DNA from: Streptomyces beijiangensis
Lineage (GTDB): Bacteria; Actinomycetota; Actinomycetes; Streptomycetales; Streptomycetaceae
Assembly: GCF_017315755.1 (NCBI RefSeq)
Contig: NZ_JAFLRJ010000114.1
Span: forward strand, 1 to 64,000
DNA: 64,000 bases
Reading direction: 5' to 3'
In this document: piece by piece, positions 1-64,000 of the stretch
Layout of the letters: every line of letters begins with the position of its first letter
Position numbering within the stretch: position 1 is the stretch's first letter
Translations under genes and position numbers: made by a program
The notes under the pieces: generated by a model
The model's input: only the letters and a program-made list of their open reading frames with translations
What the model was told of the DNA's origin: nothing
Database searches by the model: none

Positions 1-1350
1 GGACACCGGACACCGGACACCAGTCGCCCCTCGCCCGTCTTCGGCCTCGACCCCGAGTGGCTCCTCACCGACTCCGGCGCCCCCGTCGCGGACACCATGG
101 TCCTCTCCCACCCCGAACAGTTGGAGCGCCTGCGGGCCGCCTGCCCGGAGGCGGCCGGAACCGCGGTTCTCGCCGGTGACCCGTGCTTCGACCGGATCCT
201 CGCCGCCCGCACCTACCGCGACCGCTTCCGCCGGGCCCTGGGAGTACGCGAGGGCCAGCGGCTCATCGTCCTGAGCTCGACCTGGAACCCCGCATCACTC
301 TTCGGGGACGGCGGCATGCAGGACGTCCTCGCCGCCCTGCTCCCCCGCCTCACCGCCGAGCTCCCCGCTGACGAGTACCGCGTTGCGGCCGTCCTCCATC
401 CCAACACCTGGCACGGCCACGGCCCCGGCCAGATCCGCGCCTGGCTCGACCGCGCCCGGCGCGGCGGCCTCACCCTCGTCGACCCGCTCCGCTCCTGGCG
501 TCAGGCCCTGATCGCGGCGGACGCGGTGATCGGCGACCACGGCGCGGTCACCTATTACGCCGCCGCCCTCGCCACCCCCGTCCTGCTCGGGGCGGCCCCG
601 CTCGACGGGCTCGACCCGCTGAGCCCGGTCGCCGCGCTGATGCACGAGGCCCCGCACCTGGACCCGTACGCACCCCTGCACCCCCAGCTCGAACGCCTGC
701 TCACCGCGCACGTACCGCCGACCGCACCGGCCCGGCTGACCACCTCCTCGCCCGGCGAGTCCGCCGCCCTCCTGCGCCGCCACTTCTACGGGCAGATCGG
801 CATCCCGGAGCCCGAGGATCCGGCCCTCCTCGCCCCTCTCCCGCTGCCCCCGTACGAACCCCCGTACCGCACCGCGCCCTTGCGCGTGCTGACCCGGCTG
901 GCCGGACCCGCAGAGATCACCGTCAGCCGGTACGCCGACCCGCGCCACGAGCCCGACGGCGCGGGCGACAGCGAGTGCGAAGCCCACACCGCCGTGCACG
1001 AGGACACCCTCGACCCGGGCCGCCTCGCCCTCGCCGACGTGATCCTGCGCCACGGCGCTCCGGACGACCCCCGCCTGGGAACGCCCGCCGACTGGGCGGC
1101 CGAAGTCCTCGCCCGCCATCCGCACTGCGCCCTCGCCGCCTATGTCACGGGCCCGGACAGTTGTACGGTCCGCACCCGCGCCGGGGACCTCGTCCACCTC
1201 ACCGGCAGCGGCACCGATCCGGCCACCGCTTCCTCCGCCCTGCACGCCTGGCTGGCAGCGGGCAAGTCCCTGGCGGAGCTGGAGCGGTACGGGATGACGG
1301 TGCGGACCGGCGCGACCGCCCATCGCGTGGACGTCACTCCCGGGCGGTGA
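1..1350 (+). CDS. glycosyltransferase-like protein, 5' end cut by window
   Basis: The frame is open from the first base of the window, so the true start lies upstream; an internal ATG at 97 is probably not the start. The visible 449 residues resemble the C-terminal half of a GT-B fold such as CDP-glycerol glycerophosphotransferase-like proteins. Features are a segment reading ADAVIGDHGAVTYYAAALATP, matching the acceptor/donor loop where such enzymes recognise a nucleotide sugar, and a preceding strand LIVLSSTWNP. No signal peptide is visible. The last 150 residues do not match a family I recognise. The gene ends in a 17-base tail-to-tail overlap with the minus-strand NTPase gene. The fold is an inference from motif layout; substrate unknown. 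Confidence 0.6.
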   Translation, partial: GHRTPDTSRPSPVFGLDPEWLLTDSGAPVADTMVLSHPEQLERLRAACPEAAGTAVLAGDPCFDRILAARTYRDRFRRALGVREGQRLIVLSSTWNPASLFGDGGMQDVLAALLPRLTAELPADEYRVAAVLHPNTWHGHGPGQIRAWLDRARRGGLTLVDPLRSWRQALIAADAVIGDHGAVTYYAAALATPVLLGAAPLDGLDPLSPVAALMHEAPHLDPYAPLHPQLERLLTAHVPPTAPARLTTSSPGESAALLRRHFYGQIGIPEPEDPALLAPLPLPPYEPPYRTAPLRVLTRLAGPAEITVSRYADPRHEPDGAGDSECEAHTAVHEDTLDPGRLALADVILRHGAPDDPRLGTPADWAAEVLARHPHCALAAYVTGPDSCTVRTRAGDLVHLTGSGTDPATASSALHAWLAAGKSLAELERYGMTVRTGATAHRVDVTPGR

Positions 1351-3403
1351 CGCATCGCGACCTCAGGTCCCGCAGCACGGCCAGATGCGGCTCGGCCCGC
1401 TCCTGGGCGAGCGCGGCCTCCGCCTCGTCGATCAGGGGGAGCGCTGCCTCCGCCTCCCCCGCGTCGAGCCGGACCTCGGCGAGATCGGTGAGCGTACGGG
1501 CGGTGTTGTACGCCTCACCCGCGCCCCGGAAGCGGCTCAGCGCCTCGCCCAGCCGCTCCAGCGCCTCGCCCCTGCGGCCCGGAATGCCGCGCAGTGCCCT
1601 CCCCTTGTGGCGTTCGACGAGTGCGCGCGCCCGGGGCAGGTCCGCGGCGCCTTCCTCGCCGTCGCCGATCGTGTCGTACACGGCGCCGGCCTCGGTGAAG
1701 AGCCCGTAGGCCTCCTCGTACCTCCACTGCCCCAGCCGGAGCAGTCCCAGCGCCTCCACGGCCGAGGCCCGGCCCCGTACATGACCGGCCTGCCACTCGG
1801 CCTCGGCGGCCGCGCGCAGTTCGCTCTCCGCCGCGTCGAAGTCCTTCAGCGCGGCAAGGGCCATGCCCAGCTGGAAGTGCAACTGTCCCGCCCTGCGGCC
1901 GGTGGCCGTGCGCGCCCCCGACCGCAGCGCGGGCAGCAGTTCCTCGTACCGTCCGGCCTTGAGCTGGTACGGCCAGAGCGCGTGCCCGAGCAGCTCCACC
2001 GTGTCCGTATCGCCGGACTCCTCGGCCGCGTGGGCCGCCTCGACGAGGTTTCCGAGGTCGGCGGAGAGCGCGTCGATCGCCGCACCCGCATCGCGGTACG
2101 GGCCCGGCCCCAGCTCGCGGGCGCGCGGGGCGGTGCGCCAGCTCTGCGGCAGCGCGACGAGCCCGGCGCGGAGTGCGAACCGCAGGTGATGACCGACCGC
2201 GCGCCGTACCGCTTCGGCGCAGGCCGCGGGCCCGTCCTCCCGCTCCGCCGCGGCTTCGGCGTGGCGGCGTATCGCCGGGCGGTAACGGTAGCGTCCCGCG
2301 CCGGCGGGCTCCAGGAGCTGCCGGTCGGCGAGTTCGACGAGGTGGCGGGCCGCCTCGGTCCCGGTGATCCGTACGGTGGCTGCGACCGCGGCGACGCCGA
2401 TGTCCGTCCAGGCGCGGAGCGCCATCAGCCGGTAGACGCGGGCGGTGTCCGCCGCGAGCCGCCGGTGGCCGATCTCCGCGGCACGCCGTACGGGATCGCC
2501 CTCCGGCACCCCGGCAGTGCCCCACGTACCGTCGCCGAGCCAGGGTGCGGCGACGCGCAGTGCGTACGGCGAGCCCCCGCACTCCGCCAGCAGACCGGGA
2601 AGCGCCTCCCTCGCACCGCCCGGGACGGAACCCCCGGCGAGCAGCGTCAGGAGTTTCAGCGCGTCCTTGCGTCCCAGCGGTCCGACCGGCACCGGAAGTG
2701 CGTCGAGTCCGGGCAGCGGCCGCCGGGCGACGACGAGCGTGAACACCCCGGAGGCCGCGGTGAGCAGCGGTGCGACCTGCGCCGCCGAGTACGCATGGTC
2801 CAGTACGAGCAGCAGCTTCAGGCCGGCGACGCACTGGCGGAAGCATCTCGTCCGGTCGTCCGGCGCGGCGGGGATCTCCTCATCGGCAAGACCCAGTTCC
2901 AGCAGCGCCCGGTAGAGCACGGCGCCCGGGTCGAGTGCGGTCCCCGCCGAGCCGCCGCGCAGGTCGATGCGGATCTGCCCGTGCGGGAAGCGCTTGGCCT
3001 CGCGGCTGCCCAGGAACAGGGCCAGCTCGCTGGTGCCGATGCCCTCGGGGCCGTGGAGCAGCGCCACCCGCGGCCTGCCGTCGGCGCGCCGCCCTGCCTC
3101 CCGTACGAGATCCTTCAGAGGTCCGTCCCGGTCGGTGAAGAACCGGGTCGGTGCGGGCAGTGCGGGCACCCTGCGGACCTCGGGCCCTGCCGGGGCGGCA
3201 CGGGCGAGAGCCGTCCAGGCGCGGGCGAGAGCGGGGTCGCGCCGCACGCCCTCGTGGATCGTGCGCGCCACGGCCGCCAGCTCGGGGTCCGTCGCCGGGG
3301 CCGGCACCTCGCGCCCGGCGATCCGCCGCACCAGCACCCCTGCCGCCTCCAGGCTCCGCTTCCCGGCCTCGCCCGCCGCGCCCGTGGCCATGGCGGTCAG
3401 CAC
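1334..3403 (-). CDS. NTPase-like/TPR protein with atypical P-loop
   Basis: A protein of about 690 residues with a STAND/NB-ARC-like layout: a P-loop segment (HGPEGIGTSELA), a Walker B strand LLLVLDHA, a winged-helix-like middle, and an alpha-helical C-terminus rich in Ala/Leu/Glu typical of TPR repeats. The canonical P-loop lysine is replaced by threonine (GIGTS), so nucleotide hydrolysis is doubtful. The start is unclear. GTG at 3403 and ATG at 3391 are in frame but lack a good ribosome binding site, while an ATG at 3427 with a strong GGGGGAG site is out of frame by one base. Such proteins are usually signalling or regulatory scaffolds; no partner is evident. It converges on, and overlaps by 17 bases, the upstream glycosyltransferase-like gene. 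Confidence 0.7.
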   Translation of the reverse strand: MLTAMATGAAGEAGKRSLEAAGVLVRRIAGREVPAPATDPELAAVARTIHEGVRRDPALARAWTALARAAPAGPEVRRVPALPAPTRFFTDRDGPLKDLVREAGRRADGRPRVALLHGPEGIGTSELALFLGSREAKRFPHGQIRIDLRGGSAGTALDPGAVLYRALLELGLADEEIPAAPDDRTRCFRQCVAGLKLLLVLDHAYSAAQVAPLLTAASGVFTLVVARRPLPGLDALPVPVGPLGRKDALKLLTLLAGGSVPGGAREALPGLLAECGGSPYALRVAAPWLGDGTWGTAGVPEGDPVRRAAEIGHRRLAADTARVYRLMALRAWTDIGVAAVAATVRITGTEAARHLVELADRQLLEPAGAGRYRYRPAIRRHAEAAAEREDGPAACAEAVRRAVGHHLRFALRAGLVALPQSWRTAPRARELGPGPYRDAGAAIDALSADLGNLVEAAHAAEESGDTDTVELLGHALWPYQLKAGRYEELLPALRSGARTATGRRAGQLHFQLGMALAALKDFDAAESELRAAAEAEWQAGHVRGRASAVEALGLLRLGQWRYEEAYGLFTEAGAVYDTIGDGEEGAADLPRARALVERHKGRALRGIPGRRGEALERLGEALSRFRGAGEAYNTARTLTDLAEVRLDAGEAEAALPLIDEAEAALAQERAEPHLAVLRDLRSRCVTARE

Positions 3404-3620
3404 CCCGACAGCGATATGAGATCCAGCATTGCGCTCCCCCGCCCGTGACTGCACTCCGGGGGCAACCGTAGCCAAACGCGGATCACCGTGAACAGGCAAC
3501 GCCCCTTGTAGAGAGCCGAGTTCACCTGAACCCGCCCCCCACCGGCCGCTGTCCCCCGGGCCCCGGCTACCGTGATTGCGGCCCTCAGCGCTTTGCGGGC
3601 CAGTGAGGAGAATGGGCCGC
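3404..3620. other. divergent intergenic region
   Basis: This 217-base gap lies between the NTPase-like gene (minus) and the CtaG-type gene (plus) and must hold both promoters. I see a short imperfect palindrome GTTCACCTGAAC at 3520-3531 and a possible out-of-frame start (3427) for the NTPase-like gene. There is no convincing sigma-70 hexamer pair and no coding frame. Confidence 0.4.
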
Positions 3621-4619
3621 ATGTCCCCTGCGTACCTGCCGGACCTGACCTGGGGCAGCTTCCCTTCCGCCTGGCAGCTGGACGTTCCCGCGCTGCTCCT
3701 CGTTCTTGTCCTGGGCGGTCTGTACGGCTGGGGCGTGGTGCGCCTGCACCGGCGCGGCGAGCACTGGCCCGTGGCGCGTACGGCGGTCTTCGCGCTGCTC
3801 GGTCTCGGCACGATCGTGTCCGCCACGATGTCCGCCCTCGCGGTCTACGACGAGGTGCTGTTCTGGCCGGCCGCGGTGCAGAACATCCTGCTCGACCTGA
3901 TCGCCCCGCTCGGCCTCGCCCTGGGCGACCCCCTCGCGCTGGCCTGCCGTGCGCTGCCGGGCCGTGCGTCGGTGCGGGTGCGGCGCGCGATGACCGGCAG
4001 GTTCGCGCGGGTTCTGGCCTTTCCGCTGGTCAGCTCCGTGCTGGTGCTGGTCTCGGAGCTCTGCGTCTACTTCACCCCGTACTTCGAGACGGCCCTGCGC
4101 CACGGCGCGCTGCATCAGCTGATGTATCTGCAGCTGCTGCTGGTCGGCAGTCTCTTCGTCCTGCCGGTGCTCACCCAGGAGGAGCTGCTGCCCCGGTGGT
4201 GCAGCCACCCGGTGCGCGCGGCGATGGTCTTCCTCGACGGGCTGATCGACGCTGTCCCCGGCATCGTCGTGATGACGAGCTCCACGCTGGTCGCGGGCAC
4301 CTGGTACGCGCAGCACGCGCCGCCCTGGGCCCCGGCCGTCCAGGCCGACCAGCAGCTCGGCGGCGGCGCGATGATCACGATCGCGGAGCTGGTGGGGGTG
4401 CCGTTCCTGCTGGTGATCTTTGTGCAGTGGGTACGCGCCGAACGGACCAGGACGGCGGCCCTGGACCGCCGCCTGGACGCCGAGCTGGTGCGGGGCGCCG
4501 CGGCCACCGCGCCGGCCGCCGCCGGGCCTGCCGGCGCCGCCGAGCCCGATCTCGTACGCCCGTGGTGGGAGAACGAGGGCGGGGTCATCGGCGACCGGAT
4601 GCGGCGCGAGCGCCCCTGA
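3621..4619 (+). CDS. CtaG-family cytochrome c oxidase assembly protein
   Basis: This 332-residue polytopic membrane protein matches the caa3-type CtaG family (PF09678), thought to help copper delivery and assembly of haem-copper oxidase. Around seven hydrophobic segments are visible. The family's typical features are there: a tryptophan-rich N-terminus, LFWPAAVQNILLDLIAPL, a central HQLMYLQLLLVGSLF helix, and the SSTLVAGTWYA segment. The hydrophilic C-terminus is Ala/Pro-rich. I chose ATG 3621 because GAGGAG at 3605-3610 is correctly spaced for it; ATG 3612 is too close. It is the first of several respiratory-chain genes in the first 23 kb, but it is not in an operon with them. Confidence 0.85.
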   Translation: MSPAYLPDLTWGSFPSAWQLDVPALLLVLVLGGLYGWGVVRLHRRGEHWPVARTAVFALLGLGTIVSATMSALAVYDEVLFWPAAVQNILLDLIAPLGLALGDPLALACRALPGRASVRVRRAMTGRFARVLAFPLVSSVLVLVSELCVYFTPYFETALRHGALHQLMYLQLLLVGSLFVLPVLTQEELLPRWCSHPVRAAMVFLDGLIDAVPGIVVMTSSTLVAGTWYAQHAPPWAPAVQADQQLGGGAMITIAELVGVPFLLVIFVQWVRAERTRTAALDRRLDAELVRGAAATAPAAAGPAGAAEPDLVRPWWENEGGVIGDRMRRERP

Positions 4620-4653
4620 TCCGTACCCGTCGAGTCATCGACCCGCCAGGCCG

Positions 4654-5442
4654 TCAGGCCTTGCGGCCGACCGCCGCGTAGAGCGGCACCAACTGCCCGT
4701 CGGGCACCTCGTCGACCGCCAGTTCCGGGTGCCACTCGGCCACGGGCACCAGCCCCGGCTCCACCAGGTCGAGTCCCGCGAAGAAACGGTTCACGCCGTC
4801 CCGGGAGCGGGGCACAAGACGGACGCCGCCCGCCCCGTAGAGCTCGACGGCACGCTGGATCGCCGCAGGATCGTAGTCGCCGGTGAGCTGCGCCAGTACG
4901 AGATAGCTCCCCGACGGCAGTACGCCGACGAGCTCCTCGACCAGTTCGTACGCCCCGTCGTCGTCACCGATGAAGTGCATCAGCGCGATCAGCGACAGCG
5001 CCACGGGCTGCCCGAAGTCCAGCACCGCCTTCACCCGCTCGACGATCTCGCCCGGTCGTCTGGCGTCGGCCTGGACGTACTCCGTGACCCCTTCGGGTGT
5101 GCCCCGCAGCAGTGCCGCCGCATGGGCCAGCACGATGGGGTCGTTGTCGACGTAGACGACGCGTGCGTCGGGGGCGGCCGCCTGGGCGAGCTGGTGGAGG
5201 TTGGGCTCGGTGGGTATGCCGGTTCCCACGTCCAGGAACTGGCGTATGCCCGCCTCGCCCGCGAGCCATCGTGTCGCACGGTGCATGAACCACCGGTTGG
5301 TTCTGGCGGAGTGCTTGGCCCGGCCGTCGATGGACATCATCTGGCGGCCCACCGCCTCGTCGACCGGGTAATTGTCCTTGCCGCCCAGGAACCAGTCATA
5401 GACCCGTGCCGGATGCGGCTTGCTGGTGTCGATCTCCGTCAT
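4654..5442 (-). CDS. SAM-dependent methyltransferase (PF04672 type)
   Basis: A 262-residue protein of the methyltransferase family expanded in actinomycetes (Methyltransf_19, formerly DUF574). The N-terminus HPARVYDWFLGGKDNYPVDE is the family hallmark. Motif I follows as FLDVGTGIPTEPN, then an acidic end of strand beta-2 (VVYVDNDP) and a motif IV region (LNF/LDFGQPVALSLIALMHF). The substrate is unknown for nearly all members. The ATG at 5442 gives the usual family N-terminus although the upstream ribosome binding site is weak; the frame stays open further upstream. It shares strand with the downstream-lying hemerythrin gene (31-base gap), so co-transcription is possible. Confidence 0.85.
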   Translation of the reverse strand: MTEIDTSKPHPARVYDWFLGGKDNYPVDEAVGRQMMSIDGRAKHSARTNRWFMHRATRWLAGEAGIRQFLDVGTGIPTEPNLHQLAQAAAPDARVVYVDNDPIVLAHAAALLRGTPEGVTEYVQADARRPGEIVERVKAVLDFGQPVALSLIALMHFIGDDDGAYELVEELVGVLPSGSYLVLAQLTGDYDPAAIQRAVELYGAGGVRLVPRSRDGVNRFFAGLDLVEPGLVPVAEWHPELAVDEVPDGQLVPLYAAVGRKA

Positions 5443-5473
5443 GCGGGAAGTCTGCCCGGGAAGCGGGCTCTTG

Positions 5474-6118
5474 TCATGCGCTCCACAGCTCCTGCTTACG
5501 GTAACGCGGCTCCCAGAGAAGCCTGTTGAGGACCCTGACCGGCGGGGCCATCGCACCGAAGAACCGCTGCCGCCCCTCCGCCGGGACGCCGTCGACGATC
5601 CATGGAACGTAGACCGCGGCCCCCTTGAGCCCCTGCTCCACGCGCATCTTCCCCGCGAAGGCCTTCCAGTCGGCGGGCGCCAGCAGATGCTGGATGAGCG
5701 GCAGGGCGTCCTGCTCCTCGTGCTCCAGGTGGTGTACGAGGACCGACCTGGCCTCCTCGGCCCGGTCCGCGAGACCGCGCCCGCCGTCGGCGAGCGCCTG
5801 GTCGACCGCGGCGAGCAGCGGGTCGATCTGCGCGTGCTCGGCCTCCATGTCCGCCAGCAGGTCGAGGGCCAGCGGGCTCCCGGCCGCCTTGACCTGCACC
5901 CGCGGCCACAGGTCGGAGTCCTCGACGCTGTGGTGGAGGTGGAGCTGGCGCTTGAAGTTGTCCCAGCCCGCGCGGACCCCGGAACCGGTCGCCCGGCCCG
6001 CGGCGGCCGCCGCGACGAGGCGGTCCAGATCGCGCCGGAAGGCGTCGTGGGTCACGTACATCATGGTGAAGTCGATGGTGCCGGAAGCGCTCTGCGCGCC
6101 GTGCTGTGTGTCGGCCAT
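5474..6118 (-). CDS. hemerythrin domain protein
   Basis: A 214-residue cytoplasmic protein with a hemerythrin/HHE fold, expected to bind a di-iron centre and sense or buffer O2, NO or peroxide. Likely iron ligands are visible in order: H in YVTHDAF, HLHHSVED, MEAEHAQID, and HHLEHEEQDALP. ATG 6118 is preceded by GGAGGT at good spacing. It is divergent from the first orphan cytochrome b gene across a 173-base region with a perfect 13-base inverted repeat, suggesting shared redox-responsive control (inference). Confidence 0.85.
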   Translation of the reverse strand: MADTQHGAQSASGTIDFTMMYVTHDAFRRDLDRLVAAAAAGRATGSGVRAGWDNFKRQLHLHHSVEDSDLWPRVQVKAAGSPLALDLLADMEAEHAQIDPLLAAVDQALADGGRGLADRAEEARSVLVHHLEHEEQDALPLIQHLLAPADWKAFAGKMRVEQGLKGAAVYVPWIVDGVPAEGRQRFFGAMAPPVRVLNRLLWEPRYRKQELWSA

Positions 6119-6178
6119 GGGCGGCTCGACCTCCATTCGTCTGGTCCTGCCACCCGAGAGGGCCGGGACCGCGGAAGG

Positions 6179-6236
6179 TGTGACATCGCGGGCCCGGAGT
6201 GAGACGCAGGCCACATTCGGCGTCCGCGATGTCACA
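6179..6236. promoter_or_regulatory. 13-base inverted repeat, probable operator
   Basis: TGTGACATCGCGG at 6179-6191 is repeated exactly in inverted orientation as CCGCGATGTCACA at 6224-6236. It sits midway between the hemerythrin gene and the cytochrome b gene. The arms are 32 bases apart, so binding by a dimer at each arm or looping is more likely than a simple terminator hairpin. The regulator is unknown. Confidence 0.6.
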
Positions 6237-6291
6237 TCCCGGGGGGCCTGCCGTGTCTCAGTCGTGAGCGCACGCGACGGGGAGGCACTCC

Positions 6292-7911
6292 ATGTCCACA
6301 AGCCCGGTGAAGGAATCCTCCGGGGAACGGCTGGCCGACTGGGCAGACGGCAGACTCGGCATCCACACCATCGGCAGGAAATACCTGCGCAAGATCTTCC
6401 CGGACCACTGGTCCTTCATGCTGGGCGAGATCTGTCTCTACAGCTTCATCGTCCTGATCATCACGGGCATCTATCTGACGCTCTTCTTCCACCCGTCGAT
6501 GAACGAGGTGGTCTACCACGGCAGTTACGCACCGCTGAACGGCGTCCGGATGTCCGAGGCGTATGCCTCCACGCTCGACATCAGCTTCGAGGTGCGGGGC
6601 GGTCTGCTCATCCGGCAGATCCACCACTGGTCCGCGCTGATCTTCATCGCCGGCATGTTCGTGCACATGATGCGGCACTTCTTCACCGGCTCCTTCCGCA
6701 AGCCCCGCGAGCTGAACTGGCTCTTCGGCTGGACGCTCCTGGTGATCGGCCTCTTCGAGGGCCTGCTCGGCTACTCGCTCCCGGACGATCTGCTCTCCGG
6801 CACCGGAATGCGGTTCGTGAACAGCGCGGTGATCTCCACGCCCGTCGTCGGGACGTACCTCTCGATGTTCCTCTTCGGCGGCGAGTTCCCCGGCCACGAG
6901 ATCATTCCGCGGTTCTACTCCATCCATGTCCTGCTCCTGCCAGGGCTGATGGCGGCGCTCGTGGTGCTCCATCTGATCCTGGTCGTCTACCACAAGCACA
7001 CCCAGTGGGCCGGTCCCGGACGTACGGAGAAGAACGTCGTCGGCGCACCCCTGATGCCGGTGTACGTGGCCAAGGCGGGCGGGTTCTTCTTCCTGGTCGC
7101 CGGGGTCCTGACCGTCATTTCGGCGATCGCCGCGATCAACCCGGTCTGGCTGTACGGCCCTTACCGCGCCGACCAGGTCTCCACGGGCGCCCAGCCCGAC
7201 TGGTACCTGGGCTTCGCGGAGGGCCTGATCCGCACCATGCCCGGCTGGGAGATCAATGCCTGGGGCCATACGCTCGCGCTGGGCGTCCTCATCCCGCTCG
7301 GGCTCTTCCCGCTGATCCTGGCCGCGATCGGTGCGTACCCCTTCATCGAGGCCTGGGTCACCGGCGACAAACGCGAGCACCATCTCCTGGACCGCCCGCG
7401 CAACAGGCCGGTGCGCACCGCGCTCGGCACGGCCTGGATCACGCTCTACCTGGTCATGCTCATCGGCGGCGGCAACGACCTGTGGGCCACGCACTTCCAT
7501 CTGTCGGTCAACACCATCACCTGGGCGATCCGGGTGGCGTTCTTCGTGGCCCCCGCGATCGTCTTCGTCGTCACCAAGCGCATCTGCCTGGGACTCCAGC
7601 GCAGGGACCGCGATCTGGTGCTGCACGGCCGCGAGACGGGCATCGTCAAGCGGCTGCCGCACGGGGAGTTCATCGAGCTCCACGAGCCCTTGTCCCAGGC
7701 CGAGTTGCACCGGCTGACCGCGCACGAGCAGCCTGCCGCACTGGAGCTTCCCCCGTCGACAGACGCCCAGGGGGTACGGCGCAGGATCCCCCGCCGCGAG
7801 CGGCTGCGGGTCAGGCTCTCGCGCGCGCTGTACGGCGAGGGGACCCAGATCCCGAAGCCGACCGGTTCAAGCGGCGCTGTCGAAGGCCGACGCGACAGTG
7901 TGGAGCGGTGA
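6292..7911 (+). CDS. orphan cytochrome b subunit (QcrB-like), copy 1
   Basis: A 539-residue membrane protein closely matching the actinobacterial cytochrome b subunit of the bc1 complex, which oxidises menaquinol at the Qo site. Signature pieces: FPDHWSFMLGEICLYSF, haem-ligand region RQIHHWSALIFIAGMFVHMMRHFF split over two helices, LLLPGLMAALVVLHLIL, and the Qo-loop QPDWYLGFAEG, where PDWY replaces PEWY. The C-terminal soluble tail (RLPHGEF, LHEPLSQAELH) is typical. GGAGG stands 7 bases before the ATG. No qcrA, qcrC or cta gene adjoins it, so this is a paralogue outside the usual qcrCAB operon. Whether it replaces the main subunit under some condition is inference. Confidence 0.9.
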   Translation: MSTSPVKESSGERLADWADGRLGIHTIGRKYLRKIFPDHWSFMLGEICLYSFIVLIITGIYLTLFFHPSMNEVVYHGSYAPLNGVRMSEAYASTLDISFEVRGGLLIRQIHHWSALIFIAGMFVHMMRHFFTGSFRKPRELNWLFGWTLLVIGLFEGLLGYSLPDDLLSGTGMRFVNSAVISTPVVGTYLSMFLFGGEFPGHEIIPRFYSIHVLLLPGLMAALVVLHLILVVYHKHTQWAGPGRTEKNVVGAPLMPVYVAKAGGFFFLVAGVLTVISAIAAINPVWLYGPYRADQVSTGAQPDWYLGFAEGLIRTMPGWEINAWGHTLALGVLIPLGLFPLILAAIGAYPFIEAWVTGDKREHHLLDRPRNRPVRTALGTAWITLYLVMLIGGGNDLWATHFHLSVNTITWAIRVAFFVAPAIVFVVTKRICLGLQRRDRDLVLHGRETGIVKRLPHGEFIELHEPLSQAELHRLTAHEQPAALELPPSTDAQGVRRRIPRRERLRVRLSRALYGEGTQIPKPTGSSGAVEGRRDSVER

Positions 7912-7984
7912 CTCCGGCCCCGGTGCGGTCGACCCGCACCGGCATGTGGAGTGCGTATATGTCACGTCCATCTCTTGAACACAA

Positions 7985-8000
7985 CGTGGTCCATACCAAG
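7985..8000. promoter_or_regulatory. weak DasR-like (dre) site
   Basis: CGTGGTCCATACCAAG carries the core TGGTC-A-ACCA, matching 10 of 12 core positions of the known dre consensus TGGTCTAGACCA bound by the aminosugar regulator DasR. It lies just before the -35 element of the GH16 gene. The outer positions do not match, so this is a tentative call. Confidence 0.35.
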
Positions 8001-8003
8001 CCC

Positions 8004-8049
8004 TTGACAGGGGCTTAGTTCACTTCTTAAATCACGCAGTGAACTAAGC
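8004..8049 (+). promoter_or_regulatory. GH16 promoter with embedded 12-base inverted repeat
   Basis: TTGACA at 8004-8009 is followed after 17 bases by TTAAAT at 8027-8032, a good vegetative-type promoter for a GC-rich genome. A perfect inverted repeat, GCTTAGTTCACT at 8013-8024 and AGTGAACTAAGC at 8038-8049, brackets the -10 box. A repressor bound there would block transcription. The start codon follows 57 bases later. Confidence 0.65.
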
Positions 8050-8105
8050 ATCACTGTCATGCGCACGACAGACGCCATCCCCCACGTGTCATGGAAGGGA
8101 GAGTC

Positions 8106-9362
8106 ATGGGCTTTCCGCACCCCGCACGGCGCCTGCTCCTCGCCGCGCTCTCCGCTCTCGCCCTGGCGACGGCCCTCGCCGTCCCCACGGGCGGCACCTC
8201 GTCGGCAACTGCCGCCCAGGCCGCCGCAGTCACATTCTCGGACACCTTCGACGGGGCCGCAGGGTCAGCCGTCGACGGGTCCAAGTGGCAGATCGAGACC
8301 GGCGACAACGTCAACAACCACGAGCGGCAGTACTACACGGCGGGCAGCAACAACGCCGCCCTCGACGGCCAGGGCCATCTGGTCATCACCGCACGCAAGG
8401 ACAATCCCCGCAACTACCAGTGCTGGTACGGGAAGTGCGAGTACACCTCCGCCCGGCTGAACACCTCGGGCAAGTTCACCTCCACGTACGGACACGTCGA
8501 GGCGCGGATGAAGATCCCGCGCGGCCAGGGCATGTGGCCCGCCTTCTGGATGCTCGGCAACGACATCGGGCAGGTCGGCTGGCCCAACTCCGGTGAGATC
8601 GACGTCATGGAGAACGTCGGCTTCGAGCCCTCGACCGTCCACGGCACCATCCATGGCCCCGGCTATTCGGGCTCCGCGGGAATCGGCGCGGGCTACACCC
8701 TCCCCAACGGCCAGGTGTTCGCCGACGCCTTCCACACCTTCGCCGTGGACTGGGCGCCGAACTCGATCACCTGGACCGTCGACGGGACCGTGTACCAGCG
8801 GCGCACCCCGGCCGATCTCGGCGGCAACCAGTGGGTGTTCAACAAGCCGTTCTTCCTGATACTCAACCTCGCGGTCGGCGGCTACTGGCCGGGCGACCCC
8901 AACTCGAGCACCACCTTCCCGCAGCAGCTGGTCGTCGACCAGGTGCAGGTCAGCACCAGCGACACCCCGCCGCCCGCCGCGGGCGGCACCATCACCGGGC
9001 TCGGCGGCAAGTGTGTGGACGTGGCCGCAGGGAGCACCGCCAACGGCACCGCGGTCCAGCTGTACGACTGCAATGGATCCACCGCCCAGAAGTGGAGCGT
9101 CGGGACCGACGGGACGATCCGCGCGCTGGGCAAGTGCCTGGACGTGGCGAGCGGCGGCACCGCCGACGGTTCGCTGGTCCAGCTGTACGACTGCAACGGC
9201 ACGGCGGCCCAGAAGTGGACCGTCACCGGCGCGAAGGACATCGTCAACCCCCAGGCGAACAAGTGCCTGGACGCGACGGGCAACTCCTCCGCCAACGGCA
9301 CCCGGCTGCAGATCTGGACCTGTGGCGGCGGCGCCAACCAGAAGTGGACGGTCACCGGCTGA
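8106..9362 (+). CDS. secreted GH16 beta-glucanase with ricin-type lectin domain
   Basis: A 418-residue exported enzyme. Residues 1-38 form a signal peptide (PARRLLLAALSALALATA, cleavage after an Ala-rich stretch). Residues about 45-285 are a GH16 laminarinase-like jelly roll with the catalytic motif GEIDVME: nucleophile E164, D166 and acid/base E169. Residues about 295-418 form one ricin-B/CBM13 beta-trefoil with three QxW-type repeats ending QKWSV, QKWTV and QKWTV. Likely activity is endo-cleavage of beta-1,3-(1,4)-glucan such as fungal or algal cell wall; the exact linkage cannot be read. ATG 8106 has GGGAGA at good spacing. The gene is monocistronic, ending at a bidirectional hairpin. Confidence 0.9.
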   Translation: MGFPHPARRLLLAALSALALATALAVPTGGTSSATAAQAAAVTFSDTFDGAAGSAVDGSKWQIETGDNVNNHERQYYTAGSNNAALDGQGHLVITARKDNPRNYQCWYGKCEYTSARLNTSGKFTSTYGHVEARMKIPRGQGMWPAFWMLGNDIGQVGWPNSGEIDVMENVGFEPSTVHGTIHGPGYSGSAGIGAGYTLPNGQVFADAFHTFAVDWAPNSITWTVDGTVYQRRTPADLGGNQWVFNKPFFLILNLAVGGYWPGDPNSSTTFPQQLVVDQVQVSTSDTPPPAAGGTITGLGGKCVDVAAGSTANGTAVQLYDCNGSTAQKWSVGTDGTIRALGKCLDVASGGTADGSLVQLYDCNGTAAQKWTVTGAKDIVNPQANKCLDATGNSSANGTRLQIWTCGGGANQKWTVTG

Positions 9363-9375
9363 CCACCGCCGGTGT

Positions 9376-9404
9376 GCGGCCCGGCCTCCTCAGGACCGGG
9401 CCGC
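9376..9404. terminator. bidirectional terminator hairpin
   Basis: A 9-base perfect stem (GCGGCCCGG with CCGGGCCGC, 11-base loop) lies between the convergent GH16 and EamA genes and overlaps the last codons of the EamA gene. It has no T-tract, as is common in Streptomyces. Confidence 0.6.
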
Positions 9405-10316
9405 GCGCTGGCCCAGCAGGACACTCACCAGCACCAGGACCAGACCGCCCAGCTGCCAGAGGGTGAGTGTCTGCCCGAGCACCAGCAGCCCTGCGAGCGT
9501 CGCCATGACCGGATTGGCAAGCCCGAGGAAGGCGACCGAGGAGGCGGGCAGCCGCTCGATGCCGCGGAACCACATCGCGTACGCCAGGGCCGTGCCGATC
9601 AGACCGAGGTAGGCGAATCCGGCGATGTTCGCGCCGCTCAGCGCGGGCGGCATTCCCTCGATCCCGAACGCGAGGGGCACCAGGACGAGTCCGCCCACGG
9701 TCAGCTGCCAGCCGGTCACCGCGAGGAGCGGTACGCCTTCGGGCCTCCCCCAGCGCTTGCCGAGCAGTACGGCGAGGGCCATGAGGGACGTGGCGAGAAG
9801 CATCGCGCCGAGGCCTACCGGGTCCACCGCGGCCGAGCCGCGGAGGACGAGCAGTCCCACTCCGGCCACCCCGACCACGCCCGCCCCCAGCGTCCGCCGG
9901 GTCGGGCGGACCTTCAGGACGAAGGCGCCGAGGCCCGCCACCAGGAGCGGCATCACGGCGCTGACCGTACTGGCCACACCTCCCGGCAGCCGGTACGCAC
10001 CGAGGAAGAGCAGCGGGAAGAACGCGCCGAAGTTGAGCAGGCCGAGCACGGCGGACTTCCACCACCACGACCCGCTGGGCAGCCGCCGGGTGGCGGCGAT
10101 GAGCACCAGCCCTGCGGGCAGGGCCCTCATCGTCGCCAGCAGCAACGGGCGGTCCGGGGGCAGCAGTTGGGTCGTGGTGACGTAGGTGGTGCCCCAGGTG
10201 AGGGGTCCGATGACGGCGAGCGCGGCATTCATGGCGGCCGAGCCGCGGGCCGGTGCGGTGCCCGGTGCGGCGCCCGGCCCTGATGCGGCCCGGAGATTCG
10301 GTGCGACGACAGACAT
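9390..10316 (-). CDS. EamA/DMT-family exporter
   Basis: A 308-residue membrane protein of the drug/metabolite transporter superfamily, with ten predicted hydrophobic helices in two EamA halves. Family-type segments are GPLTWGTTYVTTTQLLPPDRPLLLA in helix 1-2, GLLNFGAFFPLLFLGAYRLPGGVAS, and FAYLGLIGTALAYAMWFRGIERLPAS in the second half. The substrate is unknown; members export amino acids, metabolites or drugs. ATG 10316 has GAGGGGG six bases upstream. It is divergent from a marR gene with two identical palindromes between them, so it is very probably the MarR target. Confidence 0.88.
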   Translation of the reverse strand: MSVVAPNLRAASGPGAAPGTAPARGSAAMNAALAVIGPLTWGTTYVTTTQLLPPDRPLLLATMRALPAGLVLIAATRRLPSGSWWWKSAVLGLLNFGAFFPLLFLGAYRLPGGVASTVSAVMPLLVAGLGAFVLKVRPTRRTLGAGVVGVAGVGLLVLRGSAAVDPVGLGAMLLATSLMALAVLLGKRWGRPEGVPLLAVTGWQLTVGGLVLVPLAFGIEGMPPALSGANIAGFAYLGLIGTALAYAMWFRGIERLPASSVAFLGLANPVMATLAGLLVLGQTLTLWQLGGLVLVLVSVLLGQRAARS

Positions 10317-10339
10317 GACGTTCCCCCTCAGCATTGATA

Positions 10340-10403
10340 ATCTCAACGTTGAGATAAATCATCGGCCGCCGATCGGCGAACGTCAAGTATCTCAACGTTG
10401 AGA
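10340..10403. promoter_or_regulatory. twin MarR operators
   Basis: The perfect 14-base palindrome TCTCAACGTTGAGA occurs at 10341-10354 (extended to 16 bases by flanking A and T) and again at 10390-10403. The centres are 49 bases apart. Each copy lies close to one of the two divergent starts, a usual arrangement for a MarR dimer repressing both its own gene and a neighbouring exporter. Confidence 0.85.
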
Positions 10404-10426
10404 GATTCTGAGGATCGGAGCGGGAC

Positions 10427-10954
10427 GTGCCGCAGAAGCCCCAGCAGGAAGCCGGCGACGCCGTGGACGTGGTCGCCGCTCAGTGGCGCCGCGAGCGGCC
10501 CGATCTCGGGCACCTGGACGCGATGGCACTGGTCGGCCGCATCAGCCGGGCCAACAACCTGATGCAGAAAGGCATGAAGCCGGTCTTCGCCCAGTACGGT
10601 CTGGAATTCGCGGAGTTCGACGTGCTGGCCACCCTGTGCCGCACCGGCGCCCCGTACGAGCTGACCGCCGGCGGCCTGCTGCGCTCCGCCATGGTCACAT
10701 CGGGCGCCATCACCAACCGCCTCGACCGGCTGGAGAAGAAGGGCCTCATCGAGCGCGTACCGCACCCCGGCGACCGGCGGGCGATCAAGGTCAGACTCAC
10801 CACCGAGGGCTACGACCTGGTGAACACGGTGGTCGAGGCCCATGTGGAGAACGAGGCCCGGATGCTGGCCGGACTGACGAAGACCGAGCGCGCCGCCCTC
10901 GACACGGGGCTGCGCCGTCTGCTCGTATCGCTCGGGGACACGGACCTGGGCTGA
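10427..10954 (+). CDS. MarR-family transcriptional regulator
   Basis: A 175-residue winged-helix protein. The MarR core is clear: an N-terminal dimerisation helix, FAEFDVLATLCRTG, a recognition helix region SGAITNRLDRLEKKGLIERVPHPGDRRAIKVRLT with the conserved DRR wing, and a C-terminal dimerisation helix. MarR proteins release DNA on binding phenolic or drug-like ligands or on oxidation; this one has a single cysteine (TLCRTG). GTG 10427 is preceded by GGAG. The two palindromes upstream and the divergent exporter make a simple autoregulated export module (inference). Confidence 0.92.
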   Translation: MPQKPQQEAGDAVDVVAAQWRRERPDLGHLDAMALVGRISRANNLMQKGMKPVFAQYGLEFAEFDVLATLCRTGAPYELTAGGLLRSAMVTSGAITNRLDRLEKKGLIERVPHPGDRRAIKVRLTTEGYDLVNTVVEAHVENEARMLAGLTKTERAALDTGLRRLLVSLGDTDLG

Positions 10955-10957
10955 ACA

Positions 10958-10990
10958 CGGCGGGGCGGTCCGCGAACCACCACCCCGCCG
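10958..10990. terminator. terminator hairpin
   Basis: CGGCGGGG at 10958-10965 pairs with CCCCGCCG at 10983-10990, and an inner GGT/ACC pair lengthens the stem. It lies between the convergent marR and P450 genes and probably serves both. Confidence 0.6.
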
Positions 10991-11005
10991 GCCGGTCCGC
11001 CTGGC

Positions 11006-12244
11006 TCAGCCGTTCAGCAGGACCGGGAAAGCCGCCTTGTCGTTCTGCGTCAGTACGGGAAGATTCCGGATCTCCTCCGCCGGTACGGCGAGGCGCAGCC
11101 CGGGGAAGCGCTCGAAGAGCGCCGGGAGCGCGATGGCCGCCTCCAGCCGGGAGAGCGCCGCACCCGGGCAGATGTGCGGGCCGTGCCCGAACGTCATGTG
11201 GCGGATCGGGGTGGCGCGGCTGATGTCGAAGGCCTCGGCGTCCGGGCCGTGCTGCTCGGTGTCGCGGCCGATCGCCCGGTAGGAGATCACCACGCCCTCG
11301 CCCTTGGGGATGACGGCGTCGCCGACCTCGATGTCCTCGGTGGCGAAGCGCATCAGCAGATGGGTGATGGAGGGGTCCCAGCGCAGCGACTCCTCGATCG
11401 CCGTCTCCCAGGAGACCTCCCCCGAGAGCACCAGCGCCAGCTGGTCGGGGTGGGTCAGCAGGGCGCGTACGACATTGAGGATGAGCCCGATGGTGGTCTC
11501 GTGGCCGGCCGCCACCATCGCCTTGAGGTTGCCGACCACCTCCTCGTCGGTGAGCGGGTCGCCGCCCTCGTCGGCGAGGATCAGCGCGCTGGTGAGGTCG
11601 TCGGTGGGGCGTGCGGTCTTCTCCCGTACCAACTCGGTGTAGAAGACGTCCAGTTCGGCGAGGACCGCCATGCGCTCCTCGTGCGGGGTGAGCATCGAGA
11701 AGAAGGCCTTGTACGCCTTCATCAGCATGGGGTGGCGGGCCTCGTCCACGCCCATCAGCATCCCGACCACCAGCATCGGCAGCGGCTGCGCGAAGGCCGT
11801 CTTGAGGTCCACCGCACCGTCGACGGCCTGTTCCTCCAGCGCGTCGAGCAGTTCCTGGGTGAACTTCTCGATGTCGGGGCGTATCGCCTCAAGACGGCGC
11901 GGTGTGATCGCCTGGGAGGTCTTGGTCCGCAGCCTGCGGTGCTCGGCGCCGTCCACGGTGAACATGGAGCGGCCCGCGTCGATCATCCCGATCAGCGGCC
12001 AGGCGTGCGTCACCGCACCCGACTGCCACAGGCTCCAGGCGTCCAGGTCCTTCACCAGGCGCTGGTCGGTGAGGAGTTGGCGCGCGTCCGCGTGGCGGGT
12101 GACGGCCAGCGCGGGGACGCCGAGCAGCTCGATCGGGGTGAGCGCACCGGCCTCGCGCAGCCGCGCAGTCTCACCGTCCAGATCCTGGACCATCGGGTCG
12201 ATGGCGAGTGCCGATGCGGCAGCGGCGGCGTGAGGGCAGTTCAC
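11006..12244 (-). CDS. cytochrome P450, CYP154-like
   Basis: A 412-residue soluble class I P450. All core motifs are present: I-helix AAGHETT, K-helix EESLRW (ExxR), and haem loop FGHGPHICPG with ligand Cys359. Overall sequence is CYP154-like, a Streptomyces family with varied aromatic or macrolide substrates. The GTG start at 12244 overlaps the TGA of the preceding P450 by four bases (GTGA), so the two are translationally coupled. No ferredoxin or reductase gene is nearby, so electrons must come from unlinked partners. The open frame continues upstream through the other P450, but that part is a shadow. A hairpin follows the gene. Confidence 0.9.
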   Translation of the reverse strand: MNCPHAAAAASALAIDPMVQDLDGETARLREAGALTPIELLGVPALAVTRHADARQLLTDQRLVKDLDAWSLWQSGAVTHAWPLIGMIDAGRSMFTVDGAEHRRLRTKTSQAITPRRLEAIRPDIEKFTQELLDALEEQAVDGAVDLKTAFAQPLPMLVVGMLMGVDEARHPMLMKAYKAFFSMLTPHEERMAVLAELDVFYTELVREKTARPTDDLTSALILADEGGDPLTDEEVVGNLKAMVAAGHETTIGLILNVVRALLTHPDQLALVLSGEVSWETAIEESLRWDPSITHLLMRFATEDIEVGDAVIPKGEGVVISYRAIGRDTEQHGPDAEAFDISRATPIRHMTFGHGPHICPGAALSRLEAAIALPALFERFPGLRLAVPAEEIRNLPVLTQNDKAAFPVLLNG

Positions 12245-13509
12245 AGGTGGCCTCCAGTCGTGCGTACGGGGGTGAAGCTGACCGGCAGCGAGGTCATCCC
12301 CCGAAGGAAGGAGGACGGCCGCCGGACCAGTGTCTGTGCGGGCACCGTCAGATCGATGTCGGGCAGCCGGTCGAGCAGCACCTCGATCCCGGTGCGGGCG
12401 AGGATCTCGGCGATCTCCTGGGCGGGGAAGGGGCAGCGATACTCGCCGTGGCCGAAGGAGAAGTGCGCGCTGTTGCCGCTCTGGCCGCCGCCCCCTGAGC
12501 CGAGGTCCTGCCGGATCAGCGGGTCGGCGTTGGCCGCGGCCAGACCGAGCAGCAGCATGTCCCCCGCGCGTACGGCCTGTCCGCCCAGTGTGGTGTCGCG
12601 GGCGGCCCAGCGTCCGGCGAGTATCTGGGTCGGGGCGTCCTCCCAGAGGACCTCGTTCATCGCCTCGGCGACGCTGTGGCGGCCGCCGGAGAGCGCGGCG
12701 GCGAACCGGTCGTCGGTGAGCATCAGCCTGATCGAGTTGCCGATCCAGTCGGCGGTGGGGAGGTGGCCCGCCGCCGTGATCGCCATCAGGTCGAGGGCGT
12801 ACTCCTCGTCGGTGAACGGTGCGGGGTCGGCCAGCATCCGGGACGTCACGTCGTCCCCGGGCTGGGCGCGCTTGGCCGCGACGAGGCGGAACATGTGCTC
12901 GGCGAAACTCTGCATGGCCTGCTGCGCGTCGGGTCCGCCGTCGGCGAGATCGTTGATCACCCGGGCGATCCGCGCGCCGTCCTCGTCGGGGAAGCCGACC
13001 AGCCGTGCCAGGACGAGCACCGGCAGCAGCATCGCGAAGTCCGCGACCAGGTCGGCCCTGCCGCGGTCGCAGAAGCTGTCGATCAGCCGGTCCGCCAGCT
13101 CCTCGCTGTGGCGCCGGAGTTCGAAGGAGTCGACCTCTTCGAGCGCGGGTCCCACCATGGCTGCGTGCCGACGGTGCTCGGCGCCCGCGGTGAAGTAGAT
13201 GGAAGGGGCGGGCCTGCCGACCATCGGCAGCAGCGGCCAGTCCTCGGGGATGTTCTCCCACTGGTTCCACAGCGCCACGTCGCGCGGGAACAACTCGGCG
13301 TCGCTGGAGACCTGGTGGAGTTCGCGGTAGCCGATGACAAGCCAGGCGGGGATGGAGCCGGGCAGTTCGACCGGGGTCACCGGGCCGTGGTCGCGGCGCA
13401 TGTCGCGGTAGAGGCCCAGCGTGTCGGTGTGGAACCGTTCGCCGCTGAGCGGCACGACGGGGCAGCCGCCGCCGTGCGCGGGCGTGACGGGCGGCGAGGG
13501 GTGCGTCAT
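12241..13509 (-). CDS. cytochrome P450 without ExxR motif, CYP157-like
   Basis: A 422-residue P450 with haem loop FGHGEYRCPFPA (ligand Cys359) and I-helix AAGHLPT. The K-helix, where nearly all P450s have ExxR, reads EVLW (E286 to W289). This is the known signature of the CYP157 family, which is commonly encoded beside a CYP154-type P450 in Streptomyces, as here. The role of CYP157 proteins is not settled. ATG 13509 has AGGAG at good spacing. A TATAGT box on the minus strand (13574-13569) may be the -10 element. The gene pair usually sits in conservons, but no roadblock or GTPase gene is seen here. Confidence 0.88.
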   Translation of the reverse strand: MTHPSPPVTPAHGGGCPVVPLSGERFHTDTLGLYRDMRRDHGPVTPVELPGSIPAWLVIGYRELHQVSSDAELFPRDVALWNQWENIPEDWPLLPMVGRPAPSIYFTAGAEHRRHAAMVGPALEEVDSFELRRHSEELADRLIDSFCDRGRADLVADFAMLLPVLVLARLVGFPDEDGARIARVINDLADGGPDAQQAMQSFAEHMFRLVAAKRAQPGDDVTSRMLADPAPFTDEEYALDLMAITAAGHLPTADWIGNSIRLMLTDDRFAAALSGGRHSVAEAMNEVLWEDAPTQILAGRWAARDTTLGGQAVRAGDMLLLGLAAANADPLIRQDLGSGGGGQSGNSAHFSFGHGEYRCPFPAQEIAEILARTGIEVLLDRLPDIDLTVPAQTLVRRPSSFLRGMTSLPVSFTPVRTTGGHL

Positions 13510-13661
13510 CGTGCGGACTCCTGGGGCGTCGGTTCAGCGCGTTGCGGCCAAACGATCAACGCGAAACCACTATAAGGAAGTTGAGTGACCAGGTCGCTAC
13601 ATCAATCTTCCACTTGTGTCACTTCCGTGATCACAAAACCCCCACATCCGCACATGCGCGA

Positions 13662-14444
13662 TCACATCGCCTCGTCGTGCAGCAGCCTCCCCGCCAGCGC
13701 TCCCCCGAGCACCACCACCCCCACACCGACCAGCCAGGACTGCAGCACCAGAACCGTCCCGAACGGCCCGTAGGTGACGGCGCTCGAAGCGATCAGCGGC
13801 GAGAAGACGAGCCGCGAGAAGACCCGCAGTCCCAGCAGACCGAGCACCGTGGTGACCGCCCCCGGCAGCAGGGCGGGCCACCCGATCCGCCCGCCGAGCA
13901 GCACCCGCTGCGACCACCAGAAGAAAGCCACCGCGCTCACCGCGCCGCCCAGTTCACCGCCCCAGCTCTGCCGCCACACCGTGGTGGTGCCGGAGATGAA
14001 GAGAGCGCCCACCAGCACACCGAGCCAGAGCACCTGGCGCCATCTGCCGTACCAGCGCCCCGGAGGCAGCTCCCAGATCTTCTCGTAGCACGTCTGGATC
14101 GTGGCCCCGAAGGACAGCCCGAAGCCGGCGAGCGCGGCGATCCCGAACGCCGTGGTGGTCCGCAGCACTTGTCCGGGTACGGCGAAGAGCTGGTCGATCC
14201 GCACCCGAGCGGTCCGCGACACCCCCAGCGCGTCCCCGAGCCACTGGGCGAACCCCTGTCCATGACCCGGATCCGCCGCCGAGACGACGATCAACAGCGG
14301 TACGAGGGTGAGGAATCCGAGAGCGGCGAAGGCCATCGAGCGGGGCATCAGCTCCAGTTCGCGCACAGCACCGCGCAACCTCGCGTACCACGGCGGATGT
14401 TCCTCGGTACCGGCCTGCTCCTGCGGCATGTCACGAACTATCAC
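13662..14444 (-). CDS. YihY/BrkB-family membrane protein
   Basis: A 260-residue polytopic membrane protein of the YihY/virulence-factor-BrkB family, of uncertain function. Six hydrophobic segments are evident, including SMAFAALGFLTLVPLLIVVS, VLWLGVLVGALFISG and the C-terminal VLVLQSWLVGVGVVVLGGALAG. The invariant tyrosine-containing GPFGTVLVLQSWL region fits the family. Start choice is GTG 14444, with GAGG about ten bases upstream; ATG 14429 is the alternative. It is divergent from the gtrA-like gene. Confidence 0.8.
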   Translation of the reverse strand: MIVRDMPQEQAGTEEHPPWYARLRGAVRELELMPRSMAFAALGFLTLVPLLIVVSAADPGHGQGFAQWLGDALGVSRTARVRIDQLFAVPGQVLRTTTAFGIAALAGFGLSFGATIQTCYEKIWELPPGRWYGRWRQVLWLGVLVGALFISGTTTVWRQSWGGELGGAVSAVAFFWWSQRVLLGGRIGWPALLPGAVTTVLGLLGLRVFSRLVFSPLIASSAVTYGPFGTVLVLQSWLVGVGVVVLGGALAGRLLHDEAM

Positions 14445-14583
14445 CCCCTGACTGTCCTCAGGGACAGGTGGGGGACAACCCCCACCCGACTCGGGGACTA
14501 CCCCGGTCGTTTGGGGGCCGCCCGCTCTCTAGATTCGGAACTGTCCCCGCACCGCCGCTCCACTCCCCCTACGGAGGCTCCCC

Positions 14584-15033
14584 GTGACCACCCACCGCCC
14601 GCTCGTCGCGGCCTTCCTGCGCTTCGTCGTCTGCGGCGGCGGCGTCGGCCTCGCCTCCAGCGGTGTGCTGGTGGCACTGCACGGACGTATGCCGATGGTC
14701 CTCGCCAACGCCCTGGTCACCGTCGTCTCCACCGTCGTCGCGACGGAGCTGCACGGCAGGATCTCCTTCCGCAGCGAGCGCCGCGGCTGGGGCGTCCACC
14801 TCCAGTCGGGGTTGACGGTCGCGGTGAGCTACGCCTTCACGACCGGCGCCCTGCTCACCCTCTACGCCGTCCATCCGGCCCCTTCGGCCGTGACGGAACA
14901 GACCGTCTACCTCTCCGCATCGGCGCTGACGGGCATCGGCCGGTTCGTGGTGCTGCGGGCCGTGGTGTTCGCCCGGCGTACGGCGGCCGTCGAGGCCCCG
15001 CTCGGCCGGACCTCGGTGGCGATGGCGGCCTGA
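14584..15033 (+). CDS. GtrA-family membrane protein
   Basis: A 149-residue protein with four hydrophobic helices and the GtrA layout: FLRFVVCGGGVGLASSGVLVAL at the N-terminus, then a short loop with ELHGRISF, and a positively charged end after the fourth helix (RFVVLRAVVFARR). GtrA proteins are proposed to move lipid-linked sugars across the membrane. GGAGG lies seven bases before GTG 14584. The leader contains a small GTGGGGG/CCCCCAC hairpin at about 14467-14484. It converges with the next gene after 16 bases. Confidence 0.8.
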   Translation: MTTHRPLVAAFLRFVVCGGGVGLASSGVLVALHGRMPMVLANALVTVVSTVVATELHGRISFRSERRGWGVHLQSGLTVAVSYAFTTGALLTLYAVHPAPSAVTEQTVYLSASALTGIGRFVVLRAVVFARRTAAVEAPLGRTSVAMAA

Positions 15034-15049
15034 GCCGTCGGCAGCCCTG

Positions 15050-15871
15050 TCAGGGAGCGCTGAACAGGGCCGGGAAGCGGTGCCCGAGCCAGGGCTTGCG
15101 GCCCCAGACGACCACATGGCCTCGGGCCATGGCGCCCCACGGACCGCGCCGGCCCAGGGCCATCAGGAGGAAGTCGACCGGTTCCGTGAGGATGGTGCAG
15201 TCCGGGCGGGCCGGGGGCTGCTCCCTCACAGTCACGGCCCCGTCGGCGAAGACCGCCCCGAAGCGGGTGCCGCCCCACAGCCGGATCTCGTAACGGGCGC
15301 TCAGCCCGGCGATCGCGGCCGTGTCGACCGCCCGCCCCATGGCCCTGAGCATGAAGGGCATGGTCAGCTCGACCCGGGCGCGGTCGATCATGTGCGGCCG
15401 GCCCAATGCGCGGGCGAGGTCCCAGCCGTGGCCCAGCATGTGGGTCAGGAGGTACGAAGCCAGTTCGGCCAGGCTCATCGGGCCCATCGGGGTGATCACG
15501 GTCCCCTGTGCGGGGTTCCGCTCCACCGCGTCGAGGAACGCCTCGGCCTGCGCCACGATCATCGCGGCCAGCGGTTCGGCCCCGCGCTCGCCGAAGGCGG
15601 CGAGCCCACGCTCATTGGCCGCGGCCAGGCTCTGCGGTGTGCCGTCCCCGTAACCGCGCTCCTGCCCGGCGGCCAGCTCGGCCATCAGTGCGTTGGCCAG
15701 CGCCAGGTGCGCCGCCGCCTCCCCGACGGTCCACCGCGACCCGGGGACCGCCCCTGCGGTGCCCGGCGCCCCGCGCACGAGCTCGGCGATCTCGGTGGCG
15801 GTGTCACGTATCGCGTCGCCGAGCCCACCGGCATCCATCGTTCTGCCGATGTCGGGCAGGGAATTCCTCAT
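15050..15871 (-). CDS. maleylpyruvate isomerase-family, mycothiol-dependent enzyme-like protein
   Basis: A 273-residue protein of the actinobacterial MDMPI family. The N-terminal DinB-like four-helix domain has WTVGEAAAHLALAN with the metal-binding His and later LLTHMLGHGWDLARALG with two more His. The C-terminal half (ARYEIRLWGGTRFGAVFADG, then DCTILTEPVDFLLMALGR) is an SCP2-like sterol-carrier fold. Members use mycothiol for isomerisation or detoxification; the substrate is unknown. ATG 15871 is the likely start, but no strong ribosome binding site is present, and ATG 15838 is possible. It is divergent from the DJ-1-like gene. Confidence 0.75.
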   Translation of the reverse strand: MRNSLPDIGRTMDAGGLGDAIRDTATEIAELVRGAPGTAGAVPGSRWTVGEAAAHLALANALMAELAAGQERGYGDGTPQSLAAANERGLAAFGERGAEPLAAMIVAQAEAFLDAVERNPAQGTVITPMGPMSLAELASYLLTHMLGHGWDLARALGRPHMIDRARVELTMPFMLRAMGRAVDTAAIAGLSARYEIRLWGGTRFGAVFADGAVTVREQPPARPDCTILTEPVDFLLMALGRRGPWGAMARGHVVVWGRKPWLGHRFPALFSAP

Positions 15872-15942
15872 TGGCCGACTATGGACGACCGGCCTACCGT
15901 CGAGGAAGTCAGAGCGTGCGAGATCTTGAGGAGTGACACGGC

Positions 15943-16638
15943 ATGGCAAAGATCCTTTTCGTGATGACGGGCGCCGACCACTGGACGCTCGCCGACGGCA
16001 CCAAGCACCCGACCGGCTTCTGGGCCGAGGAGGCCGTCGCCCCGTACCAGGCCTTCACCGAGGCCGGGCACGAGATCGTGGTCGCCACCCCGGGCGGGGT
16101 GGTGCCCACCGTCGACCGGGGCAGCCTGGCTCCCGAATTCAACGGAGGCCAGGAAGGTGCGGACAAGGTGGCGGCCGCGCTGGCCTCGATGGACGAGCTG
16201 CAGCACCCGGTCAGGATCGAGGACGTCGACCTGGACGCGTACACCGCTGTCTTCTACCCCGGCGGACACGGCCCCATGGAGGATCTCGCGGTCGACGCCG
16301 CGTCCGGCGGGCTGCTCGTAAGGACCCTGAAGTCGGGCAAGCCCCTCGGGGTGGTCTGTCACGCCCCGGCCGCGCTGCTCGCGGCCACGGACGCCGACGG
16401 CGCCAACGCGTTCGCGGGGTACCGGCTCACCGGCTTCACCAACATCGAGGAGACCCAGGCCGGGTTCGCCGACAAGGCCAGGTGGCTGCTTCAGGACCGG
16501 CTCGTCGAGGCGGGCGCGGACTTCCAGGAGGGCGAGCCCTGGGCTCCGTACGTGGTCGTCGACCGCAACCTCGTCACCGGCCAGAACCCGGCCTCCTCCG
16601 CGCCGCTCGCCCAGGAGCTGCTGAAGAAGCTCGTCTGA
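15943..16638 (+). CDS. DJ-1/PfpI superfamily, class I glutamine amidotransferase-like protein
   Basis: A 231-residue protein with a DJ-1/Hsp31 fold. The nucleophile elbow is GVVCHAPAALL with Cys139 followed by His. The opening AKILFVMTGADHW and the FWAEE segment supply the Hsp31-like acidic residue near the cysteine, and FYPGGHGPMEDL is the glycine-rich loop. Hsp31-like members are glyoxalase III, chaperone or deglycase-type enzymes; which activity applies here is not readable. GAGGAG precedes ATG 15943. It appears monocistronic. Confidence 0.88.
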   Translation: MAKILFVMTGADHWTLADGTKHPTGFWAEEAVAPYQAFTEAGHEIVVATPGGVVPTVDRGSLAPEFNGGQEGADKVAAALASMDELQHPVRIEDVDLDAYTAVFYPGGHGPMEDLAVDAASGGLLVRTLKSGKPLGVVCHAPAALLAATDADGANAFAGYRLTGFTNIEETQAGFADKARWLLQDRLVEAGADFQEGEPWAPYVVVDRNLVTGQNPASSAPLAQELLKKLV

Positions 16639-16721
16639 CCGGCCCCTCCACGGATCAGCGCCGAACTGCTTTTCGGGCCACCGGATTTGGGCCGGGAAAC
16701 GATCTTCCGTAGGATCCGGCG

Positions 16722-17990
16722 ATGATCATAAGTAAACGGCTGGCCGCCGGGGTGTGCGCGCTGCTCGCCGCCCTGGCCGTCGGCTTCTCCCCCACCGGTG
16801 CCGCAGCCGACGAGACGGACCCCGCGCAGTCCCCCAAGGTCGACCTCGTACTGGACGTCAGCGGTTCGATGCGGACGCGCGACATCGACGGACAGTCCCG
16901 GATGGCCGCCGCCAAGCAGGCGTTCAACGAGGTGCTCGACGCGGTCCCCTCCGACGTACAGCTCGGTATCCGCACCCTGGGCGCCGACTACCCGGGCAAC
17001 GACCGCAAGACCGGCTGCAAGGACACCGCACAGCTCTACCCGGTCGGCCCGCTCGACCGCACCGAGGCGAAGACCGCCGTGGCCACCCTCGCCCCCACGG
17101 GCTGGACGCCGATCGGTCCCGCCCTGCTCAAGGCGGCCGACGACCTCAAGGGCGGTGACGCGACACGACGGATCGTGCTCATCACCGACGGCGAGGACAC
17201 CTGTGCCCCGCTCGACCCGTGCGAGGTGGCCCGCTCCATCGCCGCACAGGGCACCCATCTGGTCGTCGACACGCTCGGCCTGGTCCCTGACGCCAAGATC
17301 CGCAAGCAGCTGACCTGTATCGCGGAGGCGACCGGCGGTACGTACTCCTCGGTGCAGCACACCGATGAACTCGCAGGCAGGGTGACCCAGTTGGTGGACC
17401 GGGCCGCAGATCCGGTGGCTGTACCCGTGGCGACCGAGGGCGCCGCACAGTGCACCGGCGCACCGCAGCTCAAGGCCGGCCTCTACACCGACCGCGAGCG
17501 GTTCTCCGAGCACCGCTGGTACCGGGTGGACGTGCTGCCGGGACAGGAACTGCGCGCCTCCGTGAGCGTCGGGGCCGACCGCGCCGTCAACCAGGACTAC
17601 GGCGTCCTGCTGCGGGCGGTGACCGCCTCAGGACGGGAGATCGTACGCGGCGAGCAGTCGGGGAACGGCCGGACCGATGTGATCTCCTCCGGTCTGCGCT
17701 ACCCCAAGGCACCGCAGGACGACGACGACACCGAGCCGGCACCCGAGACCGTCTGCCTGCAGGTCAGCAACTCCTTCTCGGCCCCGGCCTCCGTCAAGAC
17801 GACGCCCGGCCTGCCCGTCGAGCTCACCGTGGACCTGGTGAAGGCGCCCGACGCGGCGTCGGACGTGGCCGCCTTCGGCCTCGGCCGGGGCTGGTGGCTG
17901 CTGGGCGCCCTGGTGCTCACCGGCTTCCTCGCGGGTGTGCTGTGGGGCTGGATCGCCCGGTGGCGTGTAGCGGTATGGAGGACCAACTGA
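16722..17990 (+). CDS. secreted, membrane-anchored VWA-domain protein
   Basis: A 422-residue protein with signal peptide (residues 1-28, LAAGVCALLAALAVGF), a von Willebrand factor A domain from about residue 38 to 225 with an intact MIDAS start DVSGSMRTRD, and a beta-rich segment of about 170 residues. One C-terminal helix (WWLLGALVLTGFLAGVLWGWIA) ends in a short basic tail. It should therefore face outward and bind a divalent metal-dependent ligand. The next gene begins in its stop codon (TGATG), so the pair is translationally coupled. Confidence 0.87.
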   Translation: MIISKRLAAGVCALLAALAVGFSPTGAAADETDPAQSPKVDLVLDVSGSMRTRDIDGQSRMAAAKQAFNEVLDAVPSDVQLGIRTLGADYPGNDRKTGCKDTAQLYPVGPLDRTEAKTAVATLAPTGWTPIGPALLKAADDLKGGDATRRIVLITDGEDTCAPLDPCEVARSIAAQGTHLVVDTLGLVPDAKIRKQLTCIAEATGGTYSSVQHTDELAGRVTQLVDRAADPVAVPVATEGAAQCTGAPQLKAGLYTDRERFSEHRWYRVDVLPGQELRASVSVGADRAVNQDYGVLLRAVTASGREIVRGEQSGNGRTDVISSGLRYPKAPQDDDDTEPAPETVCLQVSNSFSAPASVKTTPGLPVELTVDLVKAPDAASDVAAFGLGRGWWLLGALVLTGFLAGVLWGWIARWRVAVWRTN

Positions 17991-18769
17991 TGTGTACGAC
18001 ACGTGTGATGGCCGCTGCGGCACTGGCCGCGGCAGCCCTCCTCACCACGGCGGGTCCCGCGGCCGCGGACTCCCCCTCGCCGAGCCCCTCGGTGAGCGGC
18101 AGCTCATCGGCCCCGACCCAGGCCGGCACCTCCTTCCGTACGGCGGCCGTCCTGCAACAGGACCAGCCGGGCACGGCCGACGCCTCCACCGGTGACTACC
18201 TCTACTGGGTGTTCCCGGCCGACGCCGGCCAGACGCCCACGGTCCGGGCCACGGTGACGCTCCCCGAAGCGGCCACCCGGCACGGCGCCGCCACCTGGCA
18301 GGTCGACGTCTACGACGGGCTGCGCCGCCGCCAGGCCTGCACCCACGGCAGCCAGACCAGGACCGCGGCGGCCGACGCCGCATCGGTCGAGCTGAAGTGC
18401 ACCCTGCGTCCGGTCCGCGCCTGGTCGGAACCCTGGGCCAACGACCCGCTGCCGGGCAGTTACTACGTACGCCTGACCGTCACCGGCCTGCCCGACGAGG
18501 ACCTGGGCCTGCCCGTGCACGCCGAGGCCGAGGCCACGGCGGCGGACGCGGGCGGCGCCCATGCGGTGGACGGCACCCTCGCCGCGCCGCTGGTGCCGGG
18601 GACCGCCACCGCGGCCACCGCTGCCGCCCCGTCTGACGACGGCTGGTCGTCGGGCTGGTGGACGGACCGCTGGCTGTGGACCGTCGGCGGCGGCGTCCTC
18701 GCCTCGCTGGCCGCGATCGGCGGCTACGCGCTCACCCGGGGCACCGGGAGGCGGCCCGTGCGCGCCTGA
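17990..18769 (+). CDS. secreted single-helix-anchored protein, partner of VWA protein
   Basis: A 259-residue protein of unrecognised family. It has a signal peptide ending near AGPAAADS, a Ser/Pro-rich linker, a beta-rich extracellular region with two cysteines (RRQACTHG and VELKCTLRP) that may form a disulfide, and a C-terminal helix LWTVGGGVLASLAAIGGYALT with an arginine-rich end. The architecture mirrors the VWA protein before it. ATG 17990 overlaps the VWA stop by one base and GGAGG lies eight bases upstream, so the two probably work together at the cell surface. A very strong terminator follows. Confidence 0.8.
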   Translation: MCTTRVMAAAALAAAALLTTAGPAAADSPSPSPSVSGSSSAPTQAGTSFRTAAVLQQDQPGTADASTGDYLYWVFPADAGQTPTVRATVTLPEAATRHGAATWQVDVYDGLRRRQACTHGSQTRTAAADAASVELKCTLRPVRAWSEPWANDPLPGSYYVRLTVTGLPDEDLGLPVHAEAEATAADAGGAHAVDGTLAAPLVPGTATAATAAAPSDDGWSSGWWTDRWLWTVGGGVLASLAAIGGYALTRGTGRRPVRA

Positions 18770-18790
18770 TCCGTACCGGAGAAACGACAG

Positions 18791-18821
18791 GGGCCCGCGG
18801 CGCATGCGCCGCGGGCCCTTT
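18791..18821 (+). terminator. intrinsic terminator
   Basis: A 28-base perfect palindrome (14-base arms starting GGGCCCGCGGCGCA) followed by TTT ends the VWA operon. It also lies downstream of the convergent SDR gene. Confidence 0.9.
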
Positions 18822-18861
18822 CGTACGGCGGCCGGCTCCGGCCGGGAGCGGGCCGCCGAGC

Positions 18862-20458
<1,597 letters not shown>

Positions 20459-20528
20459 GGCATGTGCTCCATTTCCCTGTGTCGTTCGTGGTGCGCGGAA
20501 CTGTCGTTCCGCCGGCCACCATACGACC

Positions 20529-20549
20529 GAGTGGCACGTTTTGCCACTC
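20529..20549. promoter_or_regulatory. TetR operator
   Basis: GAGTGGCA and TGCCACTC form a perfect 8-base inverted repeat with a 5-base centre (21 bases total). It lies between the SDR operon start (20458) and the tetR start (20594). Size and symmetry fit a TetR dimer site controlling both directions. Confidence 0.8.
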
Positions 20550-20593
20550 TGTCATAGTGTGCATCCTCACATCTCTGCACATACGCTTCCGGG

Positions 20594-21232
20594 GTGAGTC
20601 CTCAACAGCCCCAGCCGAGCCTGACCGAGCGCCGCAAGGCCGCCACCCAGCTCGACATCGCCCGCGCCGCCGCTGCGCTCTTCGCCGAGCAGGGACCCGC
20701 GGCCACCACCGCGGAGGACATCGCCGACCGGGCCGGGGTGGCGCTGCGCACCTTCTACCGGTACTTCCGGAACAAGCAGGACGCGGTCGGCCCCCTCCTC
20801 GCCGCCGGCGGAGACGCCTGGCGGGCCCTCCTGGAGGACGCGGAAGCGGGCGCCGACCTGCGTACCACCCTCGAACAGGCCGTCACCGCCACGCTCTCCG
20901 CATCGGGCGAGCACAGCGACGAGCAGTTCGAGACCACGCGCGGACTGCTGCGCGCGGCCCAGGACGACGCCACTCTGAGAGCCGTCTGGTACCGGGTCAA
21001 CCAGGAGTCGGAGGAGCGGCTCGTACCGGTCCTCACGCGGCTCGCCGGCGACGAGGCCGACGCTCTGGAGGTACGGCTGGCCGCGGCCGCCGCCACCAAC
21101 GCGATCCGGATCGCCATGGAGTCCTGGGCGGCGACCGACGCCCCCGCGACGGGCGCGAAGGGCTCCCCCGCCGCACTCGCGCTGCGCTGCCTGCGCGAGC
21201 TGACGGGCGGCATGAGATGGCCCGCGGCCTGA
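20594..21232 (+). CDS. TetR/AcrR-family regulator
   Basis: A 212-residue regulator. The N-terminal HTH is clear: AAAALFAEQGPAATTAEDIADRAGVALRTFYRYFRNKQDAV. The rest is a divergent ligand-binding domain of the kind common in Streptomyces. GTG 20594 lacks a good ribosome binding site; the start could be a few codons off. It is divergent from two SDR genes with a perfect operator in between, so autorepression and SDR control are the natural reading. Confidence 0.9.
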   Translation: MSPQQPQPSLTERRKAATQLDIARAAAALFAEQGPAATTAEDIADRAGVALRTFYRYFRNKQDAVGPLLAAGGDAWRALLEDAEAGADLRTTLEQAVTATLSASGEHSDEQFETTRGLLRAAQDDATLRAVWYRVNQESEERLVPVLTRLAGDEADALEVRLAAAAATNAIRIAMESWAATDAPATGAKGSPAALALRCLRELTGGMRWPAA

Positions 21233-21266
21233 GTCCGGCGCAAAGCCGCCCGTAAGGCCGCGGCAC

Positions 21267-22913
21267 TCAGTGGTGGTGCTGGTCGCCGCTGTCGATGGCC
21301 CGGTACTCCTCGACCGTGGCCTTGGGCACCTGCGAGCCGGGACCGTACATGGCATGGGCGAGCCTGGCCCGCAGCCGATCCGAACGCCTGGGGCTGCGCT
21401 GGACGCCATTGGCGTCGACCAGCGGCCCCAGCTCGAAGGGAGGGGGCTGCTCGTGCGCCGTGAGTTTGTGCAACTGCGCCTGGGTGAGCGGTTCGTGCAC
21501 CTCCACGAACTCGCCGTGCGGCAGCCGCTTGACGGTCCCGCTCTCCCGTCCGTGCAGGGCCAGTTCGCGGTCGTGCAGCTGCAGGCCCTGGCAGAAGCGG
21601 CGGGTGACGATGAAGGCCACCACGGGGGCGACGAAGAACGCGATCCGTACGAACCAGGTGATCGAGTTGATCGAGAGATGGAAGCGGGTGGCCCACAGGT
21701 CGTTGCCGCCGCCGATCAGCAGCACGGCGTACAGAGAGAGCCAGGCGACACCCAGCGCGGTGCGCGTCGGTGCGTTGCGCGGGCGCTCGGCGATGTGGTG
21801 TTCGCGCCGGTCGCCGGTCACCCAGGCCTCGATGAACGGGTAGACCGCGATCGCCATCATGATGAGGGGGAAGAGCGAGAACGGGATGAAGACACCCAGT
21901 TGCAGAGTGTGGCCCCAGGCGTTGATCTCCCATCCCGGCATCACCCGGATCAGCCCCTCGGAGAATCCCAGGTACCAGTCCGGCTGGGCGCCGGTGGAGA
22001 CATAGTCGGGACGGTAGGGGCCCATCAGCCAGACCGGGTTGATGGAGGCGATCGCGCCCATCACGGTCAGCACGCCGAAGACGAGGAAGAACATCCCGCC
22101 GGCCTTGGCGATGTAGATCGGCAGGAAGGGCGCTCCCACCACGTTCCGCTCGGTCCTTCCCGGCCCGGCGAACTGGGTGTGCTTGTGGTAGAAGACCAGG
22201 ATCAGATGGGCGACGACCAGCCCCAGCATGATCCCGGGCAGCAGCAGCACATGGACCGGATAGAGCCGCGGAATGATGTCGTGCCCCGGGAACTCCCCGC
22301 CGAAGAGGAAGAAGGAGAGGTACGTCCCCACCACGGGGACCGAGAGGATCGCCCCCTGCGCGAAGCGGATGCCGGTGCCCGACAGCAGGTCGTCGGGGAG
22401 CGAGTAGCCGGTGAGCCCGGTGATCAGGCCGAGCATCAACAGCGTCCAGCCGAAAAGCCAGTTGACCTCGCGCGGCTTGCGGAAGGCGCCCGTGAAGAAG
22501 ACCCGCATCATGTGCACGAGCATCCCGGCGACGAAGACCACCGCCGCCCAGTGATGGATCTGCCGGATGAGCAGACCGCCGCGCACGTCCATGCTGATGT
22601 TGACCGTGGACTCGTACGCCCGGGTCATGCGGACGCCGTTGAGCGGCTCGTACGAACCGTGGTAGATGACCTCCGCACCGCTCGGCTCGAAGAAGAGCGT
22701 CAGATAGACCCCGGTGAGGATGAGGATCAGAAAGCTGTAGAGACAGACCTCGCCCATCATGAACGACCAGTGGTCAGGGAAGATCTTGCGCATATTGGCC
22801 TTGGCCATCGCGCGCAGCCCGACCCTGGCGTCCGCCCAGTCGGCCAGCCGCTCGCCCTTGCCCTGCGGCTCGGTCCTTCCGCGGTGCTGAGTGCGCTCGG
22901 TACGTCCGCTCAT
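21267..22913 (-). CDS. orphan cytochrome b subunit (QcrB-like), copy 2
   Basis: A 548-residue second paralogue of the bc1 cytochrome b subunit, alike along its whole length to the copy at 6292. It has FPDHWSFMMGEVCLYSF, RQIHHWAAVVFVAGMLVHMMRVFF (haem ligands), LLLPGIMLGLVVAHLIL, and QPDWYLGFSEGLIRVMPGWEIN. The hydrophilic C-terminus RLPHGEFVEVHEPLTQAQLH is kept. ATG 22913 has GAGGGG six bases upstream; the frame extends further but without a better start. As with copy 1, no qcrA or qcrC gene is adjacent. The palindrome-like GTGACACGTCAC lies 28 bases before the start. Confidence 0.9.
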   Translation of the reverse strand: MSGRTERTQHRGRTEPQGKGERLADWADARVGLRAMAKANMRKIFPDHWSFMMGEVCLYSFLILILTGVYLTLFFEPSGAEVIYHGSYEPLNGVRMTRAYESTVNISMDVRGGLLIRQIHHWAAVVFVAGMLVHMMRVFFTGAFRKPREVNWLFGWTLLMLGLITGLTGYSLPDDLLSGTGIRFAQGAILSVPVVGTYLSFFLFGGEFPGHDIIPRLYPVHVLLLPGIMLGLVVAHLILVFYHKHTQFAGPGRTERNVVGAPFLPIYIAKAGGMFFLVFGVLTVMGAIASINPVWLMGPYRPDYVSTGAQPDWYLGFSEGLIRVMPGWEINAWGHTLQLGVFIPFSLFPLIMMAIAVYPFIEAWVTGDRREHHIAERPRNAPTRTALGVAWLSLYAVLLIGGGNDLWATRFHLSINSITWFVRIAFFVAPVVAFIVTRRFCQGLQLHDRELALHGRESGTVKRLPHGEFVEVHEPLTQAQLHKLTAHEQPPPFELGPLVDANGVQRSPRRSDRLRARLAHAMYGPGSQVPKATVEEYRAIDSGDQHHH

Positions 22914-22940
22914 GCGAATCCCCCTCAGGCGGCTACCAGA

Positions 22941-22952
22941 GTGACACGTCAC
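22941..22952. promoter_or_regulatory. short inverted repeat before cytochrome b copy 2
   Basis: GTGAC and GTCAC face each other across two bases. The GTGAC half also begins the longer inverted repeat before copy 1. The site is short, so it may be chance. Confidence 0.3.
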
Positions 22953-23002
22953 CATGCCGCAGCCAACAGGCTCCGCGTCAGGGGGAGTTACGCAAACGGC
23001 TG

Positions 23003-23039
23003 GGGGCGGCCCGGAGAGTGGTTCCCTCCGGGCCGCCCC
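23003..23039 (-). terminator. terminator of the subtilase gene
   Basis: A perfect 13-base stem (GGGGCGGCCCGGA with TCCGGGCCGCCCC, 11-base loop) lies just after the stop codon of the minus-strand subtilase gene. Confidence 0.8.
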
Positions 23040-23053
23040 GATGTGCGGTCGCG

Positions 23054-26000
23054 CTACTTGGCGCGGTAGGCGTCGATGACCTCCTGGGTCACCGTGTTGC
23101 CCTGCTTGTCGGTGGCCACGGCCTTGAGCGAGACGCTCTTGCCGGCCGCCGGGCTCAGCACCAGGGCCCGGTGGGCCAGGACCGCGGTCCTGATCCAGTG
23201 CGCGCCCTTGTCGTACGAGGCGTACACCTGCAGCGACTTCAGGTTGTCACCCGCGCCGGCGCCAAGCACCGCGACGGGGACGCCGAGCAGACGGTGCGCC
23301 GGAGTGGTGGAGTCGACCGCCAGCTTCGGGGTGAAGCGGACCGCGGACAGCGGGAGGAACGTCTGCTGCGCGGTGTTCGCCGAGGAGAACGTCCACTCCG
23401 TGCTGACCTTGGTCGACACGTCGGAGACGCCGCTGCGCGAGGCGGTGGCGGTCAGCCGGTAGTCGGCCTGGTCCGCCGGGACGGTGAAGGAGGCGCTCAG
23501 GGGAAGATTCGGCTTGCTGGAGACCAGCTCGCCGTTGCGGTACAGGCTGGTCTGCGCGCTGTCGACCAGGGACGCACTGTTGTGGCCCGCACTGTCGGCG
23601 AACAGCGGCACGGACGCGGAGATGGTGTTGCCGGACCGGACGGCGCCGGTCGAAGCCCCGTCGATCTGCGGGCCGAACACCCCGATGTTGTAGTCGAGTT
23701 GATACGTCTTGCCCGCCTCATAGGCGCGGCTGATGTCCTCCTGACGGGTCTCGATCAGCGTGCCGGCGGAGTCCCGCTGCTGGAAGTCGACGTCCCACTT
23801 CTGGCCGTCGTCCGCGGACACGTACATCCGGAAGTCGCGCGGGATCGGCAGGATGGGGGTGATGGACAGGCTGATGCCCATGCCGGTGTCGGGCCGCATC
23901 GACAGAGCGCCCTTCTTCCCCGGGGCGGGTGAACCGACCCGGACGTCCGCTGCGGCGAAGGCGTCCTTGCCGGGGTGGCGGGTGTAGCCGTCGGAGACCC
24001 GGTCGCCGGTCGTTCCGTAGGCGACGTTGTACTCGGTGCCGTCGGGTCGGGCGAAGTTGCCGTAGAACTCCTGCTTGACCTCATCCTGCTTGCCGGGGCC
24101 GCCGACGTTGCCGATGCGGATCTGGTCGAAGGAGTTCGCCAGGATGTACTTGGTGAGGGGGAAGAGCCATTCCACCTCGGCGCTGACGCGCACCAGGGTG
24201 GAGGCGGCCTGCGGGTCGGGCACGGTGATGTCGACGGGCTTGGCGTCCCGCGCGTCGATGGTGATCGTCTGGTCCTTGTCGACGACCAGCGACGGCTCGA
24301 AGAGCGAGTCGATCCCGGTGATGGTGTCGCCTTCGACCACCCTGACGATATTGCTGGCCATGTAGCGGCCCTTGGGCAGCCGGACGGTGGTGCCCGACGT
24401 GTTGTCGAGCGTGACGTTGGTGCCGACGCCTGCGCCTTCGAGGCCCGTGATCTTGGTCTCGAACTGCGTCGCGGGCTTGCCGTCGCGGTCGAGGTACTTG
24501 TAAGTCACCGCGTACGACTCGGTAGCGCGCTCGACGACCGCGGCGGTGGTGAGGACCTGGTCACCCGCCGTCGCCGTGATGCGCGCGTCGTACACGCCGT
24601 TGACGTCGCCGCCCAGGCGCGTGTCGGCGCTCACCTTCGCATCGGCGGTGCCGCCCGCGGGGACGGTCAACTGAGGGGCGCCGAGAGTGAACATGCCCTG
24701 CGGGGCCGGGGATCCGCCGGGTGCGGTGCCGCTGACGGTGAGGTCCAGGGTCACCGGCTGCGTTCCGAGGTTGCGGTAGGTGACGGTCTTCTCGACCGCC
24801 TGGTCGTCGTCGTGCGGCCAGGCCTGGGTGCCGTAGTTGATGCTCCCGGACTCCGCGACGACGGTCGTACGGATCGCCTTGGTGACGTCGATACGGCCAG
24901 AACCCTGCTGGTACGCGGGGAAGTTGCCCGGCGAGGTCGCCGAGGAGAGCAGCTCCTTGAGCTGCTGTCCTGTCCAGTCGGGGTGCTGCTGCTTGAGCAG
25001 CGCGGCGGCGCCCGCCACGTGCGGGGTGGCCATCGACGTACCGCTGGCGGCGGTGTAGCCGTCCGGTCCTGGCGTGCCCATCGTGGTACCCGCCGCGCGT
25101 GCGGCGACGATGCCCACGCCGGGCGCGGTGACGTCCGGCTTGATGGCACCGCCCCCGAGGCGCGGGCCGCTGCTGGAGAAGGAGGCCATGACGTCGTTCT
25201 TGTCGACGGCCCCGACGGTCAGCGCCGCGTCCGCGCTGCCCGGGGTGCCGACGGTGCCGTACTCACTCGGTCCCGCGTTGCCCGCGGCGATGACGAACAG
25301 CGGCCCACCGTCGGCGGAAAGGGTGTCGACCGCCTCCTCCAACGGGTCCGTGCCAACGTTGTCAGTGCCGCCGAGGCTCATGGAGACGATGTCGGCGTGC
25401 TGCTCGGCCGCCCACTCCATGCCGGCGAGGATCCAGGAGTCGGAGCCACTGCCGGAGTTGGCCAGGACCTTGCCGACCAGGAGCTGCGCGCCCGGCGCGA
25501 CGCCCTTGTACTTACCGCCGGACATGGCGCCCGTACCCACGATCGTGGAGGCGACGTGGGTGCCGTGGCCGTGGCCGTCCACGGCGCTGGGGTCCGTGGT
25601 GAAGTTCTTCGCCTCGGCCACCTGGCCCGCCAGGTCCGGATGCGTCTGGTCGATCCCGGTGTCCAGAACGGCGACCTTCACGCCCTTGCCGTCGAAGCCC
25701 GCCTTCCAGGCGTCGGGGGCGCCGATCTGCGGAACACTCACGTCCAGGGAGACCTTGGCCTGGCCGTCCAGCCAGACCTTCCTGACGCCCGGGGCGGTGG
25801 AACGGAGCCCTGCCTTGCCCTGGTCGGTGAGCGCCTGCCAGACGTCGGCGGCGCGGTCGACCGGTGCGGTGACGGCCTCGGCGTTGAGCTTGCTGTAACT
25901 GCGCGTGACCTCGACACCGTCCGCCGAGCGGAGTTCGGTCTTGGCCTCGGGCTTCTGTCCCGTGTACGAGACGATGAGGCCGAGCCCGTCCGGGTGGGCC

Positions 26001-26365
26001 TTGCGGTAGGCAGGCGCGGCGAGTTCGGTGACGTCGAACAGCCTGCGGTCCAGGGTGCCGGCGGCGACCAACTGCGCTGCGTCGGAGGGCACCACCTGGG
26101 TGTGGCCCTTGTACTGCGAGACCTCCACGGGTATGCGCTCACGCCCCGCGGCGCGTTCGATGCTGACGGGCGCGCCCTTGGCGTCGACCGCGATGCGGTC
26201 TCCGGTGATCAGCGTGACCCACTGCTCCGCGGCCGCGTCGGCCTTGAGGAGCGGTGTCGGATGCTCGGCGGCCGACGGTGCGGAGATCATCCCCACGGTC
26301 AGTGCCATGGCGGCGGTCGCGACGATGGCCGCGGCGCCGGTTCTCTGTGCTCTGGTGGACAACAC
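23054..26365 (-). CDS. large secreted subtilisin-like (S8) serine protease
   Basis: A 1103-residue exported protease. Signal peptide (residues 1-38, TGAAAIVATAAMALTVGM), a propeptide to about 210, then an S8 catalytic domain with the full triad: D235 (VLDTGID), H270 (HGHGTHVAS) and S444 (GTSMATPHVAG). The oxyanion Asn is in VIAAGNAGP. About 600 residues of beta-rich modules follow the catalytic domain, as in large Streptomyces subtilases; some probably bind cell surface or polymer. GTG 26365 is chosen because it opens the signal peptide; TTG 26362 would be better spaced from GGAG. It stands upstream of the two secreted hydrolases on the same strand, with its own terminator. Confidence 0.9.
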   Translation of the reverse strand: MLSTRAQRTGAAAIVATAAMALTVGMISAPSAAEHPTPLLKADAAAEQWVTLITGDRIAVDAKGAPVSIERAAGRERIPVEVSQYKGHTQVVPSDAAQLVAAGTLDRRLFDVTELAAPAYRKAHPDGLGLIVSYTGQKPEAKTELRSADGVEVTRSYSKLNAEAVTAPVDRAADVWQALTDQGKAGLRSTAPGVRKVWLDGQAKVSLDVSVPQIGAPDAWKAGFDGKGVKVAVLDTGIDQTHPDLAGQVAEAKNFTTDPSAVDGHGHGTHVASTIVGTGAMSGGKYKGVAPGAQLLVGKVLANSGSGSDSWILAGMEWAAEQHADIVSMSLGGTDNVGTDPLEEAVDTLSADGGPLFVIAAGNAGPSEYGTVGTPGSADAALTVGAVDKNDVMASFSSSGPRLGGGAIKPDVTAPGVGIVAARAAGTTMGTPGPDGYTAASGTSMATPHVAGAAALLKQQHPDWTGQQLKELLSSATSPGNFPAYQQGSGRIDVTKAIRTTVVAESGSINYGTQAWPHDDDQAVEKTVTYRNLGTQPVTLDLTVSGTAPGGSPAPQGMFTLGAPQLTVPAGGTADAKVSADTRLGGDVNGVYDARITATAGDQVLTTAAVVERATESYAVTYKYLDRDGKPATQFETKITGLEGAGVGTNVTLDNTSGTTVRLPKGRYMASNIVRVVEGDTITGIDSLFEPSLVVDKDQTITIDARDAKPVDITVPDPQAASTLVRVSAEVEWLFPLTKYILANSFDQIRIGNVGGPGKQDEVKQEFYGNFARPDGTEYNVAYGTTGDRVSDGYTRHPGKDAFAAADVRVGSPAPGKKGALSMRPDTGMGISLSITPILPIPRDFRMYVSADDGQKWDVDFQQRDSAGTLIETRQEDISRAYEAGKTYQLDYNIGVFGPQIDGASTGAVRSGNTISASVPLFADSAGHNSASLVDSAQTSLYRNGELVSSKPNLPLSASFTVPADQADYRLTATASRSGVSDVSTKVSTEWTFSSANTAQQTFLPLSAVRFTPKLAVDSTTPAHRLLGVPVAVLGAGAGDNLKSLQVYASYDKGAHWIRTAVLAHRALVLSPAAGKSVSLKAVATDKQGNTVTQEVIDAYRAK

Positions 26366-26437
26366 GTCTCCTGACGAGGTGCGTTCCTGAGGCCGAGGTG
26401 GCCCTGCAGGTCGGTGCAAACCGCAGCAGTATGCGCG

Positions 26438-26451
26438 TTGAAACGCTTCAA
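26438..26451. promoter_or_regulatory. LacI-type operator-like palindrome
   Basis: TTGAAACGCTTCAA has TTGAA/TTCAA arms around a central ACGC, similar to operators of LacI-family sugar regulators. It lies 73 bases before the subtilase start. No LacI gene is in the window. Confidence 0.35.
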
Positions 26452-26554
26452 TTGGAGAGGTCGGAGGTAAACAAGAGATCTCCGGAGTTCGCGGAACAGG
26501 ATCTTCCAGTACGAACAGAACACGCTTTCCCCAATCGTTGTGCAACTGCCCAAT

Positions 26555-26582
26555 CCTGAAGGGCCCTCAGAGAACCCTCAGG
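26555..26582 (-). terminator. possible terminator hairpin
   Basis: CCTGAAGGG can pair with CCCTCAGG with one bulge. It overlaps the stop codon of the large secreted hydrolase gene. Confidence 0.4.
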
Positions 26583-28962
26583 GGCGAACCGTGATCCTGT
26601 ACTCGGCGCGGGCGTCGGGGAGGCCGCCCGTGCTGCGGGCCGTGAGGGTGAACTCGGCCCTCCCGGGGCGTTTCGGGGTGCCGATGATGCCGCCGGTGTC
26701 CTTGTTCAGCGCCAGCCCCTCCGGCAGGGCTCCGGCTGTCACTTCGTAACGCACCGTCGCCGGGGTGTTGGTGGTCATCTTCGCCTCGTAGAGGCCGTGC
26801 TGATGGGCCGTCGGCAGCGGATCCGTGCTGAGCCGCGGCGTCGGCGCCTCGACCCGCTGGGCGGCACCGACCGGGTTGCCGCTCGCGTCGAGCTCCTGGA
26901 GCGACCACGTCCTCCCGGGGTCGACGGCGGTGAGATGCCAGTTGGTGGACTGGTCGCGCAGGCGCTCCCGCTGCGCCGCGGTGAAGGCGCCGAGGTTGCG
27001 GGCCGTCTCCCACTGCTTGATCGCGTCGAGCACCTGCAGCCCGTGCTCACCGCCCGCGGTGAGATTGGCGACCGACGCCTGGAAGCCGACTCCCGCGTTG
27101 AGACCGGAGCCGCGGGCCAGCTTGCTCTCGATGCTGAGCATCGTCTCCGAGCCCTTGAGGCTGACCCAGCCGAGCATCCCGGGAAGGAAGTTGTCCTGGT
27201 AGAAGGCGTTGTTGATGAACACCTGCCCCATGGAGGTGACGCCCACCTCGCCCCAGCTGGCACGGGTCAGCGCATCCCAGGTGTTGGACGTCATACGGCT
27301 GGTCTCGGTGATGTGGCCGTCCTTGGCCGCAGTCTGCCGGTAGGCGCCGTTCACCAGGAGCGCCTGGCCGTACGAGCCCCAGCCGGACTGCGAGGCCGAC
27401 TCGACCCCGTCGAAGGAGTTGGCCAGGATGCCGGTGTTGTTCCAGGCCGTACCGAGGCGGGTGGCGATCTCCTTGATGATGCCCTGTCCGCCGATCGCCC
27501 CGCCGTATCCGTTGGCGACCACGCGGGCGGCGGTGTCCCCGGTGGCGTGGACGGCGGCTGCGGAACTCCACTGCGCACGGTGCAGCCCGGTGACCTGCCA
27601 CTCGTCGCCGACCTGCTGGGCGCTGTCGTACGAGATGAACTCGTTGTCGACGCGCAGCAGTTTGCTGTAGAGACCGCCGGAGAGCAGGGTGCCGGAGTCG
27701 AGGTACAGCGTGGTGTCGCCGGGAGCCAGCGGTCGGGTCAGTGAGGCGCGTCCGCCGAGGGCGAGGCGGTCGTCGGCCGGGGCGGCCGCGACGTACCGGT
27801 CGTTGGCGGAGACGAAGTCCGAGATGGTGTGGACGCCGAGGCGGACCCCGTTGGCCTTGGCCAGGTCGACCGCTGCCGCGGCGCCGGCGTCGCTGCCGCC
27901 CAGGCTCGCGTTGAACTGGTAGTGACCGGTCGTCTGCCAGGGGCCCACCGAGTTGGGCAGCGAGTAGATGTAGCCGATGCCCGCGGACTTCGCGAGGCGG
28001 GCCGCCGCGGGGATATTGCCGGTCCCCAGGTCCGACAGAACGAGAAAGGACTGACTGCTCGCCTGGGCGGTCTTCTGCCACTGGCCGTTCTGTGTCGGGT
28101 ACGGGAGCTTCTCACCGGCCGCGATGTCGGAAAGCACGGTCGGGGTCATCTCGGGCGAGGCACCGAAGAGGGCGACCTCGGAGCCTTCGATCCGCCCTTC
28201 GGCGCCGGGCAGGGGGCCGACCGGGATCCGGTATCCGTTGATGTTCTGCCGCGACCGCTCCTTGGTGTAGTCGTACGTGAAGGCCCGCAGGACCGAGCCC
28301 CACGGGGTCCTGCCCGCGGCGCTCCACTCCTCGTGGGAGGCGACCTGGAGACGGGAGGGGTTGTCGTCGACCTCGCTCTCCCAGCCGTAGTCCTGGTACT
28401 CCTGCGGCCAGGCGCCCTCCGTCCGGTCGGTCAGCGGTCGCAGGCCGACGGCGAACGTGTCGTCGCGGACCACACCGACGGATTCACCGACGGTCTTCGT
28501 GATGTCCGTGGCCAGCGGACCCCAGAGCAGTGTCTGTAGGTCCGCTCCCGCGGGGCCCTTGACCCGTACGGCCTTCAGCGTGGTGTAGCCGCCCTTCGCG
28601 ACGGCCTGCACGTCCACCTCGTAGCCGACCGCCTTGTTGCTGAACGTCAGCAGTCCGCCGTGGCCGGTCACCCGGGTGGGCCGCACCTGCTTCCCGTCGA
28701 TGACGAGGCTGACGAGCGCGGCGGACTTGCCGGGTACGAGGTGGTCGACGCCGGTCCGCGTGTCCCAGAGGCCGACGACGGTCCCCGCGCTGTCGAGGCC
28801 GATGGTCAGATAGCCGGCGGTGAGCAGCACGGCGCCGTGCTCGCCCCGGACGGTGTGCGCGAGGGGCGTCGCGCCGTTCGCCGGAGCGGTCGTCGCCACG
28901 CCGAGACTCAGCGCCAGCGCGCCGACCCCTGCGGCGACGCGCCATGTACCTGCGTATCCCAT
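26578..28962 (-). CDS. large secreted protein, putative glycoside hydrolase of unassigned family
   Basis: A 794-residue exported protein (signal peptide, WRVAAGVGALALSLGVATTAPANGA). Residues about 30-280 look like an N-terminal beta-sandwich of the carbohydrate-active type. Residues about 300-640 alternate helix and strand like a TIM barrel, with candidate acidic residues in NSFDGVES (D518) and TISDFVSAND. Residues about 710-794 resemble a putative Ig (He_PIG) domain: ALPEGLALNKDTGGIIGTP. I cannot assign a GH family. The neighbouring subtilase and GH20 hexosaminidase suggest degradation of a glycan or glycoprotein. AAGGA precedes ATG 28962. Confidence 0.7.
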   Translation of the reverse strand: MGYAGTWRVAAGVGALALSLGVATTAPANGATPLAHTVRGEHGAVLLTAGYLTIGLDSAGTVVGLWDTRTGVDHLVPGKSAALVSLVIDGKQVRPTRVTGHGGLLTFSNKAVGYEVDVQAVAKGGYTTLKAVRVKGPAGADLQTLLWGPLATDITKTVGESVGVVRDDTFAVGLRPLTDRTEGAWPQEYQDYGWESEVDDNPSRLQVASHEEWSAAGRTPWGSVLRAFTYDYTKERSRQNINGYRIPVGPLPGAEGRIEGSEVALFGASPEMTPTVLSDIAAGEKLPYPTQNGQWQKTAQASSQSFLVLSDLGTGNIPAAARLAKSAGIGYIYSLPNSVGPWQTTGHYQFNASLGGSDAGAAAAVDLAKANGVRLGVHTISDFVSANDRYVAAAPADDRLALGGRASLTRPLAPGDTTLYLDSGTLLSGGLYSKLLRVDNEFISYDSAQQVGDEWQVTGLHRAQWSSAAAVHATGDTAARVVANGYGGAIGGQGIIKEIATRLGTAWNNTGILANSFDGVESASQSGWGSYGQALLVNGAYRQTAAKDGHITETSRMTSNTWDALTRASWGEVGVTSMGQVFINNAFYQDNFLPGMLGWVSLKGSETMLSIESKLARGSGLNAGVGFQASVANLTAGGEHGLQVLDAIKQWETARNLGAFTAAQRERLRDQSTNWHLTAVDPGRTWSLQELDASGNPVGAAQRVEAPTPRLSTDPLPTAHQHGLYEAKMTTNTPATVRYEVTAGALPEGLALNKDTGGIIGTPKRPGRAEFTLTARSTGGLPDARAEYRITVRP

Positions 28963-29006
28963 GATCGTTCCTTTCGGCCGTACGGACCGGGTACGGAGAC
29001 CGGAGA

Positions 29007-29037
29007 GATTTATTATTGATACCTTCTCAAATAAATC
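29007..29037. promoter_or_regulatory. AT-rich inverted repeat upstream of the putative glycosidase
   Basis: GATTTATT at 29007-29014 and AATAAATC at 29030-29037 form a perfect 8-base inverted repeat in an unusually AT-rich patch 45 bases before the start. It could be an operator or promoter region. Confidence 0.5.
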
Positions 29038-29081
29038 AGCTCGATGGTCCACCCAAGTCCGGACGGCGTCAAGGAGGTTGA

Positions 29082-31943
29082 TCAGCGCCGGGTGCGTCCG
29101 GGGTGCGCCGTGGCGAGGGCGAAGACGTGGATCATCGGCGCCTTCGCGCTCAGGTACCGCGGCCCTGCGGGCAGGGTGACCGAGGCGAGCGTCCTGGCCG
29201 GATCGGTGTCGACTCCGACGACGTACAGCTTCGAAGTACGGGCCGTCTGCGCCCGTCCGCTGCCGTTGACCCTGCCGCCGTCGGCCGCGACGACGGACCC
29301 GGCCGGCGGGGAGGCCGCGGCCCAGTCGGGCACGGTCACCGCCGAAGTACCGGTCGTGCCGTCGGTGTAGGTGATCGTGACCGCGCCGGTCAGCCCGCCG
29401 GGCGGGGCATAGGTCCCGGTGACGAGCAGCCCGACACGCGAGCCACGGCCGGAGAGCGGGACGGTCTGGCCGTGGGCGACGGCATTGTCCTCCGTACCGG
29501 CGAAGGCATCGGGGAGGGTGAACGAGAAGCCTCCGGCGGCCAGTTGGCCACCCGACTCGCCCCCTGCCGCCGCGAGCCCCTCGGCGGAGAAGCTGGACTG
29601 CGCTCCGTCGGCATCGCCCGGCTGGGGGTTGCCGTCGGCGGTGACGGCGATGTTGTCGAAGGCCTGGGACAGCGTGCGCAGGCCTACGGAACCGAGCGCG
29701 GAGCCCTGTGCGCGTCCGTCGGCGGTGGTTGCGGTGAACCAGTAGTCGCCGGGCGTCGCGCCCCGCCCCGGGGCGACCGGGAAGCGCACGGTGCGGCTCT
29801 GGTGCGGCGGGACCGTGACGTACGCGATGAGCGGCTCGTGCAGCAGCGGCGTCAGGTGGAGCCGGTGGTGCGCCGTGAGCCGTACGCCGACGTGGGACAG
29901 CGCACGCCCGGTCGTGTTGGTGACGACGGCGTCGACCGTGGTCCGGCGGCCCGCGTCGAGCTTCTCCGGTACCTGGACGGCGAGTTGTACGTCCCCGGGC
30001 GCGGCCAGGAACTGCAGCTCCGCCAGCACCGGCCTCGCCGACGGCGCACCGGTGAGCCGCAGCCAGCGGTACTTCCCCCGGGCGTCGAGCGGCAGGCTCA
30101 GCCAGTCGCGTGTGGGCGTCCACTCCACGCTGGCCAGCGTGCGGCAGCCGGTGTCGGGGCCTTCCGTGCAGCCCTGCACAGTGGCGCCGGCCAACGAGGC
30201 GAGATCCGCTGTGGAGTTGCTGCGTGGGAGCAGCCGCACGGCCGTGGGCGCGACCGCTCCGCTCGGGCCGAGGTCGAGGCCGATGCCCGCACCTGCCGTG
30301 GTCGCGGCGAACGAGGTGGCGGGGTCGCCGTCGAAGGCGCTCACCGCCCCGTCGGGGCCGAACGCGCTGCCGCCGAGCGGGCGCGCGCCGGGGTCGGCGG
30401 TCTCGGGGACGCCGGGTGCGCTGCCGATCCCGTCGGCGTACACCTCGTAGTCGAGATAGCTGCTGAGCCGGGGGCTGCCCCAGGCGGTGGAGGCGAGGAT
30501 CTGCAGCGGGCGGCGCAGATAGGACAGCGGGTACGCCTCGGGCATGGTGTAGGCGCGGTCGCCCCACTGGGCCATCTCCAGGCCGCGCACCTGGTCGGAG
30601 CCGCTGACGGTGTAGGTGCTGTAGAGCGTGTTGTCGTCGGGGATGTAGTTGCCGTTGGCGGTCCCCGGGGCGTAGGAGGGGACGACGTACAGCCGGGAGT
30701 GCTCATTGCTGACGACGACGTCGTAGCCCTGCTTGATGAAGGTGTCCTCGTCGCCGAGCCAGGCCTGGATCCGGATGTCCTTGTTCACGGTCACCGAACC
30801 GCTGCCGCCGACCTGCGGCCACCAGCCCCAGATCTGCATGCGCTTGCCCTGCGCGGCGAGGACGTCGTCGAGGTGGTTCTCGTACGCGAGGAAGACGTCC
30901 TCCGTCTTCTGGTACCCCTTGGCCGCCGCATGGTCGACCAGTTCCGGGCAGCTCGCCTGGAGGGCCGGCTGTGGGGTCTCGTCGCCGCCGAGGTGGATGA
31001 CGGGCGAGTCGAACAGGGCCGAGACCTCCTTGACCAGACCGTCCAGCCAGGCGACGTTCGCCGGCTTGGTGATGTCGACGGTGAAGCCGGGGTCGACGCG
31101 TCCCGCGCTGATGATCGAGTTCATCGAGGGGCAGTCCCAGCGCAGCTCTGGCCGGTGGTTCGTCATCGAGGTCGCGTGGGCGGGGATGTCGAACTCGGGC
31201 AGGATGCCGACGTGGTAGCGGGCGGCGTAGTCCTGCACCGCACGCACATCGGCGGGCGAGTACGACTTCGCCGCCGCGAGACCGGGGTGGCCCGGCAGGT
31301 CGAGCCGGAAGAACTCCGAGTCGGTGATGTGCCAGTGCAGAGTGTTCAGCTTCATCCACGCCAGTTGCCGGATCAGCTGCTTGATGGAGTCCACGGACCA
31401 GTAGGAGCGCGCGGTGTCGATCATCAACCCGCGTTCCTGCTGGGCCGGTTGCTCGACGGAGCTGCCGACGGGGACGGACGCGTGGTCGCGGGAGACCTTG
31501 AGGATCTGAGCGAGGGACTGCTCGCCGTAGAAGGTGCCGGCGGGTCCTGCGCCGCTGACGGTGACCGACTTCGCGGTCACGTCGAGCCGGTAGCCCTCGC
31601 CCGCGCCCGCGCCCGCCGTGAGGAAGATGTCCCCGGCCCGGGGAGAGTCGCCCCGGACGACGGGAAGCCGGTCGGCTCCCAGAACGGCCAGATCCGCCGC
31701 GAAGGTACGGGCGTCCGCGGTGAGTGCGGAGCTCCGGTCGCGGTCGACGACGATCCGCGACGACCGGGTGAGCCTGAAGTCGCCGCTGCCGCCGGACCAG
31801 TGCTGCAGCGGCGGGAGCACGGACGGGGCACTGCTGGGCGGTTCGGCGGGTGAGGCGGCCGCGGCGTCCGGCAGAGCGGAGCCACTGGCCACAGCGGCGC
31901 CAACCGCGGCAAAGACCAACCAACGTCTGCATGTGCGAAACAT
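29082..31943 (-). CDS. secreted GH20 beta-N-acetylhexosaminidase with accessory modules
   Basis: A 953-residue exported enzyme. Signal peptide (residues 1-30), GH20b N-terminal alpha/beta domain to about 150, then the GH20 barrel with catalytic pair D321-E322 in IHLGGDET and the substrate-binding run QIWGWWPQ. After about residue 520 come a discoidin (F5/8 C)-like module (VSAFDGDPATSFAA) and beta-rich modules that probably bind glycans. Expected role is release of terminal GlcNAc or GalNAc from chitooligosaccharides, glycoproteins or peptidoglycan fragments. GAGGGG precedes ATG 31943. A DasR-like site 20-35 bases upstream suggests aminosugar-controlled expression. Confidence 0.92.
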   Translation of the reverse strand: MFRTCRRWLVFAAVGAAVASGSALPDAAAASPAEPPSSAPSVLPPLQHWSGGSGDFRLTRSSRIVVDRDRSSALTADARTFAADLAVLGADRLPVVRGDSPRAGDIFLTAGAGAGEGYRLDVTAKSVTVSGAGPAGTFYGEQSLAQILKVSRDHASVPVGSSVEQPAQQERGLMIDTARSYWSVDSIKQLIRQLAWMKLNTLHWHITDSEFFRLDLPGHPGLAAAKSYSPADVRAVQDYAARYHVGILPEFDIPAHATSMTNHRPELRWDCPSMNSIISAGRVDPGFTVDITKPANVAWLDGLVKEVSALFDSPVIHLGGDETPQPALQASCPELVDHAAAKGYQKTEDVFLAYENHLDDVLAAQGKRMQIWGWWPQVGGSGSVTVNKDIRIQAWLGDEDTFIKQGYDVVVSNEHSRLYVVPSYAPGTANGNYIPDDNTLYSTYTVSGSDQVRGLEMAQWGDRAYTMPEAYPLSYLRRPLQILASTAWGSPRLSSYLDYEVYADGIGSAPGVPETADPGARPLGGSAFGPDGAVSAFDGDPATSFAATTAGAGIGLDLGPSGAVAPTAVRLLPRSNSTADLASLAGATVQGCTEGPDTGCRTLASVEWTPTRDWLSLPLDARGKYRWLRLTGAPSARPVLAELQFLAAPGDVQLAVQVPEKLDAGRRTTVDAVVTNTTGRALSHVGVRLTAHHRLHLTPLLHEPLIAYVTVPPHQSRTVRFPVAPGRGATPGDYWFTATTADGRAQGSALGSVGLRTLSQAFDNIAVTADGNPQPGDADGAQSSFSAEGLAAAGGESGGQLAAGGFSFTLPDAFAGTEDNAVAHGQTVPLSGRGSRVGLLVTGTYAPPGGLTGAVTITYTDGTTGTSAVTVPDWAAASPPAGSVVAADGGRVNGSGRAQTARTSKLYVVGVDTDPARTLASVTLPAGPRYLSAKAPMIHVFALATAHPGRTRR

Positions 31944-32183
31944 TCGTCCACCCCTCAGAACTGATGGTGTAGACCACTTCCGACGGCAGCGGACTCTACT
32001 GGTCACAGTCGGGCCGCACTAGGGCTCTCACACAGCGAACTGCCTTATAGATCCGATCAGTTGACCTCACTAGGCCACTCCAACCGTCAATCGTCACCAA
32101 TAAACCCTCATCGGCGATAGATACATGGGACCTCATTTTGGGGCTGTTGACACTGCGCAGAGGTGCACGACATCGTCCGGTCG
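31944..32183. other. intergenic region with DasR-like site
   Basis: This 240-base gap between the GH20 gene and the beta-helix protein gene is moderately AT-rich and must hold both promoters. I found the dre-like site described separately and no coding frame. Confidence 0.5.
31963..31978 (-). promoter_or_regulatory. DasR-responsive element (dre)
   Basis: Read on the minus strand the site is AGTGGTCTACACCATC. It matches 13 of 16 positions of the dre consensus A(G/C)TGGTCTAGACCA(G/C)T recognised by DasR, which represses GlcNAc and chitin genes in Streptomyces. The position before a hexosaminidase gene supports it. Confidence 0.65.
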
Positions 32184-33662
32184 ATGGAGATCACCGACCT
32201 GACGCCGACCGAGCAACGCATCCGGGAGGCGTTCCTGCGCGGCGCGGCCGTCGATCTGCGGGAGGCGCCCGACGACGAGGCCGCATCCGGTCATTCCTGG
32301 GGCCCGGACCGCACGGTCAGGGCCGAGGTGCTCAGGTGGCTGCTTCTCGGCGACCATCTCCGCGACGGCTGGACCATCGGGCTCTGGCTCACGGGGGCAC
32401 GCATCGTAGGCCGTCTGCACCTGGCGTACGGAGTCGTCGAGCACCCGGTCCACCTGGCCGCCTGCCACTTCGACGAGCCCTTGTCCCTCTACGGGGCACA
32501 GCTGCGGCAGCTGGAGCTGAACGGCTCGCATCTCCCCGCGCTCAACGCCGCCACGGTGCGGATCGACGGGGTCCTGCGCATGACCGGCTGTCGCGTCACC
32601 GGCTCAGTGGCACTGGGAGGCGCCCGGATTGCCGGAGCGCTCTTCCTCGACAACGCCGAGCTCGGCACGGCCACGGACGGCTCCGGCCAACAGGAGGATC
32701 CCGTACTCCAGTTGAACCATGCCGTCCTCGGCACGGATGTCTGGGGCACGGGCCTTGTCGCCCACGGCCAGGTGCGGCTCCTGGCCGCGCAGATCGCCGG
32801 GACGCTCAACTTCGACGACGCCCGGATACGCCACCCCGGACACACCGCCGTCGAGGCCGAGAATCTCAGCGTCGGCGCGGACGTGCGCGGCATGCGGCTC
32901 GAAGTCACCGGCCGGGTGAATCTCCGCGGCGCGCGCATCCCCGGCCAGCTCAACCTCGCGTACGCCACGCTCGCCAACCCCGGGGGCATGGCGCTGCGGG
33001 CCAGCACCGCGGTCATCGGCGAGCTGTGGCTGCGCGATGCCGCGCCCATCGAGGGCTCGGTCAATCTGCGCCGCGCGCAGATCGACTTCCTGCACGCCGC
33101 CCCCGGCGTATGGCCGGGCGCGGTCCGGCTGGACGGCCTCACCTACACCACGCTCGCCCCGCACGAGCCCGCCGAGCGCCGGCTGCCCCTCCTCGCCCGC
33201 GACGAGGGCGGCTATGTCCCTTACGCGTACGAGCAGTTGAGCGCCGCCTACCGAAGGATGGGCGACGACCGCGCCGCCCGCACCGTCCAGCTCACCCGGC
33301 AGCGCCGCCACCGCACCACGCTCCCGTGGTACGGCCGGCTCTGGGGCCAGGTGCAGGACGTCACCGTCGGGTACGGGTTCCGGCCGGTCCGCGCCGCCGT
33401 CTGGCTGTTCTCGCTGCTGCTCGCCGGATCCGTCGCGTACGCCCTGCACCACCCGCATCCCCTGAAGGCCGGTGAGGCGCCCGCTTTCAGCCCGGTCTTC
33501 TACACGCTGGACCTGCTGCTGCCGGTCATCGACTTCGGCCAGGAACGCGCCTTCACTCCGGACGGGTGGCTGCAGGGGCTCTCGTATCTGCTCATCATCA
33601 CCGGCTGGATCCTGGCCACCACGATCGTCGCCGGCATCACGCGTGCGGTCAGCCGCCAGTGA
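32184..33662 (+). CDS. beta-helix (pentapeptide-like) protein with C-terminal membrane helices
   Basis: A 492-residue protein. Residues about 80-330 show repeated short strands of the pentapeptide/quadrilateral beta-helix type (for example VRIDGVLRMTGCRVTGSVALGGARIAGALFLDNAEL). The C-terminal third has a basic segment QLTRQRRHRTTLPWYG and two or three membrane helices (AAVWLFSLLLAGSVAYAL and LLIITGWILATTIVAGI). Streptomyces genomes often call this family a membrane-associated oxidoreductase, but I see no cofactor motif. ATG 32184 is my start choice; GTG 32163 is possible. It overlaps the convergent PAS gene by 14 bases. Confidence 0.7.
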   Translation: MEITDLTPTEQRIREAFLRGAAVDLREAPDDEAASGHSWGPDRTVRAEVLRWLLLGDHLRDGWTIGLWLTGARIVGRLHLAYGVVEHPVHLAACHFDEPLSLYGAQLRQLELNGSHLPALNAATVRIDGVLRMTGCRVTGSVALGGARIAGALFLDNAELGTATDGSGQQEDPVLQLNHAVLGTDVWGTGLVAHGQVRLLAAQIAGTLNFDDARIRHPGHTAVEAENLSVGADVRGMRLEVTGRVNLRGARIPGQLNLAYATLANPGGMALRASTAVIGELWLRDAAPIEGSVNLRRAQIDFLHAAPGVWPGAVRLDGLTYTTLAPHEPAERRLPLLARDEGGYVPYAYEQLSAAYRRMGDDRAARTVQLTRQRRHRTTLPWYGRLWGQVQDVTVGYGFRPVRAAVWLFSLLLAGSVAYALHHPHPLKAGEAPAFSPVFYTLDLLLPVIDFGQERAFTPDGWLQGLSYLLIITGWILATTIVAGITRAVSRQ

Positions 33663-34116
33663 CCGGCGCGGCGCGGTCATCGGGTGCCGTCGCCAGCAGG
33701 CGGCGGCGTACCTCCTTCTCCTGGGCCCGCCGTGCGGTGACGTCCCTGATCACCGCACCGACGTGCGCCGCCTTGCCGTCGGCATCCGTCAGCAGCACCA
33801 CGCTGAACTCGATCGAGACAGTGGTGCCGTCCGCGGTGAGTGCGGGGACGGCCAGCAGGTCGTCGGCTCCGTACTTGGAGGTTCCCGAGGCCATGGCGGC
33901 CACGAAGCCGTCCCAGTGACGCTGCCGGTGCTTCTCGGGGATGATCATGTCCAGGTTCCGGCCGGCGGCCTCGGCCGCCGTGTATCCGAAGATCCGCTCC
34001 GCGCCCTGGTTCCAGTAACGGATCAGACCCTCGCTGTCGATGATCACGATGCCATCGGGTGCCCGGTCCGCCATGCCCAGTAGGACGTCGGTGTCCGTAT
34101 CTCCCGTGTATCCCAT
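33649..34116 (-). CDS. single PAS-domain protein
   Basis: A 155-residue cytoplasmic protein that is almost entirely one PAS domain with PAC motif: DGIVIIDSEGLIRYWNQGAERIFGY, then MIIPEKHRQRHWDGF and FSVVLLTDADGKAAHVGAVIRDVT. There is no kinase, HTH or GGDEF domain attached, so it must act through another protein or as a small-molecule or redox sensor. ATG 34116 is preceded by GGAGGGG. It lies just downstream of the oxalate genes on the same strand but is separated by a strong terminator. Confidence 0.8.
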   Translation of the reverse strand: MGYTGDTDTDVLLGMADRAPDGIVIIDSEGLIRYWNQGAERIFGYTAAEAAGRNLDMIIPEKHRQRHWDGFVAAMASGTSKYGADDLLAVPALTADGTTVSIEFSVVLLTDADGKAAHVGAVIRDVTARRAQEKEVRRRLLATAPDDRAAPVTGG

Positions 34117-34139
34117 TTCCCCTCCGAGTTGGTGCGGCT

Positions 34140-34178
34140 GCCTGCGGGTGCCCTGGCTCGCGCGGGGCACCCGCAGGC
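34140..34178 (-). terminator. terminator of the oxc-frc operon
   Basis: A perfect 14-base stem (GCCTGCGGGTGCCC with its complement, 11-base loop) sits just after the stop codon of the formyl-CoA transferase gene. Confidence 0.8.
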
Positions 34179-34191
34179 GTCGTCAAGCAGG

Positions 34192-35490
34192 TCAGGCGAC
34201 GACCCGGCTCTCGTGCAGGGTGCGGATGGCGTCCGCGTCGTATCCGAGGCCGGTGAGCACCTCGTCCGTGTGCTCACCGAGCAGCGGTGCGCCGATGATG
34301 TCGGGCGTGAATCCGGAGAACTTGATCGGGCTGCCCACGGTCAGGTAGGTGCCGCGGTCCTTCTGCTCGACCTCGACGATCGTCCCGCTCTTGCGCATGT
34401 CGGGGTCCTCGGCGAGCTCCTTCATGCTGAGCACGGGCGCGCAGGGCACCTCGAAGGTGCGCAGGATGTCGACGGCCTCGTACTTGGTCTTGTCGGCGAG
34501 CCACTTCTCGATCTCGCCGAAGATGTCCATGATGTGCGGCTGGCGGGCCAGGGCCGTGGTGTAGGCGGGGTCCTCGGTCCACTCGGGCTTGCCGATGGCC
34601 TCGCAGGTGCGCGCCCAGTTCTGCTCCTGGACCGTGAAGTAGATGTACGCGTTGGGGTCGGTCTCCCAGCCCTTGCACTTCAGGATCCAGCCCGGCTGGC
34701 CGCCGCCTCCGGCGTTGCCGCCGCGGGGCACCGCGTCGCCGAACTCGCCGTTGGGGTACTGCGGGTACTCCTCCAGGTAGCCGACCTTCTCCAGGCGCTG
34801 CTGGTCACGGAGCTTGACCCGGGTCAGGTTGAGGACGGCGTCCTGCATGGACACCGACACCTTCTGGCCGAGACCCGTCGCGTTGCGCTGGATGATCGCG
34901 GTCAGCAGCCCGATCATCAGGTGCATTCCGCTGTTGCTGTCGCCGAGGGCCGAGCCGCTGATGGTGGGCGGGCCGTCCCAGAAACCGGTGGTGGACGCGG
35001 CGCCTCCGGCGGCCTGGGCGACGTTCTCGTACACCTTGAGGTCGGACCAGGCCGAGGCGTCGTTGAAGCCCTTGACCGAACCGAAGATCAGGCGCGGGTT
35101 GAGCTCGTGGATGTGGTCCCAGCCCAGCCCCATGCGGTCCATGGCGCCCGGCGCGAAGTTCTCGACCAGGATGTCCGCCTCGCGGATCATCTTCTCCATG
35201 ACCGCCTTGCCCTCGGGGGCCTTGGTGTTGATGGCCAGGGAGCGCTTGTTGCTGTTCAGCATGGTGAAGTAGAGGGCGTCGATGTCGGGGATGTCCCGCA
35301 GCTGACGACGTGTCACATCGCCGCCGTCGATGCGCTCGACCTTGATGACGTCGGCTCCGAACCAGGCGAGCAGCTGGGTGCACGCGGGTCCTGCCTGGAC
35401 CCCGGTGAAGTCGATCACTTTGATTCCGGCGAGCGGCATGTCGCTGGCCGGGGGGCCGGGGGTCGCGGCGCGGGAAGACGCAGTACTCAT
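34192..35490 (-). CDS. frc: formyl-CoA:oxalate CoA-transferase (copy 1)
   Basis: A 432-residue class III CoA-transferase. It moves CoA from formyl-CoA to oxalate, priming oxalate for decarboxylation. The N-terminal [34 protein letters not shown] and the catalytic-Asp motif GDSNSGMH (D184, matching Asp169 of the Oxalobacter enzyme) are clear, as is the mobile glycine loop [12 protein letters not shown]. Length fits the family. GAGGA precedes ATG 35490. It lies 57 bases after the oxalyl-CoA decarboxylase gene on the same strand, so the two form an operon and a two-step cycle. A second copy is at 57179. Confidence 0.93.
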
Positions 35491-35547
35491 GAAGGATTCC
35501 TCATTCGTGTCGGGGTCAGTTCATGTCGGGGTGAGGGCGAAAGCGGG

Positions 35548-37308
35548 TCACTTCTTCGCCGGCGTGATGTTGCCGACGGTGATGCCCTTCGGGTTGAGGT
35601 GTGCGATGTGGCCGCTCTCGGTGCCGGCCGAGGGGTCGATCACGCAGTCGATGAGTGCCGGGCCGCCCGAGGCCAGCGCCTCGGTGAGTGCGGCGGTGAC
35701 CTCGGCAGGCGTGGTCGCGCGGTAGCCCTTGCCGCCGAACGCCTCGATCATCAGGTCGTGGCGTGCCGCGACCATCAGGGTCGTCGGCGAGGGGTCGTTC
35801 GTCAGCGGGTTGACGTCGTCACCGCGGTAGACGCCGCCGTTGTTCATGATCACGGTGACGACGGGCAGCTTGTAGCGGCAGATCGTCTCCAGCTCCATAC
35901 CGCTGAAGCCGAAGGCGCTGTCGCCCTCCACGGCCACGACCGGCGCACCGCTCTCGACGGCGGCGGCGATCGCGTAACCCATGCCGATGCCCATGACGCC
36001 CCAGGTGCCGCTGTCGAGGCGGTGGCGCGGCACATGCATGTCGATCACATTGCGCGCGATGTCCAGCGCGTTGGCGCCCTCGTTGACGAGGTAGATCTCG
36101 GGGCGCCGGCGGATCACGTCGCGTACGGCCTTCAGCGCACCCATGAACTGCATCGGGCTCGGGTCGGCTTCGAGGCGCTTCGCCATCTTGGCCGTGTTCT
36201 GCGCCGTGCGCGCCGCCAGCTCGTCCGTCCAGGCCGCGGGGGTAGCGATCTGGCCGGGCTTCGTCCGTTCGGCGAGCGCGTCGAGCACCGACTCGATGTC
36301 ACCGACGAGCGGGGCGGCGATCGGCTGGTTGCTGTCGATCTCCCGGGGCTCGATGTCCACCTGGATGAACTTCGCTTCGGGGTTCCACTGGGGCGCTTCG
36401 CCGTGGTTGAGCAGCCAGTTCAGCCGGGCGCCGACGAGCATCACCACGTCGGCCTTCTTCAGCGCCAGCGAACGGGCGGCGGCCGCGGACTGCGGGTGGT
36501 CGTCGGGCAGCAGGCCCTTGGCCATCGACATCGGTACGTACGGAACGCCGGTGGACTCGACGAAGCTGCGGATCTTCTCGTCCGCCTGCGCGTACGCGGC
36601 ACCCTTCCCCAGCACCACCAACGGCCGCTCGGCAGCCGCAAGGAGCTCGATCGCGCGGTCCACCGCCTCCGGCGCGGGCAGTTGGCGCGGCGCCGGATCG
36701 ACGAGCCGGCTCAGGGTCCTCGCGCCCGCCTCGGCGTCCAGGATGGTGCCGAGCACCGCGGCCGGGATGTCGAGGTAGACACCGCCGGGGCGGCCGGATA
36801 TCGCGGTGCGCAGCGCGCGGGCGATGCCGCGGCCGATGTCCTCGACCCGGCCCACGCGGTACGCGGCCTTCACGAAGGGCTGTGCGGCGGCGAGTTGGTC
36901 CATCTCCTCGTAGTCGCCCTGCTTGAGGTCGACGAGGTGCCGCTCGCTGGAGCCCGAGATCTGCACCATCGGGAAGCAGTTGGTCGTCGCGTTCGCCAGG
37001 GCGACCAGGCCGTTGAGGAAGCCCGGCGCGGACACGGTCAGTGCCACGCCCGGCTTCTTGTTCAGGTATCCGGCGGCCGCGGCCGCATGCCCGGCGTTGC
37101 TCTCGTGCCGGAAGCCGATGTAGCGGATGCCCTGGGCCTGCGCGAGGCGGGCCAGGTCGGTGATCGGGATGCCGACCACGCCGTAGATGGTGTCGACGTC
37201 GTTCATCTTGAGCGCGTCGACGACCAGGTGGTACCCGTCGGTGAGCTCGGCCGGTGCGTCGCCGTTCGCCGCGGTGTCCGTCGCGGCGAGTCCAGATAGG
37301 GCTGTCAT
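35548..37308 (-). CDS. oxc: oxalyl-CoA decarboxylase
   Basis: A 586-residue ThDP-dependent enzyme converting oxalyl-CoA to formyl-CoA and CO2. The activating glutamate is E69 in FRHESNAGHAAAAAGYL. The ThDP/Mg-binding motif runs GDSAFGFSGMELETICRY through VIMNNGGVYRG. The middle domain has the CoA/ADP-binding segments of this subfamily (IDSNQPIAAPLVGD). Length fits the 568-residue Oxalobacter protein plus an N-terminal extension. ATG 37308 has AAGGAGG ten bases upstream; ATG 37335 is an alternative. First gene of the oxc-frc operon, divergent from an acyl-CoA-ligase-like gene. Confidence 0.94.
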   Translation of the reverse strand: MTALSGLAATDTAANGDAPAELTDGYHLVVDALKMNDVDTIYGVVGIPITDLARLAQAQGIRYIGFRHESNAGHAAAAAGYLNKKPGVALTVSAPGFLNGLVALANATTNCFPMVQISGSSERHLVDLKQGDYEEMDQLAAAQPFVKAAYRVGRVEDIGRGIARALRTAISGRPGGVYLDIPAAVLGTILDAEAGARTLSRLVDPAPRQLPAPEAVDRAIELLAAAERPLVVLGKGAAYAQADEKIRSFVESTGVPYVPMSMAKGLLPDDHPQSAAAARSLALKKADVVMLVGARLNWLLNHGEAPQWNPEAKFIQVDIEPREIDSNQPIAAPLVGDIESVLDALAERTKPGQIATPAAWTDELAARTAQNTAKMAKRLEADPSPMQFMGALKAVRDVIRRRPEIYLVNEGANALDIARNVIDMHVPRHRLDSGTWGVMGIGMGYAIAAAVESGAPVVAVEGDSAFGFSGMELETICRYKLPVVTVIMNNGGVYRGDDVNPLTNDPSPTTLMVAARHDLMIEAFGGKGYRATTPAEVTAALTEALASGGPALIDCVIDPSAGTESGHIAHLNPKGITVGNITPAKK

Positions 37309-37387
37309 GGTCCGAGGTCCTCCTTGGGCAGTCATGCATGCGGCTACTCCTCACACCTTCGGCAGCGGGCGCGCCCGCGTCCAAGAC

Positions 37388-37479
37388 CTATCGGCGACCA
37401 GCTGATAAACAACATCTATCGAGGGCGGTACGAGGGCTGCGGCCCGGCCCTCCGTCTCCCTTGATAGACGCCCGCTATC
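37388..37479. promoter_or_regulatory. cluster of GATAG/CTATC half-sites
   Basis: CTATC at 37388, GATA at 37404, CTATC at 37416, GATAG at 37463 and CTATC at 37475 crowd into the divergent oxc/ligase promoter region. GATAG-N7-CTATC (37463-37479) and GATA-N9-TATC (37404-37420) are inverted pairs with LysR-like spacing. The LysR regulator encoded at 39180 is the obvious candidate. Confidence 0.5.
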
Positions 37480-37573
37480 GGCTGTTCGCCAGCGCGTATT
37501 GGACGCGCACCCCGCCCCGGCGCAGGCTCCTGGAGACAGCTTCAACAGACCTGGTGCGCAGGGGGTGGTGGCC

Positions 37574-39175
37574 ATGGCCGTACCGACGACCACGGCAGCC
37601 GTACGGGACGCGGACGGATTCCGCGCCCCGGCGCTCACGGGTCTCGCCGATCTTCTCGACCATCAGGTGCGCACCCGGCCCCGCGCGCGGGCCCTGGTCG
37701 TCGGAGGTGACCGGGTGGAGCTGTCCTACCGCGCTCTCCGGTCCCTGGCCGACGACGTGGCGGGCGCGCTCGCCACGACGGGGCTGCGCCAGGGGGACGC
37801 GGTCGCCCTCCTCTCCGCCAACACGGCCGAGTTCGTCGTCGGGCTTCTGGGCGCGGCGCGTGCCGGTCTGGTGGTCGCGCCGATCGATCCGGCGCTCCCC
37901 CGCTCGCAGTTGACGGCCCGCCTCGACGCGCTGGGGGCGCGGGCGGTCATCACAGGACCGACCGTCTCCGACGCGCAGCCGACAGGCACCCCGGCCTGGC
38001 CTCTGCACGTGGACATCTCCCGTGCGGGAACGGCGACCGCCACGCTCGGCACCGGTGCGCTGCCGGTACGCCGAATCCGTGGTGCCGCAGCGGAGTTGTC
38101 GGCCCAGGACGCCCTGGTCCTGTTCACCGCGGGAACCACCGACCGGGCCAAGATGGTCCCGCTGACGCACGGCAATGTGGCCGCGTCCGTGCGGGGCATC
38201 TGCGCCACCTACGAGCTGGGGCCCGGCGATGCCACGGTCGCGGTGATGCCGTTCTTCCACGGCCACGGGCTGCTCGCCGCGCTCCTGTCGTCCCTGGCCA
38301 GCGGTGGATGCGTACTGCTGCCGGAGCGGGGGCGGTTCTCGGCGGGTACGTTCTGGGACGACGTACGGGCGGTGGCCGCCACGTGGTTCACGGCGGTCCC
38401 GACGATCCACGAGATCCTCCTGGACCGCTCGGCACGCGACTACCCGGGCCCGCGGGCCGCCCCCCTGAAGTTCGTCCGCAGCTGCAGCGCCCCGCTCAAC
38501 CCGGCCACACAGCGGGCGCTGGAACGCACCTTCGGGGCGCCGCTGCTGTCCGCGTACGGCATCACGGAGGCCACGCACCAGGTGACCAGCGAGCCGCTGC
38601 CGCAGCACGGCTTCCTCAAGCACGGCACGGTGGGCCGCTCGACCGGGGCGAAGCTCCGCGTCGTGGACCGCGAGGGGCGCTCGTGCCCGTCAGGCACGGA
38701 GGGCGAGGTCTGGGTGTACGGCCCCACCGTGACCCGCGGCTATCTCACCGGACCGGCCGAGACGGCGCGGAGCTTCAGCGACGGCTGGTTCCGCACCGGC
38801 GACCTGGGCTCACTGGACGAGGACGGCTATCTGTTCCTCACCGGGCGCATCAAGAACCTCATCAACCGCGGCGGCGAGAAGATCTCGCCCGAGCACGTGG
38901 AGGACATCCTCGCCGGTTGCCCGGGGGTCGTCGAGGCGGCCGTGTTCGCGCTGCCCGATCCCGTGTACGGGCAGCGGGTCGGTGCCGCCGTGGTCGTACG
39001 CGAGGGCGAGGGCATCGGGGCCGACCAGATCCTGCGCTACTGCCGCCACCGGCTGTCCGCCTTCGAAGTCCCCGACCGCCTCGACCTCGTCCCGGCGCTC
39101 CCGCACACGGCAAAGGGCGGCCTGGACCGGAAGGCGCTGGAGGCCACGTACTCATCGCGTACGCGCACCGACTGA
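37574..39175 (+). CDS. oxalate-CoA ligase-like AMP-forming acyl-CoA synthetase
   Basis: A 533-residue ANL-superfamily protein, best read as an oxalate-CoA ligase by neighbourhood. Core motifs: P-loop-like FTAGTTDRAKMVPLTHGN, YGITEATHQ, FRTGDLGSLDEDGYLFLTGRIKNLINRGGEKI. Two departures stand out. The A3 loop reads TAGTTDRAK rather than TSGTTGxPK. At the A10 end the sequence is AKGGLDRK, so the catalytic lysine expected after TxxG is a glycine (G516) with a lysine at 514. Activity should not be assumed. ATG 37574 has AGGGGG upstream. It is divergent from oxc and ends four bases before the convergent LysR gene. Confidence 0.82.
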   Translation: MAVPTTTAAVRDADGFRAPALTGLADLLDHQVRTRPRARALVVGGDRVELSYRALRSLADDVAGALATTGLRQGDAVALLSANTAEFVVGLLGAARAGLVVAPIDPALPRSQLTARLDALGARAVITGPTVSDAQPTGTPAWPLHVDISRAGTATATLGTGALPVRRIRGAAAELSAQDALVLFTAGTTDRAKMVPLTHGNVAASVRGICATYELGPGDATVAVMPFFHGHGLLAALLSSLASGGCVLLPERGRFSAGTFWDDVRAVAATWFTAVPTIHEILLDRSARDYPGPRAAPLKFVRSCSAPLNPATQRALERTFGAPLLSAYGITEATHQVTSEPLPQHGFLKHGTVGRSTGAKLRVVDREGRSCPSGTEGEVWVYGPTVTRGYLTGPAETARSFSDGWFRTGDLGSLDEDGYLFLTGRIKNLINRGGEKISPEHVEDILAGCPGVVEAAVFALPDPVYGQRVGAAVVVREGEGIGADQILRYCRHRLSAFEVPDRLDLVPALPHTAKGGLDRKALEATYSSRTRTD

Positions 39176-39179
39176 CCGT

Positions 39180-40112
39180 CTAGCGGACGCGGTGCTCGGC
39201 GGCCAGCGGCTGATCGAAGAACTCGTCGAGCGACAGGCCCGTCGCCGCGTTCACGAAGGCGCGTGCGGCGACCGAGCCCGGGGTGGCCGCGTGGATCGCC
39301 ACCGACACCTGCGCCCTGGCATCCGGTTCGACGAGCCGTACGGCCCGGGTCCTGCCGATGACCGGCATCGCCCGCAGCCATGAGTGCGGCACGATGCTCG
39401 CCCACTCGCCGACGCCCACGTGCGCGTACAGGGAGGCGATCGAATCCGTCTCCACCTGCGGGGTCACCACGACCCCGTTCTTCGCGAACACGCCGTCGAT
39501 GAGCTGACGGATCCTCATATCGGGGGTCAGGAGCGCAAGCGGCAGCTGGGCCGCTTCCGCCCAGGTCATGGTGTGGGTCTGCGGCATGAGCTGGTCGCCC
39601 GACACCAGGAGCATGTACCGCTCTTCGTAGAGCGGAGTCACCACAAGCCCCTCCTGGTCGCCGGGCGCGAAGTGGGCGATGACGGCGTCGAGCTCGAACT
39701 CGCTGATCTGACGAAGCAGTTCCTTCATGGACAGCCGCGAGCGGACCTGCACCTTGGCCAGCGGGTGCGCGGAGCAGAAGGCCCCGACGGGAAGCGCCAG
39801 CGTGGTGGAGGCGGTGGGTTCCGTCCCGAGCCGCAGCGTCCCGGTGATGCCCGACTGGACGGCGGCCACCTCGGCCTTGAACGCGTCCTGCTCGGCGAGG
39901 ATCCGCTTGGCCCACACCACGAGCCGCTCGCCCTCCGGGGTGAGGCCCTCGTAGTTGTGCCCGCGGTTGATCAGCGTGACGTTGAGCTCGCGTTCGAGCT
40001 TGGCGATCGCCGCCGAGAGTGCGGGCTGCGACACGTAACAGGATTCCGCGGCCCGGGCGAAGTGCCGCTCCCTGGCCACGGCCACGAAGTACTCCAGCTG
40101 ACGAAAGAGCAC
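39180..40112 (-). CDS. LysR-family regulator, probable oxalate regulator
   Basis: A 310-residue LysR-type regulator. HTH: FRQLEYFVAVARERHFARAAESCYVSQPALSAAIAKLERELNVTLINR. The rest is a periplasmic-binding-like effector domain with GTLRLGTEPTAS and FELDAVIAHF. GTG 40112 has GGGGAGG nine bases before it; the longer frame upstream is not needed. It sits next to the oxalate-CoA-ligase-like gene. A CCTGC-N11-GCAGG site in its own upstream region and GATAG/CTATC pairs in the oxc promoter are candidate binding sites. Confidence 0.9.
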   Translation of the reverse strand: MLFRQLEYFVAVARERHFARAAESCYVSQPALSAAIAKLERELNVTLINRGHNYEGLTPEGERLVVWAKRILAEQDAFKAEVAAVQSGITGTLRLGTEPTASTTLALPVGAFCSAHPLAKVQVRSRLSMKELLRQISEFELDAVIAHFAPGDQEGLVVTPLYEERYMLLVSGDQLMPQTHTMTWAEAAQLPLALLTPDMRIRQLIDGVFAKNGVVVTPQVETDSIASLYAHVGVGEWASIVPHSWLRAMPVIGRTRAVRLVEPDARAQVSVAIHAATPGSVAARAFVNAATGLSLDEFFDQPLAAEHRVR

Positions 40113-40591
40113 GGACCACCCCTCCCCTGGGCGAGCACCGCATACCAGCAGGCCCGGTCCGCGACAGCGGCACGTCGATGATCCTACAGACCTGCACGGT
40201 GAAGGCACTGGACGAGCGGGCCGCCATGCCCGTCCCCGCTCGGTCACGAAAACCTGCACACCGAATACGCAGGGCGGTCACTTCACTCCAGAACCCTCAT
40301 CACGTAAGGCCCGGATCGAGCGCCTTTGATGGAGGAGTGTCCATTTTGCAGAATGCGGCCACACCTAATTCGCCTGCGCGTTCGCAGTGGTTGTGAAGGA
40401 CCTGATCCTGCCGCGTGAACAGACATGCACGCAGTACCAATTGAGTGCGCACATTCACTCTCACCAGCGATCTTCCGATTGGATGTGCGATGCGCCGACG
40501 TGCTTTGATCCTCCGCATCGCGGAATTCGTCATCGCGACTTCGCGGTCGTCCCCATTTTTTGCAATACCCATGCGAAGGGCAGCTCATATC
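40113..40591. other. 479-base region upstream of LysR and precursor genes
   Basis: No convincing gene lies here. A LysR-type inverted repeat CCTGC-N11-GCAGG is at 40253-40273, 141 bases before the LysR start. From about 40320 the sequence becomes less GC-rich, as expected for the promoter and leader of the peptide precursor gene, but I cannot pick a clear -35/-10 pair. The frame of the precursor is open back to ATG 40445, which would add 49 residues of unlikely composition. Confidence 0.5.
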
Positions 40592-40819
40592 ATGAACTCC
40601 ACTCCCCAGGTCGCCACCGCCGAGATCTCCGACGCCGAGCTCGACAACGTCTCGGGCGGCCTCCTCGGCGGCCTCGCCGGCAACGTCACGGGCACCGCCG
40701 ACGCCATCGCCCCGGTCTCCGGCCTCATCGCCGGCGTCACCGGCACGGTCGAGGGCATCACCGGTCTGAACACCGGTGCGGCCACCGGTCTGGCCACGGG
40801 TCTCGTCGCCGGCCTCTGA
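40592..40819 (+). CDS. double-glycine leader peptide precursor (NHLM-type export substrate)
   Basis: A 75-residue precursor. The leader (residues 1-23) ends ISDAELDNVSGG, a classic double-glycine cleavage site with hydrophobic residues at -4 and acidic helix before it. The predicted core is 52 residues rich in Gly, Ala, Thr, Leu and Val, with no Cys, Ser only once, no Lys or Arg, and two acidic residues. It contains a 17-residue quasi-repeat starting VTGT-x-(D/E)-x-I at core positions 9 and 26. AAGGG lies 11 bases before ATG 40592. The three genes after it encode a complete C39-type exporter. No modification enzyme is near, so an unmodified peptide is expected. Function is unknown: bacteriocin, signal or surface peptide. 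Confidence 0.85.
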   Translation: MNSTPQVATAEISDAELDNVSGGLLGGLAGNVTGTADAIAPVSGLIAGVTGTVEGITGLNTGAATGLATGLVAGL

Positions 40820-40834
40820 GCAAACACTTCCGTC

Positions 40835-40875
40835 AGCCCCGGAACCCGGCAGCCGGCCGGCCGTTCCGGGGCTTT
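40835..40875 (+). terminator. intercistronic hairpin after precursor gene
   Basis: AGCCCCGGAAC at 40835-40845 pairs perfectly with GTTCCGGGGCT at 40863-40873, followed by TT. Lying between the precursor and the transporter genes, it should terminate part of the transcripts and keep precursor mRNA in excess. Confidence 0.75.
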
Positions 40876-40932
40876 CGGCCGCAGAGAACCGGACAAGCAG
40901 CAAGGCAAGCAGCAAGGTAGGGGAAGTCAGCC

Positions 40933-41739
40933 GTGCAGTTCCGCCAACAGGCCCTGTCCAAGCTGCAGTCGCCCGAGGAACTCGACCTCCCCGCGCGCCT
41001 CGCCAGACCCCAGGGGTTGCTCGCCCTCGCGGTGACCGTCGTGGTCATGGCCGCCGCCTCCCTCTGGGCCATCACCGGATCGGTGTCCTCGACCCTGAAG
41101 GCCCCCGGCATCCTCACCCACGGGCAGGGCAGTTACGTCCTCCAGACCCCGGTCACCGGCCAGGTCATGGGCCTGTACGCGAAGGAAGGGCAGCGGCTGG
41201 CCGCCGACGCCCCGCTCCTCAAGGTCCGCACCGCGCAGGGCGACCGCACCGTGCGCGCCGTCGAAGCGGGCCGCGTGACCACCCTCCTCGCACAGGTCGG
41301 CTCCGTCCTCACCACAGGTTCCGACGTCGCCACCCTGGAGAAGACCGGCGCCGCCCGGGACCCGCTGCTCGCGATGCTCTTCGTCCCCGCCGATACCGCG
41401 GCCACCGTCCCCGTGGGCGCTTCCGTGGACCTCACCGTGCAGTCCGCCGCCTCCCAGAAGTACGGCTTCCTGCGCGGCACGGTACGAGCGGTGGGCCGGG
41501 CCGCCCAGACCCAGCGGCAGATCACCGCCTTCCTCGGCGACAAGGATCTGGCCGCGCAGTTCACCCGGAGCGGCCCGCCGGTGGCCGTCCTGGTGAAGCT
41601 GTCCGTGTCGCACTCCACCGTCTCGGGCTACACCTGGACCTCCGCGGCCGGCCCTCCGTACGCGCTCGACTCCATGATCCTCACCTCCGGCGCCGTGCAC
41701 CTCGCCGAGCAGCGCCCGATCGATTGGCTGCTGCCGTGA
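40933..41739 (+). CDS. NHLM-type membrane fusion (HlyD-like) secretion protein
   Basis: A 268-residue protein with one N-terminal membrane helix (GLLALAVTVVVMAAASLWAI) and a biotinyl-lipoyl-like extracellular domain (QTPVTGQVMGLYAKEGQRLAADAPLLKVRTAQG) split by a short loop and closed by RAVEAGRVTTLLAQVGSVLTTGSDVATLE. It lacks the long coiled coil of true HlyD, as expected in a Gram-positive host. It should link the C39 ABC exporter to the outside. GTG 40933 has AGGGGA upstream. Its stop overlaps the start of the next gene (GTGA). Confidence 0.88.
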   Translation: MQFRQQALSKLQSPEELDLPARLARPQGLLALAVTVVVMAAASLWAITGSVSSTLKAPGILTHGQGSYVLQTPVTGQVMGLYAKEGQRLAADAPLLKVRTAQGDRTVRAVEAGRVTTLLAQVGSVLTTGSDVATLEKTGAARDPLLAMLFVPADTAATVPVGASVDLTVQSAASQKYGFLRGTVRAVGRAAQTQRQITAFLGDKDLAAQFTRSGPPVAVLVKLSVSHSTVSGYTWTSAAGPPYALDSMILTSGAVHLAEQRPIDWLLP

Positions 41740-43988
41740 GCAAGCACTCCCCGGCCCCCGCACCGCTGCCTCCCGCCGGGCACGGACGCCGCCGCTCCCG
41801 CCCCTCGCCATCCAGAGCCGCGCCCAAACCGCGGCGCCGCCGCAGAGTGCGTACCCCCACCGTCCTGCAGATGGAGGCCGTCGAGTGCGGTGCAGCCGCG
41901 CTCGCGATGGTCCTCGCCCACCACGATCTGCACGTCCCCCTGGAGGAACTGCGTATCGCCTGCGGGGTCTCCCGCGACGGCTCGCGCGCCTCCAACCTCC
42001 TCAAGGCGGCCCGCAGTTACGGCATGAGCGCCAAGGGCATGCAGATGGACACGGCCGCCCTCGCCGAGGTGCAGGGGCCCGCGATCCTGTTCTGGGAGTT
42101 CAACCACTACGTCGTCTACGACGGCATGGGCCGGCGCTTCGGCCGACGCGGCGTCCACCTCAACGACCCGGACAAGGGCCGCCGTTTCGTGGCGACGGAG
42201 GACTTCGACACCAGCTTCACCGGCGTCGTCCTCGTACTGGAGCCCGGTGACGACTTCTCGAAGGGCGGGCGCAGGCCCGGCATCCTCAAGGCGCTGCCCG
42301 GGCGGCTGCGCGGGACCAGCGGCACCATGCTGGCCGCGCTCCTCGCGAGTCTGCTGCTGGTCGCGGTGGGCGCGTCACTGCCCGCGCTCAGCCGTACCTA
42401 CATCGACCTGTTCCTGATCGGCGACCAGACCTCGCTGCTCGGCGTCCTGTTCGCCTCGATGGGCGCGATGGTGGCCCTGACCGGGGTGCTGACCTGGCTG
42501 CAGCAGGCGAATCTGCTGCGTGGCCGCATCATCTCCTCGACACTGAGCAGCTCCCGCTTCTTCCGGCATCTGCTGCGCCTGCCCGTCCAGTTCTACGCCC
42601 AGCGCAGCCCCGCCGACCTGGTGCAGCGCCTGCAGTCCAACGACGCCGTCGCCGAGACCCTGGCCCGCGATCTGACCGCGGCGGGCGTCGACGGGATCGT
42701 GGTGCTCCTGTACGCGGCCCTGCTCTGGAGTTACGACCCGCAGCTCACGGTGGTCGGCGTGGGCATCGCCCTGCTCAATGTGGTGGCGATGCGCATCGTC
42801 GTCGCACTGCGGGCGACCCGTACACAGAAGCTGCGCGCGGACACCGCACGTCTCACCAACACCTCTTACACCGGGCTGCAGTTGATCGAGACGCTCAAGG
42901 CGACCGGCGGCGAGAGCGGCTACTTCCGGCGCTGGGCCGGGCAGCACGCGATGACGCTGGAGGAGCAGCAGCGGCTCGGGGTGCCGAGCGCCTGGCTCGG
43001 CATCGTCGCACCCACGCTCGCCACCCTCAACAGTGCGCTGATCCTGTGGATCGGCGGTCTGCGCTCGGTCGAGGGCCATCTGTCCGTGGGCCTGCTGGTC
43101 GCCTTCCAGGCCCTGGTCACGCGCTTCACCGCGCCCCTCACCCGGCTGAACGGGGTCGCGGGGCGCGTCCAGGACTTCGCCGCCGATGTGGCCCGGCTGC
43201 ACGATGTGGAGAAGTTCCCCGCCGACTCCCGGTACGCACGCCCGGACGAGGTCGCCGACACCCGGCGGCTGCGGGGCCAGGTCGAGCTGGAGGACATCAC
43301 CTTCGGCTACAGCCCCCTCGACCAGCCACTGCTCTCCGGCTTCTCCCTGACCGTGGGTCCCGGCCAGCAGGTGGCGCTGGTCGGCGGCTCGGGCAGCGGC
43401 AAGTCGACGGTTTCCCGGTTGATCTCTGGCCTCTACTCCCCCTGGGAGGGCGCGATTCGGATCGACGGCCAGCGCCTGGAGGACATTCCCCGCGGGGCTC
43501 TGGCCGCCTCGGTGTCCTTCGTCGACCAGGACGTGTTCCTCTTCGAGGGCAGTGTGCGCGACAACGTGGCGCTCTGGGACCCGTCGATCACGGACGCGGC
43601 CGTGGAGAGTGCCCTGCGCGACGCGTGCCTGTACGAGGTCGTGTCCCGGCGCCACGGCGGAATCCACTGCCGGGTCGATCAGGACGGCCAGAATTTCTCC
43701 GGCGGGCAGCGCCAACGCCTGGAGATCGCCCGGGCGTTGGTGCGCCGTCCCAGCGTGCTGGTCCTGGACGAGGTGACCAGCGCGCTGGACGCCGAGACGG
43801 AGCAGCTCATCATCGACAACCTGCGCAGGAGGGGCTGCGCCTGCGTGGTCATCGCGCACCGGCTGAGCACGGTGCGCGACAGCGACGAGATCGTGGTCCT
43901 CGACCACGGTCAGATCGTGGAGCGCGGCAGGCACGAGCACTTGCTCGCGGCCGGCGGCCCGTACGCCGAACTGGTCAGGGAGCACTGA
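41736..43988 (+). CDS. NHLP-family ABC exporter with C39 peptidase
   Basis: A 750-residue fused peptidase/ABC exporter. After a basic Pro/Arg-rich start, the C39 domain has QMEAVECGAAALAMVL (nucleophile Cys51, oxyanion Gln), FNHYVVYDG (His124) and LNDPDKG (Asp144), so it should be active and cut after the double glycine of the precursor. Six membrane helices span about residues 190-480. The nucleotide-binding domain has Walker A GGSGSGKST, signature FSGGQRQRLE and Walker B VLVLDEVTSALD. GTG 41736 overlaps the preceding stop by four bases; the frame upstream of it is not real. Confidence 0.93.
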   Translation: MSKHSPAPAPLPPAGHGRRRSRPSPSRAAPKPRRRRRVRTPTVLQMEAVECGAAALAMVLAHHDLHVPLEELRIACGVSRDGSRASNLLKAARSYGMSAKGMQMDTAALAEVQGPAILFWEFNHYVVYDGMGRRFGRRGVHLNDPDKGRRFVATEDFDTSFTGVVLVLEPGDDFSKGGRRPGILKALPGRLRGTSGTMLAALLASLLLVAVGASLPALSRTYIDLFLIGDQTSLLGVLFASMGAMVALTGVLTWLQQANLLRGRIISSTLSSSRFFRHLLRLPVQFYAQRSPADLVQRLQSNDAVAETLARDLTAAGVDGIVVLLYAALLWSYDPQLTVVGVGIALLNVVAMRIVVALRATRTQKLRADTARLTNTSYTGLQLIETLKATGGESGYFRRWAGQHAMTLEEQQRLGVPSAWLGIVAPTLATLNSALILWIGGLRSVEGHLSVGLLVAFQALVTRFTAPLTRLNGVAGRVQDFAADVARLHDVEKFPADSRYARPDEVADTRRLRGQVELEDITFGYSPLDQPLLSGFSLTVGPGQQVALVGGSGSGKSTVSRLISGLYSPWEGAIRIDGQRLEDIPRGALAASVSFVDQDVFLFEGSVRDNVALWDPSITDAAVESALRDACLYEVVSRRHGGIHCRVDQDGQNFSGGQRQRLEIARALVRRPSVLVLDEVTSALDAETEQLIIDNLRRRGCACVVIAHRLSTVRDSDEIVVLDHGQIVERGRHEHLLAAGGPYAELVREH

Positions 43989-43989
43989 G

Positions 43990-46881
43990 GTGACGTACAC
44001 ACAGCAGGATCAGGCGTACGCGGCAGCCGACCAGGTCATCACCGCCTTCGGGACGCTCGGCGAACAGGTCGACGGCACCGCTCTGCGCAGCCTGTCCCTC
44101 GAAGGCCCGAACATGCTGTGGCTGGTGGTCGCCGGGTCCATCGACCTGTTCGCAGTGGATCCCATAGCCCAGAGCCACTGGCATTTCCTGGGCCGCCTGG
44201 AGCCGGGCGCGCTGCTCATGGGCCCGGTCCAGGGAACGCAGCACACCCTGATCGGCCGCCCCCTGGAGGGCTGTCTGCTGCGCCGCATCCCGCTGCGGGA
44301 GCTGCCGTACACACCCACCGTGCACGGATACGACCAGCACGGGTACGACCAGCACGGCCACAGCCGGTACGGCTACGACCAACAGGCGCTCAGCCTGGTG
44401 GAGTACGCCTTCTCGCTGGGCGTGGGACGCAGCCAACAAGTGTTGTTCGAGGCCCCGTTGGACGGTCGCACCGTGCCCGACGGGCAGTCCGCGCACAGCG
44501 GCGACGAAGATGTCGTCTGGCTGACGGTCTCCCCCGGCAGTGTGCAGTACGGAGCCTCCTACGCGGCCGACGCCGCCGGGGACCTGCTGCTCGACGGGAC
44601 GCTGTGGCAACGCATGGTCGACCAGCAGCACCGGCTGCTCACGGCGCTCGACCGGTGGATCGAACACCTGGAGAACGCCCACGAGACAAGGACGGCGGCC
44701 GGTCTCAAAGCGGGCGCGACCGTACGCGAACAGGCCGACCGCACCCTCCTTGCCTCCATCGGCCGCCAGGGCGGCTCCCGGCGCGGGGCGCGCACCGGAG
44801 GCGCCGGTGCGGACGGCAGCACGGCCGACGCGACGTACGACGCCTGCCGTCTGGTGGCCCGCGCCGCCGGGATCACCCTGGCCGCACCCGGACTGAGCGG
44901 CGCGGTGACCGAGCGCGTCGACCCCGTCGAGCAGATCGCCCTCGCCGCCAGGGTCCGCACCCGCCCGGTGCGGCTCGAAGGACGCTGGTGGCGGCAGGAC
45001 GCCGGCCCTCTCCTGGGGCACCGGGAGTCCTCGGGGACACCGGTCGCCCTGCTGTGGCGGCGCGGAGGTTACGAGTCCGTCCACCCCTCCAGCGAACGGC
45101 GCACCCGGATCGACGAGGACAACGCGGCGGAGTTCGAGGCGCGGGCGGTGATGTTCTACCGGCCGTTGCCCGACCGCCCGCTCACCCCCTGGCGGCTGCT
45201 GCGGTTCAGCGCCCGCGGCACGCAGGTGGATCTGCGCAATCTGGTCCTCGCGAGCCTGGTGACGGTGGCGATCGGCGCGCTGGTCCCCCTCGCGACCGGG
45301 CAGGTGCTCGGCGTCTACGTACCCGACGCCGCCACGGACCTCATCGTGCAGGTCTCCGTCGCACTCGTCATCTCCAGCGTCGTATCGGCCGCCTTCATGC
45401 TGCTGCAGAATCTGACGGTGCTGCGCCTGGAGGGCAGGGTGGAGAGTGTCCTTCAACCGGCCGTCTGGGACCGGCTGTTGCGTCTGCCGACCCGCTTCTT
45501 CGCCTCCCGCTCCACCGGCGAACTGGCGAGCGCCGCGATGGGCATCAGCGCGATACGCCGCCTCCTTTCGGGGGTCGGACCGCTCGTCGTGCAGTCGGGC
45601 ACGATCGGGCTGCTGAACCTGGTGATGCTTCTCGTCTTCAGCGTGCCCCTCGCCCTGGCCGCCCTCGGCATGCTGGCCGTGATCGCGGCGGTCTTCCTCA
45701 CTCTCGGTCTGTGGGAGCTGCGCTGGCAGCGCCGCCTGGTCAAGCTGAGCAACAAGCTCAACAACCAGGCCTTCCAGACCCTGCGCGGGCTGCCGAAGCT
45801 ACGTGTCGCCGGGGCGGAGAGCTTCGCGTACGCGGCCTGGGCCAGAGAGTTCGCCCAGAGCAGGGAGCTGCAGCGGCGTGCGGGCCGTATCAAGAACGCG
45901 ACGACGGTGCTCAACGCGGTCTATCTGCCTCTCTGCTCGCTCGTACTCTTCATGCTCCTCGCCGGCCCGGCGCGCGGCACCCTCTCGGCAGCCGCGTTCC
46001 TCACCTTCAGCACCTCGGTGACGATGCTGCTGACCTCGGTCACCCAGCTGACCGGGGCACTGCTCTCGGCGGCCGCGGTACTGCCGATGTTCGAGCAGAT
46101 CAAGCCGGTGCTCGATGCCACGCCCGAGGTGCCGAACACCGCCACCCAGCCCGGCACGCTCGCCGGGGAACTGGAGGCGCGCGGGCTGTCCTTCCGGTAC
46201 TCCGAGGACGGTCCGCTGGTCCTGGACGAGGTGTCCCTGTCGATCAGGCCCGGCGAGTTCGTCGCGGTCGTCGGCCCGAGCGGCTGCGGAAAGTCGACAC
46301 TGCTTCGCCTGCTCATCGGCTTCGACAAGCCTGTCGCGGGCAGCGTGCTGTACGACGGCCAGGACCTCGCCGCCCTCGACCAGGCGGCGGTGCGCCGCCA
46401 GTGCGGGGTGGTGCTGCAGAACGCCCAGCCGCTGACGGGTTCGATCCTGGAGTGCATCTGCGGGGCCGAGGCGTACACGCAGGAGGAGGCCTGGGAGGCG
46501 GCGGAGATGGCAGGCCTGGCCGAGGACATCCGGCGGATGCCGATGGGCCTGCACACGATGATCGCGGGCGGCGGAGCCGTCTCCGGCGGCCAGCGCCAAC
46601 GCCTCATGATCGCCCAGGCGTTGATCCGCCGCCCCCGCATCCTGTTCTTCGACGAGGCGACGAGCGCCCTGGACAACGAGACCCAGCGCACCGTCATCGA
46701 CAGCACCCGCGCCCTGAAAGCCACCCGGATCGTCATCGCGCACCGTCTGTCGACGGTCCTGGACGCCGACCGGGTGGTGGTGATGTCCGAGGGCCGCATC
46801 GTCCAACAGGGGTCACCGGCCGAGTTGTTGGCGGACACGGGCGGGCGGCTGCGCGAACTGGTGCGGCGCCAGCTCGCCTGA
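43990..46881 (+). CDS. NHLM-type second ABC transporter protein
   Basis: A 963-residue protein, one base after the C39 exporter stop. The N-terminal about 400 residues have no peptidase; the first 130 resemble a cyclic-nucleotide-binding-like cupin fold and include a tandem HGYDQ repeat (near residues 112-131). Six membrane helices follow from about 420 to 700, then an ABC domain with Walker A GPSGCGKST (about 762), signature VSGGQRQRLM and Walker B ILFFDEATSALD. In NHLM systems this protein accompanies the peptidase-ABC exporter, probably as a heterodimer partner. GTG 43990 is the only reasonable start. Confidence 0.9.
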   Translation: MTYTQQDQAYAAADQVITAFGTLGEQVDGTALRSLSLEGPNMLWLVVAGSIDLFAVDPIAQSHWHFLGRLEPGALLMGPVQGTQHTLIGRPLEGCLLRRIPLRELPYTPTVHGYDQHGYDQHGHSRYGYDQQALSLVEYAFSLGVGRSQQVLFEAPLDGRTVPDGQSAHSGDEDVVWLTVSPGSVQYGASYAADAAGDLLLDGTLWQRMVDQQHRLLTALDRWIEHLENAHETRTAAGLKAGATVREQADRTLLASIGRQGGSRRGARTGGAGADGSTADATYDACRLVARAAGITLAAPGLSGAVTERVDPVEQIALAARVRTRPVRLEGRWWRQDAGPLLGHRESSGTPVALLWRRGGYESVHPSSERRTRIDEDNAAEFEARAVMFYRPLPDRPLTPWRLLRFSARGTQVDLRNLVLASLVTVAIGALVPLATGQVLGVYVPDAATDLIVQVSVALVISSVVSAAFMLLQNLTVLRLEGRVESVLQPAVWDRLLRLPTRFFASRSTGELASAAMGISAIRRLLSGVGPLVVQSGTIGLLNLVMLLVFSVPLALAALGMLAVIAAVFLTLGLWELRWQRRLVKLSNKLNNQAFQTLRGLPKLRVAGAESFAYAAWAREFAQSRELQRRAGRIKNATTVLNAVYLPLCSLVLFMLLAGPARGTLSAAAFLTFSTSVTMLLTSVTQLTGALLSAAAVLPMFEQIKPVLDATPEVPNTATQPGTLAGELEARGLSFRYSEDGPLVLDEVSLSIRPGEFVAVVGPSGCGKSTLLRLLIGFDKPVAGSVLYDGQDLAALDQAAVRRQCGVVLQNAQPLTGSILECICGAEAYTQEEAWEAAEMAGLAEDIRRMPMGLHTMIAGGGAVSGGQRQRLMIAQALIRRPRILFFDEATSALDNETQRTVIDSTRALKATRIVIAHRLSTVLDADRVVVMSEGRIVQQGSPAELLADTGGRLRELVRRQLA
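44323..44382 (+). repeat. four tandem 15-base units encoding HGYDQ-type pentapeptides
   Basis: The units encode HGYDQ, HGYDQ, HGHSR and YGYDQ. The first two are nearly identical in DNA, so the array probably grew by slippage. It lies in the N-terminal cytosolic part of the second ABC protein and is His/Tyr-rich. Confidence 0.85.
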
Positions 46882-46890
46882 CCCGGACAC

Positions 46891-46927
46891 AAAATGCGGT
46901 GCCGCGCGGCGCGGAGATCACTACGCT
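46891..46927 (+). promoter_or_regulatory. WblC/WhiB7-like promoter
   Basis: AAAAT at 46891-46895 is followed three bases later by GTGCCG (-35 position) and, after 17 bases, by TACGCT (-10, TAnnnT). An AT-rich block just upstream of the -35 element is the known mark of WhiB7/WblC-dependent promoters of antibiotic-stress genes. A chance match is possible. Confidence 0.4.
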
Positions 46928-46968
46928 CGTACTGCACACGCCACCACTACGCGAAGGGAGCACCGGTC

Positions 46969-47025
46969 ATGCGTGCTCCCCGTACGCGTTACGACGTGAT
47001 CCTGGTGTCTCCGCGCTCCTGGTGA
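46969..47025 (+). CDS. 18-residue leader peptide
   Basis: The frame ATG to TGA encodes MRAPRTRYDVILVSPRSW. AAGGGAG lies nine bases before the ATG, a better ribosome binding site than most genes here have. The peptide has four Arg and ends Arg-Ser-Trp. Its stop codon falls in the first arm of a hairpin, so ribosome stalling on the leader could change folding and let transcription reach the EF-G paralogue. Too short for homology; the call rests on the ribosome binding site and position. Confidence 0.5.
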   Translation: MRAPRTRYDVILVSPRSW

Positions 47026-47157
47026 AGGCTGCGCGGCCCTCACCGGATCCCGCGACGAACATCTGACGCGATCCCGCACATCACCACACCTTCACTGGAT
47101 CGTCGCCGCATCGCGCCGCCCTCAGCTTTCCCCTGTCCGACCCGAAAGGCGCCGGCC

Positions 47158-49188
47158 GTGCGCACCCATGCCACCACCCACGTTCATCCCCTCCCCCTGT
47201 CCACCGTCAGGAACCTGGGCATCCTCGCCCATGTCGACGCGGGCAAGACCACCGTCACCGAGCGCTTCCTGTTCCTGACCGGCGCGATCCACCGGCTCGG
47301 CGAGGTCCATGACGGCAACACCGTCACCGACTTCGATCCGCAGGAACGCGACCGCGGAATCACCATCTCCGCGGCAGCGGTCAGCTGCGACTGGAACGGT
47401 CACCGCATCAATCTGATCGACACGCCTGGACACATCGACTTCGCCGACGAGGTGGAGCGCGCACTGCGCGTACTCGACGGAGCGGTCGCGGTGTTCGACG
47501 CGGTCGCAGGAGTGGAGCCCCAGTCCGAGTCGGTCTGGCGGCAGGCCGACCGTTACGGGGTTCCGCGCATCGCCTTCGTCAACAAGCTGGACCGCACCGG
47601 GGCCGACCTCGACACGGCGGTGGCCTCGATCCGCGACCGGCTGCACACCACGCCGCTGGTCGTGCAGCTGCCGGTGGGACGGGAGTCCGGATTCACCGGA
47701 GTCGTGGACCTGGTACGGATGCGACTGCTCACCTGGGAGGACGCGTACACCGAACGTCCGGTACCCGAAGGCCTGTTGGCGGAGGCGCAACGCCGGCGTG
47801 CCGTACTCGACGAGTCCGTCGCGGGCCTGCACCCGCAGGCCCTGGAGGAGTACGTCCACCACTCCGCGCTCACCGACGCGACACTCGCCGCCGCACTGCG
47901 CGCGATCACGCTCGACGCGAACGGCGGCGGCGTGGTGGTGCTGTGCGGATCGGCGTACCGCAACCGCGGCATCGAACCACTGCTCGACGCGGTGACGGCG
48001 TACCTGCCCTCGCCGCTCGACGTACCGCCGGTGCCGGGCCGGACCGCCGCGGACCCGACGGAGCCGTTCGCCGGCCTCGTCTTCAAAGTGGCGGCGACCC
48101 CGACGGGCCGCCTCACCTACCTGCGCGTGTACGCGGGAACGATTCGGAAGGGGGACCTCGTGCTGGACACGGGCGCGGGCCGCACCGAGCGCATCGGGCG
48201 GATCGTACGGGTACAGGCCGACCGGCACGCGGAGGCGGACCTGGCCGTCGCCGGGGACATCGTCGCCGTGGCCGGCGTGAAGGCGGCGCGCGCCGGGGCG
48301 ACCCTGTGCGCGCCGGACGCACCGCTGCTCCTCGAGCCGGCGGCCGTACCCGATCCGGTCGTCTCGGTCGCACTCGAAGCGGTCCGCAACACGGACACCG
48401 GCCGACTGGCCGGCGCACTGGCCCGCCTCACCGAGGAGGACCCGTCGCTCCGGGCGCGGACCGACCCCGAGACCGGCCAGACCCTGCTCTCGGGCATGGG
48501 CGAACTCCATCTGGAGGTCGCGGTGGAGAAGCTCCGTCAGGCCCACGCCCTGCAGGTCACGGTCGGCCGACCGCGGGTCTCGTACCGGGAAACCGTCGTA
48601 CGGGGCGTCTCGGATCTCGTCTACCGGCACGTCAAACAGGACGGCGGGGCAGGGCAGTTCGCCCACATCGTCCTCGATGTCACTCCGTACGACACCGGGC
48701 AATTCGCCTTCGATTCGACGGTGACCGGAGGCCGGGTGCCGCGCGAGTTCGTGCGCGCGGTGGAGGCGGGCTGCCGGGACGCGCTGGCCGAGGGGCCGCT
48801 GGGCGGGCATCCGGTGACGGGGGTGCGGGTCGTCCTGACGGACGGCTCCACCCACGCCAAGGACTCCTCCGACCTGGCGTTCCGCACGGCGGGCCGACTG
48901 GCTCTGCGCGAGGCGCTGCGGTCGAGCACCATGGCGCTCCTGGAACCGGTCGCCGAGGTCACGGTGACCGTGCCCGAGGACGCCGTGGGCTCGGTGCTCG
49001 GTGACCTCGCGGCCCGTCGCGGCCGGGTGATGGACTCGACGGTACGGGCTGCTGCGGCCGTGGTCACAGCCACGGTCCCGCTCGCCGAAATGTTCGGCTA
49101 CGCCTCCCGGCTCCGCAGCCGCACCCAGGGCCGCGGAACCTTCACCACCCGTCCGACGGGGTACGCACCCGCCCCGGACGAGCGGTAG
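47158..49188 (+). CDS. elongation factor G paralogue / ribosome-protection-like GTPase
   Basis: A 676-residue translational GTPase. G1 is AHVDAGKTT (residues 24-32), G2 includes RGITI, G3 DTPGH, G4 NKLD. Domain II to V follow in the EF-G order, including GMGELHLEV and the domain IV/V segment HVKQDGGAGQFAHI. It is shorter than canonical EF-G (about 700) and lacks the extended G' region, close to TetM/OtrA-type protection proteins and the second EF-G of Streptomyces. No rpsL/rpsG/tuf genes adjoin it, so it is not the housekeeping fusA. GAAAGG precedes GTG 47158. Leader features suggest induction by translation stress (inference). Confidence 0.88.
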   Translation: MRTHATTHVHPLPLSTVRNLGILAHVDAGKTTVTERFLFLTGAIHRLGEVHDGNTVTDFDPQERDRGITISAAAVSCDWNGHRINLIDTPGHIDFADEVERALRVLDGAVAVFDAVAGVEPQSESVWRQADRYGVPRIAFVNKLDRTGADLDTAVASIRDRLHTTPLVVQLPVGRESGFTGVVDLVRMRLLTWEDAYTERPVPEGLLAEAQRRRAVLDESVAGLHPQALEEYVHHSALTDATLAAALRAITLDANGGGVVVLCGSAYRNRGIEPLLDAVTAYLPSPLDVPPVPGRTAADPTEPFAGLVFKVAATPTGRLTYLRVYAGTIRKGDLVLDTGAGRTERIGRIVRVQADRHAEADLAVAGDIVAVAGVKAARAGATLCAPDAPLLLEPAAVPDPVVSVALEAVRNTDTGRLAGALARLTEEDPSLRARTDPETGQTLLSGMGELHLEVAVEKLRQAHALQVTVGRPRVSYRETVVRGVSDLVYRHVKQDGGAGQFAHIVLDVTPYDTGQFAFDSTVTGGRVPREFVRAVEAGCRDALAEGPLGGHPVTGVRVVLTDGSTHAKDSSDLAFRTAGRLALREALRSSTMALLEPVAEVTVTVPEDAVGSVLGDLAARRGRVMDSTVRAAAAVVTATVPLAEMFGYASRLRSRTQGRGTFTTRPTGYAPAPDER

Positions 49189-49194
49189 CCACCG

Positions 49195-49231
49195 GCTGCC
49201 GTGACCCGCACTCCACGCAGGTCACGGCAGC
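49195..49231. terminator. bidirectional terminator
   Basis: A perfect 12-base stem (GCTGCCGTGACC and its complement, 13-base loop) lies between the convergent EF-G paralogue and padR genes and includes the padR stop codon. Confidence 0.8.
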
Positions 49232-49797
49232 TGTACGGTGCGATTCGCTGCGCGGCGGTCCAGGATCTCCAGCGCCCGTCGCGCCCAGCGCAGGTTCTCC
49301 TCCTCGAAGGACATGCCGCGCATCAACGTCAGATACGGCCCGATCCGGTCGCTGTCGCGGAGGAAATCCTCCTCGCTCAGGCCGCCCAGAAGGTGGATCC
49401 GTACGCGCTCGTAGCGGGCGAGCTTCCCGCGTGCCCAGTCCATGCGCTCCGCGATGTGGCCGCGCACGGCGTCGGCATCACCGACGTCCAGGGCCTGCAC
49501 CTTCACCAGCAGCTCGTCGCGGGCCGCGGTGGGCCGGGGCTCCTTCGCGGTGAACGCGGCCAGATCCTGCCGGCCGGCCGCGGACAGCGTGAACATCCGC
49601 TTGTTCGGCCTGCGGTCCTGTGCCACGACACGCGCCTCGACCAGCCCGTCGGCGGCCAGGCGCTCCAGCTCGCGGTAGAGCTGCTGGGGCGTCGCCGCCC
49701 AGAAGTTGGAGACCGAGACGTCGAAGATCTTCGCCAGGTCGTAGCCGGAGGCCTCGCCCTCCAGGAGCGCGCCGAGGACCGCGTACTTCAGAGACAT
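49222..49797 (-). CDS. PadR-family regulator
   Basis: A 191-residue regulator. The PadR winged helix is clear: LKYAVLGALLEGEASGYDLAKIFDVSVSNFWAATPQQLYRELERLAADGLVEAR, followed by a C-terminal helical dimer domain (Vir_act_alpha_C type) with ERMDWARGKLARYERVR. Members usually repress detoxification or transport genes. ATG 49797 starts at the HTH as in most relatives; ATG 49812 and the longer frame to 49836 are alternatives without better ribosome binding sites. Divergent from an NTF2-like gene 72 bases away, the likely target. Confidence 0.85.
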   Translation of the reverse strand: MSLKYAVLGALLEGEASGYDLAKIFDVSVSNFWAATPQQLYRELERLAADGLVEARVVAQDRRPNKRMFTLSAAGRQDLAAFTAKEPRPTAARDELLVKVQALDVGDADAVRGHIAERMDWARGKLARYERVRIHLLGGLSEEDFLRDSDRIGPYLTLMRGMSFEEENLRWARRALEILDRRAANRTVQLP

Positions 49798-49868
49798 CTG
49801 GACACCGTACATCGATGCGATTACTGTCACCCGCACCTATTCAACGAATTGACTACAAGGTGGCGACG

Positions 49869-50267
49869 ATGCACCCCTTCCGCAAGGCCGTCGAGGCGGG
49901 CGACCACACCGCGATAGAGGACCTCCTGGCCGAGAATGTCGTGTTCACCAGCCCGGTCGCGTTCAAGCCGTACCCCGGCAAGGCCATGACCGCGGCGATC
50001 CTGCGCGGCGTCATCCGCGTCTTCGAGGACTTCCGCTACGTACGGGAGATCAACAGCGCCGACGGCCGCGACCACGCACTCGTCTTCGTGGCGCGTGTGG
50101 GCGAGCGCGAGATCAACGGGTGCGACTTCCTTCACATGAACGAGGACGGCCTCATCGACGACTTCACCGTCATGGTCCGCCCGCTGTCGGCGGCCCAGGC
50201 GCTGGCCACGGCGATGGGCGCGCAGTTCGAGCAGATCGCACGGGAGGCGCAGGGCGAAGCGTCCTGA
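49869..50267 (+). CDS. NTF2/SnoaL-like protein
   Basis: A 132-residue small cone-shaped alpha+beta barrel protein of the nuclear transport factor 2-like superfamily. Features are the N-terminal helix HPFRKAVEAGDHTAIEDLLAENVVFTSPVAF, RVFEDFRYVREI, and the strand-rich end CDFLHMNEDGLIDDFTVMVRP. Members range from isomerases and hydrolases to binding proteins; the sequence does not say which. AAGGTGG precedes ATG 49869. It pairs with the divergent padR gene. Its stop codon is part of the 37-base terminator-like element repeated at 51596. Confidence 0.85.
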   Translation: MHPFRKAVEAGDHTAIEDLLAENVVFTSPVAFKPYPGKAMTAAILRGVIRVFEDFRYVREINSADGRDHALVFVARVGEREINGCDFLHMNEDGLIDDFTVMVRPLSAAQALATAMGAQFEQIAREAQGEAS

Positions 50268-50273
50268 AACGCG

Positions 50274-50299
50274 GAGAACCCCACGTCAGGCGGGGTCTC
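50274..50299. terminator. terminator hairpin, relative of the tRNA terminator at 51611
   Basis: GAGAACCCC can pair with GGGGTCTC around a 9-base loop, one bulge. The whole 37-base element 50263-50299 matches 51596-51632 at 32 positions. Confidence 0.65.
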
Positions 50300-50439
50300 G
50301 GGGCGCCCTTGCACAGCCACCTGTGTGGAAACTGTGAACCACCCGCAGTCGATGTGAGGAAGTCGTCAGGGGTTTGCGGATCCCCTACCGACCTGTTTAG
50401 CGTGCAACGTCCGCAGTCAAGCGGAACCGATATCTCCGG

Positions 50440-50613
50440 AACGCCGAGTCCTGCCGCCGGAGGAATCCAGACACCGACACACCGCACCACGGCAGGAGCG
50501 GGGGACCCAGGTAAGCCGCCGCGATCCAGCGATCGCGGCTAGGGGTGAAGTCGTGCAGTGCACGGCCGGGCAACTCCAGCCCGAATCCGACAGCTCACCT
50601 CGCAGGCGTAGGA
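50440..50613 (+). promoter_or_regulatory. cyclic-di-AMP (ydaO-yuaA) riboswitch
   Basis: The leader of the NlpC/P60 gene has the conserved blocks of the ydaO class in order: CCGAGTCCTGCCGCCGGAGG, GGAGCGGGGGACCCAGGTAA, GGGGTGAAG, then GGCCGGGCAACTCCAGCCCG, AATCCGACAGCTCACCTCG and GCAGGCGT. In Streptomyces this riboswitch commonly lies before cell-wall hydrolases, turning them off when c-di-AMP is high. Boundaries are approximate. Confidence 0.92.
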
Positions 50614-50628
50614 GAGGAACGCAGATTC

Positions 50629-51510
50629 ATGCTGCCCACGAATGACGTGAACGCACCCAGGCCGCGCCGCACCCGTGTCCACCGTCTGGTCGCCGGAATG
50701 AGCCTCGCCGGTGTCGGCCTGGCCATCCCGCTGGTCTCCGCCACCGGCGCGAGCGCCGCCCCGGCACAGGCCACGACGACAGCCTCCAGCTCCGCCTCCA
50801 CCGGCACCGCCACGAGCGCCCCCGCCAAGTACACCGTCGTCGCGGGCGACTGGCTCTCCAGCATCGCCAAGAAGAAGAACGTCACCGGCGGCTGGGAGAA
50901 GCTCTACGACCTCAACAAGTCCACGCTGGCCGACGGCCCCAACCACATCTACCCCGGCCAGGTGCTGACCCTCAGCGGAACGGCCACCACCGGCGACAGC
51001 TCGTCCAGCACAGGCTCCTCGACGGCTTCGAGCTCTTCGACTTCGTCCGACAGCGGTTCGTCGTCCTCCACCTCGGCCTCGGACAACTCCACCACCCGGA
51101 CGTCGTCCGACACCTCGACGAGCAGCACGACCGCCACCACGGCCAGCGGCAGCATGGCCTCCGCGATCTCCTTCGCCGAGTCGCAGGTCGGGACCCCTTA
51201 CGTCTACGGCGGCTCCGACTCCTCCGGCTGGGACTGCTCCGGCCTGACCCAGACCGCCCTCGCCAAGGCCGGCATCTCCATCCCGCGGGTGGCCAACGAC
51301 CAGGCCGCCGCCAGCACCCATGTCTCGCTCGACTCGCTGCAGGCGGGCGACCTGCTGTTCTGGTCCTCGGACGGCACCGACGCCGGTGTCTACCACGTCG
51401 GCATCTACATCGGCGACGGCAAGTTCGTCCAGGCCGCCAACCCGAGCTCGGGCGTCATCTACGACACGATCTCCAACTACACGCCGGACTTCGCTGGCCG
51501 CATCGCCTAG
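50629..51510 (+). CDS. secreted LysM-NlpC/P60 peptidoglycan hydrolase
   Basis: A 293-residue exported cell-wall endopeptidase. Signal peptide (HRLVAGMSLAGVGLAIPLVSATGASA), one LysM domain (KYTVVAGDWLSSIAKKKNVTGGWEKLYDLN, HIYPGQVLTL), a long Ser/Thr-rich linker of about 60 residues, and a C-terminal NlpC/P60 domain with Cys203 (GWDCSGLTQTAL) and His256 (VYHVGIYIG). Expected to cut gamma-D-glutamyl-diaminopimelate bonds or stem peptides during growth or germination. ATG 50629 has GGAGAGGA upstream. The ydaO riboswitch in its leader makes cyclic-di-AMP control very likely. A 20-base-pair hairpin follows. Confidence 0.94.
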   Translation: MLPTNDVNAPRPRRTRVHRLVAGMSLAGVGLAIPLVSATGASAAPAQATTTASSSASTGTATSAPAKYTVVAGDWLSSIAKKKNVTGGWEKLYDLNKSTLADGPNHIYPGQVLTLSGTATTGDSSSSTGSSTASSSSTSSDSGSSSSTSASDNSTTRTSSDTSTSSTTATTASGSMASAISFAESQVGTPYVYGGSDSSGWDCSGLTQTALAKAGISIPRVANDQAAASTHVSLDSLQAGDLLFWSSDGTDAGVYHVGIYIGDGKFVQAANPSSGVIYDTISNYTPDFAGRIA

Positions 51511-51537
51511 TCATCCGGCTTCACCGGCACAAACGTA

Positions 51538-51581
51538 ACGTCGGGTCTGCCGGCCCCTGTTGGGGCCGGCAGACCCGACGT
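51538..51581. terminator. 20-base-pair perfect hairpin
   Basis: Two 20-base arms starting ACGTCGGGTCTGC pair perfectly around TGTT. It lies 28 bases after the NlpC/P60 stop codon. There is no T-run, but the stem is among the strongest in the window. Confidence 0.85.
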
Positions 51582-51610
51582 CGTCGCGATACCGCCCTGA
51601 AACGCAGAAA

Positions 51611-51629
51611 ACCCCACGTGAAGTGGGGT
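51611..51629 (-). terminator. terminator of tRNA-Leu
   Basis: Read on the minus strand, ACCCCAC-TTCAC-GTGGGGT is followed by TTTTC, a textbook intrinsic terminator 10 bases after the tRNA 3' end. Confidence 0.85.
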
Positions 51630-51638
51630 CTCAGCTGG

Positions 51639-51723
51639 TGTCCGAGGGGGGACTTGAACCCCCACGCCCGATAAAGGGCACTAGCACCTCAAGCTAGCGC
51701 GTCTGCCATTCCGCCACCCGGAC
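51639..51723 (-). tRNA. tRNA-Leu (anticodon GAG)
   Basis: The minus strand folds into a class II tRNA of 85 bases. A 7-base-pair acceptor begins GTCCGGG. The D-arm contains GGCGGAATGGCAGACGCG. The anticodon stem CTAGC/GCTAG carries loop TTGAGGT. The variable arm is long (TGCCCTTTATCGGGCG), and the T-arm has GGTTCAAGTCC. The discriminator is A. CCA is not encoded. It reads CUC/CUU leucine codons. Confidence 0.96.
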
Positions 51724-51889
51724 AAGGTGTCTGTCGTTCGCGGTGTGTTCCCCGCGGCGACATGGAAAACAATACCAGGGGTTCGGGGTGGGTTTCACCT
51801 GCATATCCCGAGGTCACGGACGGCATGAGCAGGGGATCTCGCCGTGTGTTGCCGAACTGTCACGGAGTGTGGCAAATAGCCTTCGGCAG
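51724..51889. other. intergenic region between tRNA-Leu and DUF2254 gene
   Basis: It should hold the tRNA promoter (minus strand) and the DUF2254 promoter (plus). The DUF2254 frame is open back to 51743, but no start upstream of 51890 has a properly spaced ribosome binding site. I see nothing else. Confidence 0.4.
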
Positions 51890-53206
51890 GTGAGCGACAC
51901 GATCAGCGCGTACCGCCGGCCCCGTCTGCTGTCCCCGGTACGGGAGCACCTCCGGGACAATTTCTGGTTTGCCCCCATGGCCGCGATGGTGCTGGTGATG
52001 CTGGCCTGGCTGGCGGCTTCCGCCCTCGACTCGGAGGTGGTGCGGCAGCTTCAGGCCGACGGTGATTTCGACCAGCTCAGCGAGCTGGTGAACGTCACCG
52101 AGGACATCAAGCCGGTCATCTCCACCGTGAGCTCCGCGATGATGACCTTCATCGGTGTGGTGTTCTCGATCTCCCTGGTGGCCGTACAGATGGCCAGCGG
52201 GCAGTTCAGCCCGCGGGTGGTGCGGATCTTCGTGCGGTCGCGGATCACCAAGTCCACCTTCGCGGTGTTCCTGGCGACCTTCGTGCTGTCGCTGGCTGTG
52301 CTGTCGTCGTACGAGAGCGAGACCGATCCGCGGCTGATCGGCACCGTCCCGCTGGTCCAGAGCCTGCTGACGCTGGTCATGGTCGCACTCAGCCTGCTCC
52401 TGTTCGTGGCCTATGTGAATGCCACGCTGCGGCTGATGCGAGTGGGACAGGTGGTGGAGCGGATCGCCGGGGAGGCGTTCCGGACGCTGGAGCGCCAGCC
52501 CGGTGCGTGGGACCCGGAGTGGGAGCTCCCGGCGGAGTCCGGGGTGGTGCGGTACGCCGGGCGCGCCGGGGTGCTGCGGGATGTGAACATCGCGCGGCTC
52601 GTGCTCGTGGCACGCCGTCACAGCTTGGTCGTACGGCTCATTCCCCGCATCGGGGACTTCGTGGTGCCCGGTGCTCCGCTGCTCGCCGTGCACGGCGGGG
52701 ACGTCCCAGGGCGCGCCTCCATGACCGTGCGGTCCTCGGTATCCGTGGCGGCCGAGCGGACCTTCCATCAGGACCTCGGGTTCGGGCTGCGGCAGCTCGC
52801 CGACATCGCGCTGCGGGCCCTGTCCCCCGCGGTGAACGATCCGACCACCGCCGTGCAGTGTCTGGACCGGATCATGCAGCTGCTCGCGGCGGTCGTCTCG
52901 CAGCCGCTGGGCGCCGTGCAGCACCGGGATGCGAAGGGCGTCGTACGGCTGGTGCAGCCCGTGCCCGAGTGGAACGACCTGGTGAATCTGGGGTTGGCCG
53001 AGGTGCGGGGGTGTGCTGTCGGATCGCCGCAGGTCACGCGGCGGCTGATGGCCGTGCTCGACGATCTGGCGGCGCTGGCGCCCGAGGGGCGCGTGGAGGT
53101 GCTGGCGCACCATCGTGAGTTGCTCGTACGGGCCGTGGAGCGGGCTGTTCCCGAGGCCGCGGACCGGGTCTTCGCGCTCTCGCCCGACCATCAGGGCATC
53201 GGCTGA
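51890..53206 (+). CDS. DUF2254 membrane protein
   Basis: A 438-residue protein of the DUF2254 family, of unknown function. Four N-terminal membrane helices are seen ([82 protein letters not shown]). The conserved ASGQFSPR motif follows helix 2. The soluble C-terminal half includes DLGFGLRQLADIALRALSPAVNDPTTAVQ, the family core. GTG 51890 gives the usual start (SDTISAYRRPRL); the ribosome binding site is poor, so the start is uncertain. Confidence 0.82.
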   Translation: MSDTISAYRRPRLLSPVREHLRDNFWFAPMAAMVLVMLAWLAASALDSEVVRQLQADGDFDQLSELVNVTEDIKPVISTVSSAMMTFIGVVFSISLVAVQMASGQFSPRVVRIFVRSRITKSTFAVFLATFVLSLAVLSSYESETDPRLIGTVPLVQSLLTLVMVALSLLLFVAYVNATLRLMRVGQVVERIAGEAFRTLERQPGAWDPEWELPAESGVVRYAGRAGVLRDVNIARLVLVARRHSLVVRLIPRIGDFVVPGAPLLAVHGGDVPGRASMTVRSSVSVAAERTFHQDLGFGLRQLADIALRALSPAVNDPTTAVQCLDRIMQLLAAVVSQPLGAVQHRDAKGVVRLVQPVPEWNDLVNLGLAEVRGCAVGSPQVTRRLMAVLDDLAALAPEGRVEVLAHHRELLVRAVERAVPEAADRVFALSPDHQGIG

Positions 53207-53209
53207 GCC

Positions 53210-53244
53210 GCACGGAGGGCGCCGGTGAGCGACACCCTCCGTGC
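53210..53244. terminator. bidirectional terminator
   Basis: A perfect 10-base stem (GCACGGAGGG and CCCTCCGTGC, 15-base loop) lies between the convergent DUF2254 and aldehyde dehydrogenase genes. Confidence 0.75.
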
Positions 53245-53259
53245 GACAGGCCCGCGTCT

Positions 53260-54801
53260 CTACGGAATGAGCTGGTAGTCCGGGAAGTTCCCGGGCAGCC
53301 GCTCCCCCTCGGGGCCTTCGGTCACGGCGTGGACGAGAAGTTCGCCGCCGACGAAGGCCCCACGCCAGGAGGCGCCGAGCCCGCCGAAGAGCTCGTCGCG
53401 GTCACCGCGTGAGCGGGGCTTCGACTTGCCTATCTTGAAGGCGCGGATCTGCGGGGCGAGGCGTTCGTACGTCGCCGGGTCGTCGGTGGACAGGGTGGCG
53501 ACCAGCGCCCCGTTCGAGGCGTTCATGGCGGCCAGCAGTTCGGCCTCCGTGTCGACCAGGACGATGGTGTCGACCGGGCCGAAGGGTTCCGCGTGGTGCA
53601 GCGGGGAGGAGGGGGGCGGATTGAGGAGGGTCACCGGCTGGAGGTAGGCGCTGGTGTCCTGGCCCTGCAGGAAGCGGCCCTGGTCGGGCGTCGCACGGTG
53701 CAGGGGTACGGCGCCGCGGTCGATCGCCTCGGCCACCTGGTCACCGAGTTCCTTGGCCTTGGCCGCGTTGATGAGCGGGCCGAAGTCCAGTTCGGGCAGG
53801 GCGTCGTCGGGGTGCTCGACCGCCAGGGGGTGGCCTGTGCGCAGCGAGCGTACGGCCGGCAGGTAGGCGCCCAGGAACTGGTCGAAGGCGCTGCGCTGGA
53901 CGACGAAGCGGGGGTAGGCGGTGCAGCGCTGCTTGCCGTAGTCGAAGAGCTTGGGGATCACCGAGGAGAGCGCGTCCCAGTCGGTGTAGTTCCAGATGCC
54001 CCAGGTATTGAGCCCCTCCTGTTCCAGGATGTGGCGCTTGCCCAGGTCGGCCACGGCGGTGGCGATACGGGCGCCGGTGTCGCGGCCCCCGACGAAGGAG
54101 ACGCAGCCGATTTCCGGGGAGCGTACGAGGGCTTCGGAAAGCTCGCCGCCGCTGCCGCTCACCAGGGTGACGGGGATGCCTTCGCGCGCTGCGAGGGCGC
54201 TGGCCAGGGTGAGGCAGGCGACTCCGCCGTCGGTCGGGGCCTTGGCGATGACCGCGTTGCCGGCCAGGGCCTGCACCAGCATCGCGTGGACCAGGACGGA
54301 CATGGGGTAGTTCCAGCTGGCGATGTTGGAGACGGGGCCGGCGAGCGGGGTGCGGCCTTCGAGCATGGTCTCGATGCCGTCGACGTACCAGCGCACTCCG
54401 TCGATGGCGCGGTCCACGTCGGCCTGGGCGAGGCGCCAGGGCTTGCCGATCTCCCAGACGAGGAGGAGGGCGAGGAGTTCACGGTGTTCGGTCAGGGCGT
54501 CGAGGGTGGCCGAGACGCGGGCGCGGCGCTCGGGCAGCGGGATGTGCCGCCAGGCGCGGTGCTGGTCGAGCGAGGCGCGTACCGCCTGCTGGGCGGTGGC
54601 GGAGTCGAGGCGCGGCGGGCCCGCGATCGGGCTGCCGTCGACGGGTGAAGTGGCGGGCAGGGCTCGGCCGTCGGCCTGCCATGCGGAGCCCCAGAGGTTG
54701 AGGACGCGGTCGTCTCGGAAGGCTTCGGGGGCGACGGCGAGACAGCGCTGCCAGGCGTCGGACCAGGAGGTTCCGGGCTTGATGATGAGGGTGGGTGCCA
54801 T
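53260..54801 (-). CDS. aldehyde dehydrogenase-family protein
   Basis: A 513-residue ALDH-superfamily protein with catalytic Cys293 in YGKQRCTAYPRFVV and a probable general base in LEQEGLNTW, where most ALDHs have LELGGKN. The oxyanion Asn lies in NIASWNYPMSVLVHAML, and NAVIAKAPTDGG is a cofactor-binding loop with the adenine-ribose lysine. These departures place it outside the common betaine/succinate-semialdehyde groups. It follows the sucCD-like genes by 123 bases on the same strand, so a link to oxalate, glyoxylate or formate metabolism is possible but unproven. GGAGA precedes ATG 54801. Confidence 0.82.
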   Translation of the reverse strand: MAPTLIIKPGTSWSDAWQRCLAVAPEAFRDDRVLNLWGSAWQADGRALPATSPVDGSPIAGPPRLDSATAQQAVRASLDQHRAWRHIPLPERRARVSATLDALTEHRELLALLLVWEIGKPWRLAQADVDRAIDGVRWYVDGIETMLEGRTPLAGPVSNIASWNYPMSVLVHAMLVQALAGNAVIAKAPTDGGVACLTLASALAAREGIPVTLVSGSGGELSEALVRSPEIGCVSFVGGRDTGARIATAVADLGKRHILEQEGLNTWGIWNYTDWDALSSVIPKLFDYGKQRCTAYPRFVVQRSAFDQFLGAYLPAVRSLRTGHPLAVEHPDDALPELDFGPLINAAKAKELGDQVAEAIDRGAVPLHRATPDQGRFLQGQDTSAYLQPVTLLNPPPSSPLHHAEPFGPVDTIVLVDTEAELLAAMNASNGALVATLSTDDPATYERLAPQIRAFKIGKSKPRSRGDRDELFGGLGASWRGAFVGGELLVHAVTEGPEGERLPGNFPDYQLIP

Positions 54802-54924
54802 CGGTACAGTTCTCCGCTCGTGGAGTGGGCGGGGCAGTGTGGGTGGCTCTCACGGCCGTCCTCGCACAGGGCGGCCGTACGGTGAACGTAGTGAGGGGTT
54901 GAGGGTCGCGCTATGTAACTGCCG

Positions 54925-55827
54925 TTAATTGTGGGTGACTTCACGTGCTGCCGCGAGGAGTGCGAGGACCAGCGCGGCGGTTTCGGAGGGGGTCGAGCCC
55001 ACGGACACACCCGCTGATTCGAGCGCCTCCTTCTTGGCCAGGGCCGTACCCGAGGAACCGGAGACGATCGCCCCCGCGTGCCCCATGGTCTTGCCTTCGG
55101 GGGCGGTGAAGCCCGCGATGTAGCCGACGACCGGCTTGGTGACGTGCGCGGCGATGTACGCGGCCGCACGCTCCTCGGCGTCGCCGCCGATCTCGCCGAT
55201 CAGGACGATCAGCTCGGTGTCGGGATCGTCCTGGAAGGCGGCCAGGCAGTCGATGTGGGTGGTGCCGACGACGGGGTCGCCGCCGATGCCGACCGCCGAG
55301 GAGAAGCCGGTCTCGCGGAGTTCGTACATGAGCTGGTAGGTGAGGGTGCCCGATTTGGAGACCAGGCCGATCCGGCCCGGCTTGGTGGCGATGTCGGCGG
55401 GGATGATGCCGGCGTTGGACTGCCCGGGGCTGATGAGTCCGGGGCAGTTGGGGCCGATGACGCGGGTTCCCTTCTGCTTCGCGTACGCCTGGAAAACCAC
55501 GGCGTCGTGGACGGGAATGCCCTCGGTGATGACGACCGCGAGGCCGATCCCCGCGTCGGCCGCCTCCATGACGGCGGCCTTGGCGAAGGGCGGCGGGACG
55601 AAGATGACGGTCACGTCCGCGCCGGTGGCGGCCATGCCCTCGGCGACGGAGCCGAAGACGGGGACGGCGCGGTCGTCGAAGTCGACGACCTGGCCGGCCT
55701 TGCGAGGATTGACGCCGCCGACGATCTCGGTGCCCGCGGCGAGCATCCGGCGGGTGTGCTTCATGCCTTCGCCGCCGGTCATGCCCTGGACGAGGACCTT
55801 GGACTCCTTCGTGAGGAAGATGGCCAT
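54925..55827 (-). CDS. sucD: succinate-CoA ligase alpha subunit-like (SucD)
   Basis: A 300-residue protein with the CoA-binding Rossmann domain ([29 protein letters not shown]) and ligase domain, with phospho-His250 in [27 protein letters not shown]. It forms the active site with the beta subunit encoded two bases upstream. Streptomyces usually has a housekeeping sucCD elsewhere. This pair, beside formyl-CoA transferase and an OFA transporter module, may serve another short acid such as oxalate, malate or formate (inference). The start at 55827 lies just after the sucC stop. Confidence 0.9.
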
Positions 55828-55829
55828 CT

Positions 55830-57011
55830 CTATCGCACTCCCTGGGTCGCGGCGGGGGTTTGGGGGCTTGCCCCCATGAGACAGAACGCGGCCGCCCGGC
55901 GGGCCGCGCCGTCCATGGTGGTGGCCTGCTGTACGAGGGGATGGGCGCGGGCGTTCAGGATCGCGCGGCCCTGGGCGGCGTTGTTGCCGTCGAGCCGTAC
56001 GACCAGCGGCTTGGTCAGGTGAACCGATTCCAGGGCCTGGACGATGCCGTCGGCGACCGCGTCGCAGGCGGTGATGCCGCCGAAGACGTTGACGAGGACG
56101 GACCGCACATCGGGGTCGGAGAGGATGACGGAGAGGCCGTCGGCCATGACCTGGGCGGAGGCCCCTCCCCCGATGTCGAGGAAGTTGGCGGGCTCCGCAC
56201 CGCACCCCGCGACCACGTCGAGGGTGGACATCACCAGGCCCGCGCCATTGCCGATGACACCGACGCGGCCGGCCAGTTTGACGTAGTTGAGGCCCTTGGC
56301 CGCCGCGTCCGCCTCCAGCGGGTCGCCGTGCGGATCTGCGTTGTCGGCGTGGCTTGTGCCCCAACGGGCCTGCCGGAAGCTCGCGTTGTCGTCAAGGGTG
56401 ACCTTGCCGTCGAGGGCGAGGATCCGTCCTCCGGTGGTACGGACGAGCGGGTTCACCTCGACGAGCAGGGCGTCCTCACGGATGAGGACCTGCCAGAGCT
56501 GCTGCAGTACGGTCGCGGCCTCCGCGGGGAGCCCGGCCGCTGCCGCGATTGCGGCAGCCTTCTCGGCGGTGATGCCGACGGCCGGGTCGACGGGGATGCG
56601 GACGACGGCCTCGGGGCGGGTCGCGGCCACTTCTTCGATGTCCATGCCGCCCTCCGCGGAGGCGATGGCGAGGAAGGTGCCGGCCGCGCGGTCCAGTACG
56701 TAACCCACGTAGAACTCGGCGTCGATGTCGACCGGTTGGGCCAGCATGACCTTGCGGACGGTGTGGCCTTTGATGTCCATGCCGAGGATCTGACGGGCGG
56801 TGAGTTCCGCCGACGCGGCGTCGGCCGCGAACTTGACGCCGCCCGCCTTGCCCCGGCCACCGGTCTTTACCTGGGCTTTGACGACGACGCTGCCACCGAG
56901 CGCTTCGGCCGCCGCCCGCGCCTCACGCGGCGTGGCAACAACTGCCGCGTCCGGCACCGGAATGCCGTGGTCCTTGAAGAGTTCCCTTGCCTGGTGCTCG
57001 TACAGATCCAT
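55830..57011 (-). CDS. sucC: succinate-CoA ligase beta subunit-like (SucC)
   Basis: A 393-residue ATP-grasp protein. Opening [20 protein letters not shown], nucleotide loop [18 protein letters not shown], acidic metal site EVNPLVRT and the CoA-ligase domain with [17 protein letters not shown] and [17 protein letters not shown]. It makes the nucleotide-binding half of the heterotetramer with the following SucD-like protein; the genes are two bases apart. AGGAG precedes ATG 57011. The upstream region shared with the divergent formyl-CoA transferase has a perfect inverted repeat. The last 20 residues are an unusual tail ([12 protein letters not shown]). Confidence 0.9.
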
Positions 57012-57086
57012 GCCGGCTCCTGACTCGGTCGGAAAAGTGCCGCACGCCCCTGGACACCACCCCTCAAGATGAGGGATAACAAGGTT

Positions 57087-57110
57087 CATACAGTATTCGT
57101 CGACTGTATG
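57087..57110. promoter_or_regulatory. palindromic operator between sucC-like and frc copy 2
   Basis: CATACAG at 57087-57093 and CTGTATG at 57104-57110 form a perfect inverted repeat with a 10-base centre, in an AT-rich patch between the divergent genes. Size fits a GntR- or other dimeric regulator that is not encoded nearby. Confidence 0.55.
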
Positions 57111-57178
57111 CAATGTATCGAACGGAGCTCCAACACCCCTTCCCCAGACCCATGTACACGTAGTGAGGGGCCCTTGAC

Positions 57179-58408
57179 ATGACCCAAGCTCTTGAAGGCG
57201 TGCGTGTCCTCGACATGACGCACGTACAGTCCGGGCCCTCGGCCACCCAGCTCCTCGCCTGGCTCGGCGCGGACGTGGTGAAGCTGGAGGCACCCTCCGG
57301 AGACATCACACGCAAGCAGCTCCGCGACCTCCCGGACGTCGACTCGCTCTACTTCACGATGCTCAACTGCAACAAGCGGAGCATCACCCTCAACACCAAG
57401 TCGGAGCGCGGGAAAGAGATCCTGACGGAGCTCATCCGCCGCTCCGATGTGATGGTGGAGAACTTCGGACCCGGTGCCGTCGACCGGATGGGCTTCACCT
57501 GGGAGAAGATCCGGGAGATCAACCCGAGGATCATCTACGCCTCCATCAAGGGCTTCGGGGACGGTCCGTACACCAACTTCAAGGCGTACGAGGTCGTCGC
57601 GCAGGCCATGGGCGGCTCGATGACATCGACCGGCTTCGCGGACGGCCCGCCGATGGCGACCGGCGCGCAGATCGGGGACTCGGGTACGGGAATCCACGCG
57701 GTGGCCGGCATCCTCGCCGCTCTCTTCCAGCGCGAGAACACCGGGCGCGGGCAGCGCGTCAACGTGGCCATGCAGCACGCCGTGCTCAACCTCTGCCGGG
57801 TGAAGCTGCGCGATCAGCAGCGGCTGGCGCACGGCCCCCTGGCGGAGTACCCCAACGAGGACTTCGGCGACGAGGTGCCGCGTTCGGGCAACGCGAGCGG
57901 CGGCGGGCAGCCGGGCTGGGCGGTCAGGTGCGCGCCCGGCGGACCCAACGACTACGTCTACGTCATCGTCCAGCCCGTCGGCTGGCAGCCCATCAGCGAA
58001 CTGATCGGGCGGCCCGAGCTGGCCAAGGACCCCGACTGGGCGACGCCGGAGGCCCGGCTGCCCAAACTGCCCAAGATGTTCCAGCTCATCGAGGAGTGGT
58101 CGTCGACCCTCCCCAAGTGGGAGGTCCTGGAGAAGCTCAACGCCCACAACGTCCCCTGCGGACCGATCCTCTCCACCAAGGAGATCATCGAGGACGCCTC
58201 ACTGGCCGCCCAGGAGATCGTCGTCGAGGTCCAGCACCCCGAGCGTGGCACCTTCACCACCGTCGGCTCCCCGCTGAAGCTCTCCGACTCCCCCGTCGAG
58301 GTCCTCACCTCGCCGCTGCTCGGTGAGCACAACGCGGAGGTGTACGTCGGCGAACTCGGCCTGGGCGACGAGGAACTGCGCCTGCTGAAGACGGACGGAG
58401 TCATCTGA
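57179..58408 (+). CDS. frc: formyl-CoA:oxalate CoA-transferase (copy 2)
   Basis: A 409-residue class III CoA-transferase alike along its length to the copy at 34192 ([37 protein letters not shown]-type glycine loop). Catalytic Asp167 lies in GDSGTGIH. Without an oxc gene next to it, it may work with the first module or transfer CoA between formate, oxalate and succinate. GAGGGG stands nine bases before ATG 57179. Its stop overlaps the start of the acyl-CoA synthetase gene by one base (TGATG), so the two are coupled. Confidence 0.92.
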
Positions 58409-60567
58409 TGCCTCTGCCCGCAACAGCACGGCCCGACAGAGCGGCGGTACGTGCCGTGCTCGACGCCGCTCTCACCGAAGGCCGCAGCGCCCTCACCGCG
58501 CCCGAGGCCAAACGGATCGCGGACGCGTACGACATCCCGGTCCCGGCCGAGGCGCTCGCCGAGTGCGCGGACGAGGCGGTGGCCCTTGCCGACCGGATCG
58601 GCTTCCCGGTCGCGCTGAAGATCGTCTCCCCCGAGATCGTGCACAAGACGGACGCGGGCGGAGTGCGGATCGGTGTGACCTCGCACGCCGAGGTACGGGC
58701 CGCCTTCACCACGATCGTCGCCAACGCCCGTCGCCACGACCCGGCTGCCGCCATCCTCGGCGTCCAGGTCCAGCAGATGGTGCCGGCCGGGACCGAGGTC
58801 ATCGTCGGCACGGTCACCGACCCGACCTTCGGCAAGATCGTCGCCTTCGGGCTCGGCGGGGTGCTGGTGGAGGTGCTGAAGGACATCACCTTCCGGCTCG
58901 CCCCCGCATCCGAGGACGACGCGCTGTCGATGCTGGACTCGATCCGGGCCGCGGAGGTGCTTCGCGGTGTCCGGGGCGGGGCGGCCGTCGACCGCACGAC
59001 GCTCTCCCATCTGATCGTCGGGGTCTCGCAGCTCGCCGCCGACTTCCCCGAGATCGCGGAGATCGATCTCAACCCGGTCTTCGCGTCGGCGGACGGGGTG
59101 ATGGCCGCCGACGTACGGATCCTGCTCGGCGGGGAGCCGGCCGCGCCCCGGCGCTCGTACAGCCGCGAAGAGATCCTCACCTCGATGCGCCGGCTGATGC
59201 AGCCGCGCTCGGTCGCCGTCATCGGCGCCTCCAACGAGGAGGGGAAGATCGGCAATTCGGTCATGAAGAACCTGGTCGCCGGGGGATTTCCGGGAGATAT
59301 CCACCCGGTGAACCGCAAGGCCGACGACATACTCGGCCGTAAGGCTTACAAGAGCGTCATGGATGTTCCTGGTGAGCCTGATGTGGCGGTCTTCGCGATC
59401 CCCGCGCAGTTCGTCGCGGCCGCTCTCGAAGAGGTCGGCCGCAAGGGGATACCGAACGCCGTCCTCATCCCGTCCGGCTTCGCCGAGACCGGTGAACACG
59501 CGCTGCAGGACGAGCTCGTGACCATCGCCGAGCGGTACGGAGTGCGGCTGCTCGGCCCGAACATCTACGGCTACTACTCGACGTGGCACGACCTCTGCGC
59601 CACGTTCTGCACGCCGTACGACGTCAGGGGCGGTGTCGCCCTGACCTCGCAGTCCGGCGGCATCGGGATGGCCATCCTCGGCTTCGCCCGGTCCACCAAG
59701 ACCGGGGTGTCGGCCATCGTCGGCCTCGGCAACAAGTCGGACCTGGACGAGGACGACCTGCTGACCTGGTTCGGCGAGGACCCCAACACCCAGTGCATCG
59801 CGATGCATCTGGAGGACCTCAAGGACGGGCGCGCCTTCGTCGAGGCGGCGAGGGCGACCGTGCCGAAGAAGCCGGTCGTGGTCCTCAAGGCGGGCCGCAC
59901 CAGCGCCGGCGCGAAGGCGGCGGGCTCGCACACCGGCGCGCTGGCCGGTGACGACGCCGTGTACGAGGACATCCTCAAACAGGCCGGGGTGATCCGGGCG
60001 CCGGGTCTCAACGAGATGCTGGAGTACGCGCGGGCACTGCCCGTGCTGCCCACCCCCAAGGGCGACAACGTCGTGATCATCACGGGGGCCGGCGGCTCCG
60101 GGGTGCTGCTCTCGGACGCGATCGTCGACAACGGGCTCTCGCTGATGGAGATCCCGGACGACCTGGACGCCGCCTTCAAGGCGTTCATCCCGCCCTTCGG
60201 GGCCGCGGGCAACCCGATCGACATCACGGGCGGCGAGCCCCCGTCGACGTACGAGGCGACGATCCGCCTGGGTCTTGAGGACCCGCGCATCCACTCCCTG
60301 GTCCTCGGTTACTGGCACACGATCGTCACTCCCCCGATGGTCTTCGCGGAGCTGACGGCGCGTGTGGTGGCGGAGTTCCGGGCGCGCGGCATCGAGAAGC
60401 CGGTGGTGGCGTCCCTGGCGGGCGACATCGAGGTCGAAGAAGCCTGCCAGTACCTCTTCGAACGAGGGGTCGTGGCCTATCCGTACACGACCGAGAAGCC
60501 GGTGGCCGCACTGGGCGCCAAGTACAGGTGGGCCCGCGCCGCAGGTCTGTTGGGAGGCGGCACATGA
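58408..60567 (+). CDS. ADP-forming acyl-CoA synthetase (acetate-CoA ligase family)
   Basis: A 719-residue fused enzyme of the NDP-forming acyl-CoA synthetase superfamily with domains in the order ATP-grasp (residues about 20-235: VALKIVSPEIVHKTDAGGVR, EIDLNPVF), CoA-binding (about 265-400: MQPRSVAVIGASNEEGKIGNSVMKNL) and ligase domains with the phospho-His segment AGSHTGALAGDDAVYEDIL. It activates a short carboxylic acid to its CoA ester with ATP. Coupled translation with formyl-CoA transferase points to formate or oxalate, but acetate or another acid cannot be excluded. ATG 58408 overlaps the previous stop. Confidence 0.88.
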   Translation: MPLPATARPDRAAVRAVLDAALTEGRSALTAPEAKRIADAYDIPVPAEALAECADEAVALADRIGFPVALKIVSPEIVHKTDAGGVRIGVTSHAEVRAAFTTIVANARRHDPAAAILGVQVQQMVPAGTEVIVGTVTDPTFGKIVAFGLGGVLVEVLKDITFRLAPASEDDALSMLDSIRAAEVLRGVRGGAAVDRTTLSHLIVGVSQLAADFPEIAEIDLNPVFASADGVMAADVRILLGGEPAAPRRSYSREEILTSMRRLMQPRSVAVIGASNEEGKIGNSVMKNLVAGGFPGDIHPVNRKADDILGRKAYKSVMDVPGEPDVAVFAIPAQFVAAALEEVGRKGIPNAVLIPSGFAETGEHALQDELVTIAERYGVRLLGPNIYGYYSTWHDLCATFCTPYDVRGGVALTSQSGGIGMAILGFARSTKTGVSAIVGLGNKSDLDEDDLLTWFGEDPNTQCIAMHLEDLKDGRAFVEAARATVPKKPVVVLKAGRTSAGAKAAGSHTGALAGDDAVYEDILKQAGVIRAPGLNEMLEYARALPVLPTPKGDNVVIITGAGGSGVLLSDAIVDNGLSLMEIPDDLDAAFKAFIPPFGAAGNPIDITGGEPPSTYEATIRLGLEDPRIHSLVLGYWHTIVTPPMVFAELTARVVAEFRARGIEKPVVASLAGDIEVEEACQYLFERGVVAYPYTTEKPVAALGAKYRWARAAGLLGGGT

Positions 60568-60575
60568 GCTGAGGG

Positions 60576-60603
60576 GTGGCCGGTCCCCACCGGGACCGGC
60601 CAC
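60576..60603 (+). terminator. terminator after acyl-CoA synthetase gene
   Basis: A perfect 12-base stem (GTGGCCGGTCCC and complement, 4-base loop) begins nine bases after the stop codon. It separates the frc-synthetase pair from the transporters, which probably have their own promoter. Confidence 0.8.
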
Positions 60604-60685
60604 TCCCGCTTCACGCGCACATGCGAAAGGCATTGGACAGGGGGCGCTGGCCAGCTCTTTCGACACATAGGAGTGCGAAACCGAC

Positions 60686-62083
60686 ATGACCACCACATCG
60701 ATCACCACACCCGTTCCGTTCCGCGAAGTGAAGGACGTGAACGGCCGGGTGTACCGGCTCGGCGAGACCGACCGGCACATCATGGGACGACCACGCTGGA
60801 CCATGGTGCTCTTCCCATGGATGGGAATGCTGGGCATCAGTTCCTCGGAGTACGCCTTCACGTCCGCCGAGGAGACGCTCCACGACGCGCATCTGTGGAA
60901 CAGCGGACACATCTTCTGGCTGATGGGCGTCTGGATCTTCTTCCAGGCCGCTGTGGCCTTCCCGGCGGGGCAGTTGCGCGAGAGCGGGCGGCTGCCCGCC
61001 AGGAGCGCGATGATGCTGGGCGCGCTCGGGACCGTACTGGGCTATGTGTCACTGGCGTACGCGCCACATGTGGCCGTCGCCTACCTCGGCTTCGGGATGT
61101 TCAGCGGCATAGGCGCCGGCCTGGTCTACGCGACCTGCGTGAACATGGTCGGCAAGTGGTACCCGGAGCGCAAGGGCGGCAAGACCGGCATGGTCAACGG
61201 CGGTTTCGCCTATGGCTCGGTGCCCTTCGTCTTCCTCTTCACCTCGTACATGGACCTCTCGAACTACGAGACCGTGCTGGTCATGGTCGGCGTGACCTGC
61301 TGTGCCGTCGTCGCGGTCGCCGGCTGGTTCTTCAAGGACCCGCCGAAGAACTGGTGGCCCGCGCACGTCGACCCGCTGAAGGTCTCCGACGACCCCCGGA
61401 TCGTCCGGGCGCTGGCGAAGAACCCGCCGGCGATCAAGCAGTACACCCCGCGGGAAGCGGCCAGGACACCCCTGCTGTGGATGATGTGGTTCTGCCTGCT
61501 CTGCACGGCCGGCATCAACATCTTCGGCATCGCCATGCAGGTGCCGTTCGGCAAGGAAATGGGATTCGCCGGCGGGATCGTGGCGACCGCGATGTCGCTC
61601 AAGGCAATCGTGAACGGCACGGGCCGCGGTGTCATCGGCTGGATCTCCGACAAGTACGGCCGGCGCAACACTCTGATCATCGTCTGCATCGTGCTGGGAG
61701 CGGCGCAGTTCGGGGTCTTCTTCTCCGGGGACATGGGCTCGATGCCCTTCTTCCTGTTCTGCTCGATGGTCTCCGGCTTCGGCGGCGGCGCCATCTTCCC
61801 CCTGTTCGCGGCCATGACCGCGGACTACTTCGGCGAGAACAACAACGCATCCAACTACGGCTTGGTCTACAGCTCCAAGCTGATCTCCGGCCTCGTCGGC
61901 TCCGGCATGGGTGCCGTGGCCGTCGGCGCCTGGGGCTACGGCGGCGCCTTCGCGTTCGCCGGTTGCCTCGGACTCGGATCAGCTGTGCTCGCACTCTTCC
62001 TCAAGGCTCCAGGACGCCCGCAGCCGCAGGTCAAGCGGCGCCTCCAGCCGAACCCGCAACCGCTTGGCGAGGAGATGGCCTGA
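60686..62083 (+). CDS. OFA-family MFS transporter, oxalate/formate antiporter-like (copy 1)
   Basis: A 465-residue MFS protein with twelve predicted helices, resembling the OFA (oxalate:formate antiporter) family. Segments: SSEYAFTSAEETLHDAHLW after helix 1, VNMVGKWYPERKGGKTG between helices 4 and 5, GRGVIGWISDKYGRRNTL (MFS motif) in the second half, and PLFAAMTADYFGENNNASNYG. The 25-residue N-terminal cytosolic start carries FREVKDVNGRVYRLGETDRHIMGRPRWTM. Expected to exchange oxalate and formate. AGGAG lies 12 bases before ATG 60686. A second copy starts one base after its stop. Confidence 0.9.
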   Translation: MTTTSITTPVPFREVKDVNGRVYRLGETDRHIMGRPRWTMVLFPWMGMLGISSSEYAFTSAEETLHDAHLWNSGHIFWLMGVWIFFQAAVAFPAGQLRESGRLPARSAMMLGALGTVLGYVSLAYAPHVAVAYLGFGMFSGIGAGLVYATCVNMVGKWYPERKGGKTGMVNGGFAYGSVPFVFLFTSYMDLSNYETVLVMVGVTCCAVVAVAGWFFKDPPKNWWPAHVDPLKVSDDPRIVRALAKNPPAIKQYTPREAARTPLLWMMWFCLLCTAGINIFGIAMQVPFGKEMGFAGGIVATAMSLKAIVNGTGRGVIGWISDKYGRRNTLIIVCIVLGAAQFGVFFSGDMGSMPFFLFCSMVSGFGGGAIFPLFAAMTADYFGENNNASNYGLVYSSKLISGLVGSGMGAVAVGAWGYGGAFAFAGCLGLGSAVLALFLKAPGRPQPQVKRRLQPNPQPLGEEMA

Positions 62084-62084
62084 G

Positions 62085-63464
62085 ATGACAACGGAAAACA
62101 TCACCACGAAGACCGCACAGACAACCACCGGCCGGGACTACCGCGAGGTCAAGGACGCGCGCGGCCGTGTCTACCGGGTCGGGGAGAGCGACCGCCAGAT
62201 CCTGGGCCGGCCACGCTGGACGATGGTGGCGCTGCCCTGGGCGGCGATGCTCGCCATCAGCGTCTTCGAGTACGCCTTCGGATCGGCGGAGGACACCCTC
62301 TCCGAAGCGAAGCACTGGACGTCCTCCAACACCTTCTGGGTGCTGAGCGTCTGGATCTTCTTCCAGGCAGCGGTCTCCTTCCCGACCGGAAAGCTCCGCG
62401 AGAAGGGCATACTCACCAGCCGGTCCGCCATGCTGATCGGCTCGGTGCTCTCCCTGCTGGGGTTCGTCAGCCTCAGCCACGCGCCCAACATCACCTTCGC
62501 GCTCATCGGCTTCGGATTCTTCGGCGGTACGGGGTCCGGGCTGATCTACTCGACCTGCGTCAACATGGTCGGCAAGTGGTACCCGGAGCGCAAGGGCGGC
62601 AAGACAGGCCTGGTCAACGGGGCGTTCGCCTACGGGGCGGTCCCGTTCATCTTCCTCTTCCAGTACGGCTTCAACACCTCGAACTACCGGACCGTGCTCG
62701 ACCTGGTCGGCTTCTACGTACTCGCCGTGACCCTGGTGGCCGGGATGTTCTTCAAGGACCCGCCGAAGAACTGGTGGCCGGCCGAGGTGGACCCGCTGAA
62801 CACCGCAGCCGACGTGAAGATCGCGACGGCGATGGCCAAGAACCCGCCCGCGGTACGGCAGTTCACCCCGGGTGAGGCGCTGAAGACCGGAGTCATCCCG
62901 CTGATGTGGTTCTGCATGCTGTGCTGTGCGGGCGTCTCCATCTTCGGGATCTCCTTCCAGGTTCCGTACGCCAAGGACATCGGCTTCGGCCCGCTCATCG
63001 CGGCCTCCTCGATGGGTGTCATGTCGGTGATCAACGGCACCGGCCGCGGAGTCGTCGGCTGGCTCTCCGACCGGCTGGGCCGGCAGCGCACCCTTACCTA
63101 CGTCTGCCTGACCCTGGCGGTCGCACAGTTCGGGGTGCTGTGGGCGGGCGATGTCCGCAGCGAGTGGCTGTTCCTCGTCTTCGCGTTCGTGTCCGGCTTC
63201 GCGGGCGGGGCCTTCTATCCACTCTTCGCGGCACTGGTCCCGGACTACTTCGGCGAGAACAACAACGCATCCAACTACGGAATGGTCTACAGCGCCAAGC
63301 TGGTGAGCGGTCTGTTCGGCGGCGGGCTCGGCGCGATGGTCGTGGACTCATGGGGCTATGACGGGGCCTATGCGATGGCCGGCGGGGTGTCACTGGTCGC
63401 CGCGACCCTCTCGTTGCTGCTGCGACAGCCCCGGGAGGAGAGGGCGGTCCCCGTTCCCGCGTAA
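62085..63464 (+). CDS. OFA-family MFS transporter, oxalate/formate antiporter-like (copy 2)
   Basis: A 459-residue MFS protein, a tandem paralogue of the one before. It has the same N-terminal pattern (YREVKDARGRVYRVGESDRQILGRPRWTM), the same PERKGGKTG loop, FFKDPPKNWWPAEVDPL and DYFGENNNASNYG. Several stretches of DNA are identical between copies while the rest has diverged, pointing to duplication with later gene conversion or strong selection. ATG 62085 stands one base after the previous stop, with GGAGATGG overlapping upstream codons. The pair ends at a strong shared terminator. Confidence 0.9.
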   Translation: MTTENITTKTAQTTTGRDYREVKDARGRVYRVGESDRQILGRPRWTMVALPWAAMLAISVFEYAFGSAEDTLSEAKHWTSSNTFWVLSVWIFFQAAVSFPTGKLREKGILTSRSAMLIGSVLSLLGFVSLSHAPNITFALIGFGFFGGTGSGLIYSTCVNMVGKWYPERKGGKTGLVNGAFAYGAVPFIFLFQYGFNTSNYRTVLDLVGFYVLAVTLVAGMFFKDPPKNWWPAEVDPLNTAADVKIATAMAKNPPAVRQFTPGEALKTGVIPLMWFCMLCCAGVSIFGISFQVPYAKDIGFGPLIAASSMGVMSVINGTGRGVVGWLSDRLGRQRTLTYVCLTLAVAQFGVLWAGDVRSEWLFLVFAFVSGFAGGAFYPLFAALVPDYFGENNNASNYGMVYSAKLVSGLFGGGLGAMVVDSWGYDGAYAMAGGVSLVAATLSLLLRQPREERAVPVPA

Positions 63465-63485
63465 CAGGATTGCGGTGAGTACATG

Positions 63486-63523
63486 CTGAGGGGGGCCCGG
63501 CCTGATGGCCGGGCCCCCCTCAG
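63486..63523. terminator. bidirectional terminator
   Basis: A perfect 17-base stem (CTGAGGGGGGCCCGGCC and complement, loop TGAT) lies between the OFA pair and the convergent isomerase gene. Confidence 0.88.
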
Positions 63524-63548
63524 TTGCGTGTGCGCGGTGGGAGGACGG

Positions 63549-64000
63549 TCAGCACTTCTCGCGCAGGGCGGCCAGGTGGTCGTAGCCGATCTTCGCGTGC
63601 TTCAGGGACTGACCCAGGTCGGTGGAGCTGGGTGCGTTGTCCTGCTCGACCATCGGGTTGCGGTAGTTCTTCTCACCGACCCTGCTGAGGAACGTGGTGT
63701 AGTCGATGACGCCGGTGCCGAACGGCACCATGTCGTAGCCCATCCCGTTGGTGTCGTTACGGGTGCCGTCCTTGGCGTGGAAGAGCGGGTAGCGCTTGTT
63801 GTGGGCGCGGACCAGGGCGGCCGGGTCGAAGACCTTCTCCCGGGTGGAGCCGTCGAGGGCGGTGTAGGTGTGGAACTTGTACTGCGCGACGTGCGCCCAG
63901 AAGATGTCCATCTCCAGCCACACGGTCCTCGGGTCGCTGACCTTGAGGAAGTACTCCAGCTTACGGACGCCGGAGCTGCGGGTGGGACGGCCCTGGGCGT
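63549..64000 (-). CDS. sugar phosphate isomerase/epimerase-like protein, 5' end cut by window
   Basis: The last 150 codons of a TIM-barrel protein of the xylose isomerase-like / AP endonuclease 2 family. The visible part has TVWLEMDIFWAH, HAKDGT (probable metal-ligand His), MVPFGTGVIDY and MVEQDNAPSSTDLGQSLKHAKIGYDHLA, a typical end of secreted or cytosolic sugar isomerases of Streptomyces. An internal GTG at 63923 is not the start because the frame continues to the window edge. It converges on the OFA transporters. Confidence 0.85.
   Translation of the reverse strand, partial: AQGRPTRSSGVRKLEYFLKVSDPRTVWLEMDIFWAHVAQYKFHTYTALDGSTREKVFDPAALVRAHNKRYPLFHAKDGTRNDTNGMGYDMVPFGTGVIDYTTFLSRVGEKNYRNPMVEQDNAPSSTDLGQSLKHAKIGYDHLAALREKC

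What the first reader, a model, noticed from the sequence alone, without database searches (positions are those of the whole stretch)
40661..40816. 17-residue quasi-repeat inside the predicted mature peptide
The core contains VTGTADAIAPVSGLIAG followed directly by VTGTVEGITGLNTGAATG, both starting VTGT-x-(D/E)-x-I, then a Gly/Leu/Ala/Thr tail. The regular small-residue spacing suggests helix packing or self-assembly (glycine-zipper or amyloid-like) rather than a binding epitope.
Basis: seen in the sequence. Interest (0 to 1): 0.5.

Follow-up and report, generated by a model that had tools for sequence, protein, structure and literature searches.

The report
Exported glycine-zipper peptide of Streptomyces

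Summary
The letters and coordinates are right: 40661-40816 is the 52-residue core of a 75-residue double-glycine precursor (40592-40819), with VTGTADAI and VTGTVEGI 17 residues apart. As a repeat it is weak (p 0.005 at that offset, 0.08 over offsets 10-29). The strong signal is helical: offset 4 (z 4.7), GxxxG 8 against 2.8 expected, glycine and V/I/L/M both peaking at 100 degrees per residue on opposite faces. Helix packing is supported; a cross-beta amyloid pattern is not.

The gene heads an exporter operon of the SCO0753-0756 type, known in S. coelicolor and induced in a dispersed-growth strain. 263 of 392 sampled Streptomyces genomes have a relative. None of 91 cores holds Cys, Lys, Arg, Phe, Trp or Tyr, so a lanthipeptide is excluded for this class.

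New here: an unlinked second precursor class with the same leader but another core (42 of 392 genomes, all 42 also with a first-class match), and a bipartite upstream element nearly private to these peptides (16 of 16 sites in 11 genomes; 47 of 48 sites read from a wider search). Best guess: an exported helical peptide acting on the producer's own envelope; bacteriocin is the main rival.

The parts
40480..40510 (+). bipartite upstream element TGGA-N15-CGTGCTTTGATC (promoter or operator; which is unknown)
   Evidence: Only match in the window's genome; half site in 87 of 91 transporter-linked upstream regions incl. the window and 9 of 9 unlinked ones, 0.18% in shuffles
40575..40580 (+). GAAGGG, likely ribosome binding site
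   Evidence: read directly; GAAGGG or a near variant at about the same place in the relatives printed
40592..40660 (+). 23-residue double-glycine leader MNSTPQVATAEISDAELDNVSGG
   Evidence: positions -4 V, -7 L, -12 I, -15 T identical in 91 of 91
40661..40816 (+). 52-residue predicted mature peptide (core); stop codon 40817-40819
   Evidence: cleavage after GG inferred from the C39 exporter, not shown
40685..40735 (+). first quasi-repeat unit VTGTADAIAPVSGLIAG
40736..40789 (+). second quasi-repeat unit VTGTVEGITGLNTGAATG
40790..40816 (+). C-terminal LATGLVAGL tail; a 4-residue step varies here between relatives
40830..40878 (+). GC-rich hairpin between precursor and transporter genes, possible partial terminator
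   Evidence: I1; fold of the 80 nt after the stop -39.2 kcal/mol; a stem of 10 or more pairs with a loop of at most 9 in 88 of 91 sequences (the window, with a longer loop, is one of the 3 not counted)
40933..41739 (+). HlyD-type adaptor, 268 aa, apparently without the long coiled-coil hairpin
   Evidence: TIGR03794 146 bits, below its cut-off 156.2
41736..43988 (+). C39 peptidase / permease / ATPase exporter (NHLM ABC1 type)
   Evidence: TIGR03796 991 bits against cut-off 853; Peptidase_C39
43990..46881 (+). second ABC permease/ATPase (NHLM ABC2 type)
   Evidence: TIGR03797 891 bits against cut-off 709

Best explanation
The gene encodes a double-glycine (GG) peptide. The 23-residue leader takes the precursor to the C39 domain of the neighbouring exporter, which cuts after VSGG and moves the 52-residue core across the membrane with the HlyD-type adaptor and the second ABC protein. 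The core is an unmodified, hydrophobic, mildly acidic alpha-helical peptide with glycine along one face and V/I/L on the opposite face. The '17-residue repeat' is close to five turns of this helix. Outside the cytoplasm it most likely packs through its glycine face into oligomers in or on the producer's own membrane or hyphal surface and changes envelope or clumping behaviour. Shown here by computation: gene anatomy, periodicity, composition, conservation, operon, upstream element. Shown by others in S. coelicolor: strong induction of the matching operon in a dispersed-growth strain. Inferred: cleavage, export, oligomers, target.
For: C39-type exporter genes follow directly; a HlyD homologue lies next to the precursor in 95 of 95 relative loci L004-L098, ABC1 in 91 of 95, the other four loci being short or ending early. 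Leader positions -4, -7, -12, -15 are invariant in 91 of 91; these are the positions reported to bind C39 domains (PMC7018657, passages). Helix and glycine face: with weak models 30 and 59. No Lys, Arg, Phe, Trp, Tyr or Cys in 4484 residues of 91 cores, nor in 40 further distinct cores; net charge -1 to -3. Broad occurrence, 263 of 392 genomes, fits a self-directed role better than a weapon. [quoted passage not shown] sco0756 is up in a ppm1 envelope mutant (PMC5882110, passage).
Against: No experiment shows the mature peptide, its cut site or its place. AlphaFold2 models are weak: mean pLDDT 64.4 and 71.3, pTM 0.24 and 0.31, the five core models ranging 46.9-71.3. Hydropathy periodicity is not significant (p 0.15). 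Induction with dispersed growth is a correlation. SCO0753 was matched by gene order and a relative from S. violaceoruber (L057), not by its own sequence. The core evolves faster than the leader (dN/dS about 0.59 against 0.15, non-independent pairs, strong GC3 bias), which a weapon or signal could also show. Weak family hits point to bacteriocins.
Confidence: 0.55

Rival explanations
1. A bacteriocin: the exported helical peptide inserts into the membranes of competitors, perhaps with the second (class B) peptide as a class IIb-like pair.
For: Double-glycine leader, C39 exporter, GxxxG motifs; all class IIb bacteriocins characterised so far are said to contain GxxxG or GxxxG-like motifs (PMC6382864, passages). 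Weak hits to bacteriocin models: CTB family in 66 of 91, bacteriocin_sig in 51 of 91. An unlinked second gene with the same leader and upstream element.
Against: No Lys or Arg in 91 cores. No separate immunity gene lies inside the operon; small ORFs outside it were not screened. Relatives occur in 263 of 392 genomes of the genus rather than in a scattered few. The second peptide is present in only 42 of 392 and was not found in the window's genome.
Confidence: 0.27
2. A secreted signal peptide sensed by a Streptomyces receptor, as with GG peptides used in quorum sensing.
For: GG peptides include signals (PMC7018657, abstract and passages); expression of SCO0753 depends on a two-component system (PMC6629963). 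Weak hits to the VP1 peptide pheromone model in 49 of 91.
Against: Long and hydrophobic with a periodic helix; no sensor kinase among the 15 neighbour proteins scanned with Pfam.
Confidence: 0.1
3. A surface-coat peptide that forms fibrils, chaplin-like or of the helical (cross-alpha) kind.
For: Hydrophobic; the authors of PMC6629963 compare Sco0753 with the hydrophobic proteins that coat hyphae. Weak hits to a fibril-amyloid chaperone model (FapA) in 12 of 91, close to chance.
Against: The main periodicity is helical, with only smaller Gly bumps at 170-180 degrees in the family mean. No comparison with chaplin sequences was made. Cross-alpha fibrils are not excluded.
Confidence: 0.12
4. A lanthipeptide, as was predicted for Sco0753 in earlier work.
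For: Pfam L_biotic_typeA hit (E 0.034, 14.5 bits against cut-off 21.7, residues 6-27). PMC6629963 quotes a prediction of Sco0753 as a bacteriocin-like lanthipeptide.
Against: No Cys in 91 transporter-linked cores nor in 40 further ones, so no lanthionine can form; no lanthionine-synthesis family among the 15 neighbour proteins scanned with Pfam. PMC6629963 itself notes that Sco0753 has no Cys.
Confidence: 0.02

Closest known systems
SCO0753-SCO0756 of Streptomyces coelicolor
   Same: Same order: small hydrophobic Cys-free peptide, HlyD homologue, two ABC components; reported conserved in many Streptomyces with the same organisation (PMC6629963, passages).
   Different: Probably orthologous, but SCO0753's own sequence was not in hand. 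Glycine face, second peptide class and shared upstream element are not in the passages read.
Precursor peptides with NHLM-type exporters (PMC2887384, passages)
   Same: Exporter pair passes the TIGR03796 and TIGR03797 cut-offs.
   Different: No NHLP or Nif11 leader model hit, no modifying enzyme found; adaptor below the TIGR03794 cut-off.
Cyanobacterial bacteriocin clusters / CTB family model NF038167 (PMC3140520, abstract and passages)
   Same: GG leader and C39 ABC exporter; weak model hits in 66 of 91.
   Different: Those cores show very little conservation (PMC3140520 abstract); here the core aligns across the genus. That the two names go together is recalled.
Class IIb two-peptide bacteriocins such as plantaricin S (PMC6382864, abstract and passages)
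   Same: Helices with GxxxG motifs.
   Different: Here anionic, and the possible partner gene is unlinked and present in a minority of genomes.
Pneumococcal ComAB/BlpAB/RtgAB GG-peptide sets (PMC7018657, abstract and passages)
   Same: Exporter chosen by leader sequence; some GG peptides lie away from an exporter.
   Different: Different organism, peptides and regulators.

Membership tests
GG (double-glycine) peptide with C39 exporter | Leader ending GG with hydrophobic -4, -7, -12 | tested here: met
   V, L, I in 91 of 91; -15 is Thr in 91 of 91
GG (double-glycine) peptide with C39 exporter | C39-peptidase ABC exporter beside the gene | tested here: met
   ABC1 in 91 of 95 relative loci
GG (double-glycine) peptide with C39 exporter | Cleavage and export | not testable with these tools
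   needs mass spectrometry
NHLM export system | TIGR03796 and TIGR03797 above cut-off | tested here: met
   991/853 and 891/709 bits
NHLM export system | TIGR03794 adaptor above cut-off | tested here: not met
   146 of 156.2 bits
NHLP/Nif11 precursor family | NHLP or Nif11 leader model | tested here: not met
   no such hit up to E 1 for the window's precursor or among families matched by the 91 members at E 0.1
Lanthipeptide | Cys in the core | tested here: not met
   none in 91 transporter-linked cores. Among unlinked ones, class B L171 and the orphan L104 have one
Lanthipeptide | Lanthionine synthase nearby | tested here: not met
   none among the 15 neighbour proteins scanned with Pfam; not every gene call was scanned
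Class IIb bacteriocin | GxxxG motifs | tested here: met
   8 against 2.8 expected
Class IIb bacteriocin | Two peptides acting together | tested here: inconclusive
   class B gene in 42 of 392 genomes; none found in the window's genome; activity untested
Class IIb bacteriocin | Dedicated immunity gene | tested here: inconclusive
   no room for one inside the operon; small ORFs outside not screened
Class IIb bacteriocin | Antimicrobial activity | not testable with these tools
   assay needed
SCO0753 operon type | Gene order and Cys-free hydrophobic peptide | tested here: met
   against PMC6629963
SCO0753 operon type | Sequence match to SCO0753 itself | not tested
   record not in hand; L057 (S. 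violaceoruber NRRL S-981) is a relative by name and gene order

The most novel reading that the evidence does not exclude
Streptomyces run a small private peptide regulon: an exporter-linked glycine-zipper peptide (class A) and, in some species, an unlinked second GG peptide (class B), read from the same bipartite element found almost nowhere else in the genome and exported in trans by the one C39 transporter. The two work together outside the cell, as a two-part membrane or surface assembly that tunes hyphal clumping.
Probability: 0.3. Interest if true: 0.65.

Novelty: new variant of a known kind. Interest (0 to 1): 0.45.

Why it matters
A peptide with relatives in about 60-67% of sampled Streptomyces genomes, whose S. 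coelicolor counterpart is strongly induced when hyphae stop clumping, has no known function and was predicted to be a lanthipeptide, which its lack of Cys excludes. The helix pattern, the composition limits, the second peptide class and the nearly private upstream element turn it into a set of testable parts. Pellet formation matters for how these antibiotic producers grow in fermenters.

Tried and rejected
Lanthipeptide: rejected for the transporter-linked class. Recent DNA duplication: no sign. Cross-beta periodicity: not a main peak. Solved-structure sequence search: only chance-level hits, best E 0.52. Fold searches were not run because the models are weak. Two bipartite patterns failed through wrong spacing of mine: (spacer 18-32; 4 of 91 and 0 of 9) and (16 N instead of 14-15; three hits with 2 mismatches, uninformative). 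The corrected forms are (TTGG form: 60 of 91 and 6 of 8, 0 of 4950 shuffles). The half site is missing in L005, L009, L024 and L085. L007, L011 and L019 show a weak AMP-ligase match upstream (28-29%), not followed.

Rows dropped: A1 holds the window and 90 distinct transporter-linked precursors; identical copies and the two L107 peptides were left out. A3 used every second row of A1, 46 of 91. L104 was added by hand to the unlinked upstream count. The figure of 235 of 392 genomes with a match at E 1e-10 or better, and the check that all 42 class B genomes are among them, are hand counts from the lists.

Full report
What is there. The ORF at 40592-40819 encodes 75 residues: a 23-residue leader ending VSGG and a 52-residue core at 40661-40816. 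Downstream lie a HlyD-type adaptor, a C39-peptidase ABC exporter and a second ABC protein; upstream on the other strand is a LysR gene. Of 15 proteins of the operon and its surroundings scanned with Pfam, none is a peptide-modifying enzyme; not every gene call was scanned, and small ORFs were not screened for immunity genes.

The repeat. At offset 17 the local score has p 0.005, but 0.08 when offsets 10-29 are all allowed. Under a null that keeps the i-mod-4 classes it has p 0.0007, so some repeat signal remains beyond the four-step rhythm. DNA identity of the two units is 28 of 51. The main rhythm is helical: offset 4, z 4.7; offset 7; troughs at 2, 5, 6, 9, 13 and 16. Gly and V/I/L/M peak at 100 degrees per residue, p 0.001 and 0.013; hydropathy also, but with p 0.15. 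Gly and V/I/L/M lie on opposite faces, -167 degrees apart over the 91 rows; GxxxG is found 8 times against 2.8, 0 of 3000 shuffles. In the family mean Gly also has smaller bumps at 170 and 180 degrees (2.7, 2.4, against 4.9 at 100). AlphaFold2 gives only helices, mean pLDDT 64.4 (precursor) and 71.3 (core, other models down to 46.9), so this is support, not proof.

Relatives. 263 of 392 sampled genomes of the genus match at E 0.001 or better, 235 at E 1e-10 by hand count; in a sample of the order, 211 of 293 at E 0.01, from 3 of 9 genera. Relatedness means these are not independent events. In an alignment of the window and 90 distinct relatives, leader residues T9, E11, I12, S13, D14, L17, D18, N19, V20, G22, G23 and core residue G58 are invariant. 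Offset 17 is the best long offset (12-25) in 56 of 91; offset 4 the best short one (3-11) in 63 of 91. Core lengths are 48 (52), 52 (27), 49 (10) and 47 (2). No Lys, Arg, Phe, Trp, Tyr or Cys occurs in the 4484 residues of these cores, nor in 40 further distinct class A cores. Leader dN/dS is about 0.15 and core 0.59 over 1004 non-independent pairs, with strong GC3 bias.

Operon. 95 of 95 relative loci L004-L098 show the HlyD homologue; ABC1 is seen in 91 of 95 (L008, L019, L020 and L095 are short or end early). A hairpin with a stem of 10 or more pairs follows the precursor in 88 of 91, against a mean best stem of 6.6 in shuffles. The window is one of the three not counted, having a longer loop. 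By inference this could be a partial terminator that makes more peptide than exporter; in S. coelicolor SCO0753 rises more (log2 6.3) than SCO0754-0756 (4.25-4.4) (PMC6629963).

Second class. Eight precursors share the leader but have a different core without this periodicity. None of their eight 8-kb loci, nor of 12 further loci of 2.5-3.2 kb, holds a transporter homologue. The ten genomes reached through these and two further orphan-leader loci (L104, L107) all have a class A-like precursor match (10 of 10, the weakest at E 2.5e-11), and 9 of 10 have ABC1 at E 1e-150; G596 (L107) has none at that level. In 392 genomes 42 match the class B profile at E 1e-14, and all 42 appear with a match of E 2.3e-17 or better; hypergeometric 9e-11, uncorrected for relatedness. 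One class B peptide (L171) and the orphan L104 contain a Cys, and 10 of 13 further class B cores have a Lys or Arg, so the composition limit is one of class A only. The window's own genome shows only the one precursor (two weak hits of E 0.03-0.06 were not followed), but it is in 1769 contigs and 94.6% complete.

Upstream element. A half site [GC]TGNTT[TA][GC]ATC lies within 300 nt upstream in 87 of 91 class A regions and 9 of 9 unlinked ones (L104 included), against 0.18% in shuffles. The pattern TGGA-N14/15-CGTGNTTTGATC has 16 sites in 11 genomes (10 of 11 have one); by coordinates all 16 precede a class A or class B precursor or, for the window. In 392 genomes 157 have a match and the backwards control has none in any row. 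I read 48 of these sites: 30 loci (the window's among them) and 18 sites in the 20 stretches, which I chose, some because they looked doubtful. 46 precede a GG precursor by script (one, L178, of another type) and one more (L179, ending VAAG) by eye; L177 does not. The exact pattern misses variants, so its absence elsewhere means little. Whether it is a promoter or an operator is not known. Searching papers for the motif gave three papers of unrelated fields (listing only).

What is known. [quoted passage not shown] PMC5733086 (passages) lists SCO0753 as up in an aor1 mutant. PMC5882110 (passage) lists sco0756 as up in a ppm1 mutant. PMC6414726 (passage) lists SCO0756 with values -0.8 and 0.6 in a table whose header I did not see. 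PMC13047742 (passages) reports a Streptomyces gene named type A2 lantipeptide; whether it belongs to this family was not checked. None of the passages read mentions the second class, the element or the glycine face. Literature searches made.

Judgement. The gene belongs to a known but uncharacterised operon type. The unlinked second peptide with a nearly private element is the part most worth following.

Noticed in passing
34192-39175 (- and + strands): Beside the LysR gene lie two genes that read like formyl-CoA transferase and oxalyl-CoA decarboxylase (names recalled from the translation, no family search run) and an AMP-binding enzyme.
   Followed up: no
57179-60567 (+): A family III CoA transferase followed by an ATP-grasp/succinyl-CoA ligase-like protein.
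   Followed up: no
47158-49188 (+): An elongation factor G-like protein directly downstream of the exporter operon.
   Followed up: no
40933-41739 (+): The adaptor matches HlyD models at its two ends (29-100 and 106-268), as if the long coiled-coil hairpin were missing.
   Followed up: partly
L104:4001-4195: A third orphan core type with nearly the same leader, containing one Cys, with the half site upstream.
   Followed up: no
L107:3476-4228: Two neighbouring leader-sharing precursors without a transporter in the locus.
   Followed up: no
L178, behind the site at about 290: A longer GG precursor of another type behind the bipartite element.
   Followed up: no
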